NCBI GenBank assembly: GCA_022823825.1
Contig: JAJEHG010000034.1
Coordinates: 1-64,000, forward strand
Reading direction: 5' to 3'
Length of the DNA: 64,000 nt
DNA from: Nitrosopumilaceae archaeon
GTDB lineage: Archaea > Thermoproteota > Nitrososphaeria > Nitrososphaerales > Nitrosopumilaceae
The notes under the pieces were generated by a model. The model was not told the origin of the DNA. It was given only the letters and a program-made list of their open reading frames with translations, and did not search any database. Made by a program: the position numbers and the translations under genes. Below, piece after piece: positions 1 to 64,000 of this stretch (its first letter is position 1; each line of letters opens with the position of its first letter).

Positions 1-22
1 TGTATTGTATGAAAAGTCGGTC
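1..22 (+). repeat. Left terminal inverted repeat of the IS
   Basis: Begins TGTATTGTATG and runs to AAAGTCGGTC. It pairs with the inverted copy at 1020-1041 and lies 2 bp outside the transposase stop codon. Confidence 0.7.
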
Positions 23-24
23 CC

Positions 25-960
25 TTACTCATAGGCGTCCTTCTCCATCCATTCGGGGTCATCTTTCCTGATCGCTGCTGTCGCCTTTTTATTCCTAAAG
101 GCCATCAGCGGCGTCTCGTAGTTGTCAATGTCAAGGGAGAAGTGGAGCCGGGTTTCATTGTAATAGTCGACGTACTCGCCCAGACTCGCATAGTTCCAGA
201 TCTCCTCCTCCAAGGTGCGGTGGAACCGCTCAAGCTTGCCGTTGGTCTGGGGGTGGTAGGGCCTGGAGTTTATCAGGGCGATGCCGCCCTCGAGCAGTTC
301 CTCCTCAAAGACCGTCGGCTGCCACGTCCCCATAGGTCCCTTCTTCCTGCCGTTCTGCCCCACAAAGCACGAGCCGTTGTCAGACAGTATTGACGCGGGT
401 CTGCCAAACCTCTTGACTGCGAGCCGGAGCAGCAGCACGGCATTCTCAGATGTGGCATTCTCAAAGAATGCGGCGCCGGTGACGCACCTTGAGGCGTCAT
501 CAAGATATGTGACTAGTTGGTAGCCGTGAAAACGGGGGTCCTTCATGGCATGCCAGTCCGTATGCCACATGGCGTTGGAGTACATCCGCTCGTACCTGAC
601 CCACTTCCGCCTCTTGGATTTTGCAGGCGATGCCGTCACCGCACCGTTCTTCTTCAATATTCGGTACACGCGATTGTAGCTTATATCGTGGTTCCTCCTC
701 AGGGCCCTTGCAGTGCGCGCTACCCCCACCGGCTGCCTTTGGTGGGCCTCGGTCACCAGCCGTATCTGGGATTCGGTAATGTGATCCCTGGGCCTGCCCA
801 TCCTCAGGCGCGTATCGCCCGTCTTCAGATGCCGCGCCCACAGCCTGTGCACGTGCCGGGGAGACACGCCAAGGTCCTTTGCTATCTCGGATGCAGGCGT
901 ACCCTTCTTGCGGCCTCTGACTATGTACTGACGGGCCTCGTCTGAGAGTCGTTCTGACAC
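25..960 (-). CDS. IS481-type DDE transposase
   Basis: Cut-and-paste DDE transposase. The N-terminus carries a helix-turn-helix (ASEIAKDLGVSPRHVHRLW). A second HTH region follows, and then the rve integrase core. The acidic triad is visible as D in WHTDWHAMK, D in ILSDNGS and E in NGKLERFHRTLEEEI. The open frame extends to 1275, but that extension crosses the terminal repeat at 1020-1041 and the promoter of the divergent gene, so it cannot be native. The GTG at 960 just before SERLSDEARQYIV gives a 311-residue protein of normal family size; non-canonical starts nearer 1038 are possible. The gene appears intact. Confidence 0.8.
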   Translation of the reverse strand: MSERLSDEARQYIVRGRKKGTPASEIAKDLGVSPRHVHRLWARHLKTGDTRLRMGRPRDHITESQIRLVTEAHQRQPVGVARTARALRRNHDISYNRVYRILKKNGAVTASPAKSKRRKWVRYERMYSNAMWHTDWHAMKDPRFHGYQLVTYLDDASRCVTGAAFFENATSENAVLLLRLAVKRFGRPASILSDNGSCFVGQNGRKKGPMGTWQPTVFEEELLEGGIALINSRPYHPQTNGKLERFHRTLEEEIWNYASLGEYVDYYNETRLHFSLDIDNYETPLMAFRNKKATAAIRKDDPEWMEKDAYE

Positions 961-1019
961 CGGCTTCCGTGATCGGCGCAGCCTAAAATAATCCGCGATT
1001 GTCCGCCTGATCCGCGTGT

Positions 1020-1041
1020 GACCGACTTTCCGTACAACAGA
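1020..1041 (-). repeat. Right terminal inverted repeat of the IS
   Basis: Read on the minus strand it begins TCTGTTGTACG and ends AAAGTCGGTC, matching the left end at 18 of 22 positions. It shows that reading frame beyond 1041 is outside the element, so the transposase must start inside this point. Confidence 0.7.
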
Positions 1042-1063
1042 CAGCGCCCCCCGGCGGCGTGAA

Positions 1064-1071
1064 CTTATATA
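1064..1071 (+). promoter_or_regulatory. TATA box for the solute-binding protein gene
   Basis: CTTATATA is centred about 26 nt before the GTG start at 1094, the spacing expected for a leaderless archaeal transcript. It lies just outside the IS right end. Confidence 0.55.
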
Positions 1072-1093
1072 CTCCACATTGAAATAGTGTAAA

Positions 1094-2392
1094 GTGAAGC
1101 TTCTCGGGATCCCAACACCCGTGGTGTGCGCAGTTGTTGCGGCCGCGGCGGTTCTTTCCATCGGCGGTGTGACGACCGAGGACGGCCTGTTCGTAAGTGA
1201 CACTTCTGCCCAGACCGTCGGAGGCGAGATCAAGATCGCGCTCTTGAGCGACTTTGGGCACAAGGATGCGTTCAACTATGCGGTAGACGCATTCAACCGC
1301 GAGCAGTCGGACATTACGACATCAAACTATTACATCACAAGCAGGGTGATCGACCTGACCGACGGAGATCCGTGCGACCCAAACGAGGTAGTCGTAGACA
1401 CGATAAAGCAGCTGGAGTCTGAGGGGTTCCGGTATTTCATCGGACCAATGTGCAGCTCGACGGCTGACAGGGCCAAGGTGTATACCGACAACGCCACCGA
1501 CATCGTCCTGCTCTCGCCGGCCTCCACCGCCACATCGCTTGCCATTGAACGCGACAGCCTCTTTAGACTCGTTCCAGACGACTTTGCACAGGCCGTCGCC
1601 ATCTCAGAGGGCCTCATAGACGACGGCAAGAGGCACATAGTTCTCATATACCGGAATGACATATGGGGTGAGGGGCTCCGCGACGCCATAATCAAAGAAT
1701 ATGCAGGCAACGTGGCGCTCACCATCCGGATGGATGAAGATGGCACCAACGCACCTGCCGTGGCAGCGCAAGCTGCGGCAGAGGTCGACGAACTTGTCTC
1801 CGAACACGGGGCAGACGCGGTCGCAGTCGTGCAGATGTCGTTTGTCGGCGACACGATCGCCCTAGTCGAGCACATTGCATCCGACGCGTACCTGTCCGAC
1901 ACGCTTGGTGGTGTAAAGTGGTACGGGGCGGACGGAACGTCCCAGAGCAGCGCCATTGCAGGCAACGCCGTCGTGGCGCGGTTCATGACATCCGTTGGAT
2001 ACGTGGCGTCGCAGTTTGAGGCCGTTCCAAATCCCACAAACCGCGCGATTCCCATCCAGTCATTTACGGATGACTCCACGTATGGGTACAACACATATGA
2101 CGCGGTCTTTCTGCTCGCGGATACGGTAATCGTAAACGATGAGGAGCTTGCGATAAACTCCGCATCCACGGTCAGGTCACTCATACTAGACGTCGCGGCC
2201 GGGCTGGACACCCACGAACACCACCACGCAGACAGGAGCGTCGGCGACGGGGCGCTCGGCGAGTACAGGCTCGGCGCGGATGGGGACATGGACTTTCCGC
2301 TCACGTATACCCAGTATGAGGTATACCAAAAGTCCGACGGATCGCACGGCTGGCGCCCTGTGGTGGATACGTCTGCCATGATCTGCCGCTGA
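1094..2392 (+). CDS. Branched-chain amino-acid-type ABC transporter substrate-binding protein
   Basis: Exported ligand-binding protein of the type I periplasmic-binding fold (LivK/Peripla_BP_6 family). A signal peptide spans roughly residues 1-40 (hydrophobic PVVCAVVAAAAVLSIGG). The mature domain starts with the typical IKIALLSDFG strand and helix and continues with FIGPMCSSTADRAKVY and VLLSPASTATS, the region that normally contacts the ligand. There is no lipobox cysteine, so anchoring is unclear. GTG start chosen from the TATA box at 1064-1071. No permease or ATPase gene is adjacent, so the protein may act alone as a sensor-like receptor or with a distant transporter; the ligand is unknown. 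Confidence 0.8.
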   Translation: MKLLGIPTPVVCAVVAAAAVLSIGGVTTEDGLFVSDTSAQTVGGEIKIALLSDFGHKDAFNYAVDAFNREQSDITTSNYYITSRVIDLTDGDPCDPNEVVVDTIKQLESEGFRYFIGPMCSSTADRAKVYTDNATDIVLLSPASTATSLAIERDSLFRLVPDDFAQAVAISEGLIDDGKRHIVLIYRNDIWGEGLRDAIIKEYAGNVALTIRMDEDGTNAPAVAAQAAAEVDELVSEHGADAVAVVQMSFVGDTIALVEHIASDAYLSDTLGGVKWYGADGTSQSSAIAGNAVVARFMTSVGYVASQFEAVPNPTNRAIPIQSFTDDSTYGYNTYDAVFLLADTVIVNDEELAINSASTVRSLILDVAAGLDTHEHHHADRSVGDGALGEYRLGADGDMDFPLTYTQYEVYQKSDGSHGWRPVVDTSAMICR

Positions 2393-2451
2393 CCTTCGGC
2401 CTCCTTTTGCGGCAGGATTGATTTATATCATAACTGGCACGGCGCAGTCAC

Positions 2452-2730
2452 ATGAAGGCCCACGTGGTAAGCTCGGAGCCCAAGGAGGTCAACCTGTCAA
2501 TCACGGAGACCGATATCGGGATCTTGTACATAATACAGCACGAGCTTCTCAAGGCGGCCGGAACCAGCTTTGCAGGGGTCATAGTAAAGCATCCGCTCAC
2601 CAACGAGTGCTGGATGAAGGTCGGCTCGTCCTCTGCGCCGCTGGCCGAGATACAAAAGGCGGCCGAATCTGCGATAAAGACGGCCGCGGATCTCAGGGAT
2701 CTCTTCTATTCCACAGTCAAGGTCGAATGA
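2452..2730 (+). CDS. rpoL: DNA-directed RNA polymerase subunit L
   Basis: Small subunit of archaeal RNA polymerase, equivalent to eukaryotic Rpb11/AC19, which pairs with RpoD in the assembly platform. The 92 residues carry the family pattern ETDIGILYIIQHELL followed by FAGVIVKHPLTNECWMKV and a C-terminal helix. A TATA-like ATTTATAT lies about 24 nt upstream of the ATG. The tfs gene follows after 1 bp, so the two form a transcription-machinery operon. Confidence 0.93.
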   Translation: MKAHVVSSEPKEVNLSITETDIGILYIIQHELLKAAGTSFAGVIVKHPLTNECWMKVGSSSAPLAEIQKAAESAIKTAADLRDLFYSTVKVE

Positions 2731-2731
2731 G

Positions 2732-3118
2732 TTGAAGTTCTGCCCCACATGCGAGGTGAAGATGAGGCGCGGCGCGGACGGCCTGAGCTGCCCGAAGTGC
2801 GGACATACCGACGCACAGGGCGGGGATCCGGCCTCCGATGCGGCCCTTGCAGCCTCGGAGCAGTCGTCACCGGGATCCGCCGCCGCCGCTACTACCACCA
2901 CCACAGACAGTGGCGACGGCGCCCAGGGCATCGGCGCCCTGAACGTCTTTGACGACTCCGACGAGGACGAGTCGCGCCCCACGATCAAGATAGAGTGCGA
3001 AAAGTGCGGGAACGGCGAGGCCGTATGGTGGATGCTGCAGACCCGGAGCGCCGACGAGCCCACCACGCAGTTCTACCGCTGCACGAAATGCCAGTACACC
3101 TGGCGTGACTATTCGTGA
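2732..3118 (+). CDS. tfs: Transcription elongation factor S (TFS)
   Basis: Archaeal TFIIS-like factor that rescues backtracked RNA polymerase by stimulating transcript cleavage. An N-terminal zinc ribbon (CPTCEVKM...CPKCGH) resembles Rpb9. The C-terminal TFIIS ribbon (CEKCGNGEAVWW...CTKCQYTW) contains the acidic DE tip (RSADEPTT) that reaches the active site. Start is a TTG 1 bp after rpoL. At 128 residues it is longer than the usual 105-110 because of a low-complexity Ala/Thr/Ser linker at about residues 45-75 between the two ribbons. Confidence 0.93.
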   Translation: MKFCPTCEVKMRRGADGLSCPKCGHTDAQGGDPASDAALAASEQSSPGSAAAATTTTTDSGDGAQGIGALNVFDDSDEDESRPTIKIECEKCGNGEAVWWMLQTRSADEPTTQFYRCTKCQYTWRDYS

Positions 3119-3232
3119 CCGCGCCGCACGATGCGGGAGCGCCCATTCCGGGAAGCCCCCCGCGCCTGCCGCTGTCGCGGGATGGTCTTGGTGACATGAT
3201 TTTTAACAAGGCGTTGCGGCGCCCAAGTCACC

Positions 3233-4018
3233 TTGACTTTTACTGCAAAGACAAGCGGCTCGGACGACCTCAAGACCATCATATCCGCGATATCCACGCT
3301 AGTCGAGGAGGCCACATTCGACGCCACGGCAGAGGGAATCACGTTCCGGGGCATGGATCCGTCCCACGTGGCGCTGATAGACATCTCGTGGCCCAACTCG
3401 GCCTTTGAAAAGTACGAGTGCGACAGCGACATAAAGTTCGGCGTCCGCATCGACGAGTTCTCCAAGATAATAAAAAGGGCCGACAAAAAGGACAGCATCG
3501 ACATCAGCATCTCCGACGACAACAAGCTGCTCGTTACGGTCGGCCGCAACAAAAAGTACAGGATACGGCTGATAGAGAGCTCTGCGACCGACACGCCGCT
3601 TCCAAAGATACCGTACGACACCAAGATCGTGGTCCCCACTACAAAGTTTGACAAGGTGCTCGGCGACGTGCAGGTGGTCTCCGAGTACCTGACGATCCGC
3701 GTCGCGGGCAACATAGTTGAATTTTCCGGCAAGGGCGACTCAGGCGAGGTCGCCATAGAGCTGGGGGTATCCGGCTCGCGCGACTCTGGAAGCGACGACG
3801 CAAACTCCTCGGATAACATAATCGAGGAGGTGGAGACCAAGACGGAGAGCACCGGAACCTACTCGCTGGAGTACCTCAATCCGGTCATAAAGGCCGTCGG
3901 GGGGGCCACGTCCCGCGTGACGTGCGAGTTCTCGTCTGCAAAGCCGCTCAGGCTCGAGTGCAAGATTGCAAACATAGGCAGGATCCACTTTTACCTGGCC
4001 CCGCGGGTCGAGGGTTAA
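3233..4018 (+). CDS. pcn: DNA polymerase sliding clamp (PCNA)
   Basis: Ring-shaped trimeric clamp that tethers DNA polymerases, ligase and FEN1 to DNA. The two-lobed fold is evident: ATAEGITFRGMDPSHVALIDI in the first domain, an interdomain connector near residues 115-130, and the C-terminal IHFYLAPRVEG strand that docks PIP-box partners. A TTG start is supported by the TTTTTAAC TATA-like box about 28 nt upstream. The 261 residues exceed the usual ~247 because of an acidic Ser/Asp-rich insertion at about 180-205 in a surface loop of domain 2. Confidence 0.95.
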   Translation: MTFTAKTSGSDDLKTIISAISTLVEEATFDATAEGITFRGMDPSHVALIDISWPNSAFEKYECDSDIKFGVRIDEFSKIIKRADKKDSIDISISDDNKLLVTVGRNKKYRIRLIESSATDTPLPKIPYDTKIVVPTTKFDKVLGDVQVVSEYLTIRVAGNIVEFSGKGDSGEVAIELGVSGSRDSGSDDANSSDNIIEEVETKTESTGTYSLEYLNPVIKAVGGATSRVTCEFSSAKPLRLECKIANIGRIHFYLAPRVEG

Positions 4019-4050
4019 AGCATTTTAAGGCTGCAACCGGCCGGTGTGAC

Positions 4051-5466
4051 ATGCCGGAGCAGCTGCTCGTCCTCAAGTATGACGGGGCGTCAATCACGTC
4101 TGCAAGGGACATCCGCAACATGGCCGCATATGTCGCCGGACTCTCGAGGGGCAGCCGGCTCGTCGTGGTGTGCTCCGCTACGGGCGGCACCACGGACACC
4201 CTGCTGAGCATTGCCGACTCGATCAAGAGGGGCGACAAGAGGCCGGCGGAGCGCCTGGCCTCCGGCATGATCAAGAGGCACAAGCGCCTGGCAGTCCGGG
4301 TGGCCGAAAAGGCGTCGGTCCAGAAGAGGATGCTTGCCGCCATCGATTCGGACTCTGCGGAGCTGATGGCGCTCATCGACGGCATGGTGCTGCTCGGCGA
4401 GGTGACGCCGGGCATGATGGACTATATGCTGTCGTTTGGGGAGAGGCTGTCAATCAAGCTGGTTGCGGGGGCCATATCAGACCGCCGCGGGGCGCGCGCA
4501 GTCCCGCTTACCGGCAAGGAGGCCGGGATCGTAACCGACTCCGAGTTCGGCCAGGCGAGGCCGCTGATGGATACCACCCGCCTGAGGGTTGCAAAGACCC
4601 TCGGCGGCGCCATGTCCGGCGGCGCGATTCCTGTGGTGGGCGGCTTTGTGGGCGCCGACCAGCACGGCCGGTTCACGACGCTTGGCAGGGGCGGCTCCGA
4701 CTATACGGCCACCATAGTGGGCTCGTGCATAGGGGCCGACGAGATCTGGCTCATGGGGGAGGTGGACGGCCTCCTGACGGCCGATCCGAGCATAGTGCGC
4801 GGCGCAAGGACCCTGAGGCACGTCTCGTACGTGGAGGCAGTCGAGATGGCGCTCTTTGAGGCAAAGCAGATACACCCGCGCACGTTTGAGCCCGTCCTGG
4901 CGCGGGAGATTCCGATGCGCATACGCAGCTCTAGGAACACCGGGGATCCCGGCACGCTGGTCACCGCCTCGCCGCCGCCCACGGTCAGGAACACCGTAAA
5001 GTGCGTGAGCCGCATCAGGGACAGCGGCCTGGTGGACATACAGGGGGGAAGCATGGTGGGGACGCCCGGCACGGCGGCCCGGATATTCGACACGCTGGCC
5101 GAGGCCGGAATCAACGTGATGATGATATCGCAGAACCCGTCGGAGTCGAGCATTACCATAGTGGTCCGGGACTCGGATCTGGCCAGGGCCGTGAACTCGC
5201 TGGAGCTGAAACTGCTGGGCAAGATAATCAAGAGGCTGGAGGTCACCACCAACATGTCGATCGTGGCGCTTATCGGGTCCGGGATGCGCGGCACTGTCGG
5301 CGTGGCCTCCAAGGTCTTCGAGGCGATGGGCCGCGCCGGGATCAACGTGGCCATGATAACCCAGGGATCGTCTGAGCTGAACCTTGCATTTGTGGTGCGC
5401 AACGAGGACGCGGACGGCGCCGTACGGGCCCTGCACGACATGTTCGGGCTTGGAAGGGCTGGCTGA
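4051..5466 (+). CDS. lysC: Aspartate kinase
   Basis: Phosphorylates L-aspartate, the entry step to lysine, threonine and methionine. The amino-acid-kinase domain (residues 1 to about 300) is followed by two ACT domains (IFDTLAEAGINVMMISQ and VFEAMGRAGINVAMITQG), the usual allosteric sensors for lysine or threonine. The N-terminal signature, normally KFGGTSV, reads KYDGASI, placing an Asp at a highly conserved Gly. Downstream GRGGSDYTA and GLLTADPSIV motifs are intact, so activity is still expected. ATG at 4051 is about 25 nt after a TTTTAAGG box. It is a single gene with no other amino-acid biosynthesis gene next to it. Confidence 0.9.
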   Translation: MPEQLLVLKYDGASITSARDIRNMAAYVAGLSRGSRLVVVCSATGGTTDTLLSIADSIKRGDKRPAERLASGMIKRHKRLAVRVAEKASVQKRMLAAIDSDSAELMALIDGMVLLGEVTPGMMDYMLSFGERLSIKLVAGAISDRRGARAVPLTGKEAGIVTDSEFGQARPLMDTTRLRVAKTLGGAMSGGAIPVVGGFVGADQHGRFTTLGRGGSDYTATIVGSCIGADEIWLMGEVDGLLTADPSIVRGARTLRHVSYVEAVEMALFEAKQIHPRTFEPVLAREIPMRIRSSRNTGDPGTLVTASPPPTVRNTVKCVSRIRDSGLVDIQGGSMVGTPGTAARIFDTLAEAGINVMMISQNPSESSITIVVRDSDLARAVNSLELKLLGKIIKRLEVTTNMSIVALIGSGMRGTVGVASKVFEAMGRAGINVAMITQGSSELNLAFVVRNEDADGAVRALHDMFGLGRAG

Positions 5467-5520
5467 CCCTCCGGGTGCGGCTTTTCGGCCGGCGTCCAAA
5501 ATCATTTATGGGAACATGCA

Positions 5521-7125
5521 TTGGTGCGGGTATTGAGGAGGTCCCTGTCCGCGGCCGCCGTCGCGGCCGCCGTTGTCGTCGTCATATCCGGCGCGCTGTA
5601 TGCAGTCCCGATGGACGCGATGGATCAGTTTGCCGACGCCAACACGCGCAAAAAGGTGCACTTTACAGAGACACTCACGTCGTCGGTAGACCCCGGCATG
5701 CCTGACGCGGACTTGGTGTCTGGACAGCAGCAGGAGAAGGAGGAAAGGCACATTGCGTTCGTCCTGTCGCCCAATCCCGGTACCATATACGACGGCTCCA
5801 TGACCTTTGCGTCGAGCGCGCCCGTGGACGTGATGGTGCTCCACGCGATCACCTCGGAGGACGTCCAGGATGCGGCAGGCTACGGGCTTCCGGTGTGGAC
5901 CGTAGACGGGCAGACCAGATACGCGGCATCCGTCATTGGGACCGGTGCTGGCGCGGCCTCTGTCGAGTTTACCGGCGCGGCAGTCGCGCTGTACGGGAAG
6001 GACCGGTTTGCCGCCACCGTGAGCGTGGACGGCTGGGTGCGCGGCGAGCCCACCCCCGTGGTCATGCAGACCATCTCAGTCGAGACGCCGCCCGGAGATC
6101 CGCACCTGCCGCTCTCAAGGACCAGCGTTCCCGCGGTCATACCGATGCACGAGGGCATGTACGAGGGCGACCCGCTGCTGTACGTCATAACCGACGCGGG
6201 GGACGCCGACTACGCGGCGGAGATCTCAGAGGCGCAGGGGTGGCGCGTGCAGCACTCCCCGGTTCTGGCCCTGCCGCCTGACTCCTCGCCTGCCGCCCCG
6301 CTGCCGGAGTCTGTCCTGCAGCAGGTCTACGTGTTTACAAACGGGATAAAGGGCGACGGACTGTACGGGTACCAGCCAGAGGTCTTTTCGTCGATGCCTG
6401 CCGAGGCGGGGTACAGCGCGCTAAGCGAGGTCATAAAGGTGACGTGGAAGCCCGGCCAGAACGAGATCACGCTTGAGAGCGTCGATGACATCCTCAGGGA
6501 GGAGGAGGCCGGACGCGTATCCCTTGGTGATGACGTGGTTATAGTAAACATGCCGCAGGTCAGGTGGCCGGGCGACGGGGGCGGCACGTCAGACCAGCGG
6601 CACGACCAGGCCGCGGTGCGCGGGGACGCCGACTTTTCGGGCCAGATGACGTACGGCGGCGGCCAGATAACCGAGATTGACACGGAGAACATGACCGTGA
6701 CGTTCGTGGCCCACCGCGGATGGGGCCCCGACGGGCGCACCGTATACCACATAGTGACTGGCGCGACCCCGGAGCGCCCAGCCGGCATAATAGGAGTCGA
6801 GTCCGTACCTGCGTACGCGGGCTTGGTTGACCACGCCGCCGCCGCCGATCTCTACGTCTTTGAGAACGGCGTCACGGGCTCCGGCTCCCTAGGGTTCCAG
6901 GCGCCGATATTTGGCGCCGAGCCCGGGTGGCAGAACGGCACCACGTACACGCCCCTGTGGCGGGTGCATACAGTGGAGTGGAACGATCCGGCGCATGCGA
7001 CCGTGCTTGAGAACTTGGACGACATAGAGTCGTTCCGGGACGAGGGAATGCTGACGGCTGGACTCGCGCGGCCGACCAACAGCTACTATGTGATCAACGC
7101 GCCCATTGTGGACCCGTTCCAGTAG
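5521..7125 (+). CDS. Exported protein with two homologous C-terminal domains
   Basis: Secreted or cell-surface protein of unknown function, 534 residues. An N-terminal hydrophobic stretch (residues 8-27, Ala/Val-rich) looks like a signal peptide or anchor. Two related units can be aligned by eye: VYVFTNGIKGDGLYGYQPEVF (about 305-390) and LYVFENGVTGSGSLGFQAPIF (about 442-532). Each is followed by a W-rich strand (VTWKPGQNE / VEWNDPAHA) and a LDDI motif. The preceding region (about 60-260) looks beta-rich. TTG start lies just after an ATCATTTATGG box. This architecture recurs in exported thaumarchaeal proteins as far as I recall; no enzyme motif is visible. Confidence 0.75.
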   Translation: MVRVLRRSLSAAAVAAAVVVVISGALYAVPMDAMDQFADANTRKKVHFTETLTSSVDPGMPDADLVSGQQQEKEERHIAFVLSPNPGTIYDGSMTFASSAPVDVMVLHAITSEDVQDAAGYGLPVWTVDGQTRYAASVIGTGAGAASVEFTGAAVALYGKDRFAATVSVDGWVRGEPTPVVMQTISVETPPGDPHLPLSRTSVPAVIPMHEGMYEGDPLLYVITDAGDADYAAEISEAQGWRVQHSPVLALPPDSSPAAPLPESVLQQVYVFTNGIKGDGLYGYQPEVFSSMPAEAGYSALSEVIKVTWKPGQNEITLESVDDILREEEAGRVSLGDDVVIVNMPQVRWPGDGGGTSDQRHDQAAVRGDADFSGQMTYGGGQITEIDTENMTVTFVAHRGWGPDGRTVYHIVTGATPERPAGIIGVESVPAYAGLVDHAAAADLYVFENGVTGSGSLGFQAPIFGAEPGWQNGTTYTPLWRVHTVEWNDPAHATVLENLDDIESFRDEGMLTAGLARPTNSYYVINAPIVDPFQ

Positions 7126-7247
7126 ACATTTGGCGCGGATGCCGGCGCCGCAGCAGTCCGCGCCCACCAGAATTTGCGGAAAAGCCACCCCCTGATCCGC
7201 GTGTGCGGCAGCTACGGATAAATTGCGACCGGCCCCTGCGTCACTAC

Positions 7248-8036
7248 GTGGCAGGCAAGCTGTTCATCGTCGGCGTCGGGCCGGGACACCATGACCACAT
7301 GACGTTTCGCGCAAAAGAGGCCATTGCCCAGAGCGACACCATCGTCGGATACGAGACGTACGTCAACCTGGTCAAGGGCCTCATCGACGGCAAGACCGTA
7401 TACCGGTACGCCATGACGCAGGAGGTCGAGCGTGCCCAGCAGTGCATCGACCTTGCAAGGTCCGGCAAGACCGTGTCGCTCGTGTCAAGCGGCGACCCCG
7501 GAATATACGGGATGGCGGGCCTCATATACGAGACGCTTGCCGAGTCGGGCTGGAACCCCTCCGCCAAGGACGGGGCGGCCGACCCCGAGGTGGAGATTGT
7601 CCCGGGGATATCCGCGCTGAACTCCTGCGCGTCGATAGTGGGCTCGCCCCTTATGACTGACTTTGCCGTGGTCAGCATGTCGGACCTGCTGGTCCCGTGG
7701 GAGATCATAGTAAAGCGGGTAGAGGCCGCGGCCATGGGCGACTTTGTCATCGTGATATATAATCCGGCAAGCAAGCGGCGCATACACCAGCTGCAGGACA
7801 CGCGTGAGATACTGCTGCGGCACCGCAAGCCGGAGACGCCCGTCGCCATAATAAAGGGAGCATTCAGGGATTCTGAGACGGTGGTGCTGACGGACCTTCA
7901 GAGCCTTCCGGACCACTCCGACAAGCTTGGCATGATAAGCACGGTCATAGTGGGAAACTCTTCTACGTATACGTACGGCGACCTGATGATAAACCCCCGC
8001 GGCTACACGTCAAAGTACAGGCTTGGCGCGTCGTGA
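7248..8036 (+). CDS. cobJ: Precorrin-3B C17-methyltransferase (CobJ/CbiH)
   Basis: SAM-dependent tetrapyrrole methylase that contracts the corrin ring during cobalamin synthesis. Family signatures are GKLFIVGVGPGHHDHMT at the N-terminus, LVSSGDPGIYGMAG (SAM-binding loop) and VEIVPGISALNSCAS. The GTG at 7248 follows a GGATAAAT box by about 30 nt; the upstream in-frame start at 7203 would add 15 non-conserved residues. No other cob/cbi gene is next to it. The role fits the well-known capacity of ammonia-oxidising archaea to make B12. Confidence 0.92.
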   Translation: MAGKLFIVGVGPGHHDHMTFRAKEAIAQSDTIVGYETYVNLVKGLIDGKTVYRYAMTQEVERAQQCIDLARSGKTVSLVSSGDPGIYGMAGLIYETLAESGWNPSAKDGAADPEVEIVPGISALNSCASIVGSPLMTDFAVVSMSDLLVPWEIIVKRVEAAAMGDFVIVIYNPASKRRIHQLQDTREILLRHRKPETPVAIIKGAFRDSETVVLTDLQSLPDHSDKLGMISTVIVGNSSTYTYGDLMINPRGYTSKYRLGAS

Positions 8037-8100
8037 GCGCCTCGGGCATCAGTACACAGGCCGCGGCCGGCATGCAGTCTAGCATCCACTTTGCGCGTCA

Positions 8101-9180
8101 CTAGGAGCTGTTCCTGATGGCCTCTGCCGTCTCGTCTGACAGCGTCAGCCTGTCCCTTATCGGGGCCACGATTCTTGCAAGCTCGTCCCCTACGGCGCGC
8201 TTTAGGTCGGCCGGATGCAGGCTGCGGGAGCCAAACGCCGACTCTAGCGACTCGTAGTTGTCGTATGAGACGTTTCCGCCGAACTTTTCCGGGCGCTCAA
8301 TCGTAACTACCCTGTCCGCGTCATGAAACACGATGCTCTTTGCGATTGCCAGCACCGGGTTGCTCTCTGTGTCACCCTCCTCGCACCATGCCTTTTTGAT
8401 CTTTTTTCGTATCTGCTCGTCCGTATCGTGCATAAAGACGCTAGAGTCGGGGTCCGACTTGCTCATCTTGGCGCCCGTTTGCGGCTTGTCTGGGGCGGCG
8501 CCGTCACTACTACTACCGCCACCACCCGCAGGCCTTGAGAGTCCCGGCAGCAGCCCGTGGTGGACGGCGGCGGGGACCTTCCATCCCATCTTTGGAAATA
8601 TCTCCCTTACCAGCATGTGTATCCTGCGCTGGTCCATGCCCGCGTGCGCAATGTCCACGTCAAGTGAGTGTATGTCGACTGCCTGCATGGGCGGGTATAG
8701 GAGCCTTGCCAGGCCCATGTTCTTCTCGTCCTCTGAGCGCCCCATTATGGTAAGGGCCCTCTTGGTGCGCTCAAGGGACATGTGTTTTGTGAACGCGACC
8801 AGCTCCTGCCAGTATCCGGGCTTTTCGTTGTACAGGTCGGTTCCGAGCCTTATCTCGGCGTCGGGGCAGACCAAACTGAACGCGTCCCGGTAGTATTTGG
8901 TAACCCTTGAGACGGCGTCCCAGCTCCCGCCCAGTTTGTCGTTTATTACGGTGTGCCAGTCGGCCAGAAACACGGTGCATCTGACGCCGGCCCTCGCAAA
9001 GTCGTTTATCTTGTAGCCGACGCTCAGGAGGCTCCCCAGGTGCAGGAATCCTGATATCTCCAGGCCTATGTAGTGCCTCGGCGCGTCGTTCGTCTCAAGT
9101 ATGGCCCTCAGGTCGTCCTCCGTTACGATCTCCTGGGTGGGCGGCGCGGCAATCAGCCTTATTCTATCCTCAACATCCAA
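8101..9180 (-). CDS. tyrS: Tyrosyl-tRNA synthetase
   Basis: Class I aminoacyl-tRNA synthetase charging tRNA-Tyr. The HIGH-like ISGFLHLGS, the tyrosine-binding LLYPPMQAVDIHSLDVDIAHAG and the KMSKS loop are all present, with archaeal/eukaryal-type organisation. The preferred start is the TTG at 9180 (LDVEDRIRLI), about 28 nt after a CTTTATAC box; longer open frame upstream is unconserved. A Gly/Ser-rich insertion of about 20 residues (RPAGGGGSSSDGAAPDK) sits immediately before KMSKS, encoded by a near-repetitive ACT/ACC tract at about 8505-8530. This is unusual for so constrained a site. Confidence 0.93.
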   Translation of the reverse strand: MDVEDRIRLIAAPPTQEIVTEDDLRAILETNDAPRHYIGLEISGFLHLGSLLSVGYKINDFARAGVRCTVFLADWHTVINDKLGGSWDAVSRVTKYYRDAFSLVCPDAEIRLGTDLYNEKPGYWQELVAFTKHMSLERTKRALTIMGRSEDEKNMGLARLLYPPMQAVDIHSLDVDIAHAGMDQRRIHMLVREIFPKMGWKVPAAVHHGLLPGLSRPAGGGGSSSDGAAPDKPQTGAKMSKSDPDSSVFMHDTDEQIRKKIKKAWCEEGDTESNPVLAIAKSIVFHDADRVVTIERPEKFGGNVSYDNYESLESAFGSRSLHPADLKRAVGDELARIVAPIRDRLTLSDETAEAIRNSS

Positions 9181-9369
9181 ACCAGGTTTGGCTGACGGCG
9201 GTAAACGTATAAAGCTACGCGCAGGATCGCGCCCAGCGCGGCAGGCCGAGCCTTGGCGGAGGCCGCCACGGCCGCAGGCCCGTCCGCACCGGCTGCCTTT
9301 TGCAGCATTCAGGTTCATGGTTGTGGCGCGGCCGCAACAACAGCTTCCCTGCAAGCGCGCCGCCGCGCG

Positions 9370-9930
9370 CTAGCCGAGCTCCTTTCTTGGTTTTGTGCTC
9401 AGGTACAGGGCGTGCGCGCTTATGATGAACCCTGCAAGGAATATCTTTGTCGCAAAGACCAGGTTCCAGGGCCTGTCCGGATCCGGATAGGCCACTGACA
9501 GGCGGTCTATGTCGGGGACCGCGCCGTTCACCACTCCGGCCGCTATCTGGGCGTTGAGGACGGTAAAGTTGTACAGGACCTCGTACAGCGTGATGATGGC
9601 AAACCCGACTAGCATAAGCTGCAGCAGGGCCATTCTGGTTCCGGTGATCTTGTCCCCTGCGGTCTTCTTCCACCCTATCCTGGAGACGCAGTACCAGCCC
9701 ACCACGGAGGAGAAGAATATCCACGTGGAGACCCTTGCAAAGTTCTCAAACGGGACGGTGGTGTTGTGCACGACCTCTCCCATGACGTAGGTGCCGTTCT
9801 CTAGCCATTCTGTGGTGGTTGCGTACACCCCGTATGCGGTTCCCGTTGCCATGACGGCCGCGCACAGGTAAAAGATGTACAGATACACCCTGTATGCCGC
9901 GTCAGTCTCCTGCAAGTGGCCAGACTTCAT
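9370..9930 (-). CDS. Four-helix integral membrane protein, unknown function
   Basis: A 186-residue membrane protein with four predicted transmembrane helices, roughly residues 15-40, 68-90, 105-135 and 160-182, and short polar ends. The ATG at 9930 lies about 22 nt after a TTCTTATATTTC box; the ATG at 9939 is the alternative, and the frame continuing to 10167 lacks conservation signs. The loop after helix 1 (EWLENGTYVMGEVVHNT) may be extracytoplasmic. I do not recognise the family. It stands alone between tyrS and the MtrA-like gene. Confidence 0.65.
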   Translation of the reverse strand: MKSGHLQETDAAYRVYLYIFYLCAAVMATGTAYGVYATTTEWLENGTYVMGEVVHNTTVPFENFARVSTWIFFSSVVGWYCVSRIGWKKTAGDKITGTRMALLQLMLVGFAIITLYEVLYNFTVLNAQIAAGVVNGAVPDIDRLSVAYPDPDRPWNLVFATKIFLAGFIISAHALYLSTKPRKELG

Positions 9931-10184
9931 ACGACGCATGCGGATCTTGAAATATAAGAATTCTTGCCGCCCGGCCCGCGGAGAGGCCACGCGTCTTGCA
10001 AGATGGCCGGCTGGCAGCCCGTGCCGCCCCACCACGAATCCTCTTGCGCGGGGCTTGAAGAATTGCCCAAGGGCACATTGGCTACGGGAACCGTGCCGGC
10101 CTAGGCGCCTACTGATGATCCGTTCCACCCACAAAGCATGCCGGATACGCGATTTATACGCCTCCATGTTTGCAGCTCACCGTA

Positions 10185-10736
10185 ATGAACGCGATAGGCG
10201 ACGCGCTGGGCGAGCTGTGCAAGATCATACTGCCCATACGGCCAGAGTCGTATCGCGGAAACCCAGAGTCCGCGGTTGCCGTCTGCACCCTGTCTGACAT
10301 TGCACTGCTTGAGGATCTGGCCTCCGATCCGGACGTACTCAGGCGCGTCAACATAGTGGGCCGACTCTTGTCAGAGAACAGGGGCGTTGACGCCATGCTG
10401 GAATATCTGCACGACAATCCTCGCGTGGACACGGTGATAGTGTGCGGTACCGACGGGGCGGGACACCGCGCGGGGCACTCCCTGCTCATGCTTCACAGGT
10501 ACGGCGTCGATCATGACAACGGTGCATGCTGCGAGGGTGGTGACTGCAACGGCAGCAACGGCAGCGGCAGCAGCAACGCTGCAAACCGGATATCTCGCTC
10601 GCGCAGCCCCGAGCCATATGTTACTGCCAGCCCTGTCCAGATTGGGCACTTTCGTCGCAACACGTCCATAGTCGACATGACGGGCACCTCCGACCGCGCA
10701 GAGATACTGGGATGCATAGGGCGGCACTGCGCGTAG
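10185..10736 (+). CDS. MtrA-like protein (tetrahydromethanopterin S-methyltransferase subunit A family)
   Basis: Resembles the corrinoid-binding subunit MtrA of methanogens. The core VAVCTLSDIALLEDLA, then TVIVCGTDGAGHRAGHSLLMLHRYGVD, and the C-terminal HFRRNTSIVDMTGTSDRAEILGCI follow the family pattern. It has no C-terminal membrane anchor, and no other Mtr subunit is nearby, so a role in methanogenesis is excluded; a corrinoid or pterin-linked methyl-transfer role is only inference. A low-complexity Gly/Ser/Asn insertion (residues about 115-140) replaces part of the usual domain. The ATG at 10185 is about 28 nt after the ATTTATAC box; a TTG at 10170 is also in frame. Confidence 0.7.
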   Translation: MNAIGDALGELCKIILPIRPESYRGNPESAVAVCTLSDIALLEDLASDPDVLRRVNIVGRLLSENRGVDAMLEYLHDNPRVDTVIVCGTDGAGHRAGHSLLMLHRYGVDHDNGACCEGGDCNGSNGSGSSNAANRISRSRSPEPYVTASPVQIGHFRRNTSIVDMTGTSDRAEILGCIGRHCA

Positions 10737-10801
10737 CCGACCGCGCGGCTCATCCTTTGGGGGACCGGGGCGGCCGCCAGTGCCCAGCGCGCCTCTGCGG
10801 C

Positions 10802-11194
10802 CTAGTACCCGTCCCTCTGCCTGTCCCTGTTGATCTCGTTTTTGCGCCTGTACTCTGCCAGTATGTCATCCGGCGTCAGTCCAAGTTCCAGCGACGCCTG
10901 TATTACAAAGTGCCATATGTCTATCAGCTCCTCCCTTGCCTCTGTCCTGTCAAACTCGGTCGGCGTCTTCCACCACTTCCAGTTGGTGGTGCGCTGCAGC
11001 TCCACTGCCTCGTGCATGATCGCGGTGCAGAGGGCAGACACCCTGTCCTCCGTGCCCTCCGGGTACCTCCCCCGCTTCATCATTGAGGCCAGCCCCCTCT
11101 GCAGCTCGAATATCTCCTCCAGGCGGTCTGCCGCCGCGGATGCGTCGGCGTCGGGCCGCCCTCCTCCGTCCTTACGCGGCATGCGGCTCACCAT
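10802..11194 (-). CDS. All-alpha NTP pyrophosphohydrolase, dimeric dUTPase-like
   Basis: A 130-residue helical protein of the MazG/dUTPase_2 superfamily that would hydrolyse dUTP or another NTP to NMP and pyrophosphate. The metal-binding helices are visible as HEAVELQRTTNWKWWK and REELIDIWHFVIQASLELGL (acidic residues in an EExxE/ExxD-like array). The closing RRKNEINRDRQRDGY tail is typical of dimeric dUTPases. It lies next to a PfkB kinase on the same strand with a 39-bp gap, so a nucleotide-sanitising or metabolic pairing is possible. ATG at 11194. Confidence 0.7.
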   Translation of the reverse strand: MVSRMPRKDGGGRPDADASAAADRLEEIFELQRGLASMMKRGRYPEGTEDRVSALCTAIMHEAVELQRTTNWKWWKTPTEFDRTEAREELIDIWHFVIQASLELGLTPDDILAEYRRKNEINRDRQRDGY

Positions 11195-11233
11195 GCCGTG
11201 CCATCACGCCTTCCGTCATCCCAATCACAATCC

Positions 11234-12142
11234 TCAGTGCGGAAACGAGCTTGTATACTTGTCTGCGCGCCCCATTATCGCGGCCTTTCTGCTAGCTCCA
11301 TGGAGGAGCCCGTCCAGCCCGTACTTTTCAACTGCAAACGATCCCATGACGTTTCCAAAAATCATGGCGCGCCTGAGATCCTGCACCCGTATCACGTTGC
11401 TGTCCAGGCTTGCCAGATATCCCATCATGGCGCCCGCAAAGGCGTCCCCCGCCCCGGTGGGATCCACCACCTTTTCAAGCAGGTATCCCGGCGCGGCCAC
11501 CACTTTCTGCTTGTAGAACATGAGCGCGCCGTGCTCCCCCTTTTTTATGATCAGGAACGGGACGCCGCTCTCCCTCCGGATCTTTTTTGCGCACCGTGCC
11601 AGGTTGTCCTCTCCCGCAAGCAGCCTGGCCTCCGAGTCGTTCATTATGGCCGCGTCCGTCCGCTTCATCAGCTTTATGACCGCGCTGCGCTTTGTCTTTA
11701 TCCAAAAGTCAATCGTGTCGCACATGGAGAACCTCGCATTTCCAAACTTTTCAAGCAGCGCCAGGTTCTGATCCGGATCGTTGTTTGCAAGGTACACGTA
11801 TCGCGACGAGGCATACGTGCCGGGGAGCGTGGGCCTGAACCCGTCAAGCACGTTGAGCTCGGTCTTTATCGTGGTCCTGACGCTGAGCGTCCTGTCGTAT
11901 TTGCCGTCGTACCTGAACGTCTTGCCGGGCCTGGTGACCAGCCCGTCGAGAACCGCGTGCCTGCCCAGGGTGCGGCGGTCCCTCTCCGGCAGGTCGGTCC
12001 CCACCACGGCGACGAGTCCCGTCTTTGCAAAGCGGCTTGCCGATACGGCGGCATATGACGCGGCTCCGCCCAGGACGTTTTTGAGGGTCCTTTTCGGCGT
12101 CCTTATGGTGTCAAGGGCCACTGAACCGAAGACGGTCAGCAT
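11234..12142 (-). CDS. PfkB-family carbohydrate/nucleoside kinase
   Basis: Ribokinase-like kinase transferring ATP phosphate to a sugar or nucleoside. The N-terminal FGSVALDTI and GGAASYAAVSASR substrate-lid region, and the C-terminal signature DPTGAGDAFAGAMMGYLA with the anion hole and catalytic Asp, are intact. The substrate cannot be read from sequence. ATG at 12142 is 25 nt after a TTTTATAC box, giving a leaderless transcript. The 302-residue length is normal. Confidence 0.88.
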   Translation of the reverse strand: MLTVFGSVALDTIRTPKRTLKNVLGGAASYAAVSASRFAKTGLVAVVGTDLPERDRRTLGRHAVLDGLVTRPGKTFRYDGKYDRTLSVRTTIKTELNVLDGFRPTLPGTYASSRYVYLANNDPDQNLALLEKFGNARFSMCDTIDFWIKTKRSAVIKLMKRTDAAIMNDSEARLLAGEDNLARCAKKIRRESGVPFLIIKKGEHGALMFYKQKVVAAPGYLLEKVVDPTGAGDAFAGAMMGYLASLDSNVIRVQDLRRAMIFGNVMGSFAVEKYGLDGLLHGASRKAAIMGRADKYTSSFPH

Positions 12143-12151
12143 GAATGCGCG

Positions 12152-12610
12152 CTAGCTCTGATGTATAAAATCTCTTGCCTGCTCGTCTGTCGGATAGTAC
12201 TCAAACGGGATCCCGATTGAGGCAAACAGCACGTCGTACTCGGTGCTGCCTGAAATCCTGATTGTCGACGCGCCGTCCCCGTCCCCGTCCACGCTAGGCG
12301 TGTGGTACGTGCCGCTGACGGTCGTCTCCTCAAGCGGGGTCAGCGTAAACGGCTCTAGGACGCCCTGGCCCACGGCCCTGCCGTCTGACTCTATCACAAA
12401 CTCTGTCTGGCCCGCCGTCAAGACAAGCAGCGACGGGTTTTCAAACTCAAGCTCGATGTAATAGTCAGAGCCGTCCCCGTTTGTGCTGAGCAGCTCGTTG
12501 TGCGTCATGTTGACTGATATGTGGGACGCCGACGCGTACTGCGCGTATCCGAATATCGCGACGCCGATGGCCACCAGCGCGATGATGCCAGCCTTTCTCG
12601 ACGGCTCCAT
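12152..12610 (-). CDS. LEA14-like (water-stress/hypersensitive response domain) exported protein
   Basis: A single N-terminal membrane helix (residues 6-25) is followed by a beta-sandwich resembling LEA14/WHy domains: VNMTHNELLSTNGDGSDYY, FENPSLLVLTAGQTEFVIESDG and LEPFTLTPLEETTVSGTY. Such domains are membrane-anchored and extracytoplasmic, with stress or interaction roles that are not well defined. The ATG at 12610 lies 26 nt after a TTAAAAGG box; an ATG-like extension to 12625 is possible. The gene ends 10 bp before the PfkB start. Confidence 0.65.
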   Translation of the reverse strand: MEPSRKAGIIALVAIGVAIFGYAQYASASHISVNMTHNELLSTNGDGSDYYIELEFENPSLLVLTAGQTEFVIESDGRAVGQGVLEPFTLTPLEETTVSGTYHTPSVDGDGDGASTIRISGSTEYDVLFASIGIPFEYYPTDEQARDFIHQS

Positions 12611-12728
12611 GATCTGTGTCTGCAAAGTTTCCTTTTAACCGCGCCGCGGGAAAAGTCTATTTTTTTTGATCAGACAATCAACATAGTTACATTACGCATA
12701 CTATATCCTGCCACGAGCATCATGCCAT

Positions 12729-13337
12729 ATGGCGCGAGTCAGGCTCAGAATGGGCCCAAGTGAGGTGGAGATAGACTCGCGCGACTTTTACGTGGACAAC
12801 GAGACCGTACGGGCCGTCATCGAGGAGATGGCCCTGTGCATGCAGGAGGCGCCAGCGGCAAACCCGTTCCCGGCGCCACTTCCAGCCCCCCCGCAGGCCG
12901 GGCCGCCGGAGTATCTGGACGCCACGGGACTGCGCAACATCAGGGAGGCCGAGGCGCCTGAGCCGGAATTCTCGGATCACGACACAAGCCCCGGGGACGA
13001 CGACAGCGAGGAGGGGCCCCCCGCCGGCCCACACGCGCAGCGCGCCCACTCCCGCGAGCAGGTCAGGGACGGACTGCTGATGCTGCTTGACGCCGACGCC
13101 TTCTTTGACTATCCGCGCACCGTATCTGATATAGCCCAGCGCCTCCGCGAATGCGGCTGGCGTGCCGGCTCGCTTGCAGTCTCGGAGGTCATGACGGAGC
13201 TGGCGATATGCAAAAGGGTCACCAAAAACTCCGCCAAGGGGACTGCCAGCACGTACGTCTCCGCCGAGGCCAGCACCGGTAGCCATGAGGCATGCGACGG
13301 CCCCGCCGCCACTGCCGCAATGGCGGCCCCCGCGTGA
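12729..13337 (+). CDS. Conserved-looking protein with C-terminal winged-helix-like domain
   Basis: A 202-residue protein. The N-terminal segment (1-40, VRLRMGPSEVEIDSRDFYVDNETVRAVIEEM) looks like a small alpha/beta domain. Residues 40-105 are a Pro/Ala/acidic disordered linker. The C-terminal part (about 108-180) has a helix-turn-helix look: YPRTVSDIAQRLRECGWRAGSLAVSEVMTEL. ATG lies 26 nt after ACTATATCC. DNA or protein binding is plausible, but I do not recognise the family. Confidence 0.65.
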   Translation: MARVRLRMGPSEVEIDSRDFYVDNETVRAVIEEMALCMQEAPAANPFPAPLPAPPQAGPPEYLDATGLRNIREAEAPEPEFSDHDTSPGDDDSEEGPPAGPHAQRAHSREQVRDGLLMLLDADAFFDYPRTVSDIAQRLRECGWRAGSLAVSEVMTELAICKRVTKNSAKGTASTYVSAEASTGSHEACDGPAATAAMAAPA

Positions 13338-13348
13338 CCTGCGCCGTC

Positions 13349-13561
13349 TCACCGCCCGCTGCTCTGCACGCCGTCTCCTGGAAAACCGCACGTCTGGCAT
13401 TCGGAAAACGTTACGCCCTCCAGATGGTCAAAGTGCGCGTTGCAGTCGGCGCAGGTGTGGTGCATGTCATAGTATCCGTCCTCCTCCGGCTCGCCGACCC
13501 TGTCCGTCTTTAGGTTCGTGCCCTTGCACTTTATGCAGTGGCAGCCGCAGTCGGCGTCCAT
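13349..13561 (-). CDS. Small zinc-ribbon protein
   Basis: A cysteine-rich protein of about 70 residues with three CxxC-type knuckles (CHCIKCKG, CADCNAHF, CQTCGF), suggesting one or two zinc sites. The ATG at 13561 lies about 25 nt after an AAATATAC box; in-frame ATG codons at 13594 and 13618 are alternatives that would add up to 19 residues. No enzyme motif; a nucleic-acid-binding or adaptor role is possible. It is divergent from the small gene starting at 13619. Confidence 0.55.
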   Translation of the reverse strand: MDADCGCHCIKCKGTNLKTDRVGEPEEDGYYDMHHTCADCNAHFDHLEGVTFSECQTCGFPGDGVQSSGR

Positions 13562-13618
13562 GCCGCATTCTTGGAGCTGATGTATATTTACCATGTGTGC
13601 GGGGCGTAGTGATATCAA

Positions 13619-13879
13619 ATGTCAGCAAGCAGGCCCGACAGTGGGGATCATAGCAGCGGCGACAACGTCGTAGATGCCGGCGCCGGGGCCGCGGCCGGGC
13701 CTGACGCGGCCGTAAAGGGGGGAGAGGAAGAAGAGCGCGTAGTCCCGCTGGAGATTGACGATCACTTCCGCCTGTTTGGCAAGGAGCCGTGGGAGGTAGA
13801 GTACGGTGAAAAGTGCCCCGAGTGCCAGAGCCGGATAGACGAGTACGGCCTCTGCTCGTGCGGTTCTAACGGCGGCTGA
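13619..13879 (+). CDS. Small protein with C-terminal zinc knuckle
   Basis: An 86-residue protein: a disordered acidic/Ala-Gly N-terminus to about residue 40, then VPLEIDDHFRLFGKEPWEVEYGEKCPECQSRIDEYGLCSCGSNGG with four cysteines spaced like a half zinc ribbon. Its 3' end overlaps the convergent exported-protein gene by 14 bp. Function unknown. Confidence 0.6.
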   Translation: MSASRPDSGDHSSGDNVVDAGAGAAAGPDAAVKGGEEEERVVPLEIDDHFRLFGKEPWEVEYGEKCPECQSRIDEYGLCSCGSNGG

Positions 13880-14987
13880 ACCTTCTCCTCGTGGTGAGTA
13901 CGGCAACGGCAGCTACCGCCGCCAGGCCCGCAACTGCCGCGGCTGCAACAGTCCAGGTTCCGTCATCCGGGGACCCCGCGTCCCCAGATTGCTGTTGCTG
14001 TTGCACCTGCTGCTGCATGTACTGCAGTATGTGCTGCGCCGGCGCCCCCGATATGCTCACCAGGCCCCCCGACTCCAGATTTGCCGTGATTGACGTGTGC
14101 GTGCCGTTTGGACGCTTTTGGTGAATTATCTTTTTGCCGTCAAGCGAGACCGTAAACGGCTCGCCCATCAGCTCCGTAGGGATCGCCACGTCCAGGAACT
14201 GGCGGCCCGCCCCGCCCGCCCAGAACGAGATCTCTCCTTTTGGGGCGTCAAATGAGAATTCGCCCACCATCTCCGAGCTTGACGCGATCCCGACTTGGAA
14301 TGCCATATAACCTGCAATCTCGGCAGTCTCAGCCCCGCTTGAGATCTCCTTTGCATAATGCAGGGTCATGCTGCACCCGTGGCAGGCAATCTTGTCCTTG
14401 TCCCCCCTCTCCACGATCCTGTCGTTTACAAATACCATTGACGTGTCATCCGGCAGCTCAAAGACCGTGGTGTACGGGTAGACATACTTCAAAGCGTATA
14501 CGCCGTCTGTCAGGCTGATCGCGCCAGTAAGGTTGTATTCCGCTACCGCCGGCTGGGCGTCCATTGCGCGTATTACGGCCACCGGCCCGATCCTGCCTTC
14601 GGATGGCTGTACCAGTGCGGGCTGGCTCCCCCGGCCGGTGTCATCCAGGCTTGTCACGCGTATGGTGGTCTCGTAGATGCCCTCTGCGTCCACCAGCGGC
14701 AGCAGTACCGGCCCGTCTGCGGGGTCAAGCGTGTGCACGACGCGCATGCCCAGCCCGTCATCGCCGGTCCCGAGCGTAATCTCAATAGAGTCCTGGCTTG
14801 CCTCGGCCGGCATGCTGCCGTCCTCCTCTTGGGCTGCCGCCATGTTCTGGTATGCAGAGGCGCTCCCCGCGCCGCCGTCCATGTAAAGACTGCCTGCAGC
14901 CAGCAGCAGCAACAGCGGCGGAAGCAGTAGTATCAGTAAAGGCGGTTGCGATAACAGGCGTGGCGGTATCCTGACGTGCCCCGTCAT
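13866..14987 (-). CDS. Surface protein with signal peptide and C-terminal anchor
   Basis: A 373-residue exported protein. Residues 12-33 form a Leu/Pro-rich signal sequence. The ectodomain is beta-rich (IRVTSLDDTGRGSQPALVQ, EYNLTGAISLTDGVYALKYVY, KGEISFWAGGAGRQF), with a CHGC motif around residue 205. Near the C-terminus comes a Gln-rich spacer (about 325-340), then a transmembrane helix (AAAAVAGLAAVAAVAVL) and a basic stop-transfer tail. Such domains are common in thaumarchaeal envelope proteins. Its ATG overlaps the cyclophilin stop by 4 bp, so the two are translationally coupled. Confidence 0.75.
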   Translation of the reverse strand: MTGHVRIPPRLLSQPPLLILLLPPLLLLLAAGSLYMDGGAGSASAYQNMAAAQEEDGSMPAEASQDSIEITLGTGDDGLGMRVVHTLDPADGPVLLPLVDAEGIYETTIRVTSLDDTGRGSQPALVQPSEGRIGPVAVIRAMDAQPAVAEYNLTGAISLTDGVYALKYVYPYTTVFELPDDTSMVFVNDRIVERGDKDKIACHGCSMTLHYAKEISSGAETAEIAGYMAFQVGIASSSEMVGEFSFDAPKGEISFWAGGAGRQFLDVAIPTELMGEPFTVSLDGKKIIHQKRPNGTHTSITANLESGGLVSISGAPAQHILQYMQQQVQQQQQSGDAGSPDDGTWTVAAAAVAGLAAVAAVAVLTTRRRFSRR

Positions 14988-15469
14988 GCCTCGATGACCA
15001 CTCGCGTCATTCTGGCTTCGTCTTCCTGCCTGGGGCAGTCGTTGCCGTCCCTTGGGAGCGCCACTATCCTGTCTGCCACGTCCATTCCTTCCGTGACCTC
15101 GCCGAACACGGTATACTGCCTGTCAAGAAACGTGCTGTCGGCGACTACTATAAAGAACTGCGACCCCGCGCTGTCGGGGTCCTGCGACCTTGCCATTGAT
15201 ACGATCCGCCTCCGGTGCGAGCGTGAGCTGAACTCGGCCTTTATGTTGTGCCCGGGGCCGCCCATGCCCCACGAGCCCTTGTTGGGCGTCTTCGTGTTGG
15301 GATCTCCCCCCTGTATCATGAACCCGGGTATGATCCTGTGAAACAGAGTCCCGTCGTAAAACCCGCTGCCCGCGAGGCTCTCAAAATTCCTGACGTGTTC
15401 GGGCGCAAGCTCCGGCAGCAGCCTGAATTTAATTACGCCGAGCCCCGTCTCTATTTTTGCAGTGGACAT
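14984..15469 (-). CDS. Cyclophilin-type peptidyl-prolyl cis-trans isomerase
   Basis: Catalyses proline isomerisation during protein folding. Diagnostic residues are visible: FHRIIPGFMIQGGDPNTKTPNKGSWG (catalytic Arg), then MARSQDPDSAGSQFFIVVAD and YTVFGEVTEGMDVAD. There is no signal peptide, so it is cytoplasmic. ATG at 15469; the frame continues to 15484. It forms an overlapping operon with the anchored surface protein, which may be a folding client. Confidence 0.92.
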   Translation of the reverse strand: MSTAKIETGLGVIKFRLLPELAPEHVRNFESLAGSGFYDGTLFHRIIPGFMIQGGDPNTKTPNKGSWGMGGPGHNIKAEFSSRSHRRRIVSMARSQDPDSAGSQFFIVVADSTFLDRQYTVFGEVTEGMDVADRIVALPRDGNDCPRQEDEARMTRVVIEA

Positions 15470-15611
15470 GCAACGCCTGCGCACCGTATCCTAATAACCC
15501 TTTGGCAGAACCGCGCCGGACCGGATGCAGTATGATCATGATTCAGAGTCTGCATTTGTTTTGGTTTTTTTTGATATAGTATTATATAGAACGGCCAACA
15601 CCGGGTATCCG

Positions 15612-15869
15612 TTGATCAGTTCTAAGAACCAGAGCGCCAGAATAAAGGCGACGATAAACTCTTTTCTCGACCAGGGACTGACGGACAAGCAAGTCATCTA
15701 CAACAAGGTGGTCGACGAGCTGGGCGTCCCGAGGCCCACGGTACGGCGGGTCGCAAGGGATCTGAGAAATGAATTGCTGGAAAAGATAAACGTTCTGCAG
15801 TCCACAATGCCAAGGGAGGCGGCCGCAGCCGCGGACGGCGGATCCCACGGCGTCGGTGCGAGGAACTAG
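15612..15869 (+). CDS. Small helix-turn-helix DNA-binding protein
   Basis: About 85 residues, nearly all a helix-turn-helix unit: INSFLDQGLTDKQVIYNKVVDELGVPRPTVRRVARDLRNELLEKI, with a disordered Ala/Gly tail. A strong TATA box, ATTATATAGA at 15581-15590, places the start at the TTG 15612 rather than the more upstream frame (15525). Likely a transcription regulator; targets unknown. Confidence 0.72.
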   Translation: MISSKNQSARIKATINSFLDQGLTDKQVIYNKVVDELGVPRPTVRRVARDLRNELLEKINVLQSTMPREAAAAADGGSHGVGARN

Positions 15870-16332
15870 CAGGGTTGCTTTGAACCCCTGTTTTTTAACC
15901 TGGGCGCGGGCCGGTTGCCATGCGCCGCTTATTGTATGATCATAAACAGGCGTAAATCCGGATTACTGCGCGTGTGGCATTGCCCGGCGGCCCCGCTGCG
16001 GGCGCAGGCGGGTTTTCGGGCATTATTGTTGATGATGCCCGTTTTAGAATTGGCCGCGCGCGGCCTAACCTGCCGCCGCTGCGCCTGCCAAAAAGATCAT
16101 GTTAGTGGTGGGCCGAGTGAGGCTCGAACTCACTTGTGATGGGTTGGAATCAATTCGAACTTTGACGCCCAGTTCCCTGCCTGTCAACGTGTAGATTCGG
16201 GGGAAACTGAAATTTAACCCTGCTGGTTGAGTTCGAATTAGTTCGGATTCGAACACTACGGAACGCAGATCTATTCGGGAGTCGTACGCCGCCGGATCTG
16301 CCCATCTTAGAAAGGCGCGTCAGCGTACTGTC
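15870..16332 (-). other. Gene-free stretch between the HTH gene and HMG-CoA reductase
   Basis: Contains the tRNA 3'-end scar at 16106-16133 and several TTCGAA-rich palindromic bits, including GTTCGAAT and ATTCGAAC as an 8-bp inverted repeat at about 16230-16253. No convincing gene was found; short open frames here are not conserved in appearance. Confidence 0.5.
16106..16133 (-). pseudogene. tRNA 3'-end remnant (T arm, acceptor strand and CCA)
   Basis: On the minus strand the segment reads as a perfect T stem (GTGAG/CTCAC) closing a canonical TTCGAGC loop, then the acceptor 3' strand TCGGCCC, discriminator A and encoded CCA. The matching 5' acceptor strand GGGCCGA is not found within several hundred bases on either side, so no full tRNA, intron-containing or permuted, can be built. 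This looks like the short tRNA copy left at one end of an element that integrated into a tRNA gene. Confidence 0.6.
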
Positions 16333-17544
16333 TCACGAGGAGGTGCGCGCTTCGGACGGCATCGGAGAGTTCCTCCTTGCAGCGGTGGACTTTGGTTCCA
16401 GACTTGCAGTAGCCTGCCGCCGCCTGTGTAGCCTCATATGCCCCTTCTGGATGCCATCCGTGGCAAGCGCCCTGAGGGCCGAAAAGTTCTGGCACAGTCC
16501 GACGGCCGCCATTATCCCGGCCAGCTCCTGCGCCGTCGGGTTCCCAAGCATCTTGAGGCAGGCGACGGCCGCGGGGTGGTGTTTGGTCAGTCCCCCCACC
16601 GTGCCGACCGCCAGCGGTACGTCTATCTCGCCCCACAGTCTGCCATCTCGAATCTCCCACTTTGAGAGCGGCCCGTAGGTGGTTTCGAATCTGTCATCTG
16701 GCCCGTAGGTGGTTTCGAATCCGGCATCGGATGCGTAGGCGTGGGCGCTCGCTTCCAGCGCCCGCGTGTCCTGTCCCGTCGCCAACCCCACGGCTATCAT
16801 GCCGTTCATGATGCCCTTGTTGTGCGTAACGGCGCGGGCCTTGTCAAGCCGGGCAAACCTGTACGCGTTTACGGTGTTTTTGGCAACCTGTGAATCGATG
16901 TCAAAGAACGCCTCTGCAGAACCGACGCGTCGCATGTGGTTGGAGAGTATGCGCAGCAACGCACGGCCGCCGGTTATCTCTTCTATCAGCGGCGCCACAT
17001 GCTCGCACATCGTATTCACCGCATTGGCGCCCATGGCCTCGCCTGTATTTATCGTAATCTCCACCACCATCATGTCACTGTCAAGCGACTTGGAGAGCAC
17101 CCCGATCACATCCATGCGGTCTGATATCGCATCCCTTGCGCGATTCATTATGTCGTCCTCCCGCACGCGTATCATCCCTCCCGCGTCCGAATCCGGGTTC
17201 ATTATCTGGATCTGGCCCGTAACGTGTGGCTGGGAGCCGCGCGCCATAATGTCTTTCGCGGCCTTTGCGCCCGCGGATGCAGCGGCTATCACGGACGGCT
17301 CCTCAGTCACCATCGGAATCAGGAGGTCGCGGCCGTTTATGCGGAAGTTTGTAGCCACGCCCAGGGGCAGCGCGAATACTCCGATGGCGTTCTCCACCAG
17401 CGAGTTGGCCATACTCATGTCCAGGCCTGCGCGCAGCGCGCTACGGTTCTCCGAGTCAAGTCCCGTCATCTCCGACACGATGTCCAGTCTGTCGTCGGGG
17501 GTGCGCGCGTAAAATTTCGACAGCTCCGTTCTCTTTTTATCCAT
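16333..17544 (-). CDS. hmgA: HMG-CoA reductase, class II
   Basis: Reduces HMG-CoA to mevalonate for archaeal isoprenoid lipid synthesis. Class II signatures: ENAIGVFALPLGVATNFRINGR, VTEEPSVIAAAS, MGANAVNTMCEHVAP and the C-terminal catalytic-His motif GHMRLH. ATG at 17544 is about 23 nt after TTTATATA. Two oddities. A 30-bp in-frame duplication gives FETTYGPDDR followed by FETTYGPLSK. After GHMRLHRRRQA the sequence becomes Ser/Arg-rich, while the alternative frame (ending near 16307) gives a more natural helical tail (KEELSDAVRSAHLLVRQYADAPF). This suggests a frameshift close to the 3' end, real or a sequence error. Confidence 0.88.
   Translation of the reverse strand: MDKKRTELSKFYARTPDDRLDIVSEMTGLDSENRSALRAGLDMSMANSLVENAIGVFALPLGVATNFRINGRDLLIPMVTEEPSVIAAASAGAKAAKDIMARGSQPHVTGQIQIMNPDSDAGGMIRVREDDIMNRARDAISDRMDVIGVLSKSLDSDMMVVEITINTGEAMGANAVNTMCEHVAPLIEEITGGRALLRILSNHMRRVGSAEAFFDIDSQVAKNTVNAYRFARLDKARAVTHNKGIMNGMIAVGLATGQDTRALEASAHAYASDAGFETTYGPDDRFETTYGPLSKWEIRDGRLWGEIDVPLAVGTVGGLTKHHPAAVACLKMLGNPTAQELAGIMAAVGLCQNFSALRALATDGIQKGHMRLHRRRQATASLEPKSTAARRNSPMPSEARTSS
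16670..16721. repeat. 30-bp-period tandem duplication inside HMG-CoA reductase
   Basis: The 22 bases at 16670-16691 recur exactly at 16700-16721. The period of 30 keeps the reading frame and duplicates a ten-residue unit containing FETTYGP. Confidence 0.9.
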
Positions 17545-17562
17545 GCGAGGTATTGGTTTCTT

Positions 17563-17580
17563 GAATATATAAATAGGCAC
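17563..17580. promoter_or_regulatory. Shared divergent promoter (HMG-CoA reductase / coiled-coil gene)
   Basis: The AT-rich core GAATATATAAATAG can serve as a TATA box on both strands. It sits about 23 nt from the HMG-CoA reductase ATG at 17544 on one side and about 25-30 nt from the TTG at 17600 on the other. Confidence 0.5.
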
Positions 17581-17599
17581 GCATCATGTCAATGCGGAC

Positions 17600-17932
17600 T
17601 TGGACAGTGAGCGCAGATCGTCAATACAGGAGGACATTGCCAACGCCGAACATCAGATGAACCGGTGCCTGAAATCCTCGAAGCAGGCTGCTGATTCGTA
17701 TACCGCCGAGTATGATCGACAGCGGGATGTCTGGATGCAGAAAAAGCGGGAGTTGGACAATGCGGAGGACGACCAACGGGAGAGACTACAGGGGATCGTT
17801 GACGACGAATTTAACGAGATGCAGAGCCTCCAGGCGCACAAGGATCAGAGTATCGAAGATTACAAGCTTGAATATGACAAGTGGCGGCGTGTCAGGGAAG
17901 GTAAGAAGCGGGAATTGGAAGAGCTGGATTGA
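17600..17932 (+). CDS. Small coiled-coil protein
   Basis: A 110-residue, highly charged, almost entirely helical protein. Two similar heptad segments can be seen: YTAEYDRQRDVWMQKKRELDN and YKLEYDKWRRVREGKKRELEE, suggesting an internal duplication folding as an antiparallel hairpin or dimer. No signal peptide or enzymatic motif. TTG start inferred from the shared promoter; an out-of-frame ATG occurs 8 bp earlier. Function unknown. Confidence 0.6.
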   Translation: MDSERRSSIQEDIANAEHQMNRCLKSSKQAADSYTAEYDRQRDVWMQKKRELDNAEDDQRERLQGIVDDEFNEMQSLQAHKDQSIEDYKLEYDKWRRVREGKKRELEELD

Positions 17933-17952
17933 AATCAGCCGCCTATCTCATG

Positions 17953-18090
17953 TCACGAATTCGCACTAGAGGGTTTGAGAAATTTTTTTGCGTGTCCATA
18001 CCACGAATTCGCACCAATACCCGCCAACAATACTTGAACTTGTGGGTCCTGCTTCCCTCCCCCCTCCCCTCGTAGCTCCCGAATTCGCAC
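17953..18090 (+). repeat. Cluster of three CACGAATTCGCAC repeats
   Basis: Three same-orientation copies: 17953-17966 (TCACGAATTCGCAC), 18002-18015 (CACGAATTCGCACC) and 18078-18090 (CCCGAATTCGCAC). They lie in the non-coding DNA just downstream of the AT-rich TIR-NTPase gene. The same core returns inverted at 33959-34012 and, in variant form, around 43.2-44.7 kb. Confidence 0.8.
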
Positions 18091-18188
18091 TAGCACCATG
18101 GAGCTGAAACATAAATGAGGCCTACCATACAAAAAACCGTGGCAAACTCAGTCCTATTTTATGGGGTCCACTCCAGTTTATGTTGATT

Positions 18189-21100
18189 CTAATCTGGCCG
18201 CTCCATTGCACTAAGTAATTCTAATGCATCATCCCAACCTGTTTTTGCATATTTATCAAGAATATCCAGGCACCTTTTTCTGTTATCTGAGGATAGAAAG
18301 TGATACTGAAATAATTCGGTCAATATTTTTACCGATTTTGTTGCAAGAATTGGTTGATGTATAGAATATCCTTGAATTTCCTTATCAATTATTTCCTCCA
18401 AATAATCTATGGTATTTTCAGGTATCAAGTGCCAAAATTTTTCTAAAAATCCTACAAGATCTTCGAGCAATCTTGGATCAAAAGGGCGCTTGTACACTTC
18501 TGAGGAAATCCGGTCCAAGTGTCTCTCGATCTTCTTTACAAATTTCTTATTTTCAACAGAGGCGTTTTTTTCAAAAGAATTTAATGTGAAAAAAGCGGCC
18601 TTGTATCGCACACCATGATCTGGATCATCTAACAAGCGATACAATAGATCCAATGATTGATCTTGAAATTCGTCCTTGAACAGGTATTCTTCCTTTAATC
18701 TAAAAGGAATGCCGCTACGAATTTCCGGGGAGAATAACTTACAGTTGACGACTTTATCAAGTAGTTCTATGGCCTTCTCTTCCTTTTTATGAAGCGCCAA
18801 ATAAATCAAAAAGTTTTCAATTCCTTCCATTTTTTTATTGTTTGTTGATAGTGTGATCAACATGTTTGAAACTATTATTGTGGCGTGCGCGGGATTCTCA
18901 TGTGCAACAAATCTTAATGCATCCCGCAGGAAAAATTGTATCCTTGTATCTGGATCTTTACTGTATTGTCGGGTTATTGAATATGCCAAATCATAATTAT
19001 AGTAGAATAAATAGCCAAGGCAGTCGCACACTTCTCCCCTGACTTTGTTTATTGGATCGTCTGCCAATTTTTTTACTATGGGAACAAGTGTTTCGTCATT
19101 GGAATGTAACAGTAATCGAATCAGACATTTAGCTACTAATCCTCTAGTTGTTGTGTGATATGTCATGAATAAACCTTCGTCATCCTTTGCGTCATTCTGA
19201 GGATCCGGATCATCCTTGTTTTGAACTAAGAATTTTCTGATAGACTGGAATTTTGATTCGTCCAATTCTTCTGTTTTTTTGCCAAGATATTCGGTGATTG
19301 CTTCTAGCAGCTCTATTTTTTGTCCAGGTTCTAATTCTTTGTCCATATAGACTGCTATGACGTCTTCTGGGTCTGGTTTTGTGTCTGTTGTGTCTTCAGA
19401 CGCTTTGACGATCTCAACACTAGATTGAAAGGGAGGTTCATATTCTAAGTCAGTTTTTGGGAAGGTGCTCAAAATTTCATTATGCTGTGGTTGGAGTACG
19501 TTTTTTGGGAATTCTGATAAAAAATCGGCTTTAACCTCAGCTAGAATTCTTTTGCTCTCTTCGTTTAGTTCTTTATTGGTTAATTTAATGCCCATCACTA
19601 GATCCAGTAGTTTTTTAATTTGATCTTGTTCCAATAACGGACAAATCTCCTTGATTGCAATTCTGACATTTTTCCTTAAAGTTAAAATTTCATAGACCAA
19701 GGGGTTCAATATAATCTGAAAAATTGTATCTTTGAACAAATTTTTTCTATTGACTAAACATTCAAGCAGTATTGAATGGATCGTGGCAAGTCTGGTTGAT
19801 CTGAGAATGGGCACTAATTCAATTATTTTTGGGTCTGGACAACCTTTCAAATAATCTATTATGTGATGGAGGATCTTATTTTCGTCACGTAAATCACTGG
19901 ATGATTCTTGAAGCCAGATATATCCATAATCTTCTATCACATCGCCTTGATTCTTTAATTCTTTACTCCTGAGAGTCTCAAAAACCCTGATGACTGAAGC
20001 AATCATCTGAGCAGGATTTTTACTCAACAGTTCGGGTAATAGTTCCCCAATTCTCCAGATAATCATGGAATTGTCTTGTCTCTTGGTACTTGTTAGGCCT
20101 AGTGTTCCATATGTGTAAAGCGGGGTTTGTTCTGTGGATGTTTCAACATACGTAAACAGGTTGCAGAAGACATCTGGAACGATCTTTGGAACAGTCTCAA
20201 CTAATTTTGGCAGGCATTCAGCTATTCCACTTCTAATGTTTGTATCATCACTAGAAGATAACTCGAGTAACCATTCTGCTTTGCCTTCTGCGTCAATTTC
20301 CGATGACAGTTGCACGGCTTCACGTTTTAACCTACCATGTTCGTTGTGCGTAACAATCAATTGTAATAATCTGAAAATCTGTTGGTGATTGTCGGTAGAT
20401 CTTATTATTGATTTTAGATAGCCTACAATAAACCCACCGTTGACATTATTGGTTGATGACCATTCTACAAAAAATGAATCTTTCCACCTGCCAAACCAAA
20501 AAATGTTCTGGTGTTTTTTAATCTCCATTAGGAAATGTCTTTGAAGTGCAATATCTGTGGCAAGAAATCCTCCTAAATCTAGAAAGTCTCGATCGTCATC
20601 TTCATTGATTTTGGCAAGTGCTGTAATGGCTGAGATTTTCCAAAAATATTTTAACCTTGAATGAAGTATTTTTATAATTACATCGATAGCTTGTTTAGGA
20701 TTCCTTTTATTTAAAATGGAAAGTGCAAAAACAATCGTAGGCCGTAAAAATATGTTATATTCGTCTTCTTGAAGGTAATCTATAAATTCATTGTGCTCGG
20801 ATAAAATAAATTGAGATAGGACATAATCTAAGTATGCATGATGGAAAAAACTTATGGTGCTGCCTGGACTGCTCTTCGAAATTATATTTCTGCTAAGAAC
20901 TTCTTGCATTGCCTGAGCGTTACCAAAATCGTTATAGGAGATAGAGATTCTTTGTGCAGATGACATTGACTGTACAATTTTGTACAGTGTATTTCGTACT
21001 TCAGACTGCAATCCTAATCTTTCAACATACGCATTCCAATGCTTATCGTATAACTCGATTTCATTTTTGATGTTTGTAAAATCTGCATCTGGTGATTTTT

Positions 21101-22574
21101 TTAGTATTAACGATAAGAGTTGTAGGTGTAGCGGATTGCAAAGAATGTTTTTTAATTTATAGGAAATTTGGGGTTTGCCCAATTCTGCTAGAATCTCATC
21201 AAGTTCTTCCATTTTAAGTAGTTCCAATCGGTATTGTTTCCCCCAATCAGTTGTGTTAATACTTGGAGAATATTCATAATCATAGCTGCGTACTGACGTA
21301 ATAGTTTGTACTTTGTTGGTTCCCCAAACATTTTTTAAGAATTGCTTGAAAATATTCATAGACTTTTCGTTTCTACTTATGGCATCCAATGAGTCAAGAA
21401 TTATTATTAGTTTGTTTGATTTAGTTGAAATTTCTTGTATTAGTTCAATGAAATTAAATTCTGAAATTATGTTTTTGTTCAGATCTTCCAATGAATTTAT
21501 CCCCAAATAATCGTCACATCGTAAAAAAAGAACCGAGTGTTGTTCTGCCAATTTTTTATATAATTGACACATAAGAACACTCTTCCCAGAGCCCTTTTCT
21601 CCGGTAACAACAATCCTATCATTGTCTTCCAAGATGCTCACTATTTCATAAATATGATTAGATCTGGTAATTGTTCGATCGTTTATTGTCTGAGGAATAC
21701 TTTTGAAAGTCCCTCTGCTAACTGAACCAATTTTTTCTTTAATCACAGTATGCATGTCTTCTCTTCTAGAATGCGGGGGGCTTTTTATTACAAACGATTC
21801 ACTTTTGTTAGGTGTGCCTGCATTTTCATCTGGGGCCCGAATGTTAATAGGAATTATTCTGGATTTTGTGTCAAATTTTAATTCAATAAACCATTTCTGG
21901 GAGGATGTTGTTGGGATAGGAGATTTTGGTAGTTCAAACTTGATCGCAAAATCCCCCCTATCGGGGGCTATTGATTGCATCCATTGTGTTTTGATAGGTG
22001 GGTAACCATTTTGTTTCATAGGAATATGCAGGCCTACAGTTCCCACTAGAGCGTTTTGTACATTTCCAGAAATTTCCACTGTCTCTTCTTCTGTATAGTC
22101 ATATTTGTCTAAGTTAGCTTTTAATTGAATTTTGTTTCTTTCCAAAGCTCGTTTTTCTAAATTTTCTTTTCGATCATCTATGGAATCATAAACTTCATCC
22201 AGCCATGGACCATACTTTTCATATAGTATGAATTTCTCATTAGTGTCTACCCACGGACATTTTCTTTTTAGCTTGGTATGAAATGTTTCACTTATAATTA
22301 CTATTGTTAAAATATCTCTTTCTTTACAGAATTTATATTCCCATTCTACCCAGTCACTTCTAGTTACTCCTGGTTCTAAATTTACAAATAACACATCAGT
22401 TTGAACTAGGAATTTTAGAATTTCTTCTGGGATGTGCTCTCCAGCTCTTATCGCGTTTTCTGAAAGAAAAGCATCCATTTCAAGATCAGTACCAACTAAT
22501 AAGTACTTTTGAATTTGTTTCCCTACATGGGTTCCACTCATTGCAGTATGTGAGATAAAAGCTTTGGCTTCCAC
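18189..22574 (-). CDS. TIR / beta-sandwich / NACHT-like STAND NTPase / helical-repeat protein
   Basis: A 1461-residue candidate immune sensor. Residues 1-130 are a TIR domain: FISHTAMSG start, then SDWVEWEYKFCKE (73-85), whose S-x-W-x-x-x-E pattern carries the putative NADase Glu. Residues about 150-250 look like an Ig-like beta-sandwich (YTEEETVEISGNVQNALVGT). A P-loop NTPase follows: Walker A GEKGSGKS at 325-332 and Walker B LIIILDSLDA at 389-398. From about 560 onward the sequence is a long array of paired helices resembling HEAT repeats. STAND proteins of this layout couple ligand sensing by the repeats to activation of an effector domain, here predicted NAD depletion. GTG start follows a TTTTATTAATATTA box. 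It is far richer in A+T than its surroundings, indicating recent transfer. Confidence 0.82.
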   Translation of the reverse strand: MEAKAFISHTAMSGTHVGKQIQKYLLVGTDLEMDAFLSENAIRAGEHIPEEILKFLVQTDVLFVNLEPGVTRSDWVEWEYKFCKERDILTIVIISETFHTKLKRKCPWVDTNEKFILYEKYGPWLDEVYDSIDDRKENLEKRALERNKIQLKANLDKYDYTEEETVEISGNVQNALVGTVGLHIPMKQNGYPPIKTQWMQSIAPDRGDFAIKFELPKSPIPTTSSQKWFIELKFDTKSRIIPINIRAPDENAGTPNKSESFVIKSPPHSRREDMHTVIKEKIGSVSRGTFKSIPQTINDRTITRSNHIYEIVSILEDNDRIVVTGEKGSGKSVLMCQLYKKLAEQHSVLFLRCDDYLGINSLEDLNKNIISEFNFIELIQEISTKSNKLIIILDSLDAISRNEKSMNIFKQFLKNVWGTNKVQTITSVRSYDYEYSPSINTTDWGKQYRLELLKMEELDEILAELGKPQISYKLKNILCNPLHLQLLSLILKKSPDADFTNIKNEIELYDKHWNAYVERLGLQSEVRNTLYKIVQSMSSAQRISISYNDFGNAQAMQEVLSRNIISKSSPGSTISFFHHAYLDYVLSQFILSEHNEFIDYLQEDEYNIFLRPTIVFALSILNKRNPKQAIDVIIKILHSRLKYFWKISAITALAKINEDDDRDFLDLGGFLATDIALQRHFLMEIKKHQNIFWFGRWKDSFFVEWSSTNNVNGGFIVGYLKSIIRSTDNHQQIFRLLQLIVTHNEHGRLKREAVQLSSEIDAEGKAEWLLELSSSDDTNIRSGIAECLPKLVETVPKIVPDVFCNLFTYVETSTEQTPLYTYGTLGLTSTKRQDNSMIIWRIGELLPELLSKNPAQMIASVIRVFETLRSKELKNQGDVIEDYGYIWLQESSSDLRDENKILHHIIDYLKGCPDPKIIELVPILRSTRLATIHSILLECLVNRKNLFKDTIFQIILNPLVYEILTLRKNVRIAIKEICPLLEQDQIKKLLDLVMGIKLTNKELNEESKRILAEVKADFLSEFPKNVLQPQHNEILSTFPKTDLEYEPPFQSSVEIVKASEDTTDTKPDPEDVIAVYMDKELEPGQKIELLEAITEYLGKKTEELDESKFQSIRKFLVQNKDDPDPQNDAKDDEGLFMTYHTTTRGLVAKCLIRLLLHSNDETLVPIVKKLADDPINKVRGEVCDCLGYLFYYNYDLAYSITRQYSKDPDTRIQFFLRDALRFVAHENPAHATIIVSNMLITLSTNNKKMEGIENFLIYLALHKKEEKAIELLDKVVNCKLFSPEIRSGIPFRLKEEYLFKDEFQDQSLDLLYRLLDDPDHGVRYKAAFFTLNSFEKNASVENKKFVKKIERHLDRISSEVYKRPFDPRLLEDLVGFLEKFWHLIPENTIDYLEEIIDKEIQGYSIHQPILATKSVKILTELFQYHFLSSDNRKRCLDILDKYAKTGWDDALELLSAMERPD

Positions 22575-22835
22575 GTATTTTCTTTGTTGACATAATATTA
22601 ATAAAATTTATGATTTGGGAATGCTGTTAAATCGACTGACGCTTTCGTGCCGCATGCAGGAGCGGACGCCAAAAAAGCCGGCTTAAAACAAAACGCGCAC
22701 GATTGCATGTGGTGACTTGTATGCGTCTTGAGGCAGAAACGGCGGGTCCTTCCGGGCTCCATCGTGCGGTACGCTTGGTCGGAACCGTGTGTTGCAAGGA
22801 CGCGTGGGGTGTATAAGTTGGCGGAGCTCTCCGAG

Positions 22836-23555
22836 GTGTTGATTTTCCGGGACTATTCGGGCTGGGAGGAGCCCGCGCTGACCACCCCGTTCGGGTTTAT
22901 GTCGCTGCGCAACGTGGCGGTCTTGGGAGTGTTCGGACTGGTGTCCGCCGCGCTCTACTGGGCGGTGGTGCCTGACAACGTGGAGATAACGCGGGACTGG
23001 GCGTTGGTTTGCACGGCCCTTGTGCCGCTGGCGGCGGGGACTGTACTTGGAATCATAAAGACGCCGTACGGGACGGCGGACGTTATACTGCTTGCAGTGC
23101 TGTCGCTGCTCGCGGCCCGTCTCCGGGCAAGGACGGGCGGCGGCTGGATGCATAGGACGCGCAAAAGGCGGCGCAAGGCAGGGGCGCGCGCAAAATCCGG
23201 CGTGCTCGGGTTCCCGCGCCGGCTTGACATCGATACTGCAAAAAAGGACGAACGCGTCCGTGAGATCACGTGCGCCGATTTGGACGAGCTAAAGTCCGTG
23301 CGCGTCACTATACACGGCGGTGACGGCGCCGTGCTGGGCAACAGGCTAGTCCGGTGCTATCTGGACGACGAGCTGATAGACGCGCTGCGGACGTCCGCGG
23401 AGGGCGCGCTTGTGCTGCATGTCAGGCCCGAGCGCGAGGGTTCTAGGGTTCTTACCATACGGGAGCATGAAGGCGGTGCAGTCCTGCTGCGCAGGACGCT
23501 GCAGTTTGTGCGCCGCGCCGGGGCCGGTGGCAGCGGTAGCGGCAATAGCAGGTGA
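22836..23555 (+). CDS. PrgI/VirB3-like membrane protein with C-terminal extension
   Basis: About 239 residues. The N-terminal part reads LIFRDYSGWEEP, then PFGFMSLRNVAVLGVFGLVSAALYW, a second helix and IKTPYGTADVILLAVLSLLAAR. This is the layout of PrgI/VirB3-type proteins that accompany VirB4 in type IV secretion systems (short lead, two to three helices, a final amphipathic segment). A basic linker and a soluble domain of about 100 residues follow. A GTGTATAAG TATA box favours the GTG at 22836; starts further upstream (to 22728) are in frame. The family assignment is by eye only. The VirB4 gene is 3 kb away on the opposite strand. Confidence 0.5.
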   Translation: MLIFRDYSGWEEPALTTPFGFMSLRNVAVLGVFGLVSAALYWAVVPDNVEITRDWALVCTALVPLAAGTVLGIIKTPYGTADVILLAVLSLLAARLRARTGGGWMHRTRKRRRKAGARAKSGVLGFPRRLDIDTAKKDERVREITCADLDELKSVRVTIHGGDGAVLGNRLVRCYLDDELIDALRTSAEGALVLHVRPEREGSRVLTIREHEGGAVLLRRTLQFVRRAGAGGSGSGNSR

Positions 23556-23923
23556 TCGGCATGGGCATCTACCGCGTCAGGATATACGGAAAGACGAAGG
23601 CCGAGCTGGAGGTAGCCGCGGACGGGACGATTGTCTGCACCGGGGACGGAGGCTCGGCAAGTCACTTTTTGGTGCCTCTGCGGGACTTGGTATTTGCAGA
23701 GCAAATATCGCACGACACCGTACTGCTCAACTTTTTTCACGGCGGTGACGCAAACTCGCTGGTGCAGGTTTCCGTGACCTCCGGGAACTGCGCCTCCATG
23801 TTTGGGGAGATCATGTTTGCCGTGTCGGCATCGCCATTGTCACTGGTTGAACCTAAAGACCCTGCCGCTCTCGGTGACGATGGAGACCGTGCCGCCGTCA
23901 AGGGCCGAGACGATGCGGACTAG
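23552..23923 (+). CDS. Small protein coupled to the PrgI-like gene
   Basis: A 123-residue protein whose GTG overlaps the preceding stop (GTGA), so it is translationally coupled. The first 90 residues form an apparently beta-rich soluble domain (YRVRIYGKTKAELEVAADGTIVCTGDGG, LVFAEQISHDTVLLNFFHGGD). The last 30 are low-complexity and overlap the convergent pilin-like gene by 84 bp. Unknown function, probably a partner of the secretion apparatus. Confidence 0.5.
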   Translation: MIGMGIYRVRIYGKTKAELEVAADGTIVCTGDGGSASHFLVPLRDLVFAEQISHDTVLLNFFHGGDANSLVQVSVTSGNCASMFGEIMFAVSASPLSLVEPKDPAALGDDGDRAAVKGRDDAD

Positions 23924-24238
23924 ACTGCCCACGCGCAGCTCGTCGACGGGCCCGTCACTGTCCCGCATCAAGTACGCGCCGTCCCTGACGCCGTCCACGT
24001 ACAGGTGCCTTATCCTGATGTCCTTTGCGCCGGTGTTTATCAGGTCCGCCGTGGCCGGCTCGGCGTCCGTCATCTCCACCAGTATGAGGTGCTCTGCTGC
24101 CTGCGCCTTGTAAATGTCAAGCCTGTCGCCGTACGACGCGATCCTGTCCCCGACGTCGTCTGTTGCGCCTTGGTACAGCGCCGCAAAAAAGACGCCGACC
24201 ACGCCGAATATCAGGACGTACTGCACCATCTGGTTCAC
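23840..24238 (-). CDS. Pilin-like / FlaG-FlaF-like membrane-anchored protein
   Basis: A 132-residue protein with an N-terminal hydrophobic helix (QMVQYVLIFGVVGVFFAALYQGA) and a beta-sandwich ectodomain (HLILVEMTDAEPATADLINTGAKDIRIRHLYVDG) resembling archaellum-associated FlaG/FlaF and minor pilins. The GTG at 24238 overlaps the stop of the upstream pilin gene by 4 bp. Third gene of the virB4-pilin-pilin operon. There is no clear prepilin cleavage site, so it may be a stator-like rather than a polymerised subunit. Confidence 0.6.
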   Translation of the reverse strand: MNQMVQYVLIFGVVGVFFAALYQGATDDVGDRIASYGDRLDIYKAQAAEHLILVEMTDAEPATADLINTGAKDIRIRHLYVDGVRDGAYLMRDSDGPVDELRVGSLVRIVSALDGGTVSIVTESGRVFRFNQ

Positions 24239-24657
24239 GGCGTGACCACCTCGCAGAGCGCGCTGCCCCCTCCACTTTGGGCTATCACCCTTGCAGGCCG
24301 CAGGCGGGACCCGTCGTCCGCGTCCGTCACTACAAACTCCAGCACCGCGGTCTGGCCCGGCTCCCAGACTATATGGGACGAGGCGGCCGGCGTGCTGTTG
24401 GCGCCCGCCATGACGCGGTACTCGCGTATCGGGTGGTCGCCCGTGTTCCGTATCGTCGCCTGAACCCAGTACGCGCCGTCGGATATCTCGCGCATCTCTA
24501 TCCATGCGGTGCATCCTGCCTCCTGCATCGCGTCCTGCGCGCCAGAGAACCACGTCGCCAAGGCGCCGGCGCCCACGACTGCCACCGAGACTAGGATCAG
24601 AACCTCGATCATCCCGGATGTAGCACGCCTCCGCTGTTGCTGCTGTCGCCGCGTCAC
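24235..24657 (-). CDS. Type IV pilin-like protein
   Basis: A 140-residue protein with an archaeal class III-type signal: a basic Gln/Arg-rich leader, RRATSG, then the hydrophobic assembly helix MIEVLILVSVAVVGAGALATWF. The ectodomain is a beta-sandwich with paired cysteines (GCTAW... and SALCEVV) that could form a disulfide. It lies between VirB4 (4-bp ATGA overlap) and a second pilin-like gene, and a candidate processing peptidase is encoded at 27351-28040. Probable minor pilin of this system. Confidence 0.7.
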   Translation of the reverse strand: MTRRQQQQRRRATSGMIEVLILVSVAVVGAGALATWFSGAQDAMQEAGCTAWIEMREISDGAYWVQATIRNTGDHPIREYRVMAGANSTPAASSHIVWEPGQTAVLEFVVTDADDGSRLRPARVIAQSGGGSALCEVVTP

Positions 24658-26507
24658 CCCTGCACCGCCTTTGTGTTAAAGTACCGCTTCGCCTCGTCGC
24701 CGGTGGCCTCGAACCTGAGGTATACCGCGTTGTCGCTCGTCTGGAGCAGCCCCATCCCGGCCCGGAAGTTAGTGACGCGCTCCATTTCCGATTCGGTCAG
24801 CCCCAGGGCCGCGCCCATGACGCGCGCGGCCGACTGCGACATCTGCATTATTATCTTGGTGTCGAACAGCTCGGTGAGCCTGGACTCGTCGTCGAGCGCG
24901 CGGTCCATGTCGGAGAACTGCTGCGTGGACACGGCGAATATCAGCGACCTCTTGCGGCCCTGCCGCGCCATCTCGCCTATCTTCCTGATGCTGTGGTTGA
25001 TCTTGGTCATGCGCCACGCCTCATCCAGCAGGACGAACTTCCACTGCCTTGCCGGCAGCTCGTTTACGCGCCTCCACGCGTACGCCAGGATCAGCAGGAT
25101 CAGCAACCCCTCGTACTCCTGCCCGTCCGTCCTCCTCAGCGACACGATCATTCTGTCTGAAAACCTGGGGTTACCGCGGAAGATGTGGGAGACGCCGCCG
25201 CGCACCAGGTCGGCCAGGTACCTCCTTGAGGCCTCGGAGCTTGCCTCGTACAGCCCGTCTATCGAGCGTACCGCATCGCAGATGCTCCTCCACTCCCTTC
25301 TCGTCTGGTTGGGCGCGTTGGTGGCGGCCCCCAGCAGGTCTGCCGCCTCCACTGCAGAGCCGAGCATGGCAAACGGGTCCAGGCCGTACTCCCGCCCCGG
25401 GCTTATCTCCACCCTGTCTAGCCCAAAGTACTCGGCGTGCTCCGCGTACTCGCCCTGCGGGTCTATCACGATACACATGGTATCGGGACGCTTTTCCAGG
25501 AACCGCTTTAGCAGTATCTTGTTTGTGAACGACTTGCCGCTCCCGGTGGTCCCCGCAGTGAAGACGTTGTGGTTCTTGCGTTGGTTGACGTCGTATATGA
25601 CGGGGCCCTGCGTGTCCAGGTTCCTGCCGAGCGTAATGCCGTTTGGGACCTCCAGCATGTCAGACGACACGAACGGGTACAGGATGTACATGCTGTGGAT
25701 GGCGCCCAGCCACGAGGCCCCGCCGCCCAATACAATGTGCCTCTGCCTGCCGAGGGATGCCGTGACGCGGACGTTCATCGCGCTTGTGTGGCGCTTGACG
25801 ATGCGGTGCAATTCGCGGAGCTTTTGTCTTGATGCGGCGAACACAAACCCGTTGATCGTAAACGCGAATGCCGACGTGTTACCCAGCTCAAGCTCCTGCT
25901 TGAGGGCGCGTATGTCCCGGAGCTTTTTCTGGATGTCGGCCCTGTTTGTGCGCACTCCGCTGTATAGCAGTTCGCGGTTCTCCATCTTGCGGAGGGCGTC
26001 GTCAGGGCGGACCGGCGCCATGTGTATCTGGAGCCGGTGGAACGTGCCGAACACGTCGTGGACCCAGGCGGGCGGCAGGACGGCGGGGGCGCCGTATACG
26101 GTGTACGCCCTCCCGTACAGGGGCGAACCGTTTATCACGCAGGCAAAGTCCCGGGCCCCCTGCGCCGTGACCGTCAGCGCGTCGCGGGGTTCGTCGATTG
26201 TATATGAAAAGTTCAGCTTCTCAAGCACGTCGTCGAGCGGCTCTGCCGCGTCAAGCATGACTCGTAGCACGTCCATCTTGGCGCCGCTTGACTGGCCTCC
26301 GCTCCCGCCTCCGACGGCTATGGGCACGCGCTCAAGGGTGATGACGGCCTCGTGCTCCAGCATTTTAAGCACCTCGAAGAACTCTGACAGCCTGCGCCGC
26401 CGCTTTTCCTCCGGCAATATGCGGAAGTTGGTCGGGGTTATCGAGTATGCGTGCCCGTACGCTCGTCTGGGCGGCTCGTCAAAGAGGCGCTCGCGTATGA
26501 TCTCCAC
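24654..26507 (-). CDS. virB4: VirB4/TraC-family secretion ATPase
   Basis: The 617 residues match the VirB4 family, the ATPase that powers type IV secretion and conjugation machines. After an N-terminal domain with an amphipathic region, the C-terminal RecA/HerA-like motor shows Walker A GTTGSGKS (319-326), Walker B FVLLDEAW (491-498) and the sensor STQQFSDM. VIDPQGEYAEHA is typical of the family. GTG start lies about 21-25 nt after a GCTTAAAAGCC box. It heads an overlapping operon with two pilin-like genes, which physically links a secretion ATPase to pilus subunits. No VirD4 was recognised. Confidence 0.85.
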   Translation of the reverse strand: MEIIRERLFDEPPRRAYGHAYSITPTNFRILPEEKRRRRLSEFFEVLKMLEHEAVITLERVPIAVGGGSGGQSSGAKMDVLRVMLDAAEPLDDVLEKLNFSYTIDEPRDALTVTAQGARDFACVINGSPLYGRAYTVYGAPAVLPPAWVHDVFGTFHRLQIHMAPVRPDDALRKMENRELLYSGVRTNRADIQKKLRDIRALKQELELGNTSAFAFTINGFVFAASRQKLRELHRIVKRHTSAMNVRVTASLGRQRHIVLGGGASWLGAIHSMYILYPFVSSDMLEVPNGITLGRNLDTQGPVIYDVNQRKNHNVFTAGTTGSGKSFTNKILLKRFLEKRPDTMCIVIDPQGEYAEHAEYFGLDRVEISPGREYGLDPFAMLGSAVEAADLLGAATNAPNQTRREWRSICDAVRSIDGLYEASSEASRRYLADLVRGGVSHIFRGNPRFSDRMIVSLRRTDGQEYEGLLILLILAYAWRRVNELPARQWKFVLLDEAWRMTKINHSIRKIGEMARQGRKRSLIFAVSTQQFSDMDRALDDESRLTELFDTKIIMQMSQSAARVMGAALGLTESEMERVTNFRAGMGLLQTSDNAVYLRFEATGDEAKRYFNTKAVQG

Positions 26508-26901
26508 GCGTACGATGCGCCATGCGGCTTTTAAGCGGATGTGTTGGGGTCACCCGCATGGGATGTGCCAGCATCCACAAACTGCAGAAGCCACAAAATC
26601 TGTGTCTCTCCAAATTTTTTCCGAGGGCGCTCTTGCAAACGTGAGCCAACTTCGAAATCTGCTCTTCTGGCCCCATCTTGGAGATGATCTAGCCGTCTGG
26701 GATCTCAAACTTTGTGTGCTTGGGGCGCCATGTGCAAGCATTCACCCCCCTCGCCATAATACGGGCAGGAGGTAACGGTCTCATTCCCATGCGCAGCCGG
26801 CGATTTGTAACGCGTCGTGCGGCAACGACGGGGGCCGTCAGGCCGCCATGTTGGCGCCCCTGCTACTATAGAGATATAAGCGATGTTCGCTGAGATGTTT
26901 A
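26508..26901. other. Non-coding stretch between virB4 and an AT-rich orphan gene
   Basis: Holds the virB4 promoter (GCTTAAAAGCC near 26526-26536, minus strand) and, at the other side, GAGATATAAG (26871-26880) for the gene at 26902. Between them nothing codes convincingly; the frames present look like chance reading of GC-rich DNA. Confidence 0.5.
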
Positions 26902-27276
26902 ATGGATGGACTGTCTTACAGCCAGATTTGTGAAGAATCAACTAGTGTGAAAAAGCCAAACTGGTTGGAACATCACGATCATTTATGGGGGATCCCCGGC
27001 ACCAAAAGCTTCGTATTCTATCCGTATGATATCAGCGAGACATACGAAATTGACCTGAATTCCAAGTACAATCCATACGGATACACCGTATTACTCGCGC
27101 CTCGAATTGATTCTGAATATAATCCACGGGTAGGCTTGGACAAAGGAACATACAAGGTATTGATACTGGAGTCAAATTACGACCCGGGAAAAATTGACCG
27201 TGGATGCTCTCTTCTGCGCAAAATGTTCAATCTATTCTTTATCAGAAAAGGTGAGAATCTAGATCAGCCGGAATAG
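26902..27276 (+). CDS. AT-rich orphan protein
   Basis: A 124-residue soluble protein, rich in Tyr, Asp and Asn, with no signal peptide and no recognisable motif (PKSF/FVFYPYDISETYEIDLNSKY-type beta-rich sequence). The start ATG is preceded by a good TATA box at 26871-26880. Base composition is clearly lower in G+C than the flanking virB4 and prepilin peptidase genes, so it is probably an acquired cargo gene. Confidence 0.55.
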   Translation: MDGLSYSQICEESTSVKKPNWLEHHDHLWGIPGTKSFVFYPYDISETYEIDLNSKYNPYGYTVLLAPRIDSEYNPRVGLDKGTYKVLILESNYDPGKIDRGCSLLRKMFNLFFIRKGENLDQPE

Positions 27277-27350
27277 CCTGAAAATCGACCAAAACCCTGA
27301 GATCCCGATGGAAGACGTTCTTACAATTGATTTCTAGAAATGGTGTGAGG

Positions 27351-28040
27351 CTAGGCCGAGAACATTGGGGGCAACGTTAGTAGCAGGATCAGGGCCGCCA
27401 GCAGAAACGGCACCACGGGGGCGGCCACCATCACTGGCCGCCCCTCCCCTCCCCCCGCTTCCCACCTTCTTGTGCCCACGGGCGTCGCGCGCAGCGAGAA
27501 GCCGCCCCGCCTGTTATCGATACGGATCACGTGTCTCTCCCACGGCCTTTTGTGGTGCGCCGCAAAGAGTGCGGCCGCCCGTTTGGAGACGCCCGCGGCC
27601 CCGCACGTGGAGAATGGCCGGCGCCCCGCGGCCGGGTGCCGGTACAGCCCCGCCACGTGCGACACGTTTAGCGCCACGTTGTATGCCACCACCGCAAACG
27701 CCAGCATGGTAATGCCGAGCAGGCCTGTCAGGACGGGCAGAAACGGCACGCCAAACGCCGTGGGCAGCGTGACCGAGACGACCAGCAGGATGATACAATC
27801 CCCGGAGGCTACGGCCCTGCACCTGTACAGCACCAGGGCGAGCGTGACACCTCCCGCCGTCCCGAACAGGGCTCCCGCGTCAGCCCACCCACCGTCCAGC
27901 AGGAACAGTATCAGCCCGGCGCCGCCCACTGCGGCATAGTGCCGGTCGTCCCCAAGCACGGTCCTATACCTGACGTCCGTATACGAGTTTGCCGCCAGCA
28001 CGCCCATTACCATGAGCAGCCGGATCAGCTCAGTATCCAT
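27351..28040 (-). CDS. A24-family prepilin peptidase
   Basis: Polytopic aspartic protease (about six helices, 229 residues) that cleaves class III signal peptides of pilins. The two membrane-boundary aspartates are visible as SYTDVRYRTV (residue about 22) and ASGDCIIL (about 80, the GxGD-type motif). The Arg-rich cytoplasmic loop and a C-terminal helix (PVVPFLLAALILLLTLP) complete the family topology. It is the last gene of a four-gene operon with TFB-like and ParB-like proteins and overlaps the preceding gene by 11 bp. Probable substrates are the pilin-like proteins at 24.2 and 40.4 kb. Confidence 0.8.
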   Translation of the reverse strand: MDTELIRLLMVMGVLAANSYTDVRYRTVLGDDRHYAAVGGAGLILFLLDGGWADAGALFGTAGGVTLALVLYRCRAVASGDCIILLVVSVTLPTAFGVPFLPVLTGLLGITMLAFAVVAYNVALNVSHVAGLYRHPAAGRRPFSTCGAAGVSKRAAALFAAHHKRPWERHVIRIDNRRGGFSLRATPVGTRRWEAGGGEGRPVMVAAPVVPFLLAALILLLTLPPMFSA

Positions 28041-28665
28041 GTAAGAGTACGCGGCGTATCTCCTCCCCCGTGTCGTCGACCCATTTGCTTACCTCCAAGA
28101 GATCCCCGCGTATGGCGTCAAGCCGCGCCATGTCGCATGCAATGCGCCTGCGGCGCGACCTCGGGATCAGCCCGCGGCCGCGCAGACGGGACAGCGCGTG
28201 CTGGACGCGCCCCGGGTACACGGGCCAGTCCTCAAAAAAGTACTGTATGGTCTTGAGCGGGATCGTTGCGGTGCGCGCGCCGTCCGACCCGGGCCCCTCC
28301 CTCGTGCCCGCCATGCTGCGCGCGACGCCGTACACCTTTGCCAGCACGCACATCTCAAAGAACGTTATGCCCATATCATACGCCGCGGCCGACCAGCGGC
28401 CCACCGGCGTGACAGCAGGCGGGCCGTCCCCCGCCGCGCGCGATATGAGCCCCCTGCCCGCCATGCTCCTCACGTCCTCCGAGTCAATCCTGCCGACCCG
28501 CGTGCGGTGGCGCAGGGCCGCATGCATGTGGGCGATGCGCCTCGCGTCCTCCGGTCTTGTCCTGCCGCCCTGCATGACCCTCAGCTTGGTGATCTTGGTG
28601 GAGAATGAGCGCATTGACAGCCTGCGTATGATCGACGCGGCATCGCGGCCGCCGGCCTGCGACAT
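28030..28665 (-). CDS. Putative winged-helix protein of the prepilin-peptidase operon
   Basis: A 211-residue basic protein with two possible DNA-binding segments: DSEDVRSMAGRGLISRAAGDGPPAVTPVGR (about 60-90) and a second near PLKTIQYFFEDWPVYPGRVQHALSRLRGRGLIPRSRRRR (about 135-175), which has the helix-turn-helix and basic wing look. Its ATG directly follows the stop of the ParB-like gene (TAGATG). I do not recognise a named family; regulator or DNA-binding partner is an inference from composition and neighbours. Confidence 0.55.
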   Translation of the reverse strand: MSQAGGRDAASIIRRLSMRSFSTKITKLRVMQGGRTRPEDARRIAHMHAALRHRTRVGRIDSEDVRSMAGRGLISRAAGDGPPAVTPVGRWSAAAYDMGITFFEMCVLAKVYGVARSMAGTREGPGSDGARTATIPLKTIQYFFEDWPVYPGRVQHALSRLRGRGLIPRSRRRRIACDMARLDAIRGDLLEVSKWVDDTGEEIRRVLLHGY

Positions 28666-29766
28666 CTAAACCCTCCTGTAAAACACAACCGCGCGCGCAT
28701 CGCGGTGCTTTTCTGCAAACTCCGCAAGGCCTGCAGCCGCATCGAACTGCGCCATCTTGACGTCCGCGCCGTCTCTCTTGTCGCCTGAGAGCCCCAGCCA
28801 CCTGCCTGCCTCCCGCGGGAACAGGTACGTCATGGTGGCGCCGGCGCCCTCCGGGTCAGCGTCCCTGAGGACCGTGACCAGCTTGCGGTCCTCCACAATG
28901 GAGACGCGCCTTGTCTTGAGGTCTATGAGGTATGGCGGGTGCTTGTCCGTGCCCGGGATTGCGATGACATCGCGCGCGTTCCTGATCAGCTGCTTGGCGC
29001 GCCGCACCTCTCCGGGGGATGGCCGCTCTCCGTCCGGCGTCACTACTTCGGGCTCCTCCTCCCCGCGGTATCTGGGGGAGTCTGAGATCACCTTTACCTC
29101 CTCGTAGCTGGGCCATGCAAAGCGGGCGTCGGTCACTGGGCGCGCCCTTACTAGCCCGGATATCTCCTGGGACAGCTCCGCTTGCATGTCGGGCCTCTGG
29201 CTTGATATGTGGTACGGGATATAGTACGGCAGTACGAACTGTGACAGCTTCGTGCCCAGAAACTCGCAGAGCCCGCCCAGTATCGCGGCTGCCTGGGGTT
29301 CTAGGTCGAGCGCAATGAACTTTTGATGCACGGTCCCGCCGCATATGCGCGACAGGGCCGCTGCCGCCTCCTCGCCCCCGTGGGCGGCCACGTATTCTGA
29401 CACCCTCCGCAGGAGCAGCGGGTTGATCCCCGCGGGCCTGTGGTTGTACTCGACGTGCCTTACAAGAAAGTCCGACGCGTCGGCGCACTTTGTAACCATA
29501 CATTTGATCGATTCCGCGCCTGCCGCTAGGGCCCCGCGGTACACGTCGCCGTCTGCCATCAGGTACAGCGTGCCGCCCACGCTGCCCACCCTGACTGCCG
29601 GGACCCTGCCTTCCAGGTGTGGTCGGCCTGACGCCGCCTCGTCAAATATGCGCCTGTACGCGTCCACGTGCTTTTGCAGCGGGACCGTAATGTCGAGCTC
29701 GTGACATCGTATGGACGCCGTGCTGACCTGCCGCAGCCGTCCCTGCGGGTTTCGTACTCCCGTCAT
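28666..29766 (-). CDS. ParB/sulfiredoxin-fold-like protein
   Basis: A 366-residue protein. The region from about 25 to 105 resembles the N-terminal ParB fold: DITVPLQKHVDAYRRIFDEA, then VRVGSVGGTLYLMADGDVYRGALAAGAESIKCMV, where ParB proteins have GxYxxxxGxRRxxAA and a variable following strand. After a helical middle, the C-terminal 130 residues form an alpha/beta domain (DVIAIPGTDKHPPYLIDLKTRRVSIVED). The catalytic or CTP-binding Arg of canonical ParB is not evident, so the assignment is tentative. It overlaps the TFB-like gene by 4 bp. Confidence 0.5.
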   Translation of the reverse strand: MTGVRNPQGRLRQVSTASIRCHELDITVPLQKHVDAYRRIFDEAASGRPHLEGRVPAVRVGSVGGTLYLMADGDVYRGALAAGAESIKCMVTKCADASDFLVRHVEYNHRPAGINPLLLRRVSEYVAAHGGEEAAAALSRICGGTVHQKFIALDLEPQAAAILGGLCEFLGTKLSQFVLPYYIPYHISSQRPDMQAELSQEISGLVRARPVTDARFAWPSYEEVKVISDSPRYRGEEEPEVVTPDGERPSPGEVRRAKQLIRNARDVIAIPGTDKHPPYLIDLKTRRVSIVEDRKLVTVLRDADPEGAGATMTYLFPREAGRWLGLSGDKRDGADVKMAQFDAAAGLAEFAEKHRDARAVVFYRRV

Positions 29767-30626
29767 CGCGCCCCGTACCTCCTCTTTGCTATGCGTACTG
29801 CGGCGCGCGCCGCCCGCGCCCGGTTGGGCTCCCTCTGCTCCAGTACGGGCAGGACGGCCCGCGCCTCGCGGGCCAGGGCCTCTGCGATTCGGGGCTCGTA
29901 CTCGTATCCCAGGGACTGGATCTCGGTGCTCATGGAAAACGTGCCTGGCGGCGTAGGTCTGACTGCAGATGCGCCGTCGCTACCATCGGATGCGCTGCGC
30001 CCGGCCATGTCGAGAAACCCCATCCTGCGCAGTACGTGCTCCCCCGTCTCCTCGTCCACGTATGACGAGGCCTCCATTATGGCGTGCAGGTACGAGTGCG
30101 CGTGCTTCACCCCCAGCTCCATGCGTATGGCGTCCCGCAGTCTGGCCTCGTTTAGCGGGCAGCCCCACGTCCTGCAGACGCCGTGGAACGCGAGAACCAG
30201 GAGCTTTGCCTTTGTCATGCGCATGCCGGGCGCGCGACGCAGCCTCTGGTACCACGCCCACACGTCCCTGCCCGCGCCGTTTGGGATGCCGAGCTTTTGC
30301 GATATGTTGCTGACTGCCGCCATGTCGTTCCTGCGACGCACGAACCTGTCTGCCCGGAGCCTCGGGTTCGGCTTGCCGCCCACCTCCATCTCAAGGTACA
30401 GGTTGGTCTTGGTACGCGGGAGCGCCGCCGGGTCCGCGCACAGCTGCTGCTGGTCGTCCTTTCCTCTGACCACCCCGCACGCGCGACAGACGATCTCCCC
30501 CTCGTGGGTGGGTGTCTCATATCTGGCGCCGTGCGCGCAGGCACCCGCGGCCGTCTTTTGCCCCGCGGGGCATTCGGGGGATCCGTCGCGTACGGTGCGT
30601 TTTGGAACGATGGTACTCATACCCAT
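29763..30626 (-). CDS. Divergent TFB-like transcription factor
   Basis: A 287-residue protein with an N-terminal zinc ribbon in TFB style (CAHGARYETPTHEGEIVCRACGVV, preceded by ECPAG) and a helical region in place of the two cyclin repeats (SQKLGIP...WAWYQRLRRAPGMRMTKAKLLVLAFHGVCRTWGCPLNEARLRDAI). Canonical TFB recruits RNA polymerase to TBP-bound promoters; this one is shorter and its second cyclin fold is hard to see, so it may be a dedicated factor for this locus. It leads the operon TFB-like, ParB-like, winged-helix, prepilin peptidase. An alternative ATG is at 30620. Confidence 0.6.
   Translation of the reverse strand: MGMSTIVPKRTVRDGSPECPAGQKTAAGACAHGARYETPTHEGEIVCRACGVVRGKDDQQQLCADPAALPRTKTNLYLEMEVGGKPNPRLRADRFVRRRNDMAAVSNISQKLGIPNGAGRDVWAWYQRLRRAPGMRMTKAKLLVLAFHGVCRTWGCPLNEARLRDAIRMELGVKHAHSYLHAIMEASSYVDEETGEHVLRRMGFLDMAGRSASDGSDGASAVRPTPPGTFSMSTEIQSLGYEYEPRIAEALAREARAVLPVLEQREPNRARAARAAVRIAKRRYGAR
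30541..30563 (+). repeat. 23-bp direct repeat, copy 1
   Basis: The 23 bases starting GCACCCGCGGCCGTC recur exactly at 30764-30786. This copy encodes the GQKTAAGA segment of the TFB-like zinc ribbon on the minus strand. Confidence 0.85.
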
Positions 30627-30763
30627 AACGGTGACGCTTTTTGTATTTGATGTTTTTGTAATTTGCCGTTCTATAGAGGCAGATTACCGTATCATGCATT
30701 TGGCATACATGGCCCGCGGCGCCCGGGGCCGCGATATCGGGACAAACGTGCCGGGAGGAAAAC

Positions 30764-30786
30764 GCACCCGCGGCCGTCTTTTGCCC
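30764..30786 (+). repeat. 23-bp direct repeat, copy 2
   Basis: Exact copy of 30541-30563, located upstream of the TFB-like gene in non-coding DNA, where it would encode the same GQKTAAGA peptide on the minus strand. It looks like a remnant of a duplicated gene start. Confidence 0.85.
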
Positions 30787-30815
30787 TTTTACGCTTTCCG
30801 TATTTGTGACTGACG

Positions 30816-30998
30816 GTGCTGATTCGTAAGGTTGTTCAAAAGAGCGGAGGGTCGTGGGGCGTGAGCCTTCCCGTGGAGCTCGTAAGGGAACTCGGATGGG
30901 AGAAGCACACCTACGTCTACGTCCAGAAGACAAAGGGCAAGTCCCTGGTGCTGCGGGCCGTGCCGGATGTCGCCGCCGCCGCTGTCCCGGACAAGTAA
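30816..30998 (+). CDS. AbrB/SpoVT-type DNA-binding protein
   Basis: A 60-residue swapped-hairpin protein: RKVVQKSGGSWGVSLPVELVRELGW is the canonical AbrB fold, and the rest is a short Ala-rich tail. Such dimers serve as transition regulators or as antitoxins. GTG start. No toxin gene is adjacent, so a regulator role for the exported-protein operon downstream, perhaps at the palindrome 31236-31281, is the better guess. Confidence 0.78.
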   Translation: MLIRKVVQKSGGSWGVSLPVELVRELGWEKHTYVYVQKTKGKSLVLRAVPDVAAAAVPDK

Positions 30999-31488
30999 CA
31001 CGCCGCGGGATCCGCCGCATGTAGCCCTGGGTGATTCCGGGCGTGCGGGTTTTGATAAATGCAGTCCTGGCCCGTGTCTGGTAATCTCCGCCGCCGCCAC
31101 CGCCGCCACCGGGTGGGGGCGCTTGGCACCGCGCCTGTACGTCATGTCAGGTGCGCACGCCCGTTCTGGCACGAACGCGAAGGGAACCCGAGTCGCGCCC
31201 GGGGCGGTCCGCCTGCCCCCTTCACGCAGACCCTGGTTACCCGGTAACAATCATAGTGCACTATGATTGTTACCGGGTAACTGATCTGCGGCGCCGGCAA
31301 GCGTTCACCTCCTCTTGCGCGTCATGCCCTAATTGTGAAATTTCCGTACAGAATAAGCGGATCTAGGCAGGCCGGCGGGGGGGGGGGAGGGGTAAACGTT
31401 TGCCGGCGCCATGATGCGCGGCTCTTGGGCCTGCGGCACCAGACGCGCACCCGAATCTGAAAATCCGCACTTTTAACAAAAAGAGGCC
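30999..31488. other. 490-bp non-coding stretch with a large palindrome
   Basis: Contains GCCGCC/CACCGC simple repeats near 31085-31115, a perfect 46-bp palindrome at 31236-31281, a run of 11 G residues at 31377-31387 followed by A and four more G, and the TATA-like ACTTTTAACA before the TTG at 31489. No gene is convincing. Confidence 0.7.
31236..31281. repeat. Perfect 46-bp palindrome
   Basis: Two 21-base arms with no mismatch flank the self-complementary centre TGCA. Each arm itself contains the near-palindrome GTTACCCGGTAAC at its outer end. Total symmetry over 46 bp allows cruciform extrusion or binding of multiple dimeric proteins. Confidence 0.95.
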
Positions 31489-32280
31489 TTGCAGACAGTG
31501 AGCCTACACCCCGCCGTCACACGCACATGGAAGGGGGCGCCCGTAACGCCCGGCGCCCCGGGCCGCCGCACCACCCTGTTTCCTTTGCTTTTCACCTGCG
31601 CGGCCGCGGCCCTGTTATGTCTTGGGGCGGCCGGGGCCGCGGGGGAGGCCGTCCCACCCGCAGCCGATCCGGGCACGGGGCCCGGACCGCGCGGTGACGG
31701 GCCATCTACATCTACATCACCACCACCACCAGAACCGTCGCCGACTTGGCGCCTAGGCGATAACCTCACAGAGGGCGACTCCTACACGTACGAAATATGC
31801 AACAGCGTGCACGCATATGAGGCGACCTATCCGAACTCCTGCTATGTGCTGCGCATGGACTTTGTGTACAGGATGGTGCACCACGCGTACGGCCCCGTCT
31901 GGGTGGTAGACGTGGGTTTTGGCAACAGGAGCACCGTGATGCTTCTTGATTACCATACGATGACCGTGCACCCCACGTCGGCGTGGGACGTGTGGCTGGC
32001 GGACTCCATCCAGAATACTGTACTGCACCTTGCCCCGTACGGAGAGCAGGGCCTGGAGGTGGGGGCGTACTGGGGGGAGATCGACGCGTACTTTTACAGC
32101 GTGCCACTCTCGATTACATCGCGGGCCGGCGACAGGTCCGTGCTCGGGTATGACACGGCCGCAGAGTCGCGGACTGTCATCATACCCGGCATGCCGTTTC
32201 CGGAGTACAGCAGGTGGCACGACCCGCGCAGCATATCCGAGGATCCGAGGATCATGCACGAGTATGAACTTGTCAGGTGA
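31489..32280 (+). CDS. Exported protein, first of a two-gene operon
   Basis: A 263-residue protein with a long N-terminal region, a hydrophobic signal segment (about 30-48), a Pro/Ser/Thr-rich spacer (about 60-85) and a beta-rich ectodomain (DNLTEGDSYTYEIC, CYVLRMDFVYRM, VWVVDVGFGNRSTVMLLDYHTM). Two cysteines near residues 103 and 115 may pair. TTG start. It overlaps the next gene by 4 bp (GTGA). Likely secreted or surface-attached; function unknown. Confidence 0.65.
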   Translation: MQTVSLHPAVTRTWKGAPVTPGAPGRRTTLFPLLFTCAAAALLCLGAAGAAGEAVPPAADPGTGPGPRGDGPSTSTSPPPPEPSPTWRLGDNLTEGDSYTYEICNSVHAYEATYPNSCYVLRMDFVYRMVHHAYGPVWVVDVGFGNRSTVMLLDYHTMTVHPTSAWDVWLADSIQNTVLHLAPYGEQGLEVGAYWGEIDAYFYSVPLSITSRAGDRSVLGYDTAAESRTVIIPGMPFPEYSRWHDPRSISEDPRIMHEYELVR

Positions 32281-33743
32281 GCGCTGTTATCATGAACCCA
32301 ATCATAGTCATCGGGATGGTGTCGATGATCGCGCTGGGGCTGTACGGCATACACGCCGGGCTGGCGCAGCAGGCCGAGCTCGGGGAGATCCAGCGCGACA
32401 TGCTGGAGAGGGCGGGGGCGTCCGATCCGTCCGCGTCGTCGCCGCACGTGCGCGGCGAGATCCACGACGGCGCGCACGTAGTAATCACCAACAATATCGC
32501 GAAAGACGTGACCGTGATCCAGCTCCGGGGCTACGAGAACGGGACGCTGTCTGACGCATGGCACGTCAACTATACGGTGCCCGCGTACCGGGCGCAGAAC
32601 CTGACGGACACGCCCCTCCCGGGAGGCATGGCGGCCCTGCTGGGCGACGAGGACTACGCGTTCCGGGGCGTGACGGCGCAGGGTGCGGTATTCGCGATTG
32701 AACGGGCCGCCCCCCCGGCGCCGGCCGCCCCCGCAAACTCGTTCGGGCACGTGGCAGTCATGAGCCTGGACGGGGGCTCGGCAAGCCAGAGGGGCGCCGA
32801 CACTGTAATTGCGTACCACCATTCTGACAGCAGCATATACTGCAAGGTCCTGTTCTCAAAGCCCGGGGAGTCGTGGTACGCCAGGTGGGAAAAGCACATC
32901 ATATACAACGGCCCCTTCCTGGTGTCCGACGGCGGGCTCGGTGGCGCGACGCCGAGGCCCGCCGGAAGTCCCGTATGGCACTACTGGGAGGCGGGCGAGA
33001 AGATCAAGCCGGGCCGCCACCACCAGTACGAGCCCTGCTCCAGCTTCGGGCACGACCCGGGCGCGCCCGCATACCCGGCGGGCATCATACCGCTGCAGGG
33101 CCATCCGGGCGTGTTCCAGCTGGTCAGGAGCGACGCGGACTATGACGTCGGCGTGGTATTTCCGATAAGCGGTAGTGTGACGGCCCCGTATACGGGCAAG
33201 ATGGCGATCCGCGTTGAGACCACGTACGCGGGGGCGGCCGGCGCCGCGTACGACTTTGATGCGGACTTTCGCTGCACGGACAACAGGGCCCACTCGACCA
33301 GCCCGTGCGACTGCCTCTCCGAGTTCCACGATACCGTGGACGACAGGCTCAGGTCGTGGGAGGAGACCATGCCAAGGCCGACGTTCTCCGCGTTTGTTCG
33401 GGTGCAGAACGACGGCCGTACAGTCCAATCCGCCTCGCTGGGGACGGGCGCGCCCGCCGAGTCCTTTGCAAGGGACGTGGAGCTGGCAAGGACGGGCTTT
33501 GAGACGTACTACTACAACTGCCTGTACCGACTGACCGGGGACATAGAGGCCGCGTGGACATACGGCGGCCAGTTGGACGGGTGGCTTGAGGCCGACGTGG
33601 AGGCCGGAGACGTAGTAACAATCGATGGCAAGATGTCCATGTCGTACAGCCCCGACGGGTTCGCGGACGGCATGCCGGCCTCGTCGCACGTAGGCGTGGA
33701 CGTGGGTGATACCATACTTACGGTGGGCAGGCTGAACGAGTAG
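32277..33743 (+). CDS. Large membrane-anchored extracellular protein (pilin-like N-terminus)
   Basis: A 488-residue protein. An N-terminal hydrophobic helix (NPIIVIGMVSMIALGLYGIHAGLA) without a basic leader is followed by a charged stalk and a large ectodomain rich in Gly, Asp, aromatic residues and cysteines (CSSFGHD, FRCTDN, CDCLSEFHD, YYYNCLYRL). The short leader and helix resemble a minor pilin or adhesin tip protein, but no prepilin cleavage motif is certain. Translationally coupled to the gene at 31489. Exposed adhesin or binding protein is an inference. Confidence 0.6.
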   Translation: MSAVIMNPIIVIGMVSMIALGLYGIHAGLAQQAELGEIQRDMLERAGASDPSASSPHVRGEIHDGAHVVITNNIAKDVTVIQLRGYENGTLSDAWHVNYTVPAYRAQNLTDTPLPGGMAALLGDEDYAFRGVTAQGAVFAIERAAPPAPAAPANSFGHVAVMSLDGGSASQRGADTVIAYHHSDSSIYCKVLFSKPGESWYARWEKHIIYNGPFLVSDGGLGGATPRPAGSPVWHYWEAGEKIKPGRHHQYEPCSSFGHDPGAPAYPAGIIPLQGHPGVFQLVRSDADYDVGVVFPISGSVTAPYTGKMAIRVETTYAGAAGAAYDFDADFRCTDNRAHSTSPCDCLSEFHDTVDDRLRSWEETMPRPTFSAFVRVQNDGRTVQSASLGTGAPAESFARDVELARTGFETYYYNCLYRLTGDIEAAWTYGGQLDGWLEADVEAGDVVTIDGKMSMSYSPDGFADGMPASSHVGVDVGDTILTVGRLNE

Positions 33744-34061
33744 CGGCCAGGCCGCGGGCTGCGTTACTGTGTCAGTCGGACATCGTCACATCTCGAGTAC
33801 GTGCCACGCCGCACGTTGTTTTCATCTTTGCATCTGCTCCCCGCACACTACGATCGCTGCATGGAACACCCTGAGAGCGCACGTCCGGATACATACCAAG
33901 AAGCCGTCCAACTTTTGTGAATCATGCCTTGTTTTTATGGATTGTTAAGCGAGGCACCGGTGCGAATTCGTGACATACACGCGACAAACCGTCCATATCA
34001 CGAATCCGCACCAGTACCGTTTGGATGCTGATTTATATGACGCAGAATGAGTGGGCATGCA
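33744..34061. other. Non-coding stretch with inverted GAATTCG repeats
   Basis: No gene seen. Carries the inverted pair GGTGCGAATTCGTGA (33959-33973) and TCACGAATCCGCACC (33998-34012), related to the cluster at 17953-18090, and the TATA box ATTTATATGA (about 34030-34038) for the AT-rich exported gene. G+C drops here relative to the preceding operon. Confidence 0.7.
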
Positions 34062-34958
34062 ATGACTTCAAAAAATGTAAAAAAATCTATGGCCGTGACC
34101 TCAGTGCTCCTGGCAGTCGTGTTACTAATTCCACCCGGACTAGTTAATGCTCAAACTACGCCGGGAGACATACAGGATGAAACAGAAGTGCCGTATACAT
34201 TGGCCAACATAACGCATTCGTTTGATATCATGGAAGAATATGTCATTTATGACGTAAACAAAACCATGACATTCGATCTAGCTAGCGCAGTGCAAAACCC
34301 GAATATATCGTTATTGGATATCAGGATTGCGCTGGATTTTGCAGATCACAACAACAAAATTATGAATGCGGTAGTGGGTCCAACAGGACAAGTTAATGAA
34401 TTGCAGACACGGGATGAGCAAATATCTCATGCTATCAATGAGTTAGAGAACGGAAAATTCAGTGCACTTTTTGGTGAAAGTGGTCCTGTGGGAAATGTAA
34501 ATGACGTTATTCCTACCAGTTACGTCTCCGTGCAGACTCCGATCATCTCGGCATTTGGCGTGAACGAGTACAACCACATACACGAAACACGGCGTGGTGA
34601 CAATAATCCTTTGGCATGCGGTGGCAGCTTTTCGAAGCCACACCCACCCGCGGTACACACGAGAACGGGCAGCTTCACTACGGAATCAGCGGCCATTTCT
34701 GATCTGACATCTGACGGGTATCATCAAGTTCCTTCCTATGCAAGCCTAAATTACCCTGACGACTATGCCAAAGTCATTGACGCATACAATTGCAACAATG
34801 GTCCGTTTAGAACCCAGTCGATAGTATTCTATGATGACGATGATCGTGATTACAAACACAGCAATCACGATGTAGAGCCAAACCCGGAAATACTGAGCTA
34901 TTTCTGGCCAAAACTGTGGTGGGGTTCGTATGTTCAGTGGTGGCACAACAACTTCTAA
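34062..34958 (+). CDS. AT-rich exported protein
   Basis: A 298-residue protein with a clear signal peptide (KKSMAVTSVLLAVVLLIPPGLVNA, cleavage after NAQ or nearby). The mature part is polar with no recognised domain, contains single cysteines (LACGG, YNCNN), and ends in an aromatic-rich tail (FWPKLWWGSYVQWWHNNF) that could contact the membrane. The ATG at 34062 fits the TATA box 28 nt upstream; 34047 is an alternative. Composition is lower in G+C than neighbours, and a GAATTCG inverted repeat flanks it. Probably acquired cargo. Confidence 0.65.
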   Translation: MTSKNVKKSMAVTSVLLAVVLLIPPGLVNAQTTPGDIQDETEVPYTLANITHSFDIMEEYVIYDVNKTMTFDLASAVQNPNISLLDIRIALDFADHNNKIMNAVVGPTGQVNELQTRDEQISHAINELENGKFSALFGESGPVGNVNDVIPTSYVSVQTPIISAFGVNEYNHIHETRRGDNNPLACGGSFSKPHPPAVHTRTGSFTTESAAISDLTSDGYHQVPSYASLNYPDDYAKVIDAYNCNNGPFRTQSIVFYDDDDRDYKHSNHDVEPNPEILSYFWPKLWWGSYVQWWHNNF

Positions 34959-35166
34959 ACCCATTTTTCTTATTCTTCTAATACCGTTGGCGATTATTGC
35001 CGTGATAATCTTGGCTATCAACTTTGAGATGTTTTATAACATCATAGTTTATGGAAAAATTTCTGGACCCTGTATGGGGCCCGGTGACTACGTGAGTGTG
35101 GGAGGCAGTCTGGATGATTTGGTGTATGACGAAAATAGGGGATGTTATCAAGAACCGGCACCCTGA
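34930..35166 (+). CDS. Small single-span membrane protein
   Basis: 78 residues: one transmembrane helix (PIFLILLIPLAIIAVIILAINF) near the N-terminus, then a short external domain with two cysteines (GPCMGPGDYVSVG, NRGCYQEPAP). It overlaps the end of the exported gene by 29 bp, so the two are co-expressed and may act together. AT-rich like its partner. Confidence 0.6.
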   Translation: MFSGGTTTSKPIFLILLIPLAIIAVIILAINFEMFYNIIVYGKISGPCMGPGDYVSVGGSLDDLVYDENRGCYQEPAP

Positions 35167-35317
35167 AGGATCTGGGAGGAAGCGCGATCAGCGACAGTAT
35201 GACTTGTTTCGGCAGTGCCTGCCCGGCCTCATTCTGAAAATTGTCAATGATCCGGACGGGCCGTACGCGTCCCGGCCAGTACGTCGTCCGTTAATGCCGA
35301 CTCCGGTGCGCGTGCCG

Positions 35318-35326
35318 CCTTTTATC
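35318..35326 (+). promoter_or_regulatory. CCTTTTATC promoter box (giant surface protein)
   Basis: CCTTTTATC ends 21 nt before the GTG start at 35347. The same nine bases at the same distance precede the GTG starts of the pilin (40418) and the VirB6-like gene (46265). Confidence 0.6.
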
Positions 35327-35346
35327 AGATTCGGAATCCACATGTC

Positions 35347-38300
35347 GTGAGATCGCGGCAGGCAGCGTACTTTTTGATGGCGATATGCGCCGCCGCGGTC
35401 TCCTTTCTTACCATTATGGACGCGGTCGCCGGCGGCGGGCACGCCGTCTCGTTCGGCGCAACCCCGGCGGATGCCGCGCTCTACCTGCATATACCTGACA
35501 AGATGATCGCGGGCCAGACGTACCAGGGGGTCGCCATATCCGACAGGCCCGCGCCATTTGGAGTGATGTCCGACCGCACCGTGCACCTGGCAACCGGATC
35601 CACGTCCGTCAGCATACCCGCCGCCACGACCATACCGCCCGGCATGAACCACGGCCTCTTTGAGATACGGGCGGTTCGGAGCGGCCCCGCAGAGGTGCAC
35701 GCCGTCCATGCGGGCGACGTCGGGCTGGCGGGCGGCACCGTGTTCTCGCCGTATACGGGCCCCCGGAGCCTGGACTTGGTCATGCCGGGCAACCTGACGT
35801 CCGCGTCCGACATGACCGCGGTCGTGGTGATACTTGACGGGAACGGGTACCCCGTGCAGGCGGTCCGGGACACGGACGTCCGGGTGGTGGCATCCGGCAT
35901 GGTGGGCGCCCCCCGGACCGTCTCCATAGCGGAGGGGCAGACCCACGCGGCGTTTCCGCTGCAGGTCAACGGGTCCGGCTCTGTCACGGCGGCGGCCGCG
36001 GGACTGGAGGCCGACATGGAGCACATAACGTACGACCGGGACGCGGTCAGCGTCCACGTGGCGACCGTGCCCGACGTGGTTCTGCAGGGGGGCGTCATAC
36101 ACTATGTGATATGGATGGAAAAGGGCGGGGATGATGATGGCAGTGGGGTAGGGGGCAGCCCCTTCCACCCGCCGCGCACGATACGCGGCGAGCTCCAGAC
36201 CACGGACGTGGATGTGGTCCGGCTGACCGAGAACGTCCCCGCAAACAGGGACGCAAACTCCGACACGATCGTGGTGCGCAACGGCGTGGCCCAAGGCGTG
36301 GCCTATGCGGGACTGGAGCCCGGGCATGCCGTCCTGACTGTAACGATACCGGGGTACGGCGTCGCGTCCGCCCCGGTATGCGTCGGCGCGGTCGTGTTTG
36401 GCGATGCCGATGGCGGCGGCACCCAGCAGATCCTCGAAAACGGCACGGCGCGCGACACAGGCGCCGCGGGAGCCGGCGCCGCGGCGGCAGCGCCGGCGGC
36501 CGGGTGCGGTGACGGTACAGTCGAGACATTCCGGGAGTACGCGCAGCGCATCATAGACGAGCACGCCAGCGCCGCCATACACGGCGGGCACCAGAGCATC
36601 CCGAAGCTCCCGCGGGAGCTGCCGGACAAGCCTCCCGCAAACCACGTGCGGTTCTGGATCTATCCCGACGTGACCAGCCACGCCGCGCGCGGGACGGTCG
36701 GCTTTTACCACTTGGAGACGGAGACCGTCCACACGGTCACATACGACGAGAACGGCACGAAAATAGACACAGAGTCCGAATACACGCGGATGATTCCGGC
36801 AAGGACCGACTATCACCACGTGACGGTGGCCGCGCCGCACGGGGACATACTCGTACAGCCCGTCCACGTGGCCCACCCGACCAGATATACAAACGCGTAC
36901 GACTTTCCGATATTTGCGGGCCGGGAAGGCGCGTACGACATCAGCGTGACCTCGGGGGGCCGCACGGACACCGGCACGCTCCGCGTGGCCGCCCCGTACG
37001 AGGCCGACTACCGCCTGCAGCTAGTCCCGGTCCACGCCGTGTCCGGCGGCGTGCAGCCGCTGTACGTGGCGAGCATTACGGACGGCAAGGGCCGGATAAT
37101 AGACGTATACGACGAGTTCGGGCGGGACAGGACCATATCCGCGGCCTTTGGGGACGGCCGCGTCAAGGACGTGGCGGTCGGCACGCTGTCATCGTCGTCA
37201 AACACGGCCGTCATATACGGCGCAGTCACGGGGGAGACGGACGTGGTCGCCACGCTGGAGGGCAGCCCCGGGGCGGCGGGCCCCGCGCGCGGCACTGTCA
37301 CGCCGGGCGGCGTCCCGGTCTCCATAGAGATGGCCGTGCCGTCCGTGGTGCACTCGGGCGAGGACTTTCCGGTCGCGGTCCACACGGTGGACCCGTTCGG
37401 GGTGCCGGTGGAGAGGGTGGGTGCGGCGGCATCGGAGGCAGGGAAGGGGGGCGCCAAAATGCACCCGGCCGCCGCGGCCATCGGATTCCTGCACAGCAAC
37501 GGGACGGCGGCCGCCGTATCCGGCGCCGGCCCCCGTACCGTCGGAGTCCTGCACTCGCTGGGGGGCGGCATCCAGCAGGAGATAGTATCGTTTCTCAATT
37601 TCATGAACCTCACGGCCGACGCCCCGCCGCGGGTCGCCGCGGGCGAGCCGTTTGAGATCCGCGTGTCGCCGGTTATAACTACGGCCGCGGCGGGCGGCGT
37701 TCGCGCCCCGCCCGTGTCCTACGAGGTGGCCGACTCGCCCTGGCCCGTGGAGCAGACCGCGCCCGGCGTGTTCCGCGTCACCCCCACCACCCAGGGCGAC
37801 GCCGCCATCGTCGTGCGGGGACACCTGGACGGGTTCGAGCCGGGCGCCGTATCCGTATCCGTGCACTCGGAGATGGCGGTCCCCCTGAGGGTCGACGCCG
37901 TATCAGACGACGGCAGCAGCGGACTAGAGGTGGAGTTCTCGCTGGGCAACGGCACCATGCTGGCCACGCCGTTTGAAGCCGTGCTGGGCCACCCGGAGCA
38001 CCTGCGGTTCGAGTTTCCCGATGTCGTCGACTCCGGGTACGGCCTGTTTGACGTGAAATACGGCGGGGACGGGGGGTACCTTGCCGACGGGGACGGCGAC
38101 GGCATATACGATACGATACGCGTGGGGCCCGGCGACGGCGCCATAACCATCACCGCCGTATATGAGAGGAGCGTGCAGGTGTTCGTGACGGGCGGCGCGG
38201 GCGGGGGCATATACCCGTACGGGGCCGACGTCCATGTGCGGGCGGAGCCGGGCGACATCCTGCCATATGTAATACCGGAGCGTCTGGCGTACTGGGAGGG

Positions 38301-38514
38301 GGCGCCCGGCAAGCCGTCCTCGTTTGTCATGCAGGCCCACCGCGACATAGAGCTGGTTGCGGTGTACGAGCCGGACTATTCGCGCGTGATGTATGCCGTG
38401 CTGGCGGCCGCGGCGGCGGCCGGAGGCTACGTCGCGTACAAAAGGGCGGGCCCGCGCATATCCTATACGATCGGCGGCGCGCTTGACGTGGTGACCAAGG
38501 GAAGGGACAAATGA
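35347..38514 (+). CDS. Giant multi-domain surface protein
   Basis: A 1055-residue exported protein. A signal peptide (about 1-28) precedes a series of Ig-like/invasin-like beta-sandwich units, recognisable by recurring DV.V.A.G and G..T..FP/V..A.G strand patterns and YV..I.D..G..I motifs. Residues about 395-410 are an Ala/Gly linker. A C-terminal helix (VMYAVLAAAAAAGGYVAYKR, about 1018-1037) and a short cytoplasmic tail anchor it. The 3' end overlaps the pilus platform gene by 4 bp (ATGA), so it is co-translated with the assembly machine. A role as a large adhesin or cell-wall-spanning component is inferred. Confidence 0.7.
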   Translation: MRSRQAAYFLMAICAAAVSFLTIMDAVAGGGHAVSFGATPADAALYLHIPDKMIAGQTYQGVAISDRPAPFGVMSDRTVHLATGSTSVSIPAATTIPPGMNHGLFEIRAVRSGPAEVHAVHAGDVGLAGGTVFSPYTGPRSLDLVMPGNLTSASDMTAVVVILDGNGYPVQAVRDTDVRVVASGMVGAPRTVSIAEGQTHAAFPLQVNGSGSVTAAAAGLEADMEHITYDRDAVSVHVATVPDVVLQGGVIHYVIWMEKGGDDDGSGVGGSPFHPPRTIRGELQTTDVDVVRLTENVPANRDANSDTIVVRNGVAQGVAYAGLEPGHAVLTVTIPGYGVASAPVCVGAVVFGDADGGGTQQILENGTARDTGAAGAGAAAAAPAAGCGDGTVETFREYAQRIIDEHASAAIHGGHQSIPKLPRELPDKPPANHVRFWIYPDVTSHAARGTVGFYHLETETVHTVTYDENGTKIDTESEYTRMIPARTDYHHVTVAAPHGDILVQPVHVAHPTRYTNAYDFPIFAGREGAYDISVTSGGRTDTGTLRVAAPYEADYRLQLVPVHAVSGGVQPLYVASITDGKGRIIDVYDEFGRDRTISAAFGDGRVKDVAVGTLSSSSNTAVIYGAVTGETDVVATLEGSPGAAGPARGTVTPGGVPVSIEMAVPSVVHSGEDFPVAVHTVDPFGVPVERVGAAASEAGKGGAKMHPAAAAIGFLHSNGTAAAVSGAGPRTVGVLHSLGGGIQQEIVSFLNFMNLTADAPPRVAAGEPFEIRVSPVITTAAAGGVRAPPVSYEVADSPWPVEQTAPGVFRVTPTTQGDAAIVVRGHLDGFEPGAVSVSVHSEMAVPLRVDAVSDDGSSGLEVEFSLGNGTMLATPFEAVLGHPEHLRFEFPDVVDSGYGLFDVKYGGDGGYLADGDGDGIYDTIRVGPGDGAITITAVYERSVQVFVTGGAGGGIYPYGADVHVRAEPGDILPYVIPERLAYWEGAPGKPSSFVMQAHRDIELVAVYEPDYSRVMYAVLAAAAAAGGYVAYKRAGPRISYTIGGALDVVTKGRDK

Positions 38515-40256
38515 TGACACCGGATGCGGCCGGCGGCGCAAGGCGCGGCGGTGGCGCAAAAACGATCGCGGGCCGCGCGGGCCGCGCCGCGCTGAGGCTT
38601 GGCGCAGCCAGGAGGGTGCACAGGTACCTTGAGGGGCGCTACTCGCGGGACATCCCCCCCGCCGGCATCGCGGCCTCGCCGCGGCAGCGGGCCACGGAGT
38701 CGGTCGGCGCCGCGCTCCTCGGCGTCATACCGGCAGCCTGCGCCTCGGCGATCCTGTATGCCGTAACGGGGATGCCGTACGCGCTCTTGTTCCTGTCGGC
38801 CCCCGCGGCCCTGCTCTTTATGGGGGGGATGGGGCTCCGCGATATCGCGCGCAAGCGGGCGGCGGGCGCGGACTCGGAGCTCTTCTTTTTTGCCATATAC
38901 TGCGACATAATGGAGAAGACCGGCCGCGGGCTGCACGGCGCCTTTGAGGCGCTCGGGGGCGGCGCCGCCGGTTCAATGTTTCCCGCCATGCATCGCGAGT
39001 CCCTGGCAATACGCCGCGAGATGCGGGTGTTCTCAAGGTCGTTTGCAGACGTGCTGCACGACCTAGGCGCGGCGCACCCGTCTGCAGCGTTCCGGGACTT
39101 TGTGCGCGGCTATGCGGTATCGCAGACCACGGGGGGAGTCGGCACCTCCGCGTACCTGCACGAGAGGCTCCGTGAGTACCATACGGCCGCCAAACAGCGG
39201 ATGGACGCGTACGCGTCGACTGCCGAGATGCTTGCGACGATCGGATCGTTCGGGCTGGCGATGTTTCCGATATTTGTGGTGGTGGGCGGCATCATGATGG
39301 ACCGGTACACGCTCCTGTTCCTGTGCGGGTTCGGCATCCTGGCGGTGCCCGCCGTCACCGTTATGCTGGTGTCAAGGGCCGCGGCGGCGTCCCCCGTGCC
39401 GGCGGGCAGGATACCGGTGCGCAGGGTGCCCGTGGCGGCTGCGGGCGCCGGGGGCGTCGCCTGCCTCCTGCTTGGCATGTCCTGGTGGGAGACGGCCGCA
39501 GTCCCGCTTGTCGTATGGTGCGCCGCAAACCACTGCATGTCCCACAAACACCTCACGGGCATGTCGGCCTTGGAGGGGTCGGTGCCCGCGTTCGTGAGGG
39601 ACATCAACCAGAAGATGCGCTCAAACCCGAGCTTTTTTGCGGCGTTCGTGTCCGCGGAGGGGATGGCCCCGTATACGGAGCAGTTCAACGGCGTCCTGCG
39701 CAAGGTAAAGTCCCGCATACTACTGGGAGTCGAGATATCTGTCGCGCTGCAGGACGTGCGCACGGGCTCGTGGCTTGCCGACTGCGTCATGGCTCTGATG
39801 GCGCGTGCGGCGCGGGGCGGCTCCGTGACGCCCGCCGTGCTGGACCGGCTGGCGCTGTTCGCGTCGCACCACGTCGAGACCAAAAAGGAAATGTCGGCCA
39901 AGACCGCGACGCCGCTGATGACCGGGTACATGGGGTCCGTCATCGTGGTGATGATGATCATGATGATCCCGGTGATGAGCTTTGACCAGTTCGCCGCGCT
40001 CGACGCCCTGGCGGGCCCCACCGCAGCGGCGCCTGACGCCTCTTACTTCGGGTACGACCTGGGCGTCCTGCTTGCGGAGATGAACCTGGTGCTTGTCGTG
40101 GTGGGGGCGTTCTGCTCCATGGTTTTGGTCTCGCAGATCAGGTACGCGACCATACTGCACAGTCTGCACACGGGGGCGCTGCTGGCGGCGATAATGTGCA
40201 TGCTGTACTATGATCGGCTTGCGGGCGTCGCCGGGGTGCCGGCGCTGCCGTTCTGA
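38511..40256 (+). CDS. FlaJ/TadC-like pilus assembly platform protein
   Basis: A 581-residue polytopic membrane protein with two GspF/T2SSF-like cytoplasmic modules. The first (about 105-225) has ELFFFAIYCDIMEKTGRGLHGAFEALG. The second (about 365-475) has VPAFVRDINQKMRSNPSFFAAFVSA and VALQDVRTGSWLADCVMALMARAARGG. Each is followed by transmembrane helices, as in archaeal FlaJ. It would transmit force from the secretion ATPase at 46403-47959 to the growing pilus. Coupled to the giant surface protein by an ATGA overlap. Confidence 0.8.
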   Translation: MMTPDAAGGARRGGGAKTIAGRAGRAALRLGAARRVHRYLEGRYSRDIPPAGIAASPRQRATESVGAALLGVIPAACASAILYAVTGMPYALLFLSAPAALLFMGGMGLRDIARKRAAGADSELFFFAIYCDIMEKTGRGLHGAFEALGGGAAGSMFPAMHRESLAIRREMRVFSRSFADVLHDLGAAHPSAAFRDFVRGYAVSQTTGGVGTSAYLHERLREYHTAAKQRMDAYASTAEMLATIGSFGLAMFPIFVVVGGIMMDRYTLLFLCGFGILAVPAVTVMLVSRAAAASPVPAGRIPVRRVPVAAAGAGGVACLLLGMSWWETAAVPLVVWCAANHCMSHKHLTGMSALEGSVPAFVRDINQKMRSNPSFFAAFVSAEGMAPYTEQFNGVLRKVKSRILLGVEISVALQDVRTGSWLADCVMALMARAARGGSVTPAVLDRLALFASHHVETKKEMSAKTATPLMTGYMGSVIVVMMIMMIPVMSFDQFAALDALAGPTAAAPDASYFGYDLGVLLAEMNLVLVVVGAFCSMVLVSQIRYATILHSLHTGALLAAIMCMLYYDRLAGVAGVPALPF

Positions 40257-40388
40257 TGCCGCCCTCTCTGCCCCCCCTCCGGCGGCGGCCAATCCGCGCC
40301 GCCGCGCATTATGCGCAGGGGGGCCGCCCGGCCTGAGGCACGCCGCCCCTTCCACGCGCGCCCCGGCGCTCCACCCGGATCCATGCGC

Positions 40389-40397
40389 CCTTTTATC
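40389..40397 (+). promoter_or_regulatory. CCTTTTATC promoter box (pilin)
   Basis: Second copy of CCTTTTATC, ending 21 nt before the pilin GTG at 40418. Confidence 0.6.
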
Positions 40398-40417
40398 CAA
40401 ACCAAACGGCACGTAGC

Positions 40418-40930
40418 GTGAAGAACCAACCGCGCCAGGCCATCTCCGGAATGATCGTCACCATAATACTGATCGGTATTGTGGTGTCGATCGGGGGCAT
40501 CCTGGCCACCACCACCACCGACATCGTAACGACCGGACTGGTCCTCGATGCGGTGGAGATAAAGCGGCTCAACATCCAGAACACGGGCACCACCTCGTAC
40601 ATCACCGGCATGATCAAGAACTCGGGCAACACGGACATCAGCAACGCCGTGGTGATAGTCACGCTTGACGTCAACGACGACACAGTGGATGAGGACGACC
40701 TGTTCATAGCCGAGTTTGAGCCCGCGGGCATACACTCCGGGGTCACGGCGACCGTAAACGAGAAGATCTTCGTCGGGGACACGGAGGACCGCTCGGCAAA
40801 CCAGACCGCGAGCGCAGAGAACGACTCCTACCACCGGCTCACCATCGGCCAAAAGTACCTGGTTGAGGTCAGGGCCGACATCGCCGGCGGGGGCCAGTAC
40901 TCCCAGACCAAGGTAATATCGCCGCAGTAG
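40418..40930 (+). CDS. Type IV pilin, probable major subunit
   Basis: A 170-residue archaeal pilin. The class III signal peptide is short and basic (KNQPRQAISG) with cleavage expected before MIVTIILIGIVVSIGGILATT, the assembly helix. The ectodomain is a CARDB-like beta-sandwich (LNIQNTGTTSYITGMIKNSGNTDISNAVVIVTLDVND) rich in Thr and Asn. It has its own promoter box and a hairpin terminator, consistent with strong separate expression of a major subunit. It lies directly downstream of the FlaJ-like gene and is probably processed by the A24 peptidase at 27351-28040. Confidence 0.82.
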   Translation: MKNQPRQAISGMIVTIILIGIVVSIGGILATTTTDIVTTGLVLDAVEIKRLNIQNTGTTSYITGMIKNSGNTDISNAVVIVTLDVNDDTVDEDDLFIAEFEPAGIHSGVTATVNEKIFVGDTEDRSANQTASAENDSYHRLTIGQKYLVEVRADIAGGGQYSQTKVISPQ

Positions 40931-40960
40931 CCTGCGGCACCCCCCCTTTTCTTCTTTTTT
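40921..40960 (+). terminator. Hairpin plus T-run terminator after the pilin gene
   Basis: A perfect 7-bp stem, GCCGCAG/CTGCGGC with loop TAGC, overlaps the pilin stop codon (40921-40938) and is followed by T-rich runs at 40947-40960. Hairpins are not obligatory in archaeal termination, but the T tracts are. Confidence 0.6.
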
Positions 40961-41077
40961 CCTGATGGGCGGAAGCCCGCAGTATGCAAATTCGTATTGG
41001 CCAGACGATGTTGCCAATGCGTGGATACGGATCCGGTTGGTTCGGGTAGACTATGGCCGTGCAGCGTCGGTGTGTGG

Positions 41078-41518
41078 TCAGCGTACCGGGTACACGGAGT
41101 CGGGGTTTTCCCTGAGAATCCTTGATAGCAAGCGAGCTATGGTGCGCGTCGACCTGTACCATGCATTCTCGTCGTATCTTTCTGCAGGCGCGATGCCTGC
41201 ATGGGTCGGATCGTCAGGCGAAGGCATGTGTTTTATTCTGACATCCACGTTTCCGTGTTTGCGTACGTACTGCACGACGCGTCCCGCATTGAAGACGGCA
41301 AACCGTCCATTCGGGTTTGCGCCAAATCTCTTCTTGGCAAGTATCTTCCTGATCTGCGCAAGTCCCTCCTCCACTCCGAGATCGTCGGGTAAGACGTTGA
41401 CGGAAAGATAGTGATCGGTAGACCGAACCCAAAAGGCGTCTGCTTTTGGTATGCCATGCTTGAGGGTGCTCGGACCGCAGTATCTGCCTAAAAAGGCGAG
41501 ATGATTGACGTCCGTCAT
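41078..41518 (-). CDS. Unknown protein, second gene of a tight pair
   Basis: A 146-residue soluble protein. The N-terminal part (LAFLGRYCGPSTLKHGIPKADAFWVRSTDHYLSVNVLPDDLGVEEGLAQIRKILAKK) reads as a small alpha/beta domain; the tail is basic (STRTIARLLSRILREN). It begins 3 bp after the stop of the 136-residue gene upstream. Size, compact pairing and lack of other neighbours resemble a toxin-antitoxin cassette, but I recognise no toxin fold. Confidence 0.6.
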   Translation of the reverse strand: MTDVNHLAFLGRYCGPSTLKHGIPKADAFWVRSTDHYLSVNVLPDDLGVEEGLAQIRKILAKKRFGANPNGRFAVFNAGRVVQYVRKHGNVDVRIKHMPSPDDPTHAGIAPAERYDENAWYRSTRTIARLLSRILRENPDSVYPVR

Positions 41519-41521
41519 GGC

Positions 41522-41932
41522 TCACGCCGTGCAGTTGACAAGCGGCATGATCTTTTTGAGCATGTCGTCGGGTGCCATCGTCCCCTCCTCACGCGCCCTG
41601 AGGGATCCGGTATCTTGATCTATGTCCAAATACATGAACCAGACATCCCCCGACGGCAGGAACTGGACTTCCACATCGCTGTCCTTTGTAAATTCCCAGT
41701 CCCCGTGCACGTGCCCTTCGGGGTTCATTGTAATTCCGGTCTCTGGCAATTCCTGATGGTGCTTTATCAGAAAGGACACGAGCGACCTTGCAGAGTCCGG
41801 ATTCATCGGGTCGGCGTCGTTCTCCAGCGGGAGTTTGTGCAGGTATGATATGCGGTCCGCGACCTCTCCGAGCCCCGCGCGCCTGGCCATGTCGATGACC
41901 TCGGGCACCGTGCATGCGGTTATGGTAGCCAT
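41522..41932 (-). CDS. Unknown protein, first gene of a tight pair
   Basis: A 136-residue protein starting at the ATG 41932 (the open frame runs to 42097 but without conserved features). The N-terminal half is helical (VPEVIDMARRAGLGEVADRISYLHKL). The C-terminal half is a beta-sheet (GHVHGDWEFTKDSDVEVQFLPSGDVWFMYLDID). The pattern of a helical lead and a W-x-F / V-x-V-x-F-L sheet is reminiscent of immunity or antitoxin partners, which is only a suggestion. Paired with the gene at 41078. Confidence 0.6.
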   Translation of the reverse strand: MATITACTVPEVIDMARRAGLGEVADRISYLHKLPLENDADPMNPDSARSLVSFLIKHHQELPETGITMNPEGHVHGDWEFTKDSDVEVQFLPSGDVWFMYLDIDQDTGSLRAREEGTMAPDDMLKKIMPLVNCTA

Positions 41933-42100
41933 GATTAAACAACCTCCGCGCTGCAATTTATGAATATCTGTTTGTAGTTTGCGGGATTCGGCAATCCTGT
42001 CGGGGCCGTATGGCGCGGCGGCCGGCACCAGTACGTCCGTGTCCGCTGGGCGCTCGGCCGGGAACGCGCGCCCTTCTGGAAGCCCGCGCCCGGGCAAGGT

Positions 42101-43075
42101 TCACCGGCCAATCTGCCGGATCACCTCGTCTGGCACGAGGCCGTGCCCGTGGAGGACCCTGGCCTCGGTAGGGGTGAGCGGGGGGTCGTTTCCGCCCCTT
42201 ATGGTGGCCTCCTTTGAGTCGTGGAGGTATCCCAGTATGGACGCGGGGTCCACCACGTCAAGCCCGATCCCCGTTGCGAGCCTGTCGCGGGGCCTGTACC
42301 GCTTGACTACCATCTCGCGGTCTATCATCGGCTCCAGCATGGTCGGGATGAAAAACCCCTGCTCGTACACGGGGTCCGCAAACGCGTCGCCGCTGACGTA
42401 CGGGTACCCGTGGAAGAACCGCACATGCTCAACGGGTATTCGGTACGCCCCGGTCTCCGGGTCCGTCCCGCCCCCGCGCACGGGGGCCTTTTCAAACCTG
42501 CCGCTCATCCAGTAGCGGTTGAACGTGTACGCGTACCTGCCATCAAGCCAAGAGTCGTTCCAGCATACGTGGTCCTCCACGCCGTCCGGTATGCGCACGG
42601 AGCGACTGCATGATACGTTATGCGCGTAAAGCTGGAGCCACTTCCACATCTCTGCCGCCTGTTCGTCGCCCCTCTTCTCCGCGGTACGCATCTGCTCTGA
42701 GGCCCACCTCTCGCGGTTATCGCGTATTTTCCTCCTCTGCTGATCGGTAAATATCACCCTGCTGACGCCGTCAAGCGAGTAGTTCCTTGTATAGTCGTGC
42801 CTTTTGCGGATGTCGCGCACGATGTTCTTCGCGCCCCACGCCTTGAACTCAAAGTCAAACAAGCCGGAGCCCTCGGGCCACTGCACCCTTATCTTTCTGA
42901 GCCCGCCTGCCTTTATACCGGCCATCTGGCTGTGGAACCTGTGAAATATGATCCCCCTCTTTTTGATCTCTATTATCAGGGCCCTGCTGGTGACGTGCAG
43001 CATTCCGCCGCCAAACCTCGTGCTTACCCTGTACTGGGACTCCAGCACCTCGCCCCTCTGCAGTATTATCGGCAT
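42101..43075 (-). CDS. Protein with N-terminal PH-like (bPH/GRAM-type) domain
   Basis: A 324-residue cytoplasmic protein. Residues 1 to about 100 form a PH-like barrel: LQRGEVLESQYRVSTRFGGGMLHVTSRALIIEIKKRG, then IRVQWPEGSGLFDFEFKAWGAKNIVRDIRKRH. The middle is a charged helical segment (FTDQQRRKIRDNRERWASEQMRTAEKRGDEQAAEMWKWLQ), and the C-terminal 150 residues are of unknown fold. The ATG at 43075 fits GCATATAAGG 26 nt upstream. Function not known. Confidence 0.6.
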   Translation of the reverse strand: MPIILQRGEVLESQYRVSTRFGGGMLHVTSRALIIEIKKRGIIFHRFHSQMAGIKAGGLRKIRVQWPEGSGLFDFEFKAWGAKNIVRDIRKRHDYTRNYSLDGVSRVIFTDQQRRKIRDNRERWASEQMRTAEKRGDEQAAEMWKWLQLYAHNVSCSRSVRIPDGVEDHVCWNDSWLDGRYAYTFNRYWMSGRFEKAPVRGGGTDPETGAYRIPVEHVRFFHGYPYVSGDAFADPVYEQGFFIPTMLEPMIDREMVVKRYRPRDRLATGIGLDVVDPASILGYLHDSKEATIRGGNDPPLTPTEARVLHGHGLVPDEVIRQIGR

Positions 43076-43297
43076 GCTTTGTGTACGGTATAGTACCTTA
43101 TATGCTTTTATCACCGGAAATTTGTTTCCCAATTCACACATCCGCGTCCGCTGGGTTCCTACAAACTACGACATGGCGTGCCTACAGGTGTAATTAGGAA
43201 ACAAAGTTTTGCGGGGATGCTGTTTCCAATTCGTGAATTGTGAGTGGCAACAGAGATAAGCCCCGCACTTGAGCTGATTTTATTGGAATGGATTGAG

Positions 43298-43732
43298 ATG
43301 GACGTTATCGCAGGAGTTGTCACCGGCATTGTAGCCGTGGCCGTCATAGCTATTGGAAACGCAATTGTCACCAGAAAACGACGTGAACAACAGCAAAAGG
43401 TGGATTCAGCAAGGTTGGTGTGGGAGATATGTGAATACTGGAGTGAGACAAAGTACCCAGAATCTGCAAAATTTATCAACGACCTTTATGCAATAAAAGC
43501 AAAGGCGGACGATCCGCAGACAAGAAAGTTCCTGTCCCATCTTGAACACCTTGCCATACTATGGAAGGAAGAGACCATACTTGAGGATCACGTAAAGGAG
43601 TTCTTCTGGCCCGACCTGAAGACGGTGCAGAAAAATCTTCCAATTAAGGACAGAATATACCAAAAGTACGAGCAAGACCACCACACGTATGCAAACCTCA
43701 TAAAACTTCTTGAAAAGTCAAAAGAATGGTGA
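43298..43732 (+). CDS. Single-span membrane protein, DUF4760-like
   Basis: About 145 residues: one N-terminal transmembrane helix (VIAGVVTGIVAVAVIAIGNAIV), a basic membrane-proximal stretch, and a helical cytoplasmic domain (WEICEYWSETKYPESAKFINDLY, FLSHLEHLAILWKEETILEDHVKEFFWPDL) similar in layout to DUF4760 proteins. The ATG at 43298 is preferred; a GTG at 43244 is in frame. It lies among AATTCGTGA-type repeats and is lower in G+C than its neighbours, so probably imported. Confidence 0.55.
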   Translation: MDVIAGVVTGIVAVAVIAIGNAIVTRKRREQQQKVDSARLVWEICEYWSETKYPESAKFINDLYAIKAKADDPQTRKFLSHLEHLAILWKEETILEDHVKEFFWPDLKTVQKNLPIKDRIYQKYEQDHHTYANLIKLLEKSKEW

Positions 43733-44055
43733 ATCTAGTCAGTGGTTCTCCTTTCTCACCACTTCTCCCATGGTGTTTCCTGCAGAGATTGCGCAGTTCG
43801 CCCCAATGTTACTTGCAGTCGTTCATACTGCGCACCTGCGGCAATTCGTGATTTTGTTGCCGGATCCCGCCTAGCATCTACCTGACTGCCAAGCGCGTCC
43901 TTCAATCTAGTGGTTCCTTTCACATTCCAAGCGCCTGTTCATTGCAAGCTGTAGACACCCGTCCAAAAGCGCTGATTGGGAAAAGTTCCGGATGGTTATG
44001 GCACGAACTATGGCTCTCCAATACTTTAAATCCGCAGATTATTTTACCAGTAACG

Positions 44056-44625
44056 TTGAACTTGGACAGAATCAATGTAGTTTTTGGCATTAGCACAACT
44101 AAGACGTGGGACACCAGATACGACGAAATGGGAATAACTGGATACATACATCAATACGCCAATAATCATCGCAAGGTTCTCAATGTGATTGATGTTGGTT
44201 GCTCTACCGCCATAGCCACAAAAACTGCTCAGGAGTGTCTGAAAAAACATGGAACCGAGATTAAAACAACAGGAATTGACAGCTCTGCAGGTGTAGAATC
44301 AGACGCCAGAAAAAATTTGGATCATTTTGAAAAATCAAATGTGAACTCTTCTGAGGCTGACAGGTATGTTGGCAAAGCGGACGTGGTGATCTGTGCCAAC
44401 GTGGCAAACTGGGCGTACAAATTGCTTTCCCGCCGCGACACTGCCGGAATAATCAAGCGGTGTTCAGAATTTCTAAAAAAAGACGGAATTCTGGTGACTG
44501 ATGCCCCTGACGCAGATCGCGTACCCGGAATATCACACCTTGAATGGCAACGTGCTAACTTGTGTCCAGAACATAATTGCAAGTCGGGTACTTGGCGTAA
44601 ATCAAACGTATACAGGAAAATTTGA
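44056..44625 (+). CDS. Class I SAM-dependent methyltransferase
   Basis: A Rossmann-fold methyltransferase of about 190 residues. Motif I is NVIDVGCSTAIATKTA, the acidic strand-2 end is TTGIDSSAGVE, and motif IV is ADVVICANVANWAYKLL, where many class I enzymes have the catalytic strand; substrate unknown. The TTG at 44056 lies 27 nt after CTTTAAATCC; the frame extends to 43942. The gene is AT-rich and is bracketed by CAATTCGTGA (43842) on one side and the perfect hairpin 44657-44713 on the other, suggesting a mobile cassette. Confidence 0.6.
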   Translation: MNLDRINVVFGISTTKTWDTRYDEMGITGYIHQYANNHRKVLNVIDVGCSTAIATKTAQECLKKHGTEIKTTGIDSSAGVESDARKNLDHFEKSNVNSSEADRYVGKADVVICANVANWAYKLLSRRDTAGIIKRCSEFLKKDGILVTDAPDADRVPGISHLEWQRANLCPEHNCKSGTWRKSNVYRKI

Positions 44626-44656
44626 TTACGCAATAGCAGATAGTTTGTTGGATGCG

Positions 44657-44713
44657 CGGATTCCAATTCGTGACTGGCTTGTCGCTCTTGACTAGGTCAC
44701 GAATTGGAATCCG
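44657..44713. repeat. Perfect 18-bp inverted repeat with AATTCGTGA core
   Basis: Arms CGGATTCCAATTCGTGAC (44657-44674) and its exact complement (44696-44713) flank a 21-nt loop. The left arm shares TTCCAATTCGTGA with 43224-43236. It sits 30 bp after the methyltransferase stop. Confidence 0.95.
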
Positions 44714-44846
44714 TGTCATTGCCCGAATGTGTCTGGGTGGCATGGTGCATATGAGGCAGTATAGGAACTCTTCCGCATGCTCTTCCGTACGCGCCGGCTT
44801 GTTCCCCCCCCGCCGTTTTCCATGCTGTCTTCTGCCTCGTTCCAAC

Positions 44847-46265
44847 TCACTTTGCGCCCACATCAGATTCTTCGTGGGAGGAACCGTTGCGGCCGGCTCC
44901 GGGGGCGGGGCCGTCAGCGGCGCCGCTGCCTGCGCCGGCCAAAGCACCCGCGTCCCTGCCGCCCTTTACCATCTCGTCTACTGCCGGCATGCTCCCTATC
45001 GCGCCCCGGCCCGCGCCCATGGCAAAACCCCTGAGGGGGCCGCCTAGCCCGGCCGCCGGCCCTGCGCCGGCCGCGGCGCCCGCGGCGCCCCCCATCCCCA
45101 TCTGCATCGCCATGGTGCTGCTGCTGATTACCGCGGTCTGCACCGCGCCCTGGATGGATCCCGTCACGTTGCTCAGGAGCGGCGCCAGTATCAGGGGCCA
45201 GAGGCCCGCGAGCGTGACTATGCCGAGCACGGAGACCCACTCCTCGAGTGACGGCATCGGCGCGTTTGAGACGTGGGTCCAGCCCACGTACAGCGTGACC
45301 GCAGACAGGAACGGCGCAAACGAGGCGCCCACCATGTTGTCCACCATGTTCTTGGCGTGCTTTTTGAGGTACGGGACGTTGCGCAGGACCAGCCACATCG
45401 GCAAGGTGATCAGCACTATGCTGATGAACAGCACGCGCACCTTTGCCGTCACGAACACCACGAGGGACACCACCAGCGCCGGCATCAGCTTGAAGAACGG
45501 CATGAACACCTCGCCCATCAGGCTCTGGCCAAAGTCGTTGGGGCTGGCAAGGGCCGTGCTCCACGATACCGGGTCAAGGACGCCTGCAAAGTCGAACATG
45601 CACGCGGCCGAGGCCCCCATCTTGCACCAGAGCGAGTCGATTACATCGTGCGGGTCGCCCCCCGGGTTCATCATATGCCTGGAGAACTCTGTCATGTGTA
45701 TGGCAAACGTATCCCACACCTCCGGCACCAGGAAGATTGCCACCAGCCCGAGGAGCGACGCGCGGAACATGTCAAGGGACGCGCCGCGGCGCCACATACC
45801 GAACCCCTTCTCCCAAAAGTGCCCGGCGCCCGAAAATATCACCATCGCGACCAGTATGGCGGCCGCGGGGTACCCGAACCACCAGTACATGGCCGCGATG
45901 CCGCTGTCCGCGTCGTGGTATCCCATCCTTAGCAGCTCCCCGTTTATGGCGTCGATCTCCTCGTCCGTCTGTACCAGCGCCTCGTAGTCGGCGTTCTGCA
46001 TGTGTGCGGCCGCGAGTTCGCGCAGCTCGTCGCGGCGCTCTAGGTATGGCTGCGCGGCCGCCGCGACCTCTTCCGATACGACCGAGATGCGCTTGCCGTC
46101 TATATCGTACGCGTGCATGGTGGGGACCTCCGTAATGGCGTCTGCCAGGCTGCCCTGTATGACCCCCGTAAACACGGTCATCACCCCCACGTATACGACA
46201 AAGCCGAGCAGCATCATGCCCAGTATTGCGGGTCCCTGCAGCAGGAACGCGGGCCTGTTCTTCAC
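44847..46265 (-). CDS. VirB6/TrbL-like polytopic membrane protein
   Basis: A 472-residue inner-membrane channel-type protein: an N-terminal helix and charged extracytoplasmic loop (residues about 40-120), then about six further helices including YWWFGYPAAAILVAMVIFSGAG, SLVVFVTAKVRVLFISIVLITLPMWLVL and VLGIVTLAGLWPLILAPLLS. A Gly/Ala-rich flexible C-terminus follows, a layout typical of VirB6 proteins of minimal type IV secretion systems. GTG start 21 nt after the CCTTTTATC box. It lies next to the secretion ATPase on the same strand. Sequence identity to named VirB6 proteins is expected to be low, so this rests on topology and context. Confidence 0.62.
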   Translation of the reverse strand: MKNRPAFLLQGPAILGMMLLGFVVYVGVMTVFTGVIQGSLADAITEVPTMHAYDIDGKRISVVSEEVAAAAQPYLERRDELRELAAAHMQNADYEALVQTDEEIDAINGELLRMGYHDADSGIAAMYWWFGYPAAAILVAMVIFSGAGHFWEKGFGMWRRGASLDMFRASLLGLVAIFLVPEVWDTFAIHMTEFSRHMMNPGGDPHDVIDSLWCKMGASAACMFDFAGVLDPVSWSTALASPNDFGQSLMGEVFMPFFKLMPALVVSLVVFVTAKVRVLFISIVLITLPMWLVLRNVPYLKKHAKNMVDNMVGASFAPFLSAVTLYVGWTHVSNAPMPSLEEWVSVLGIVTLAGLWPLILAPLLSNVTGSIQGAVQTAVISSSTMAMQMGMGGAAGAAAGAGPAAGLGGPLRGFAMGAGRGAIGSMPAVDEMVKGGRDAGALAGAGSGAADGPAPGAGRNGSSHEESDVGAK

Positions 46266-46285
46266 GGTACCATATGTGCAGCCAG

Positions 46286-46294
46286 GATAAAAGG
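46286..46294 (-). promoter_or_regulatory. CCTTTTATC promoter box (VirB6-like gene)
   Basis: Third copy of CCTTTTATC, 21 nt before the GTG at 46265, on the minus strand. Confidence 0.6.
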
Positions 46295-46402
46295 CGCATC
46301 AGGCCGCCGGCAAGGTACCGGGAGAGTCGGGACACGCCGCCGGGACTGATCATGGATGCGGAACATGCTGGATTGATGTCGCCTGCCCATCATGCGCGCC
46401 CA

Positions 46403-47959
46403 CTACTGGCCATAGTACCGGTTTATCGCCATGTGTATGGACTCTACGTCGGAGGCCTTTTCGTCCAGCACGTCCTGCAGGACGCGCATCCTGGATTCAA
46501 GGTTCTTTCTGATGTCGTCGACCCCCAGCATGACCTTTGCATTCTGCAGGGCCCTGCTGCTTTTTACGACCGCATCCAGGTCGTCGGGCATCAGCCTGTT
46601 TTTTGCGGGGTCGTACCAGAATATCGGATCAAGCGACCTCTTGTCGTCCGCGCGGGCAGAAGTGTCGGCCGCGTCCGCCCGGCCCGAAACCTCCGTGATC
46701 GATATGAGCTTGCGCTGCCTCTTGTTGCCGTGCAGCACCCAGGACATGTGCAGGATGTATGTGAGCAGGCTTGTCTGGGACTTGGAAAGCGAGATTGGGG
46801 GCGCCTCAAGCCGGGTCAGGGCGTGCTCCGCGCTGCTTGCATGAAACGAGCACATGCACCCGGAGTCGGACGCGGCGGCCTGGAACAGGCCGTCGGCCTC
46901 CCTTCCGAGTATCTCGCCCACCGCCACAAAGTCGGGGCGGAACCTCATGGACAGGCGGCACAGGTCAAAGACGCCAAAGCCCCCCGCGCCGCCGTCACCG
47001 CCGGGCGCAGCTGAAGACGCGCCCTGCTCGCCGTGCAGAGACGAGTTCGTGGCGGTCTGGTGCCGGCTCACGTACTGGTGCGGCACTTTTAGCTCCAGCA
47101 CGTCCTCTATGGTAAAGTAATGCCAGTTGGGGTTTGCCATTGTAAATATGGCGTTTATCATGGTGGTCTTGCCGGCCGACGGCGCCCCGATTACCAGGCC
47201 GAACCCCTTGAGGTCCATTATACACCAGAGGTAGGAGGCCGCCAGCACGGAGAGCAGGCCGCTCTGCAGCAGGTGGTATACCGTAACGGCCGACACGGAC
47301 GGCTTTCTGATGGACATGGTAGGGCTGTCCGGAGTGACCCTCCTGTTTCCGGTAAACGTGTAGCGTATGCCATACTCGTCAGAAAACGAGGTCATGGGGC
47401 GGGTCTCGCTTGGCGGCTCGCCATATTTTTGGGATATCCGCTGGATGAGGCGCTCCATGTCAGACTCGGTCCGGAATATCACGTTAGTGCCCAGCAGGGT
47501 GTGGTGCGGGTGCTCGTGGTGCACTACTGCCACTGGCTTGTTCCAGTGCAAACATAGGATGTCCTCTATGTGCGGATCCCTTATCAGGACATCGAGCTCG
47601 GCGTATCCTGCTATATCTCGGACTAGGTAGTACTCGACTGCCTCCTTTTCGCGCTTCCACACCTCAAAGTCGTTTGTCGCCTTTGACTCCTCCTCCAGCG
47701 TGCGCTTTAGCAGGGGGATGACGTCGTCGCGGGATATGCTCCGATATGTGAAGGAGTGGTGTATGTTCTGCATGAGCCGCCTGTACGCCGTCTCGGCATG
47801 TATGGTGAGGGGCGGCTCCCTTATGATGTAGCGGCCGTCGCGGGTAATGTGGACGCGGGCTTTTGATCCCGTCTGACCTATCTCATACTCCTGAACCACG
47901 TCCGGATCCGATGTCTGGTCATCGAACCTACAGATGGCATAGTTGTCGCTGTTATTCAA
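46403..47959 (-). CDS. FlaI/TadA/VirB11-type secretion ATPase
   Basis: A 518-residue hexameric motor for pilus assembly or secretion. The N-terminal domain ends near residue 200. The motor contains Walker A GAPSAGKTT (258-266), the Asp box TIEDVLELKVP (about 283-293), Walker B MRFRPDFVAVGEI (about 338-350) and the His box SFHASS (about 371-376). A Gly/Ala-rich insertion (about 310-327) separates the Asp box from Walker B and is unusual. TTG start about 24 nt after TCTTAAATAC. It would drive the FlaJ-like platform (38511-40256) and/or the VirB6-like channel encoded next door. Confidence 0.86.
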   Translation of the reverse strand: MNNSDNYAICRFDDQTSDPDVVQEYEIGQTGSKARVHITRDGRYIIREPPLTIHAETAYRRLMQNIHHSFTYRSISRDDVIPLLKRTLEEESKATNDFEVWKREKEAVEYYLVRDIAGYAELDVLIRDPHIEDILCLHWNKPVAVVHHEHPHHTLLGTNVIFRTESDMERLIQRISQKYGEPPSETRPMTSFSDEYGIRYTFTGNRRVTPDSPTMSIRKPSVSAVTVYHLLQSGLLSVLAASYLWCIMDLKGFGLVIGAPSAGKTTMINAIFTMANPNWHYFTIEDVLELKVPHQYVSRHQTATNSSLHGEQGASSAAPGGDGGAGGFGVFDLCRLSMRFRPDFVAVGEILGREADGLFQAAASDSGCMCSFHASSAEHALTRLEAPPISLSKSQTSLLTYILHMSWVLHGNKRQRKLISITEVSGRADAADTSARADDKRSLDPIFWYDPAKNRLMPDDLDAVVKSSRALQNAKVMLGVDDIRKNLESRMRVLQDVLDEKASDVESIHMAINRYYGQ

Positions 47960-48117
47960 TAATCCTGATGCTACGGTAAGTATTTAAGAAGCACGTGTGT
48001 GATATGCTGTCTTATCATCTAAATGCATGATATACTGTAACCGTAAGATTGTATGCAAACGCAGTATTTTTGGAACTGTGTGCCCGTCTCACTTATGTCG
48101 TGCATGTTATATTGTAA

Positions 48118-48897
48118 TTATATTCGTGAGTTCTGTTTACGCTTATTGATCCAAACAATCATATCCCTTCGGTCTAGCATTTGAGTTCCTGAATCAGTTC
48201 GTATATAGTAATTGTTTCTTACACCAGGAAGTAGTTTTGGTTCCATACATTTTGTATATTTAATGTCTTGATTAACAAAAACAGGAGCTGTAGATTCAAT
48301 AACATGTATTATGCAAATTTCCTTTTTCTCAATAGTTGCGAATGTTATGTTATAATTTGATTCCAGCGTATGATCGTTAAGTTTACTTTTAACATAATTA
48401 CGAATTTCTTGCTTAAATTTGTCCTGCTTGGTTTGGGTAACTCTTTCTGTCTCCACAAAATCATAATCTGATTTTAATCCAACAATCTGATTCGAGTCAT
48501 CTACTCCTATTATTAAACGACCTCCCTTGGTATTCATAAATGCCGCAATTTCTTTTACAGATTCATCACGCAAGCATTTTTCTTCTTTGTTGTTTAAAAC
48601 ATCTACTTTAAACGTATGTTTAAATTCCAAGGTCGTGGATTCGCCTTCTTGTATCATCTGACTTAATCTTTCGGGACTAATTTCATCAAAACTCAAAAGT
48701 TGTCTAGCATATCCAATTGTTCCATCAACTAGTCTGATCTTTATACCATGTGGAGAATATTCAACATTCTCGGGTGTCAAAATATGCTCCACAACTCCCT
48801 CGTTCCACGTCTCATTGTTGTCATCCTCATTTTTTACATACATGACTTGCATACCCTCGTAGATTTGATTGCGATGTTGAGCCCTTACGTCAGTCAT
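48118..48897 (-). CDS. AlbA_2/Schlafen-type putative DNA-binding protein
   Basis: About 260 residues. An N-terminal small beta-barrel (YEGMQVMYVKNEDDNNETWNEGVVEHIL) is followed by the AlbA_2/SLFN-type domain: RLSQMIQEGESTTLEFKHTF, then EIAAFMNTKGGRLIIGVDDSNQIVGL, and FVNQDIKYTKCM...YYIRTDSGTQML. Such domains occur in nucleic-acid-targeting effectors and regulators. The acidic E in TTLEFKH and the D in GVDD match positions conserved in the family. ATG at 48897. It diverges from the DUF262-DUF1524 gene through a 53-bp promoter and is equally AT-rich, so the two probably moved together. Confidence 0.7.
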   Translation of the reverse strand: MTDVRAQHRNQIYEGMQVMYVKNEDDNNETWNEGVVEHILTPENVEYSPHGIKIRLVDGTIGYARQLLSFDEISPERLSQMIQEGESTTLEFKHTFKVDVLNNKEEKCLRDESVKEIAAFMNTKGGRLIIGVDDSNQIVGLKSDYDFVETERVTQTKQDKFKQEIRNYVKSKLNDHTLESNYNITFATIEKKEICIIHVIESTAPVFVNQDIKYTKCMEPKLLPGVRNNYYIRTDSGTQMLDRRDMIVWINKRKQNSRI

Positions 48898-48950
48898 AAT
48901 TAGCACAAATTGTAAATAATATTTAAATAATATTGCCCAAACGCTTGGAC
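48898..48950. promoter_or_regulatory. Compact divergent promoter of the AT-rich defence pair
   Basis: The 53 bp between the two ATG codons are almost all A/T, with TTTAAATAATATT serving either strand (about 22 nt from 48897 and about 28 nt from 48951). Confidence 0.55.
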
Positions 48951-50777
48951 ATGGAACTTGGACAGAAGCGGCTGGAGAGTTTTTTTACTTGCAAGAGTAT
49001 GCGTGCATATGATATTCCCAAGTACCAACGTGGTTATTCTTGGGGCAAGGATCAAGTAATAGAGTTTTGGACAGATCTAACAGATCATGATGAAGCAGAT
49101 GGGAGTACCCATTTTTTTGGAACAGTGTATGTTAGCAAAATCCCAAATAGCAAAAATTCTAACATGAAAAAATTCAGAATAGTGGATGGACAACAACGAA
49201 TCACAACTTCATTAATTCTTCTTATCTGCATACGTGATTATCTTTGTAGTATAAAGGAAAAACTAAATGCAGATGTTGGGCGTTATATTGATGACCTAAA
49301 TCATCGACTATATGAGTATGATGACAAAAGACATACTTATGACCCAAATAAATTAATTATTACTTTAAGTCGTGTAAATAAAATCTTTTTTGAAACATAC
49401 ATAGCTCCTGAAGTATCAACTAACGAAAAAATTACTGCAACGGAATATGCAAACAATGATTCTGATCGTAACATTGCCGAAGCATATTCAATTTTAATGA
49501 AGTTTATACAGGAATACGGAAAAGACACGAACGGTAATTCTGTGACTAAATTAAATCATTTGATGTGGACATTATTTGACAGCTTTAAAATGATTGAAGT
49601 TGAGGTTCCAGATGAAATAGAGGCGCATGTAATGTTCAACTTAATCAATAACCGTGGTATAGGGTTAGATCAATCTGACTTGATCAAGAATTTACTGTTT
49701 GCTGAATTGGACAAAATATCCAGATCAAACAATTCTGAAAAATATATGAATGACTATGATGAGAAGTGGACCGATCTACGTAACAACATAACCGGCAAAG
49801 ATTATGCTGCTTATAACCACATGGATGACTTTTTCTACTATTATCTATCAATAGAATACTATCGCACTTTAAAATCGCTTACATCTAAACCCAAACTTAA
49901 CGACATGTCAAAGTCACTGGTTGCTCTACTTGTTTCTAAGAAAGCCTCAACAGTTATAGATGAACTGCTTGATTTGTCAATCACATTTGTCAAACTGAGA
50001 CGTCCTCATGAAAGCTTTGAACAATATCCTAATGTACAACACTATCTTAAACGAATCAAGGATTTGGATGCTAAATATGTATATCCAATAATGTTACTTG
50101 GATATGAATATCTCTGGCCGGGGAATAAAAAAGAATTCCAATTATTGGCAGAAATATGTTTTAAGTATCATGTCCGGGTCAAATCTCTTGGAATTGTACA
50201 ATTGGAGAAATATAGAGATACATTACAAAATATAATAGAATTGATTATGTCGAGGCCTCCAGAAAAAATGATTGGCCAAATAATTGATAAACTTACGTGC
50301 GATGATGATTCATATCCAAAAGAAGAAAAATTGCGACTATATTTAGAAGATTTTACAGTGACAGCGTCTAAATTGGCAATTGCGTTGTTAGATGAAATTG
50401 AAAGATCGTGTAATAAAGAAAAACAAAGAAAACCTGATGTTGTTATTGAACACATAATGCCAAGAAAAATAAGCAAAGACTGGATCATGTATATAAAAAC
50501 CAAAAATCCTCAAGAATCATTAAGTCCAAACTTGATTTCATCCAAATATTTTAATTGGCTTGGAAATCAAACATTATTGTCGAGTTCAAAAAATACTATT
50601 AATCCAAATAAATTATTTTCTGAGAAAAAAAGAATTTATAAAAATGATGATCATATAATTACAAACGAATTAAGTTCAAAACGTGAATGGACGGTAAATT
50701 TGATTAAAGAAAGACAAATTAAACTTACAAATGACTTAGTTAAAATTCTAGATCTGACAAAACTTTGTGATAAATGA
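48951..50777 (+). CDS. DUF262-DUF1524 fusion nuclease (GmrSD/SspE-like)
   Basis: A 608-residue protein. The N-terminal DUF262 (ParB-fold NTPase) carries IPKYQRGYSW and the hallmark DGQQRITTSLILL. A helical middle follows. The C-terminal DUF1524 HNH-type nuclease shows VIEHIMPRKISKDW and GNQTLLSSSKNTINPNKLFSEK. This is the single-chain architecture of modification-dependent GmrSD and of SspE, whose DUF262 DGQQR motif senses DNA phosphorothioation. Its place 200 bp upstream of a dnd operon makes a sulfur-sensing restriction role attractive. In the HNH motif the usual D(H) is E(H), to be checked. The ATG at 48951 suits the promoter; a TTG at 48933 is in frame. Very AT-rich. Confidence 0.85.
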   Translation: MELGQKRLESFFTCKSMRAYDIPKYQRGYSWGKDQVIEFWTDLTDHDEADGSTHFFGTVYVSKIPNSKNSNMKKFRIVDGQQRITTSLILLICIRDYLCSIKEKLNADVGRYIDDLNHRLYEYDDKRHTYDPNKLIITLSRVNKIFFETYIAPEVSTNEKITATEYANNDSDRNIAEAYSILMKFIQEYGKDTNGNSVTKLNHLMWTLFDSFKMIEVEVPDEIEAHVMFNLINNRGIGLDQSDLIKNLLFAELDKISRSNNSEKYMNDYDEKWTDLRNNITGKDYAAYNHMDDFFYYYLSIEYYRTLKSLTSKPKLNDMSKSLVALLVSKKASTVIDELLDLSITFVKLRRPHESFEQYPNVQHYLKRIKDLDAKYVYPIMLLGYEYLWPGNKKEFQLLAEICFKYHVRVKSLGIVQLEKYRDTLQNIIELIMSRPPEKMIGQIIDKLTCDDDSYPKEEKLRLYLEDFTVTASKLAIALLDEIERSCNKEKQRKPDVVIEHIMPRKISKDWIMYIKTKNPQESLSPNLISSKYFNWLGNQTLLSSSKNTINPNKLFSEKKRIYKNDDHIITNELSSKREWTVNLIKERQIKLTNDLVKILDLTKLCDK

Positions 50778-50978
50778 TTTCCATATATTTTTGTGTAATC
50801 TCCTTATTTGCTAATACTGTGTATGCGGTGTATGCATAACTAAACTTGTGTTATGTCGCAAGGCCTACGTCACCTTGTTTTTGCATCAATTCTGTTTTCT
50901 AATCTACACGAAACGACTTGCGCTATCCTCAAACTAGAGCATCATGATTTCTAGAAAGACGATAATTCTAATTAAAAG

Positions 50979-52094
50979 ATGCGTATAAAACTTTATAACA
51001 TGCTTCCAAGTCCTTATGACATGAGCAGATTGTCACATGTAGATGGCATCATGACTTTTTACGCAACAAGAGGCATGCAGGCAGGAAGAGAGTTCTATGT
51101 TGCCATGTGCGACTTTGCCACCGTCGTAAGGCACTTTGCGTTTGACAAGTCCTCCGGGATACCCCCAGAGATGAGGGCCCAGCGCAAGATACGGGAGTCG
51201 CGCATAAACAAGATATCGACATACATACTGGAGAATCCCACCAACTACGTGTTCTCCGCAATCACCGTCTCAGTGGACAAACCTATGAAGTTTGAGCCCA
51301 TCCCTTCAGATAGCTCTGAGAGTCAGGTGGGCAGAATAACAATACCGTCCAACGCCACCATGCTGGTAAATGACGGGCAGCACAGGTGTGCGGCAATAAG
51401 GGCAGCATACGATCAGAACAGGGAGATAGGAATCGAAAGAATACCTGTGGTGATATTTGAAGACAGGGGTTTGCAGCACAGCCAGCAGATGTTCGCTGAC
51501 TTGAACCAGAACGCGGTCAAGCCCACGAAGTCACTGGCATTGTTGTACGACCACCGGGACACGTTTGCCAGATTCGTAGTGACGCTGGCCAACGATGTCG
51601 AGATATTTGCAGGTCGGACGGAGATGGAAAAGACCAACATCTCAAACCGCGCAACCAGCGTGTTTACACTCAACGGCATCGGGGAGGCCACCCGCCGCCT
51701 CTTGGACATAAAGGCTACCACAAAGTCAATATCTGCTGAAAAACAAAAGCTGGCAGCCGAATACTGGAGTCACGTATCCAGAAACATCCCGCAGTGGAAC
51801 CTGCTAATGGACAAGAGGATGACCCCGTATGACATGAGAAGGCAGTACGTGCACGCCCACACGAACATACTAAACGCGCTAGGCATGGTAGGGTACGTAC
51901 TGACGCGGCGCAAGGACTGGAAGCAGAAGATAAGGGGGTTGCAGGACATAGAATGGTCCCGTAGCAGCCCCATCTGGCAGGACAAGGTCGTGATGGACGG
52001 CAAGATGCTAAAGAACCGGCTGGGCATCAAGCGCGCCGCAAACGAGATTCTGTTTAGGCTGGGCGTGCAGGACAGGGTGGAGGGTGGCATGTGA
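50979..52094 (+). CDS. dndB: DNA sulfur modification regulator DndB
   Basis: A 371-residue DGQHR-domain protein. DGQHRCAAIRAAYDQN (from residue 132) is the family signature, related to the ParB/DUF262 fold. FADLNQNAVKPTKSLALLYDHRD and ATRRLLDIK continue the DndB pattern. In bacteria DndB represses the dnd operon and can bind DNA, and its loss raises phosphorothioate levels; it is not essential for the chemistry. Here it is the first gene of the operon, and its stop overlaps the dndC ATG (TGATG). G+C content matches the host chromosome, unlike the AT-rich nuclease gene just upstream. Confidence 0.85.
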   Translation: MRIKLYNMLPSPYDMSRLSHVDGIMTFYATRGMQAGREFYVAMCDFATVVRHFAFDKSSGIPPEMRAQRKIRESRINKISTYILENPTNYVFSAITVSVDKPMKFEPIPSDSSESQVGRITIPSNATMLVNDGQHRCAAIRAAYDQNREIGIERIPVVIFEDRGLQHSQQMFADLNQNAVKPTKSLALLYDHRDTFARFVVTLANDVEIFAGRTEMEKTNISNRATSVFTLNGIGEATRRLLDIKATTKSISAEKQKLAAEYWSHVSRNIPQWNLLMDKRMTPYDMRRQYVHAHTNILNALGMVGYVLTRRKDWKQKIRGLQDIEWSRSSPIWQDKVVMDGKMLKNRLGIKRAANEILFRLGVQDRVEGGM

Positions 52095-53611
52095 TGGCCA
52101 GGTCGGTCTTTACAAAACGAACCCTCAAGGACATACACGACGAGATACGCTCAGTATACCTGGGCGACAACCGGCCCTGGATACTCGGGTTCAGCGGGGG
52201 CAAGGACTCCACCTGCATGGTGCAGCTGATATGGAGCGCGCTGTCCGAGCTGCCGCCGGACAAGCTTGCAAAGCGCATCCATATCATATCATCCGACACG
52301 CTTGTGGAATCCCCGAAGATCGTAGAACAGATAACCTCCACCCTTGACAGGATGGAAAAGGCGTCAAAAAGGACGCGCCTGCCGGTATCGACAAACCTGG
52401 TCAGGCCCGTCATAGAGGACACGTTCTGGGTGTGCCTGCTTGGCAAGGGGTTTCCGGCCCCGAGCAACCTGTTTCGGTGGTGCACGGAGCGCCTAAAGAT
52501 ACGAAACGCGGACAGGTTCATCCAAGAAAAGGTGTCAGAATACGGCGAGGCTGTAGTAGTACTCGGAACCAGAAAGGACGAGAGCGGCTCGAGGCAACAG
52601 CTGATGAACCTGTATGAGATCGAGGGCAGCCTCCTGTCGCGCCACTCCAAGTTTGCGCAGACATACGTGTACACGCCGCTACGCGACTTTACTGCAAAGG
52701 ACGTGTGGAGCTATCTACTGCAAAAGGAGAACCCGTGGGGCGCAAACAACCGTGACCTTCTGGCAGTATACCAAAATGCAAACGCATCCGAGTGCCCTCT
52801 GGTGGTCGACACCACCACGCCCTCCTGCGGCAACAGCCGGTTCGGATGCTGGACCTGCACGGTGGTGGAAGATGACACTTCCCTACGTAATACGATCGAG
52901 AGCGGCGAGGACTGGATGGAGCCGCTGCTTGAGCTGAGGGACGAGCTAAAGGCCACACAGGATCCCGCAGTAAGGAGAACGGTCAGGTCCCTCAAGCGGC
53001 GCACGGGGCAGATGAAGCTGATAGACGACTCGCGCAAAAAGGCCTTTGATGAAAAGATACAAGAGTCAAAGATGGAGCTGGAGGCGGCCGGCGGCAATGG
53101 AGAGATCACCGACCCGTATGCAAAGCTTGTGCCCGGACCCTACACGCTGGAGTTTTGTCGGGAATTTCTGGAAAAGATACTGGTGGCGCAAAAAAGGGTG
53201 AGGCAGGCAGGCCCCGACCCGCACCTGTGCCTCATACAGGACGAGGAGATTCACGAGATACAGCGCATATGGCGCATGGAGCGCGGCGACTGGAGGAACA
53301 CCGCATACCAGATATACGAAAGGGCGCTGGGCGAAAGGCTGGTTCCGCCCCAGGAAGACCTAGGCGGGTTCGGGGTGGTAGAGCAGGATCTGCTGGAGGA
53401 GATATGCAGCAAGCACAAGGTGCCCGCGCTGCTCGTATCAAAGCTTCTGAACACGGAGCACGAATCGCAGGGAATGGCCCAGCACTCCAGGATATATCCC
53501 AAGATCACAAAGGTGCTCTCAGAGGAGTGGCGCGACGACTTGGGCGCCATTGTACACGAGCTGGAGCAGCAGAAGAGCGAGATGAAGAAATTCGGAGGGG
53601 GCAGGGCGTGA
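52094..53611 (+). CDS. dndC: DndC, PAPS-reductase-like DNA sulfur-incorporation enzyme
   Basis: A 505-residue enzyme of the ATP-pyrophosphatase/PAPS reductase superfamily that activates the DNA backbone and inserts sulfur. PP-loop FSGGKDSTCMVQL (from about residue 33). Cysteines for a 4Fe-4S cluster are seen in FRWCTERLKI and SCGNSRFGCWTCTVVE. The C-terminal extension (about 280-505) contains VLVAQK/IQDEEIHEIQRIWRMERGDW, typical of DndC and needed for DndD/E partners. A GTG at 52091 directly precedes the ATG. The 3' end overlaps dndD by 4 bp. Confidence 0.92.
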   Translation: MARSVFTKRTLKDIHDEIRSVYLGDNRPWILGFSGGKDSTCMVQLIWSALSELPPDKLAKRIHIISSDTLVESPKIVEQITSTLDRMEKASKRTRLPVSTNLVRPVIEDTFWVCLLGKGFPAPSNLFRWCTERLKIRNADRFIQEKVSEYGEAVVVLGTRKDESGSRQQLMNLYEIEGSLLSRHSKFAQTYVYTPLRDFTAKDVWSYLLQKENPWGANNRDLLAVYQNANASECPLVVDTTTPSCGNSRFGCWTCTVVEDDTSLRNTIESGEDWMEPLLELRDELKATQDPAVRRTVRSLKRRTGQMKLIDDSRKKAFDEKIQESKMELEAAGGNGEITDPYAKLVPGPYTLEFCREFLEKILVAQKRVRQAGPDPHLCLIQDEEIHEIQRIWRMERGDWRNTAYQIYERALGERLVPPQEDLGGFGVVEQDLLEEICSKHKVPALLVSKLLNTEHESQGMAQHSRIYPKITKVLSEEWRDDLGAIVHELEQQKSEMKKFGGGRA

Positions 53612-55650
53612 TAATCACAAAGGTCACACTGACAGACTACGGGGTGTACGGCGGGAAAAACGAGTTTGATCTTGCTCCTGTGCAGGACAGGCCCATCATA
53701 CTTTTCGGCGGCACCAACGGCGCGGGCAAGACCACGCTCTTTGAGGCCATTCCACTGTGTTTGTACGGTATATCGTCGGCCGACAGGCGCATTACAAAAA
53801 AGGCGTACGAGGAGTTTCTGGCAAAAAAGATCCACAGGTACCAGAAGAGCTCCGTCATGGCGGACAGCGCCTCGGTGGCAGTCCAGTTCAAGTTCTACCA
53901 CAATTCAAAAGAGGTCGAATACAGGGTGGAGCGCTCGTGGCAAAAGTCATACGGCCGCACAGAGGAGCGCCTGGACGTCAAAAAACGCACGGGTTCGAGC
54001 GCCCGCTTTGGGCGCCTTGACACCATCGAGGCGTCTCACTGGCAGTCGTTCGTGTCCGACCTGATTCCAAAGGGGATACTCAGGCTGTTCTTCTTTGACG
54101 GTGAAAAGGTTGTAAAGATGGCAAAGGAGGGACTGGAGGATGCGGTCATCCGGGACTCTTTCAAGTCGCTTTTGGGAATCGAGGTTGCAGAGCAGCTGCA
54201 CGCTGACCTGCAGGTGAATCTGACAAGAAACCTGGCAGACGGCGACAAGCTGCTGCAGGAGGAGATTGCAAGGTGCGATGCGGAGCGCCAGGACACCGAC
54301 AAGAACGTGGAGCGCCTGTGCGAGCGACTTGCACAAAGGCAGACCGACATGGACGCGCTGTCAAACGAGATAGAGAGCGCCGAGTCTGACATATCAAAGA
54401 TAGGCGGAACGTTTGCAAGCGACAGGGACGGCGCAAAGACGCGGCTCGGCAATGCGAGGTCCGGATACGAGGTGGCGCGCAGGCGCATATCTGACATGTG
54501 CGCCGACGCGCTGCCGCTTGCTCTGATACCGAGCCATCTTGACGAGCTGCTAAAGCAGATGGATTCGGACTCTGCAATGTCCCAGGACAGGGCAGGCGCC
54601 AGGATGCTTGGTGAAAAGATCGGGGCAATGTCCGAGATTCTAAAGGACGCGTACGAAAACGCGGAACTGAGCTCCAGCCAAAAGCGCATCATAACGTCCT
54701 CCATGACAAGGTTCGTCAAGAAAGAAAAGGCCTCGGAGGCAGAGGGGACGCCGATGTTTGGGTTTTCAGAATACCAAACCGCTGCCATAAAGGGAATCAT
54801 CAGCAGGGCCAACGGCAAGCTGCTTCCCGCGCTCAGAAAGGAGACGGCCTCGCTCGTCAAATACGACAAGGAGATCACCACGCTAGAATCGGCCATTGCA
54901 AGCGCGCCAGCAGACGACGAGATCGGACCCCTCATCTCAAGGGTGGCCGAGCTAAACTCGCAACGGGGGGCGCTGCAAGAAGAGATGAACCACATGGGGG
55001 AGAAGATAGCAAGCAACAGGGCCCTGCTTCAGCACATCGACACGAAGATGCGCGACCTGGTATCAAAGGCGCACAAGGGCAAAAAGACGAGGGAGCAGAT
55101 ACGCCTCACGCACGAGGTGCAAAAGGTGCTGGAGGAGTTTATAGACAGGCTGCGGGTCAAAAAGATACGACTCCTCGAGCAGTACCTGCTTGACGCGGCC
55201 GGAATACTGCTGCACAAAAAGGACCTGATTCACAGGATAAGGATCGACCCAAAGTCTTTTGAGATCACCATATACGACCGGGACGGCAGGCCAAAGCCAA
55301 AGTACCTGCTTTCGGAAGGAGAAAAGCAGATGTTTGCAACGTCCGTCTTGTGGGCCCTTGCAAAGACGTCCGGCAGGCCGCTGCCGTTTATGATCGACAC
55401 GCCCCTTGCAAGGCTGGACGACGCGCACAGGACGAGCATCGTCAAGAGGTTCCTGCCGACCGCCTCACACCAGACACTGGTGTTCTCCACCGACACGGAG
55501 ATCGAGGAGCCCGAATACAAGATGATGTCCTCACATCTGGCAAAGTCGTATCTGCTTGCGTTTGACGAGGACGCCGGCTCCACGTCGCCGCGCAGCGGAT
55601 ACTTTTGGGATCGGGACGTGAGGGAGGATGACAAAGTTGCTGCGGTTTAA
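53608..55650 (+). CDS. dndD: DndD, SMC/Rad50-like ATPase
   Basis: A 680-residue ATPase thought to provide energy or DNA-structure changes for phosphorothioation. Head motifs: Walker A GGTNGAGKTT (about 34-43), the DndD-typical LRLFFFDGEKVVKMA, ABC-like signature LLSEGEKQMFATSVLWAL and Walker B PFMIDTPLARLDDAHR. Between the two halves lie coiled coils and a central hinge region (about 215-530). The GTG at 53608 overlaps the dndC stop (GTGA); the long upstream open frame is just the shadow of dndC. Its end overlaps dndE by 23 bp. Confidence 0.93.
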   Translation: MIITKVTLTDYGVYGGKNEFDLAPVQDRPIILFGGTNGAGKTTLFEAIPLCLYGISSADRRITKKAYEEFLAKKIHRYQKSSVMADSASVAVQFKFYHNSKEVEYRVERSWQKSYGRTEERLDVKKRTGSSARFGRLDTIEASHWQSFVSDLIPKGILRLFFFDGEKVVKMAKEGLEDAVIRDSFKSLLGIEVAEQLHADLQVNLTRNLADGDKLLQEEIARCDAERQDTDKNVERLCERLAQRQTDMDALSNEIESAESDISKIGGTFASDRDGAKTRLGNARSGYEVARRRISDMCADALPLALIPSHLDELLKQMDSDSAMSQDRAGARMLGEKIGAMSEILKDAYENAELSSSQKRIITSSMTRFVKKEKASEAEGTPMFGFSEYQTAAIKGIISRANGKLLPALRKETASLVKYDKEITTLESAIASAPADDEIGPLISRVAELNSQRGALQEEMNHMGEKIASNRALLQHIDTKMRDLVSKAHKGKKTREQIRLTHEVQKVLEEFIDRLRVKKIRLLEQYLLDAAGILLHKKDLIHRIRIDPKSFEITIYDRDGRPKPKYLLSEGEKQMFATSVLWALAKTSGRPLPFMIDTPLARLDDAHRTSIVKRFLPTASHQTLVFSTDTEIEEPEYKMMSSHLAKSYLLAFDEDAGSTSPRSGYFWDRDVREDDKVAAV

Positions 55651-56020
55651 CAGGCTGCGCATGAGCTACCGCTCGCAGAACCTGCTTGCGCAGCTAAAGT
55701 CCAGGACGGGCCTGACCCCCAACATTACCGGCAGGTTCGCCATATGCATGTCCCTGAACAACCGTTCCGTGCCCAATCCCGACGAGTTTGACGAAAAGGG
55801 ATCGGAGATACACCCGTCCGTGCTGTTTGGCGAGTATGAGGACGTGTTCATGGCGCTGATGATACAGAGGCTCAACCGCGACAGGCTGGATCCCAAGACA
55901 TACCTGAACCGCATGACGCGCGCCCACTTTAACAGGGGCGTGATAGCGCTGTTTGCGCGCATACACAACCTGTCAGACATCGAGAGGGTCATAGACGAGG
56001 AGCGTAACGCGGTTGGCTGA
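55628..56020 (+). CDS. dndE: DndE, nicked-DNA-binding phosphorothioation protein
   Basis: A small (130-residue) basic helical protein of the DndE/DUF1832 family: RMSYRSQNLLAQLKSRTGLTPNITGRFAICMSL at the N-terminus, then GSEIHPSVLFGEYEDVFMALMIQRL and HFNRGVIALFARI. DndE binds DNA, as a tetramer with affinity for nicks in the bacterial case, and is required for sulfur incorporation. ATG at 55628 is inside the end of dndD; the 3' end overlaps dndA by 8 bp. Confidence 0.9.
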   Translation: MTKLLRFNRLRMSYRSQNLLAQLKSRTGLTPNITGRFAICMSLNNRSVPNPDEFDEKGSEIHPSVLFGEYEDVFMALMIQRLNRDRLDPKTYLNRMTRAHFNRGVIALFARIHNLSDIERVIDEERNAVG

Positions 56021-57188
56021 CACCAACCTGCCCATATACATGGACTATCACGCCACGACGCCGCTTGACCGGCGCGTGCTTGATGAGATGATGCCATACT
56101 TTGCAGAAAAGTTTGGCAACGCGTCGAGCCTGGACCATCCGTACGGACACGACGCATCGGTGGCGGTGGAGGCGGCAAGGGAGCGGCTTGCCAGACTGAT
56201 AGGGGCCAGGAGCGGGCACGAGATTGTATTTACAAGCGGAGCCACGGAATCCGACAATCTGGCATTGACGGGCGCCATGGACGCGTACGCGGACAGGGGG
56301 GACCACATGATAACGTGCGTGACGGAGCACAAGGCGGTCCTTGACACCGCCAGGCACCTCGAATCCATTGGGAAAAAGGTCACGTACCTGCCGGTGGACA
56401 GACACGGGCACGTCTCCACGTCTGACATCAAAGACGCCATTACGGACAGGACCGTGCTGATATCCATAATGACTGCAAACAACGAGATCGGAACCATTGC
56501 AGATGTCAAGTCGATTGGGGGAGTGGCGCACGATCACAACGTACTGTTCCATACTGATGCGGCCCAGGCGGTGGGGCACATTCCAGTCGACGTCCAGGAC
56601 ATGAACATCGACCTGATGTCATTCTCATCGCACAAGATGTGCGGACCAAAAGGGGTAGGGGCTCTCTACATCAGAGCCATGAGGCCTAGGGTGCGGATCC
56701 TGCCGTCAATGCACGGGGGCGGCCAAGAGCGCTATATGCGGCCCGGAACCCTGAACGTGCCCGCCATAGTCGGGTTCGGAAAAGCTGCCGAGATAGCGCA
56801 AAAGGAGATGCCAGACGAAAACAAACGATTCCAGAAGTGGTCGACCGAGATAATCGACGCGCTCTCGGAGAGGGCGGGGGCGATTCACAACGGCGACCCG
56901 GACAATAGGCTTCCGCACAACATAAGCCTCACGTTCCCGGGGATAGACGGCAAGGCCATCATCAACTCTGTATCCGAGCGCATCGCAATATCCGCAGGAT
57001 CCGCGTGCACCGCCCAGACAGTCGAGCCGTCTCACGTGCTGCTAGCGCTGGGCATGGACGCAGAAGACGCGCATTCGTCCATACGGATAGGACTCGGAAG
57101 GTTCAACACCGAAGCAGAGGTGGGGCATGCCATAGACGCAATCTCAGGGGCGGTAAAGGATCTGAGGAGGATAAGCACACTTGCATGA
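56013..57188 (+). CDS. dndA: Cysteine desulfurase DndA
   Basis: A 391-residue PLP enzyme that supplies persulfide sulfur to DndC. NifS/IscS features: YMDYHATTPLD, FTSGATESDNLAL, HTDAAQAVGHIPVD, the PLP lysine in SFSSHKMCGPKGVGALY, and the mobile catalytic cysteine in SAGSACTAQTVEPSHVL. In many bacteria dndA is elsewhere or replaced by iscS; here it is last in the operon and overlaps dndE, so all five genes are one translationally linked unit. TTG start. Confidence 0.93.
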   Translation: MADTNLPIYMDYHATTPLDRRVLDEMMPYFAEKFGNASSLDHPYGHDASVAVEAARERLARLIGARSGHEIVFTSGATESDNLALTGAMDAYADRGDHMITCVTEHKAVLDTARHLESIGKKVTYLPVDRHGHVSTSDIKDAITDRTVLISIMTANNEIGTIADVKSIGGVAHDHNVLFHTDAAQAVGHIPVDVQDMNIDLMSFSSHKMCGPKGVGALYIRAMRPRVRILPSMHGGGQERYMRPGTLNVPAIVGFGKAAEIAQKEMPDENKRFQKWSTEIIDALSERAGAIHNGDPDNRLPHNISLTFPGIDGKAIINSVSERIAISAGSACTAQTVEPSHVLLALGMDAEDAHSSIRIGLGRFNTEAEVGHAIDAISGAVKDLRRISTLA

Positions 57189-57308
57189 CATGCATGATGT
57201 CGCTATAATCCTCCACCATATGATCTTGCTCTTGCTGTACCTTTGGGAAGGCTGGAATAAGAGAAAAATAGTAAAAAACAACTGCCTACAGAACAGATTG
57301 ATCGACAG

Positions 57309-58427
57309 ATGTCACACACAAATGATCCCGCGAGCAGGTTCAACCAGCTTGTTGAAGAGGCACTTGACTTGGTAAAGTCTAACCCAGACGGCATCTACAT
57401 GAGTGAGCTGAAGACACTGTTGAACACCTCTTCTGTGAAGATGGACGGCATTGCCACAAGGTTCAGAAGGATGGACGGCCTGACCGTAACAGAGGTTCGG
57501 CGTGACGGACAGCGGCCTGACTTTTTGTTCAAGTACGAAAGGCCGTGGGCTGAGAATGTACACGAAAGCCGTGCGAAGGCTGAATTTGCTGAAAATACGG
57601 CAGGCAAAGACGCGTCAAACACACAAGCCAAAAATTACTTTGAAGCATTGGCACGGCGGATGTTAGATGAGTGTCACGCAAGTCAAAAAACCATAGACAA
57701 AGATCTGCAAAAAGAGCTTACTGTGGAATTTTTTCGCGTCGGCTCGATTAATGCCATGGTGAAGAAATACCCAAGCATTCCAAAGGAGACGATAAAGCGC
57801 AACATACGAACCCCCCTACGTCTGCCAGAGAAACTACGAGTACTCAACGAAGAAGGGCTTCACCCAGACCCTCAGATCTCACTTTGGATTGCGCTTTTTG
57901 CGGTGAACCTGCACGACTGGGACGGTAGTGACGGTGACGCAGAAGATGTATTGCGAACCGCCGAGGGGATTTCAAAACATCTAAGCGCCGCTTCCCGTGA
58001 CGACGGGGACGAGTTGCGAAAGCACGCGTATCAAAAGGATGCTGCGCCTCCCGCAGATTCCATATCTACAGCCAATGCGGTGTGGATTGCAGTCGCGACT
58101 CTGCACAGAGAACGTGGACTGAAGATGGTGTTTTCAACCAACCAGATAATAGAAAGTATCCGGGAACAAAATCTGTGCAGTGTATCTGATTCCACTATTA
58201 GAACACATGTTTCGTCCCACTGCGTTGCAAACACCTCTGCCGCGGTCAAATACCCACACCGAAAGACATACCGCGTTGGACATGGCATGTACAGGCTATA
58301 CAAGAGGGGAGATCCGTACCACCCCACGAGGGAATCATGCCCGATTGCGCCTCTCCAGTTTCAGCTTCCGCACAGGTACAAGGATCTCAGGAAGTGGTAC
58401 GACGAGGAATACTGCGCTCAGGCGTGA
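57309..58427 (+). CDS. Winged-helix-containing protein next to the dnd operon
   Basis: A 372-residue protein. N-terminal winged-helix-like region (FNQLVEEALDLVKSNPDGIYMSELKTLLNTSSVKMDGIATRFRRM). The middle has a second HTH (VEFFRVGSINAMVKKYPSIPKETIKRNI). The C-terminal region (VFSTNQIIESIREQNLCSVSDSTIRTHVSSHCVANT, then RKTYRVGHGMYRLYKRGD) matches the look of a DUF7669-type DNA-reading domain found with restriction systems. It is separated from dndA by 120 bp with its own AT-rich upstream region, and overlaps the convergent MBL gene by 10 bp. Regulator or DNA-targeting factor of the island is inferred. Confidence 0.6.
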   Translation: MSHTNDPASRFNQLVEEALDLVKSNPDGIYMSELKTLLNTSSVKMDGIATRFRRMDGLTVTEVRRDGQRPDFLFKYERPWAENVHESRAKAEFAENTAGKDASNTQAKNYFEALARRMLDECHASQKTIDKDLQKELTVEFFRVGSINAMVKKYPSIPKETIKRNIRTPLRLPEKLRVLNEEGLHPDPQISLWIALFAVNLHDWDGSDGDAEDVLRTAEGISKHLSAASRDDGDELRKHAYQKDAAPPADSISTANAVWIAVATLHRERGLKMVFSTNQIIESIREQNLCSVSDSTIRTHVSSHCVANTSAAVKYPHRKTYRVGHGMYRLYKRGDPYHPTRESCPIAPLQFQLPHRYKDLRKWYDEEYCAQA

Positions 58428-59476
58428 ACGTCGTAGGGTGGCCTGTATTCTGTTTTGATGTCTGGAAACTTTTGCTCGATAAGCTTGGCGAGCCGCTTGG
58501 CATACCTGCTCCTGGAATAATCGGTGACCACGTATTTCGGGTTCACCGCCTCGATGTACTTGTATATTCCATTTATCGACGTGTGCGCGGCCAGGTTGAA
58601 TCTGCACCCTCCCTCAAACGGGATTATCGGGGAATCGGACTTTGTAAATCTGAATTGGTCGATAATTATTTTGTGCAGCGAACGCAGCTGTTCGTCAAGT
58701 ATGCTGGCCGTGGAGAATATGATGCATTTTTTGTTGTCGTTTATCAGTTTCCAATACTCGGGAGATTCATACTCTGTTATGTCGCGAAACTCGTACTTTT
58801 CGGCACGGTATATGCTGTGCAGCACCTTCTTTTGCCGTTTTTCCATGACAAACGCGATGCCGCTGTCCATCTTCTTGCCGTAGCCGACCTCAAAGTGGCG
58901 CACGATCTCTTGGAGCGTGCCGGAATGCCCCTGTATGACCACCTGCGGGCGCGACTCTAGGCGCTCCCCGACATACTCGAACATGCGGTTCTTGACAGAA
59001 TGCCTGTCTGTGTTTCCGTCGTGCCACGGATCACCGTGGCTTGAGTCGATTACCAGGTGGTCGGCCTGTCTGATCTGCACGTCGGGGTATCCAAAATCCC
59101 CCGAATAGAGCATGGTTTCTCCGTCCGACTCGATGTATACCTGCGAAGAGCCAGGTATGTGGTTTGCCTTTAGCAGCCGCAGGGCGCCGGCATCAAACCT
59201 GTACTCCGTATCATAGTCCTGGGTGACCCACTGCTCCCTGTACCTCATCCCAGGATGCAGCGCGTTGATCCCCTCGAAGGTTATTGGGTGTATTATGAGC
59301 ACGTTGTATGACGCTATGCATGACGGGATGCTTCTTATGTGATCGTCGTGAAAGTGGGAAAACGCCCCAATCAGCATTCCCTCCTTGTACCCGTCGCATG
59401 ATATTCCGTCAAGCCGGATGGCACAGTTTCTTGCAGAGTTGTCGTTGCAGACAACGTCTATGATACGCTCATTCAA
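58418..59476 (-). CDS. Metallo-beta-lactamase-fold hydrolase, beta-CASP-nuclease-like
   Basis: A 352-residue MBL-fold protein. The first metal motif is SHFHDDH (residues 40-46), then HIPGSSQVYIES (His 106), LYSGDFGYPD (Asp 127) and VIDSSHGDPWH. The spacing and the C-terminal segment YVVTDYSRSRYAKRLAKLIEQ resemble the CPSF/SNM1/Artemis-type nuclease branch rather than small-molecule hydrolases. Predicted DNA or RNA nuclease, possibly 5' exonuclease. Last gene of the SNF2-to-MBL operon; its start overlaps the stop of the preceding gene by 8 bp. A candidate effector of phosphorothioation-linked defence. Confidence 0.72.
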   Translation of the reverse strand: MNERIIDVVCNDNSARNCAIRLDGISCDGYKEGMLIGAFSHFHDDHIRSIPSCIASYNVLIIHPITFEGINALHPGMRYREQWVTQDYDTEYRFDAGALRLLKANHIPGSSQVYIESDGETMLYSGDFGYPDVQIRQADHLVIDSSHGDPWHDGNTDRHSVKNRMFEYVGERLESRPQVVIQGHSGTLQEIVRHFEVGYGKKMDSGIAFVMEKRQKKVLHSIYRAEKYEFRDITEYESPEYWKLINDNKKCIIFSTASILDEQLRSLHKIIIDQFRFTKSDSPIIPFEGGCRFNLAAHTSINGIYKYIEAVNPKYVVTDYSRSRYAKRLAKLIEQKFPDIKTEYRPPYDVHA

Positions 59477-60254
59477 TCCTGCTCTCCAAAAACCAATCTA
59501 GGAACTTTGTGTATGACGAACCTTTTTTGTATTGGTGCTCATAGAATGGTGCATATGCGTCCTCGTCCATGGATATTGCCATGACGGATTTGCCAACGTT
59601 GATGTCGTAGAATTCTCCCCCCAAGCCGCTCCGCAGCATGGCAAGCAGCTTTTCTCTGTGGTCTAGGTTGGATTCTATGAACCGGCGCAGTCTGTCATGG
59701 ACCTCGACTACAATGATGTGGGTCACTGCGTTCACTGGCTTGAGCTTGAGAACCTTCTCTATGCACTCCCTCATGGACAGGTCCGGGTTTTCGTTGCGCC
59801 ACGCCTTTATTCTCTTGACATCCTCCTTGCCGAGGATCCGTCTTTTGTCCTTGGAGCTCAGTATGGACTGTATGATCAGGTCCTGATCCTCCGGGGCCAT
59901 TGTTGAAAGCTGGGATATTGTCGAGAAGGGAATGTGCGGGTACTCGTCAGTTGACCACCCCGCCAGCTCCCTGCTTTTTGGGGACACCTTGAGCAAGTTT
60001 AGAAACAAGGTTATCTGAGACGTGTCGCGCGGTTTGTACATATTTGACGTGTCCTTCTGCTTGCCCAGATTCAGCCTCTCTGCAATCTTGTCTAGGCTCT
60101 CGCCCTCCTCGTCTATGAGGCGCCGAATGTACTCTGCGCATTGAACTGGTGACAGCGGGCGCTTTCTGCCCGGACCAAGCCCCTGCTGCCCCACACTGTT
60201 CAAGAGCTTGGAGTATGTCTGTACATCCATCACAAGCTTGCTTAATTCAATCAC
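59469..60254 (-). CDS. ParB-companion helical DNA-binding-like protein
   Basis: A 261-residue protein overlapping the ParB-like gene by 8 bp. SPVQCAEYIRRLIDEEGESLDKIAERLNLGKQKDTSNMYK followed by QITLFLNLLKVSPKSRELAGW resembles the helix-turn-helix region that follows the nuclease-like domain in ParB/KorB proteins, but no ParB N-domain is present. The C-terminus is an alpha/beta domain (NAVTHIIVVEVHDRLRRFIESNL, EFYDINVGKSVMAISMD). The two genes may together supply the parts of a split ParB-type complex. Confidence 0.6.
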   Translation of the reverse strand: MIELSKLVMDVQTYSKLLNSVGQQGLGPGRKRPLSPVQCAEYIRRLIDEEGESLDKIAERLNLGKQKDTSNMYKPRDTSQITLFLNLLKVSPKSRELAGWSTDEYPHIPFSTISQLSTMAPEDQDLIIQSILSSKDKRRILGKEDVKRIKAWRNENPDLSMRECIEKVLKLKPVNAVTHIIVVEVHDRLRRFIESNLDHREKLLAMLRSGLGGEFYDINVGKSVMAISMDEDAYAPFYEHQYKKGSSYTKFLDWFLESRIE

Positions 60255-61095
60255 CTATCTGGGCATAATCTCTTTCCACACCCTCCACAACGTACTGGGT
60301 GGCTCGCGCCTTTTCGGTGTCGCCGCTCTGTTCGGAAACTTTTTGGAGTTTTTCTGAGAGATCCGTGTCCAAGTCAATGTTCAGCGGCCGCTTGCGCCGT
60401 TTTACTGCGCGCGCCTCGATGTCGGTTACGCTGCCCCCGCGCGCTGCCTCTGCGGCAAGGTCTGCGGGATCATTCTCCGGCCTTGCCATCGCCCTTGCCA
60501 TCTCCAACACTTGGTCCTCGGGAACCGGGCCGTTTTTGGTGTACTGGAGCGCGTTAACTGCTCGAATTGCTATGTTTTCTGCCTTCTTTGGATTGGGATG
60601 GATTCCGCCCTCTTGGATTGCGGTCTTTAGCGTTTCAGGAAGCCTTGAGAGCCGGACGTACCTATCTACCATCCTCTTGCTGATGCCAAACTCCTGGCGC
60701 ACCATTTCATAGTCACCATACACGTTGTAAAGATCCGTCACTGCCTTTATCAGGTCCGGTTCGGTCATTGGAAGCTGTGTTATGTTCTCCGCAAGGGAGA
60801 GCGCCTTCTTTTTCTCATCAGTCTTCGGTTCTGGTATTATCTTGCACTGGATCTTGTCAAATCCCTCCCCGGGGTACTTGTCGTTGAGGTAGTGATGTGC
60901 GTTCAGCCTTCTCTGCCCGGTAAGTATCACGTACCGGGACTGCTCCGAATCATAGTATGCGGCAATTGGCTGCAACAGCCCGTTTGCCTTGATGTTTTCT
61001 GCCAGGTCTTCTATTCCCTGATCGATGTCGTGAATCCGCACGTTGTGCTTTTGCACCCTTATGCTGTCCAATGGTATGTCCTTGAACTCTTCCAT
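60247..61095 (-). CDS. ParB-like protein of the dnd island
   Basis: A 282-residue ParB/Spo0J-family protein. The N-terminal domain shows IPLDSIRVQKHNVRIHD, DLAENIKANGLLQPIAAYY, YVILTGQRRLNAHHYL (the GxRR nucleotide-handling motif) and ALSLAENITQLPMTEPD. The HTH is YEMVRQEFGISKRMVDRYVRLSRLP. ParB proteins are CTP-dependent DNA clamps; in a defence setting they can be DNA-scanning modules or nucleases. ATG at 61095 fits GCTTTTATTTGC 26 nt upstream, so this gene has its own promoter separate from the SNF2 operon. Confidence 0.82.
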   Translation of the reverse strand: MEEFKDIPLDSIRVQKHNVRIHDIDQGIEDLAENIKANGLLQPIAAYYDSEQSRYVILTGQRRLNAHHYLNDKYPGEGFDKIQCKIIPEPKTDEKKKALSLAENITQLPMTEPDLIKAVTDLYNVYGDYEMVRQEFGISKRMVDRYVRLSRLPETLKTAIQEGGIHPNPKKAENIAIRAVNALQYTKNGPVPEDQVLEMARAMARPENDPADLAAEAARGGSVTDIEARAVKRRKRPLNIDLDTDLSEKLQKVSEQSGDTEKARATQYVVEGVERDYAQIGD

Positions 61096-61398
61096 TGCAA
61101 GTGAATGTGGATTTGCAAATAAAAGCATTTTCTTGCAGATTGCGTAACCGCGTAGTCCAACCCCCCACAAAACTCAGACGCAAGTTTCATCATCTGCCTT
61201 TCGGGCATAGAGAGCTAACGGACACTAGACTGCTGTGCTAGGCTGCAACAGCCCATCTTATCCTCCGCTGATACTTGTACTCCCACACTGCTGTCGTTCT
61301 CGATACAAGCAGGAGAAAAGGACAGGCCATGTCATCTCGCAGTGGAATGACCCGGCTGATGACCGTACGAACCGGCGCAGTCACTATGTGGATCATGA
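61096..61398. other. Gap between the SNF2-partner and ParB-like genes
   Basis: About 300 bp containing the ParB-gene TATA box (GCTTTTATTTG, minus strand, near 61115-61127). No other gene or clear repeat was seen. Confidence 0.5.
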
Positions 61399-62175
61399 TT
61401 AGTGCAGGATTACCTCGCACGCCACAAGCTCGTATGATAGGACCACCCTGTGTTTTTTTTGCATAGTGTCCATCAAGCTTTTTTTCTCTTCTTCAAGGGC
61501 GTCCATCTTGTCCGCCGCCTGAAAGCGGAATTCCCGCACCCTGTCAGAATCGTTGGCTTCCCTGTCCTTGTGTTTTATGGAGTCGTCGAGCTCCCGTACG
61601 CGAAGGTCATACTTTCCTGCAAACATCTTCATGTCACCCCCGAACTTCCGGTTCGCGTCGCGTAGGAACGCAAAGGACGCGCCATCGTGCCGTTTTTGCA
61701 ACTCCTTTAGGGCCGCGCTGTATGTTCTTGTGACTTCGCCCGGATCCATCCAATCCAGTGCCCCGGCACCGTCCCCGCCACTTGAAATGTCCGTATCGGA
61801 TCCCAGAGTCAATTCCACGTCCACATGATCCATCAAAATCATGTCTGACCGGCCCGAGAAGCGCATAAAGAAATGGTAGCGTATTGTGCCGTTAGTACCA
61901 CTGTCGTCCGCGCGTTTTACTTTCACAGGGCCCTTGTTGGTGCAGATCTCTATGACTTGCGACAAAATCCTGCTGCCCGGTACCACCAGCTCACAACCAT
62001 GCTCTGGGTATATGTCACGATCAAATGCAACGCGCAGCTCCTGTGACCCAAACACGCGTCGGTGCGATTCCGGAACGCGTATTATGTGTGTGCCGTCGTC
62101 CGTACCTGCAATGTCTGCGCCTATGGCGCCAAAGAACCCCAGGACCAGATCCCGTATGTCTTCCTGCATGCTCAC
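61399..62175 (-). CDS. SNF2-helicase partner protein
   Basis: A 258-residue protein. An N-terminal alpha/beta domain (DLVLGFFGAIGADI, IIRVPESHRRVFGSQELRVAFDRD, CELVVPGSRILSQVIEIC) continues into a charged coiled coil (REANDSDRVREFRFQAADKMDALEEEKKSLMDTMQKKHR). Its GTG overlaps the helicase stop by 4 bp, so the two are made together and likely form a complex. Comparable small partners accompany SNF2 helicases in several defence systems, but I do not recognise the family. Confidence 0.65.
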   Translation of the reverse strand: MSMQEDIRDLVLGFFGAIGADIAGTDDGTHIIRVPESHRRVFGSQELRVAFDRDIYPEHGCELVVPGSRILSQVIEICTNKGPVKVKRADDSGTNGTIRYHFFMRFSGRSDMILMDHVDVELTLGSDTDISSGGDGAGALDWMDPGEVTRTYSAALKELQKRHDGASFAFLRDANRKFGGDMKMFAGKYDLRVRELDDSIKHKDREANDSDRVREFRFQAADKMDALEEEKKSLMDTMQKKHRVVLSYELVACEVILH

Positions 62176-63938
62176 GACTCACCTCCCTTCAGTACGGACA
62201 GATCAAAGTTTCTGAACACGTCAGCGTTAAAGTCCAGTACCGCGTCGGCCGCCCTCTCTTTTTGGGCGTTCCAGTCGTCTCCCAGCGCGGAGAATCTGTT
62301 TCTCCGCTCCTGCTCGCCTTCCCCGTTCATGTATTCGGTGAACCACGTACGCGACGAGCCACCCGCCCACGAGTCTTCAAACATGAGATCCATGTCTCCA
62401 AGTGCCATCCTGAACAGGTTGATCTTCACGTACAGCAGCTCGAGTATGTACGCCTCAATCGTGCCCGCAAGCGCGAGGTTGAATATGCGGACGTTGTCTT
62501 TCTGGCCTATCCGGTGGACGCGCCCTATCCTCTGCTCCACGCGCATCGGGTTCCACGGGAGGTCGTAGTTTACGATATTGTGACAGAACTGAAAGTTCTG
62601 GCCCTCCCCGCCCGCGCTTGTGGAGACCATGACGCATGCGTCCCCCTTGAACCGGGTTACGGACTCCCGCTTCTCTTCTGGACTCATCCTGCCGTTGAAC
62701 AGCGTCACGGAGTGCCCGTTTTTTTGCAGATGCTCCGCGATATAGTCCTGCGTGGCGTAAAATTCCGTGAATATCAGGAATTTTGAGCGGCTGCCGCCGA
62801 TTATCCTCTGCAGTTCTGACAGCTTGGAGTCTTCCCGGATTGCAGACGCGGCCGACACGAGCTCTGCATGCCTCCCCTCCGAGATCAGTCCCTTGGCCTT
62901 CATCTTGTAGAGCGCCCTCCTTGATGCTGCCGTGCTGCTTGACGCCAGCCTCTGGTAGATCATCAGGGCAAACACGTCGTTGCCTGCCTTGTACTGCGCC
63001 CTGATAATGTTGGTTATTGCGCGATACAGGCCGGACTCTTCGTTGCTGGGCGTGAGAATGCTGGTATGCGGGATTCTGTCGGTGAATTTTATGTATTTTT
63101 TTGCTTCGCTACGGGTCGTGCGTATGATGAATTTGGACAGGGTTTCCTGCAGCCTGTCTCGCATGAAGGGCCGGATCTTTCTTGATTCCGCGTCGTCGAC
63201 ATACGTGTCGCGGAACCGCGCCCATGTCCCAAGGTATCCTGGGCGCAGCAGCTCGATCAGGTTGTACATCTCCTCAAGGTTGTTCTGAACCGGAGTGGCG
63301 GTGAGCAGCAACAGGTTGCGCTTTGGAAGATCCCTTACCAGCTTGTGCTTGGCCGTCTCTGCGTTCTTCATGCTGTGGGCCTCGTCTACCACTACCATGT
63401 CCCAGTACGTGGAGCTGAGCGGTATGGACTGGCTTGGGTATATTGCAGAGGAATGAGACATCAGGAGAAGGTTGTGTGACTGCACGTCCTTGAATCTTGG
63501 ATCGTCTCTATGTATGACAAAGTCCAGATCGAACTTGCTTGACATCTCGTCCTGCCACTGGGGCAGAAGGGACGGGGGCGCAAGAATGAGTATGCTTCTG
63601 GCGAGCCCGGTAACTAGGAACTCCTTGATTAGTATGCCGGCTTCGACCGTCTTTCCCAATCCCACCTCGTCCGCAAGCATGCCGGACCCGCCAAGCTCGT
63701 TTTTGATCTTTCGCGCTGCCAGGATCTGGTGATCAAAGACGCTCACGTTCTCGCTTGCCCTGACTGCCTCTGTAATGGACAGATCCTGCTCCTGTAGGCG
63801 GAGGTACAGGCCGTATGCCTTTAGTGCGAGTGTCAAGAACTCGGGGTTTTGTGCCGTGCCGGTGCGCAGCCTGTCTTTTATGCCGAACTTGTCTGGAAAT
63901 ATAGTTCTGACATCTTCAATATGCGGTGTTTCGTGCAT
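62172..63938 (-). CDS. SNF2-family helicase/translocase
   Basis: A 588-residue superfamily 2 ATPase of the SNF2/RapA-HepA type. Motif I ADEVGLGKT (89-97), Ia LILAPPSLLPQW, II DEAH (185-188), III LTATPVQN, V STSAGGEGQNF, VI QRIGRVHRIGQ (469-479). No nuclease domain is fused. It leads a convergent operon towards the dnd genes. In phosphorothioation systems helicase-containing modules act in the interference step, so this is the probable motor of the second arm. ATG at 63938. Confidence 0.88.
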   Translation of the reverse strand: MHETPHIEDVRTIFPDKFGIKDRLRTGTAQNPEFLTLALKAYGLYLRLQEQDLSITEAVRASENVSVFDHQILAARKIKNELGGSGMLADEVGLGKTVEAGILIKEFLVTGLARSILILAPPSLLPQWQDEMSSKFDLDFVIHRDDPRFKDVQSHNLLLMSHSSAIYPSQSIPLSSTYWDMVVVDEAHSMKNAETAKHKLVRDLPKRNLLLLTATPVQNNLEEMYNLIELLRPGYLGTWARFRDTYVDDAESRKIRPFMRDRLQETLSKFIIRTTRSEAKKYIKFTDRIPHTSILTPSNEESGLYRAITNIIRAQYKAGNDVFALMIYQRLASSSTAASRRALYKMKAKGLISEGRHAELVSAASAIREDSKLSELQRIIGGSRSKFLIFTEFYATQDYIAEHLQKNGHSVTLFNGRMSPEEKRESVTRFKGDACVMVSTSAGGEGQNFQFCHNIVNYDLPWNPMRVEQRIGRVHRIGQKDNVRIFNLALAGTIEAYILELLYVKINLFRMALGDMDLMFEDSWAGGSSRTWFTEYMNGEGEQERRNRFSALGDDWNAQKERAADAVLDFNADVFRNFDLSVLKGGES

Positions 63939-64000
63939 TAATTACGCGCCCCAGGTGTGTCATCTGTATGTTGGCACTTAAAGAGTATTGAGATCAGCCA

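What the first reader, a model, noticed from the sequence alone, without database searches (positions are those of the whole stretch)
50979..57188. Complete, fully overlapping dndB-C-D-E-A phosphorothioation operon in an ammonia-oxidising archaeon
All five genes overlap (TGATG, GTGA, 23 bp, 8 bp) and all key motifs are present: DGQHR, PP-loop plus Fe-S cysteines, Walker A/signature/Walker B, DndE family pattern, catalytic Cys of the desulfurase. Having dndA inside the operon at the 3' end is unlike most bacterial loci, where dndA is divergent or absent, and resembles the order reported for haloarchaea. Composition matches the host, so it is an old resident or came from a similar genome. It predicts sulfur-modified chromosomal DNA in this lineage.
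Basis: partly seen in the sequence, partly recalled or inferred. Interest (0 to 1): 0.8.

Follow-up and report, generated by a model that had tools for sequence, protein, structure and literature searches.

The report
DNA-sulfur operon with candidate nuclease cassettes
An ammonia-oxidiser-family archaeon carries an ordinary set of genes for putting sulfur into its DNA backbone, and beside it lies a little-known cassette (a ParB-like clamp, a DNA-binding protein, a nuclease and a helicase) that travels with these sulfur genes in unrelated microbes and is probably the part that attacks unmarked DNA.

Summary
The dndB-C-D-E-A operon is real, intact and overlaps as described. Profile searches assign all five proteins. 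The operon itself is ordinary. Dnd in Thaumarchaeota has been published. dndA directly after dndE is the rule here: 19 of 23 archaeal and 32 of 52 bacterial loci among the 80 nearest DndC relatives. DndC groups with thaumarchaeal DndC. The host is about 60% GC and the operon 52-58%.

Downstream, on the minus strand (58418-63938), is SNF2 helicase - 258-aa protein - ParB - HTH protein "X" - MBL/beta-CASP nuclease. Searching 85 Poribacteria genomes with the MBL alone found five further copies. All five sit beside dndCDE, four with a complete SNF2-ParB-X-MBL cassette. A sixth MBL-found copy, in a Cenarchaeum genome, sits beside a second dnd operon. One genome without detected DndC has the triad. 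I found no paper or PADLOC model describing the cassette. Upstream is a DUF262/DUF1524 nuclease whose best PDB match is the phosphorothioate-sensing DndI, paired with a DUF2196-AlbA_2 gene. No DndH or PbeC homologue was found. Best reading: a phosphorothioation operon with two candidate restriction modules, one apparently undescribed. Function is untested.

The parts
48118..48906 (-). DUF2196 + SLFN_AlbA_2 protein (262 aa), divergent from the GmrSD gene; candidate accessory effector
   Evidence: PF04326 2.7e-18 and PF09962 2.2e-11; relatives near dnd in L038, L081, L109, L128
48933..50777 (+). GmrSD-type DUF262 + DUF1524 nuclease (614 aa), DndI-like; 32% GC; ends 201 bp before dndB
   Evidence: PF03235 4e-35, PF07510 4.7e-14; only PDB matches DndI 9JFL 5.7e-12 and SspE 6JIV 0.003; DGQQR, P-x-Y-Q-R and E-H...N motifs; homologues 33-35% identical beside dndB in L072 and L076
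50979..52094 (+). dndB (DGQHR / ParB-superfamily regulator)
   Evidence: TIGR03233 1.7e-108, over cut-off
52091..53611 (+). dndC (PP-loop, Fe-S sulfurtransferase); start GTG 52091 or ATG 52094
   Evidence: TIGR03183 4e-150, over cut-off; invariant PP-loop and cysteines
53608..55650 (+). dndD (ABC/SMC-like ATPase), GTG start
   Evidence: TIGR03185 1e-143, over cut-off
55628..56020 (+). dndE
   Evidence: PF08870 3.6e-22, PADLOC DndE 8e-44, PDB 7X4E 7e-17
56013..57188 (+). dndA (cysteine desulfurase, IscS/DndA type)
   Evidence: PADLOC DndA 5e-158, TIGR03235 1.7e-121
57309..58427 (+). 372-aa protein with DUF7669 and a ParB-type HTH stretch; role unknown, possibly part of the locus
   Evidence: PF24706 2.7e-13; weak similarity to the ParB at 60247
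58418..59476 (-). MBL/beta-CASP-fold nuclease of the dnd-linked cassette
   Evidence: profile A4 matches CPSF/FttA/Cas14/SNM1/Artemis nucleases; AF2 model pLDDT 78, Foldseek 1e-16 to CPSF73, FttA, Cas14
59469..60254 (-). protein X: ParB-like HTH protein of the cassette; 8-bp overlap with the MBL gene
   Evidence: alignment A7; relative in L093 matches HTH_ParB; weak Foldseek matches to Spo0J/ParB
60247..61170 (-). ParB/Noc-like protein (ParB_N + HTH, GQRR and EN motifs); 8-bp overlap with X; the start may be internal
   Evidence: PF02195; TIGR00180 3.9e-15; profile A6 hits Noc 7OL9 5e-22 and CTP-binding ParB structures
61399..62175 (-). 258-aa protein of unknown family between SNF2 and ParB
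   Evidence: no Pfam, NCBIfam or PADLOC match; 4-bp overlap with the SNF2 gene
62172..63938 (-). SNF2-family helicase/translocase (588 aa), first gene of the minus-strand cassette; only about 25% identical to the bacterial cassette SNF2
   Evidence: PF00176 3e-36, DrmD/BrxHI-like, comparison

Best explanation
This is a phosphorothioation-based restriction-modification island of about 16 kb (48.1-63.9 kb). DndA takes sulfur from cysteine and loads DndC. The DndCDE complex places it on the DNA backbone at a short motif, and DndB limits the operon. These steps are inferred from well-characterised homologues. The partner modules are inferred. (1) A divergent pair upstream: a DndI-like DUF262/DUF1524 nickase, expected to leave phosphorothioated DNA and nick unmarked DNA, and an AlbA_2-domain protein. 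(2) Downstream, a minus-strand cassette SNF2 - P258 - ParB - X - MBL. Here ParB and X would load on DNA as a clamp or sensor that reads phosphorothioate or DNA state, SNF2 would translocate, and the MBL/beta-CASP protein would cut unmarked invading DNA. Shown here: identity of the genes, integrity of the dnd operon, and recurrent linkage of the cassette to dndCDE in three phyla. Not shown: phosphorothioate in the DNA, any nuclease activity, any antiviral effect.
For: Dnd assignments. Only DndI and SspE match the GmrSD protein among PDB chains; its relatives at 33-35% identity sit beside dndB in L072 and L076. Cassette linkage: inside the dnd locus of a Gemmatimonadaceae genome (C-D-E-SNF2-ParB-X-MBL-A, L093); beside dndCDE in Poribacteria L095. 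An MBL-only search of 85 Poribacteria genomes gave five more copies, all beside dndCDE (L187-L191); all six MBL+ genomes are among the 28 Dnd+ genomes (hypergeometric 9e-4). An MBL hit 640 kb from the first dnd locus in Cenarchaeum OY282369 lies beside a second dndBCDE (L179). One match in 298 Gemmatimonadota, the dnd-linked one. The MBL fold is beta-CASP nuclease-like. The PbeC model finds only dndD in this genome and no DndH homologue was found, so another partner is expected.
Against: Defence genes cluster, so adjacency alone does not prove joint function. The triad also occurs in G059, where the DndC search listed no match (L167). The window's SNF2 is only about 25% identical to the bacterial cassette SNF2s and P258 has no relative in the fetched loci. 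MBL, X and ParB of the window are 20-29% identical to the bacterial ones. The DndH search had silent controls and the genome is 90% complete, so absence is not proven. The Poribacteria genomes are one lineage, so the five copies are not fully independent.
Confidence: 0.68

Rival explanations
1. A plain dndBCDEA modification operon with a DndI-like nuclease as its only partner; the downstream ParB-X-MBL-SNF2 genes are an unrelated partition or defence module that happens to sit in the same island.
For: DndBCDE-DndI is an experimentally shown defence system (PMC11662687) and the GmrSD gene matches DndI best. The triad exists without a detected DndC in G059.
Against: Copies found by the MBL sequence alone are beside dnd in 6 of 6 cases, and in L093 the cassette is embedded between dndE and dndA.
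Confidence: 0.2
2. The operon modifies DNA for regulatory or epigenetic reasons and has no restriction partner; the flanking genes are scrap of a defence island.
For: No DndH or PbeC found; Dnd modification genes are often decoupled from DndFGH (PMC10853773).
Against: Two flanking nuclease modules with intact frames and conserved motifs recur beside dnd in other lineages.
Confidence: 0.09
3. The cassette genes are regulators of the dnd operon, with ParB/X standing in for DndB and the MBL protein acting on RNA like CPSF-type nucleases.
For: No full-length DndB was seen in the cassette-bearing bacterial loci or in the N. ianthellae locus; the nearest MBL folds include RNA nucleases.
Against: The window and L179 carry both dndB and the cassette; SNF2 translocases point to DNA; poribacterial MBL aligns along the DNA exonuclease family TIGR04122 (below cut-off).
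Confidence: 0.1

Closest known systems
dndABCDE phosphorothioation operon; thaumarchaeal examples in Ca. Nitrosomarinus catalina, N. salaria, Nitrosospongia ianthellae, N. cymbastelae (PMC6790972, PMC7848895)
   Same: All five genes, the B-C-D-E-A order, conserved motifs; DndC in the same clade
   Different: High-GC host; flanked by a DndI-like pair and a ParB-X-MBL-SNF2 cassette
IscS-DndBCDE-DndI (Salmonella, PMC11662687)
   Same: dndBCDE next to a DUF262 + DUF1524 protein with DGQQR, P-x-Y-Q and HNH-type motifs
   Different: dndA in the operon; no DndH found; nuclease gene upstream in AT-rich DNA and paired with a DUF2196-AlbA_2 gene; distant in sequence
DndCDEA-PbeABCD of haloarchaea (PMC6459918)
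   Same: dndC-D-E-A order in archaea
   Different: Here dndB is present and no PbeC homologue was found besides DndD
DndBCDE-DndFGH
   Same: Modification operon
   Different: No DndH homologue found
MBL/beta-CASP nucleases (CPSF73, FttA, Cas14, SNM1/Artemis, ligase-associated exonuclease)
   Same: Fold and metal-binding HxHxDH motif of the cassette MBL protein
   Different: Operonic with ParB and X, beside dnd genes; far below equivalog cut-offs

Membership tests
Dnd phosphorothioation operon | DndC with PP-loop and Fe-S cysteines | tested here: met
   TIGR03183 over cut-off; SGGKDS and five Cys invariant in eight loci
Dnd phosphorothioation operon | DndD ABC ATPase next to DndE | tested here: met
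   TIGR03185 over cut-off; PF08870 and 7X4E for DndE
Dnd phosphorothioation operon | Cysteine desulfurase (DndA or IscS) | tested here: met
   PADLOC DndA 5e-158; PLP Lys and catalytic Cys present; below NCBIfam cut-offs of both DndA and IscS
Dnd phosphorothioation operon | DndB with DGQHR | tested here: met
   TIGR03233 over cut-off
Dnd phosphorothioation operon | Phosphorothioate in genomic DNA | not testable with these tools
   needs LC-MS or iodine cleavage
DndI (DndBCDE-DndI) | DUF262 + DUF1524 domains with DGQQR and HNH motifs, adjacent to dndBCDE | tested here: met
   201 bp upstream of dndB
DndI (DndBCDE-DndI) | Phosphorothioate-stimulated ATPase and nickase | not testable with these tools
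   biochemistry needed
DndFGH restriction module | DndH homologue in the genome | tested here: inconclusive
   no candidate, but the controls were silent and the genome is 90% complete
PbeABCD module | CxC-type ABC ATPase PbeC besides DndD | tested here: not met
   PbeC model hits only dndD in the genome
SspABCD-SspE | SspBCD modification genes | tested here: not met
   modification genes are DndBCDE; SspE is only the second PDB match of the GmrSD protein
Dnd-linked ParB-X-MBL cassette (defined here) | ParB, X and MBL genes in that order beside dndCDE | tested here: met
   window 58418-61170; L093, L095, L179, L187-L191
Dnd-linked ParB-X-MBL cassette (defined here) | SNF2 gene of the bacterial cassette subfamily upstream of ParB | tested here: inconclusive
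   SNF2 in the same place but only about 25% identical

The most novel reading that the evidence does not exclude
SNF2-ParB-X-MBL is an undescribed restriction or effector module of phosphorothioation systems, shared by Poribacteria, Gemmatimonadota and Nitrososphaerota, in which a ParB-type clamp and a beta-CASP nuclease replace DndFGH, PbeABCD or SspE.
Probability: 0.55. Interest if true: 0.72.

Novelty: new variant of a known kind. Interest (0 to 1): 0.5.

Why it matters
The operon alone adds one more case to a known pattern. The cassette matters more. Many dnd modification operons lack DndFGH, and what reads and enforces the sulfur mark there is an open question. A ParB-type clamp coupled to a beta-CASP nuclease would be a new way to read a backbone mark, and it is testable in a laboratory strain.

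Tried and rejected
Unusual operon order: rejected, since B-C-D-E-A is the rule in this DndC clade. Recent bacterial import of the operon: not supported by the DndC tree. Foreign or misassembled contig: not supported, since sampled host contigs are about 60% GC like most of the window. MBL relatives on plasmids or phages: three weak plasmid hits, no phage hit. GmrSD in sampled Nitrososphaerota: rare, the other hits only 24-34% identical. Papers on the cassette: none found with the terms tried (supplements were not readable). The fold of X gave only weak ParB-like matches. Ahlgren 2017 was not held and is cited through other papers.
Full report
Observation. The operon is present exactly as described. 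All five proteins are assigned by NCBIfam, Pfam and PADLOC. DndB, DndC and DndD pass curated cut-offs. DndE is 0.7 bits under one cut-off but far over Pfam's, and its best solved relative is the archaeal DndE 7X4E. DndA falls between the DndA and IscS equivalogs. Key residues are intact.

How ordinary is it? A search of 398 Nitrososphaerota genomes found DndC over cut-off in eight of them, and every locus long enough to judge keeps B-C-D-E-A. Of the 80 nearest DndC loci in genome contigs, 75 show a dndE. Among these, dndA directly follows dndE in 19 of 23 archaeal and 32 of 52 bacterial cases; two of the four archaeal exceptions are loci that are too short. Dnd in thaumarchaea has been published repeatedly (PMC6790972, PMC7848895, PMC12780485; Ahlgren 2017 as cited there). 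The DndC tree puts the window in a fully supported 20-row thaumarchaeal clade (SH-aLRT 100, quick method). Two MAG contigs labelled bacterial (L076, L109) also fall in it.

Upstream module. A DUF262/DUF1524 protein lies 201 bp before dndB on the same strand, in 32% GC DNA. Among all PDB chains only DndI (9JFL, 5.7e-12) and SspE (0.003) match it, and both are phosphorothioate-sensing nucleases (PMC11662687). P-x-Y-Q-R, DGQQR and the E-H...N residues are conserved. The P-x-Y-Q and DGQQR motifs are general to DUF262 (own knowledge), so they do not prove phosphorothioate sensing. Homologues 33-35% identical sit beside dndB in another Nitrosopumilaceae genome (L072) and in a MAG contig (L076); in L072 the gene is again much more AT-rich than its locus (37% against 55%). 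Divergent from it is a DUF2196-AlbA_2 gene, whose relatives occur near dnd in four other loci, in L109 directly before a GmrSD gene.

Downstream module. Clustering of neighbour genes showed that the minus-strand genes MBL, X and ParB of the window recur beside dnd in a Gemmatimonadaceae genome (L093, embedded between dndE and dndA with SNF2), a Poribacteria genome (L095) and, for ParB and X, Nitrosospongia ianthellae (L078). These were found by looking near dnd, so I tested the link the other way round. Searching genomes with the MBL or X sequence alone gave: Cenarchaeum OY282369, a copy 640 kb from its first dnd locus that proved to lie beside a second dndBCDE; 298 Gemmatimonadota, only the dnd-linked copy; 85 Poribacteria, five new copies, all beside dndC-D-E, four with SNF2-ParB-X-MBL complete and one (L189) at a contig end. 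All six MBL+ Poribacteria are among the 28 Dnd+ genomes (hypergeometric 9e-4). The one clear exception is G059 (L167), which has ParB-X-MBL but was not listed in the DndC search. Several Poribacteria dnd loci without the cassette carry a second DndD-like ATPase in the opposite orientation instead, as expected if modules are exchanged. That reading is an inference.

What the cassette proteins are. The MBL protein has the HxHxDH motif, profile matches to FttA, Cas14, CPSF73 and SNM1/Artemis and a fairly confident beta-CASP-like model (pLDDT 78; Foldseek 1e-16). ParB matches CTP-binding ParB/Noc structures and keeps GQRR. X carries a ParB-type HTH. The window's SNF2 is DrmD/BrxHI-like and only about 25% identical to the bacterial cassette SNF2s, which are 50-76% identical to one another. 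Its kinship as a cassette member is therefore open; only its position matches.

Mechanism. DndA-E placing sulfur is inferred by homology. That the flanking modules read the mark and attack unmarked DNA is inferred from domain content, linkage and the DndI precedent. No DndH homologue (controls silent) and no PbeC beyond DndD were found in the 90%-complete genome. None of this has been tested in the laboratory.

Verdict. The locus is more interesting than reported because of the ParB-X-MBL(-SNF2) cassette, which to the extent of these searches has no name.

Noticed in passing
window 18000-22500 and 48100-51000: AT-rich islands (32-37% GC) in a 60% GC genome; the second holds the AlbA_2 and GmrSD genes.
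   Followed up: partly
window 44847-47959 (-): A T2SSE/VirB11-like ATPase and a large membrane protein next to the island suggest secretion or conjugation-type genes nearby.
   Followed up: no
L076 and L109: MAG contigs labelled Deltaproteobacteria and Gammaproteobacteria carry DndC inside the thaumarchaeal clade: either transfer between symbionts or misbinned contigs.
   Followed up: partly
L081 and L179 (OY282369.1, uncultured Cenarchaeum sp.): One 3.2 Mb Cenarchaeum chromosome has two dnd loci, one with AlbA_2 and GmrSD genes, one with the MBL cassette whose ParB is split by a transposase-like gene.
   Followed up: partly
L129 (Ca. Nitrosopumilus salaria BD31) 2512-4118: dndC is split into two frames, so it may be broken or carry a sequencing error.
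   Followed up: no
L035 19376-19630 (+), G174: A ParB fragment at the contig end beside the dnd operon of another genome of the same genus, possibly the same cassette.
   Followed up: no
L221 3563-4369 (+), Poribacteria G743: A cassette-type ParB about 2.7 kb from dndD without X or MBL.
   Followed up: no
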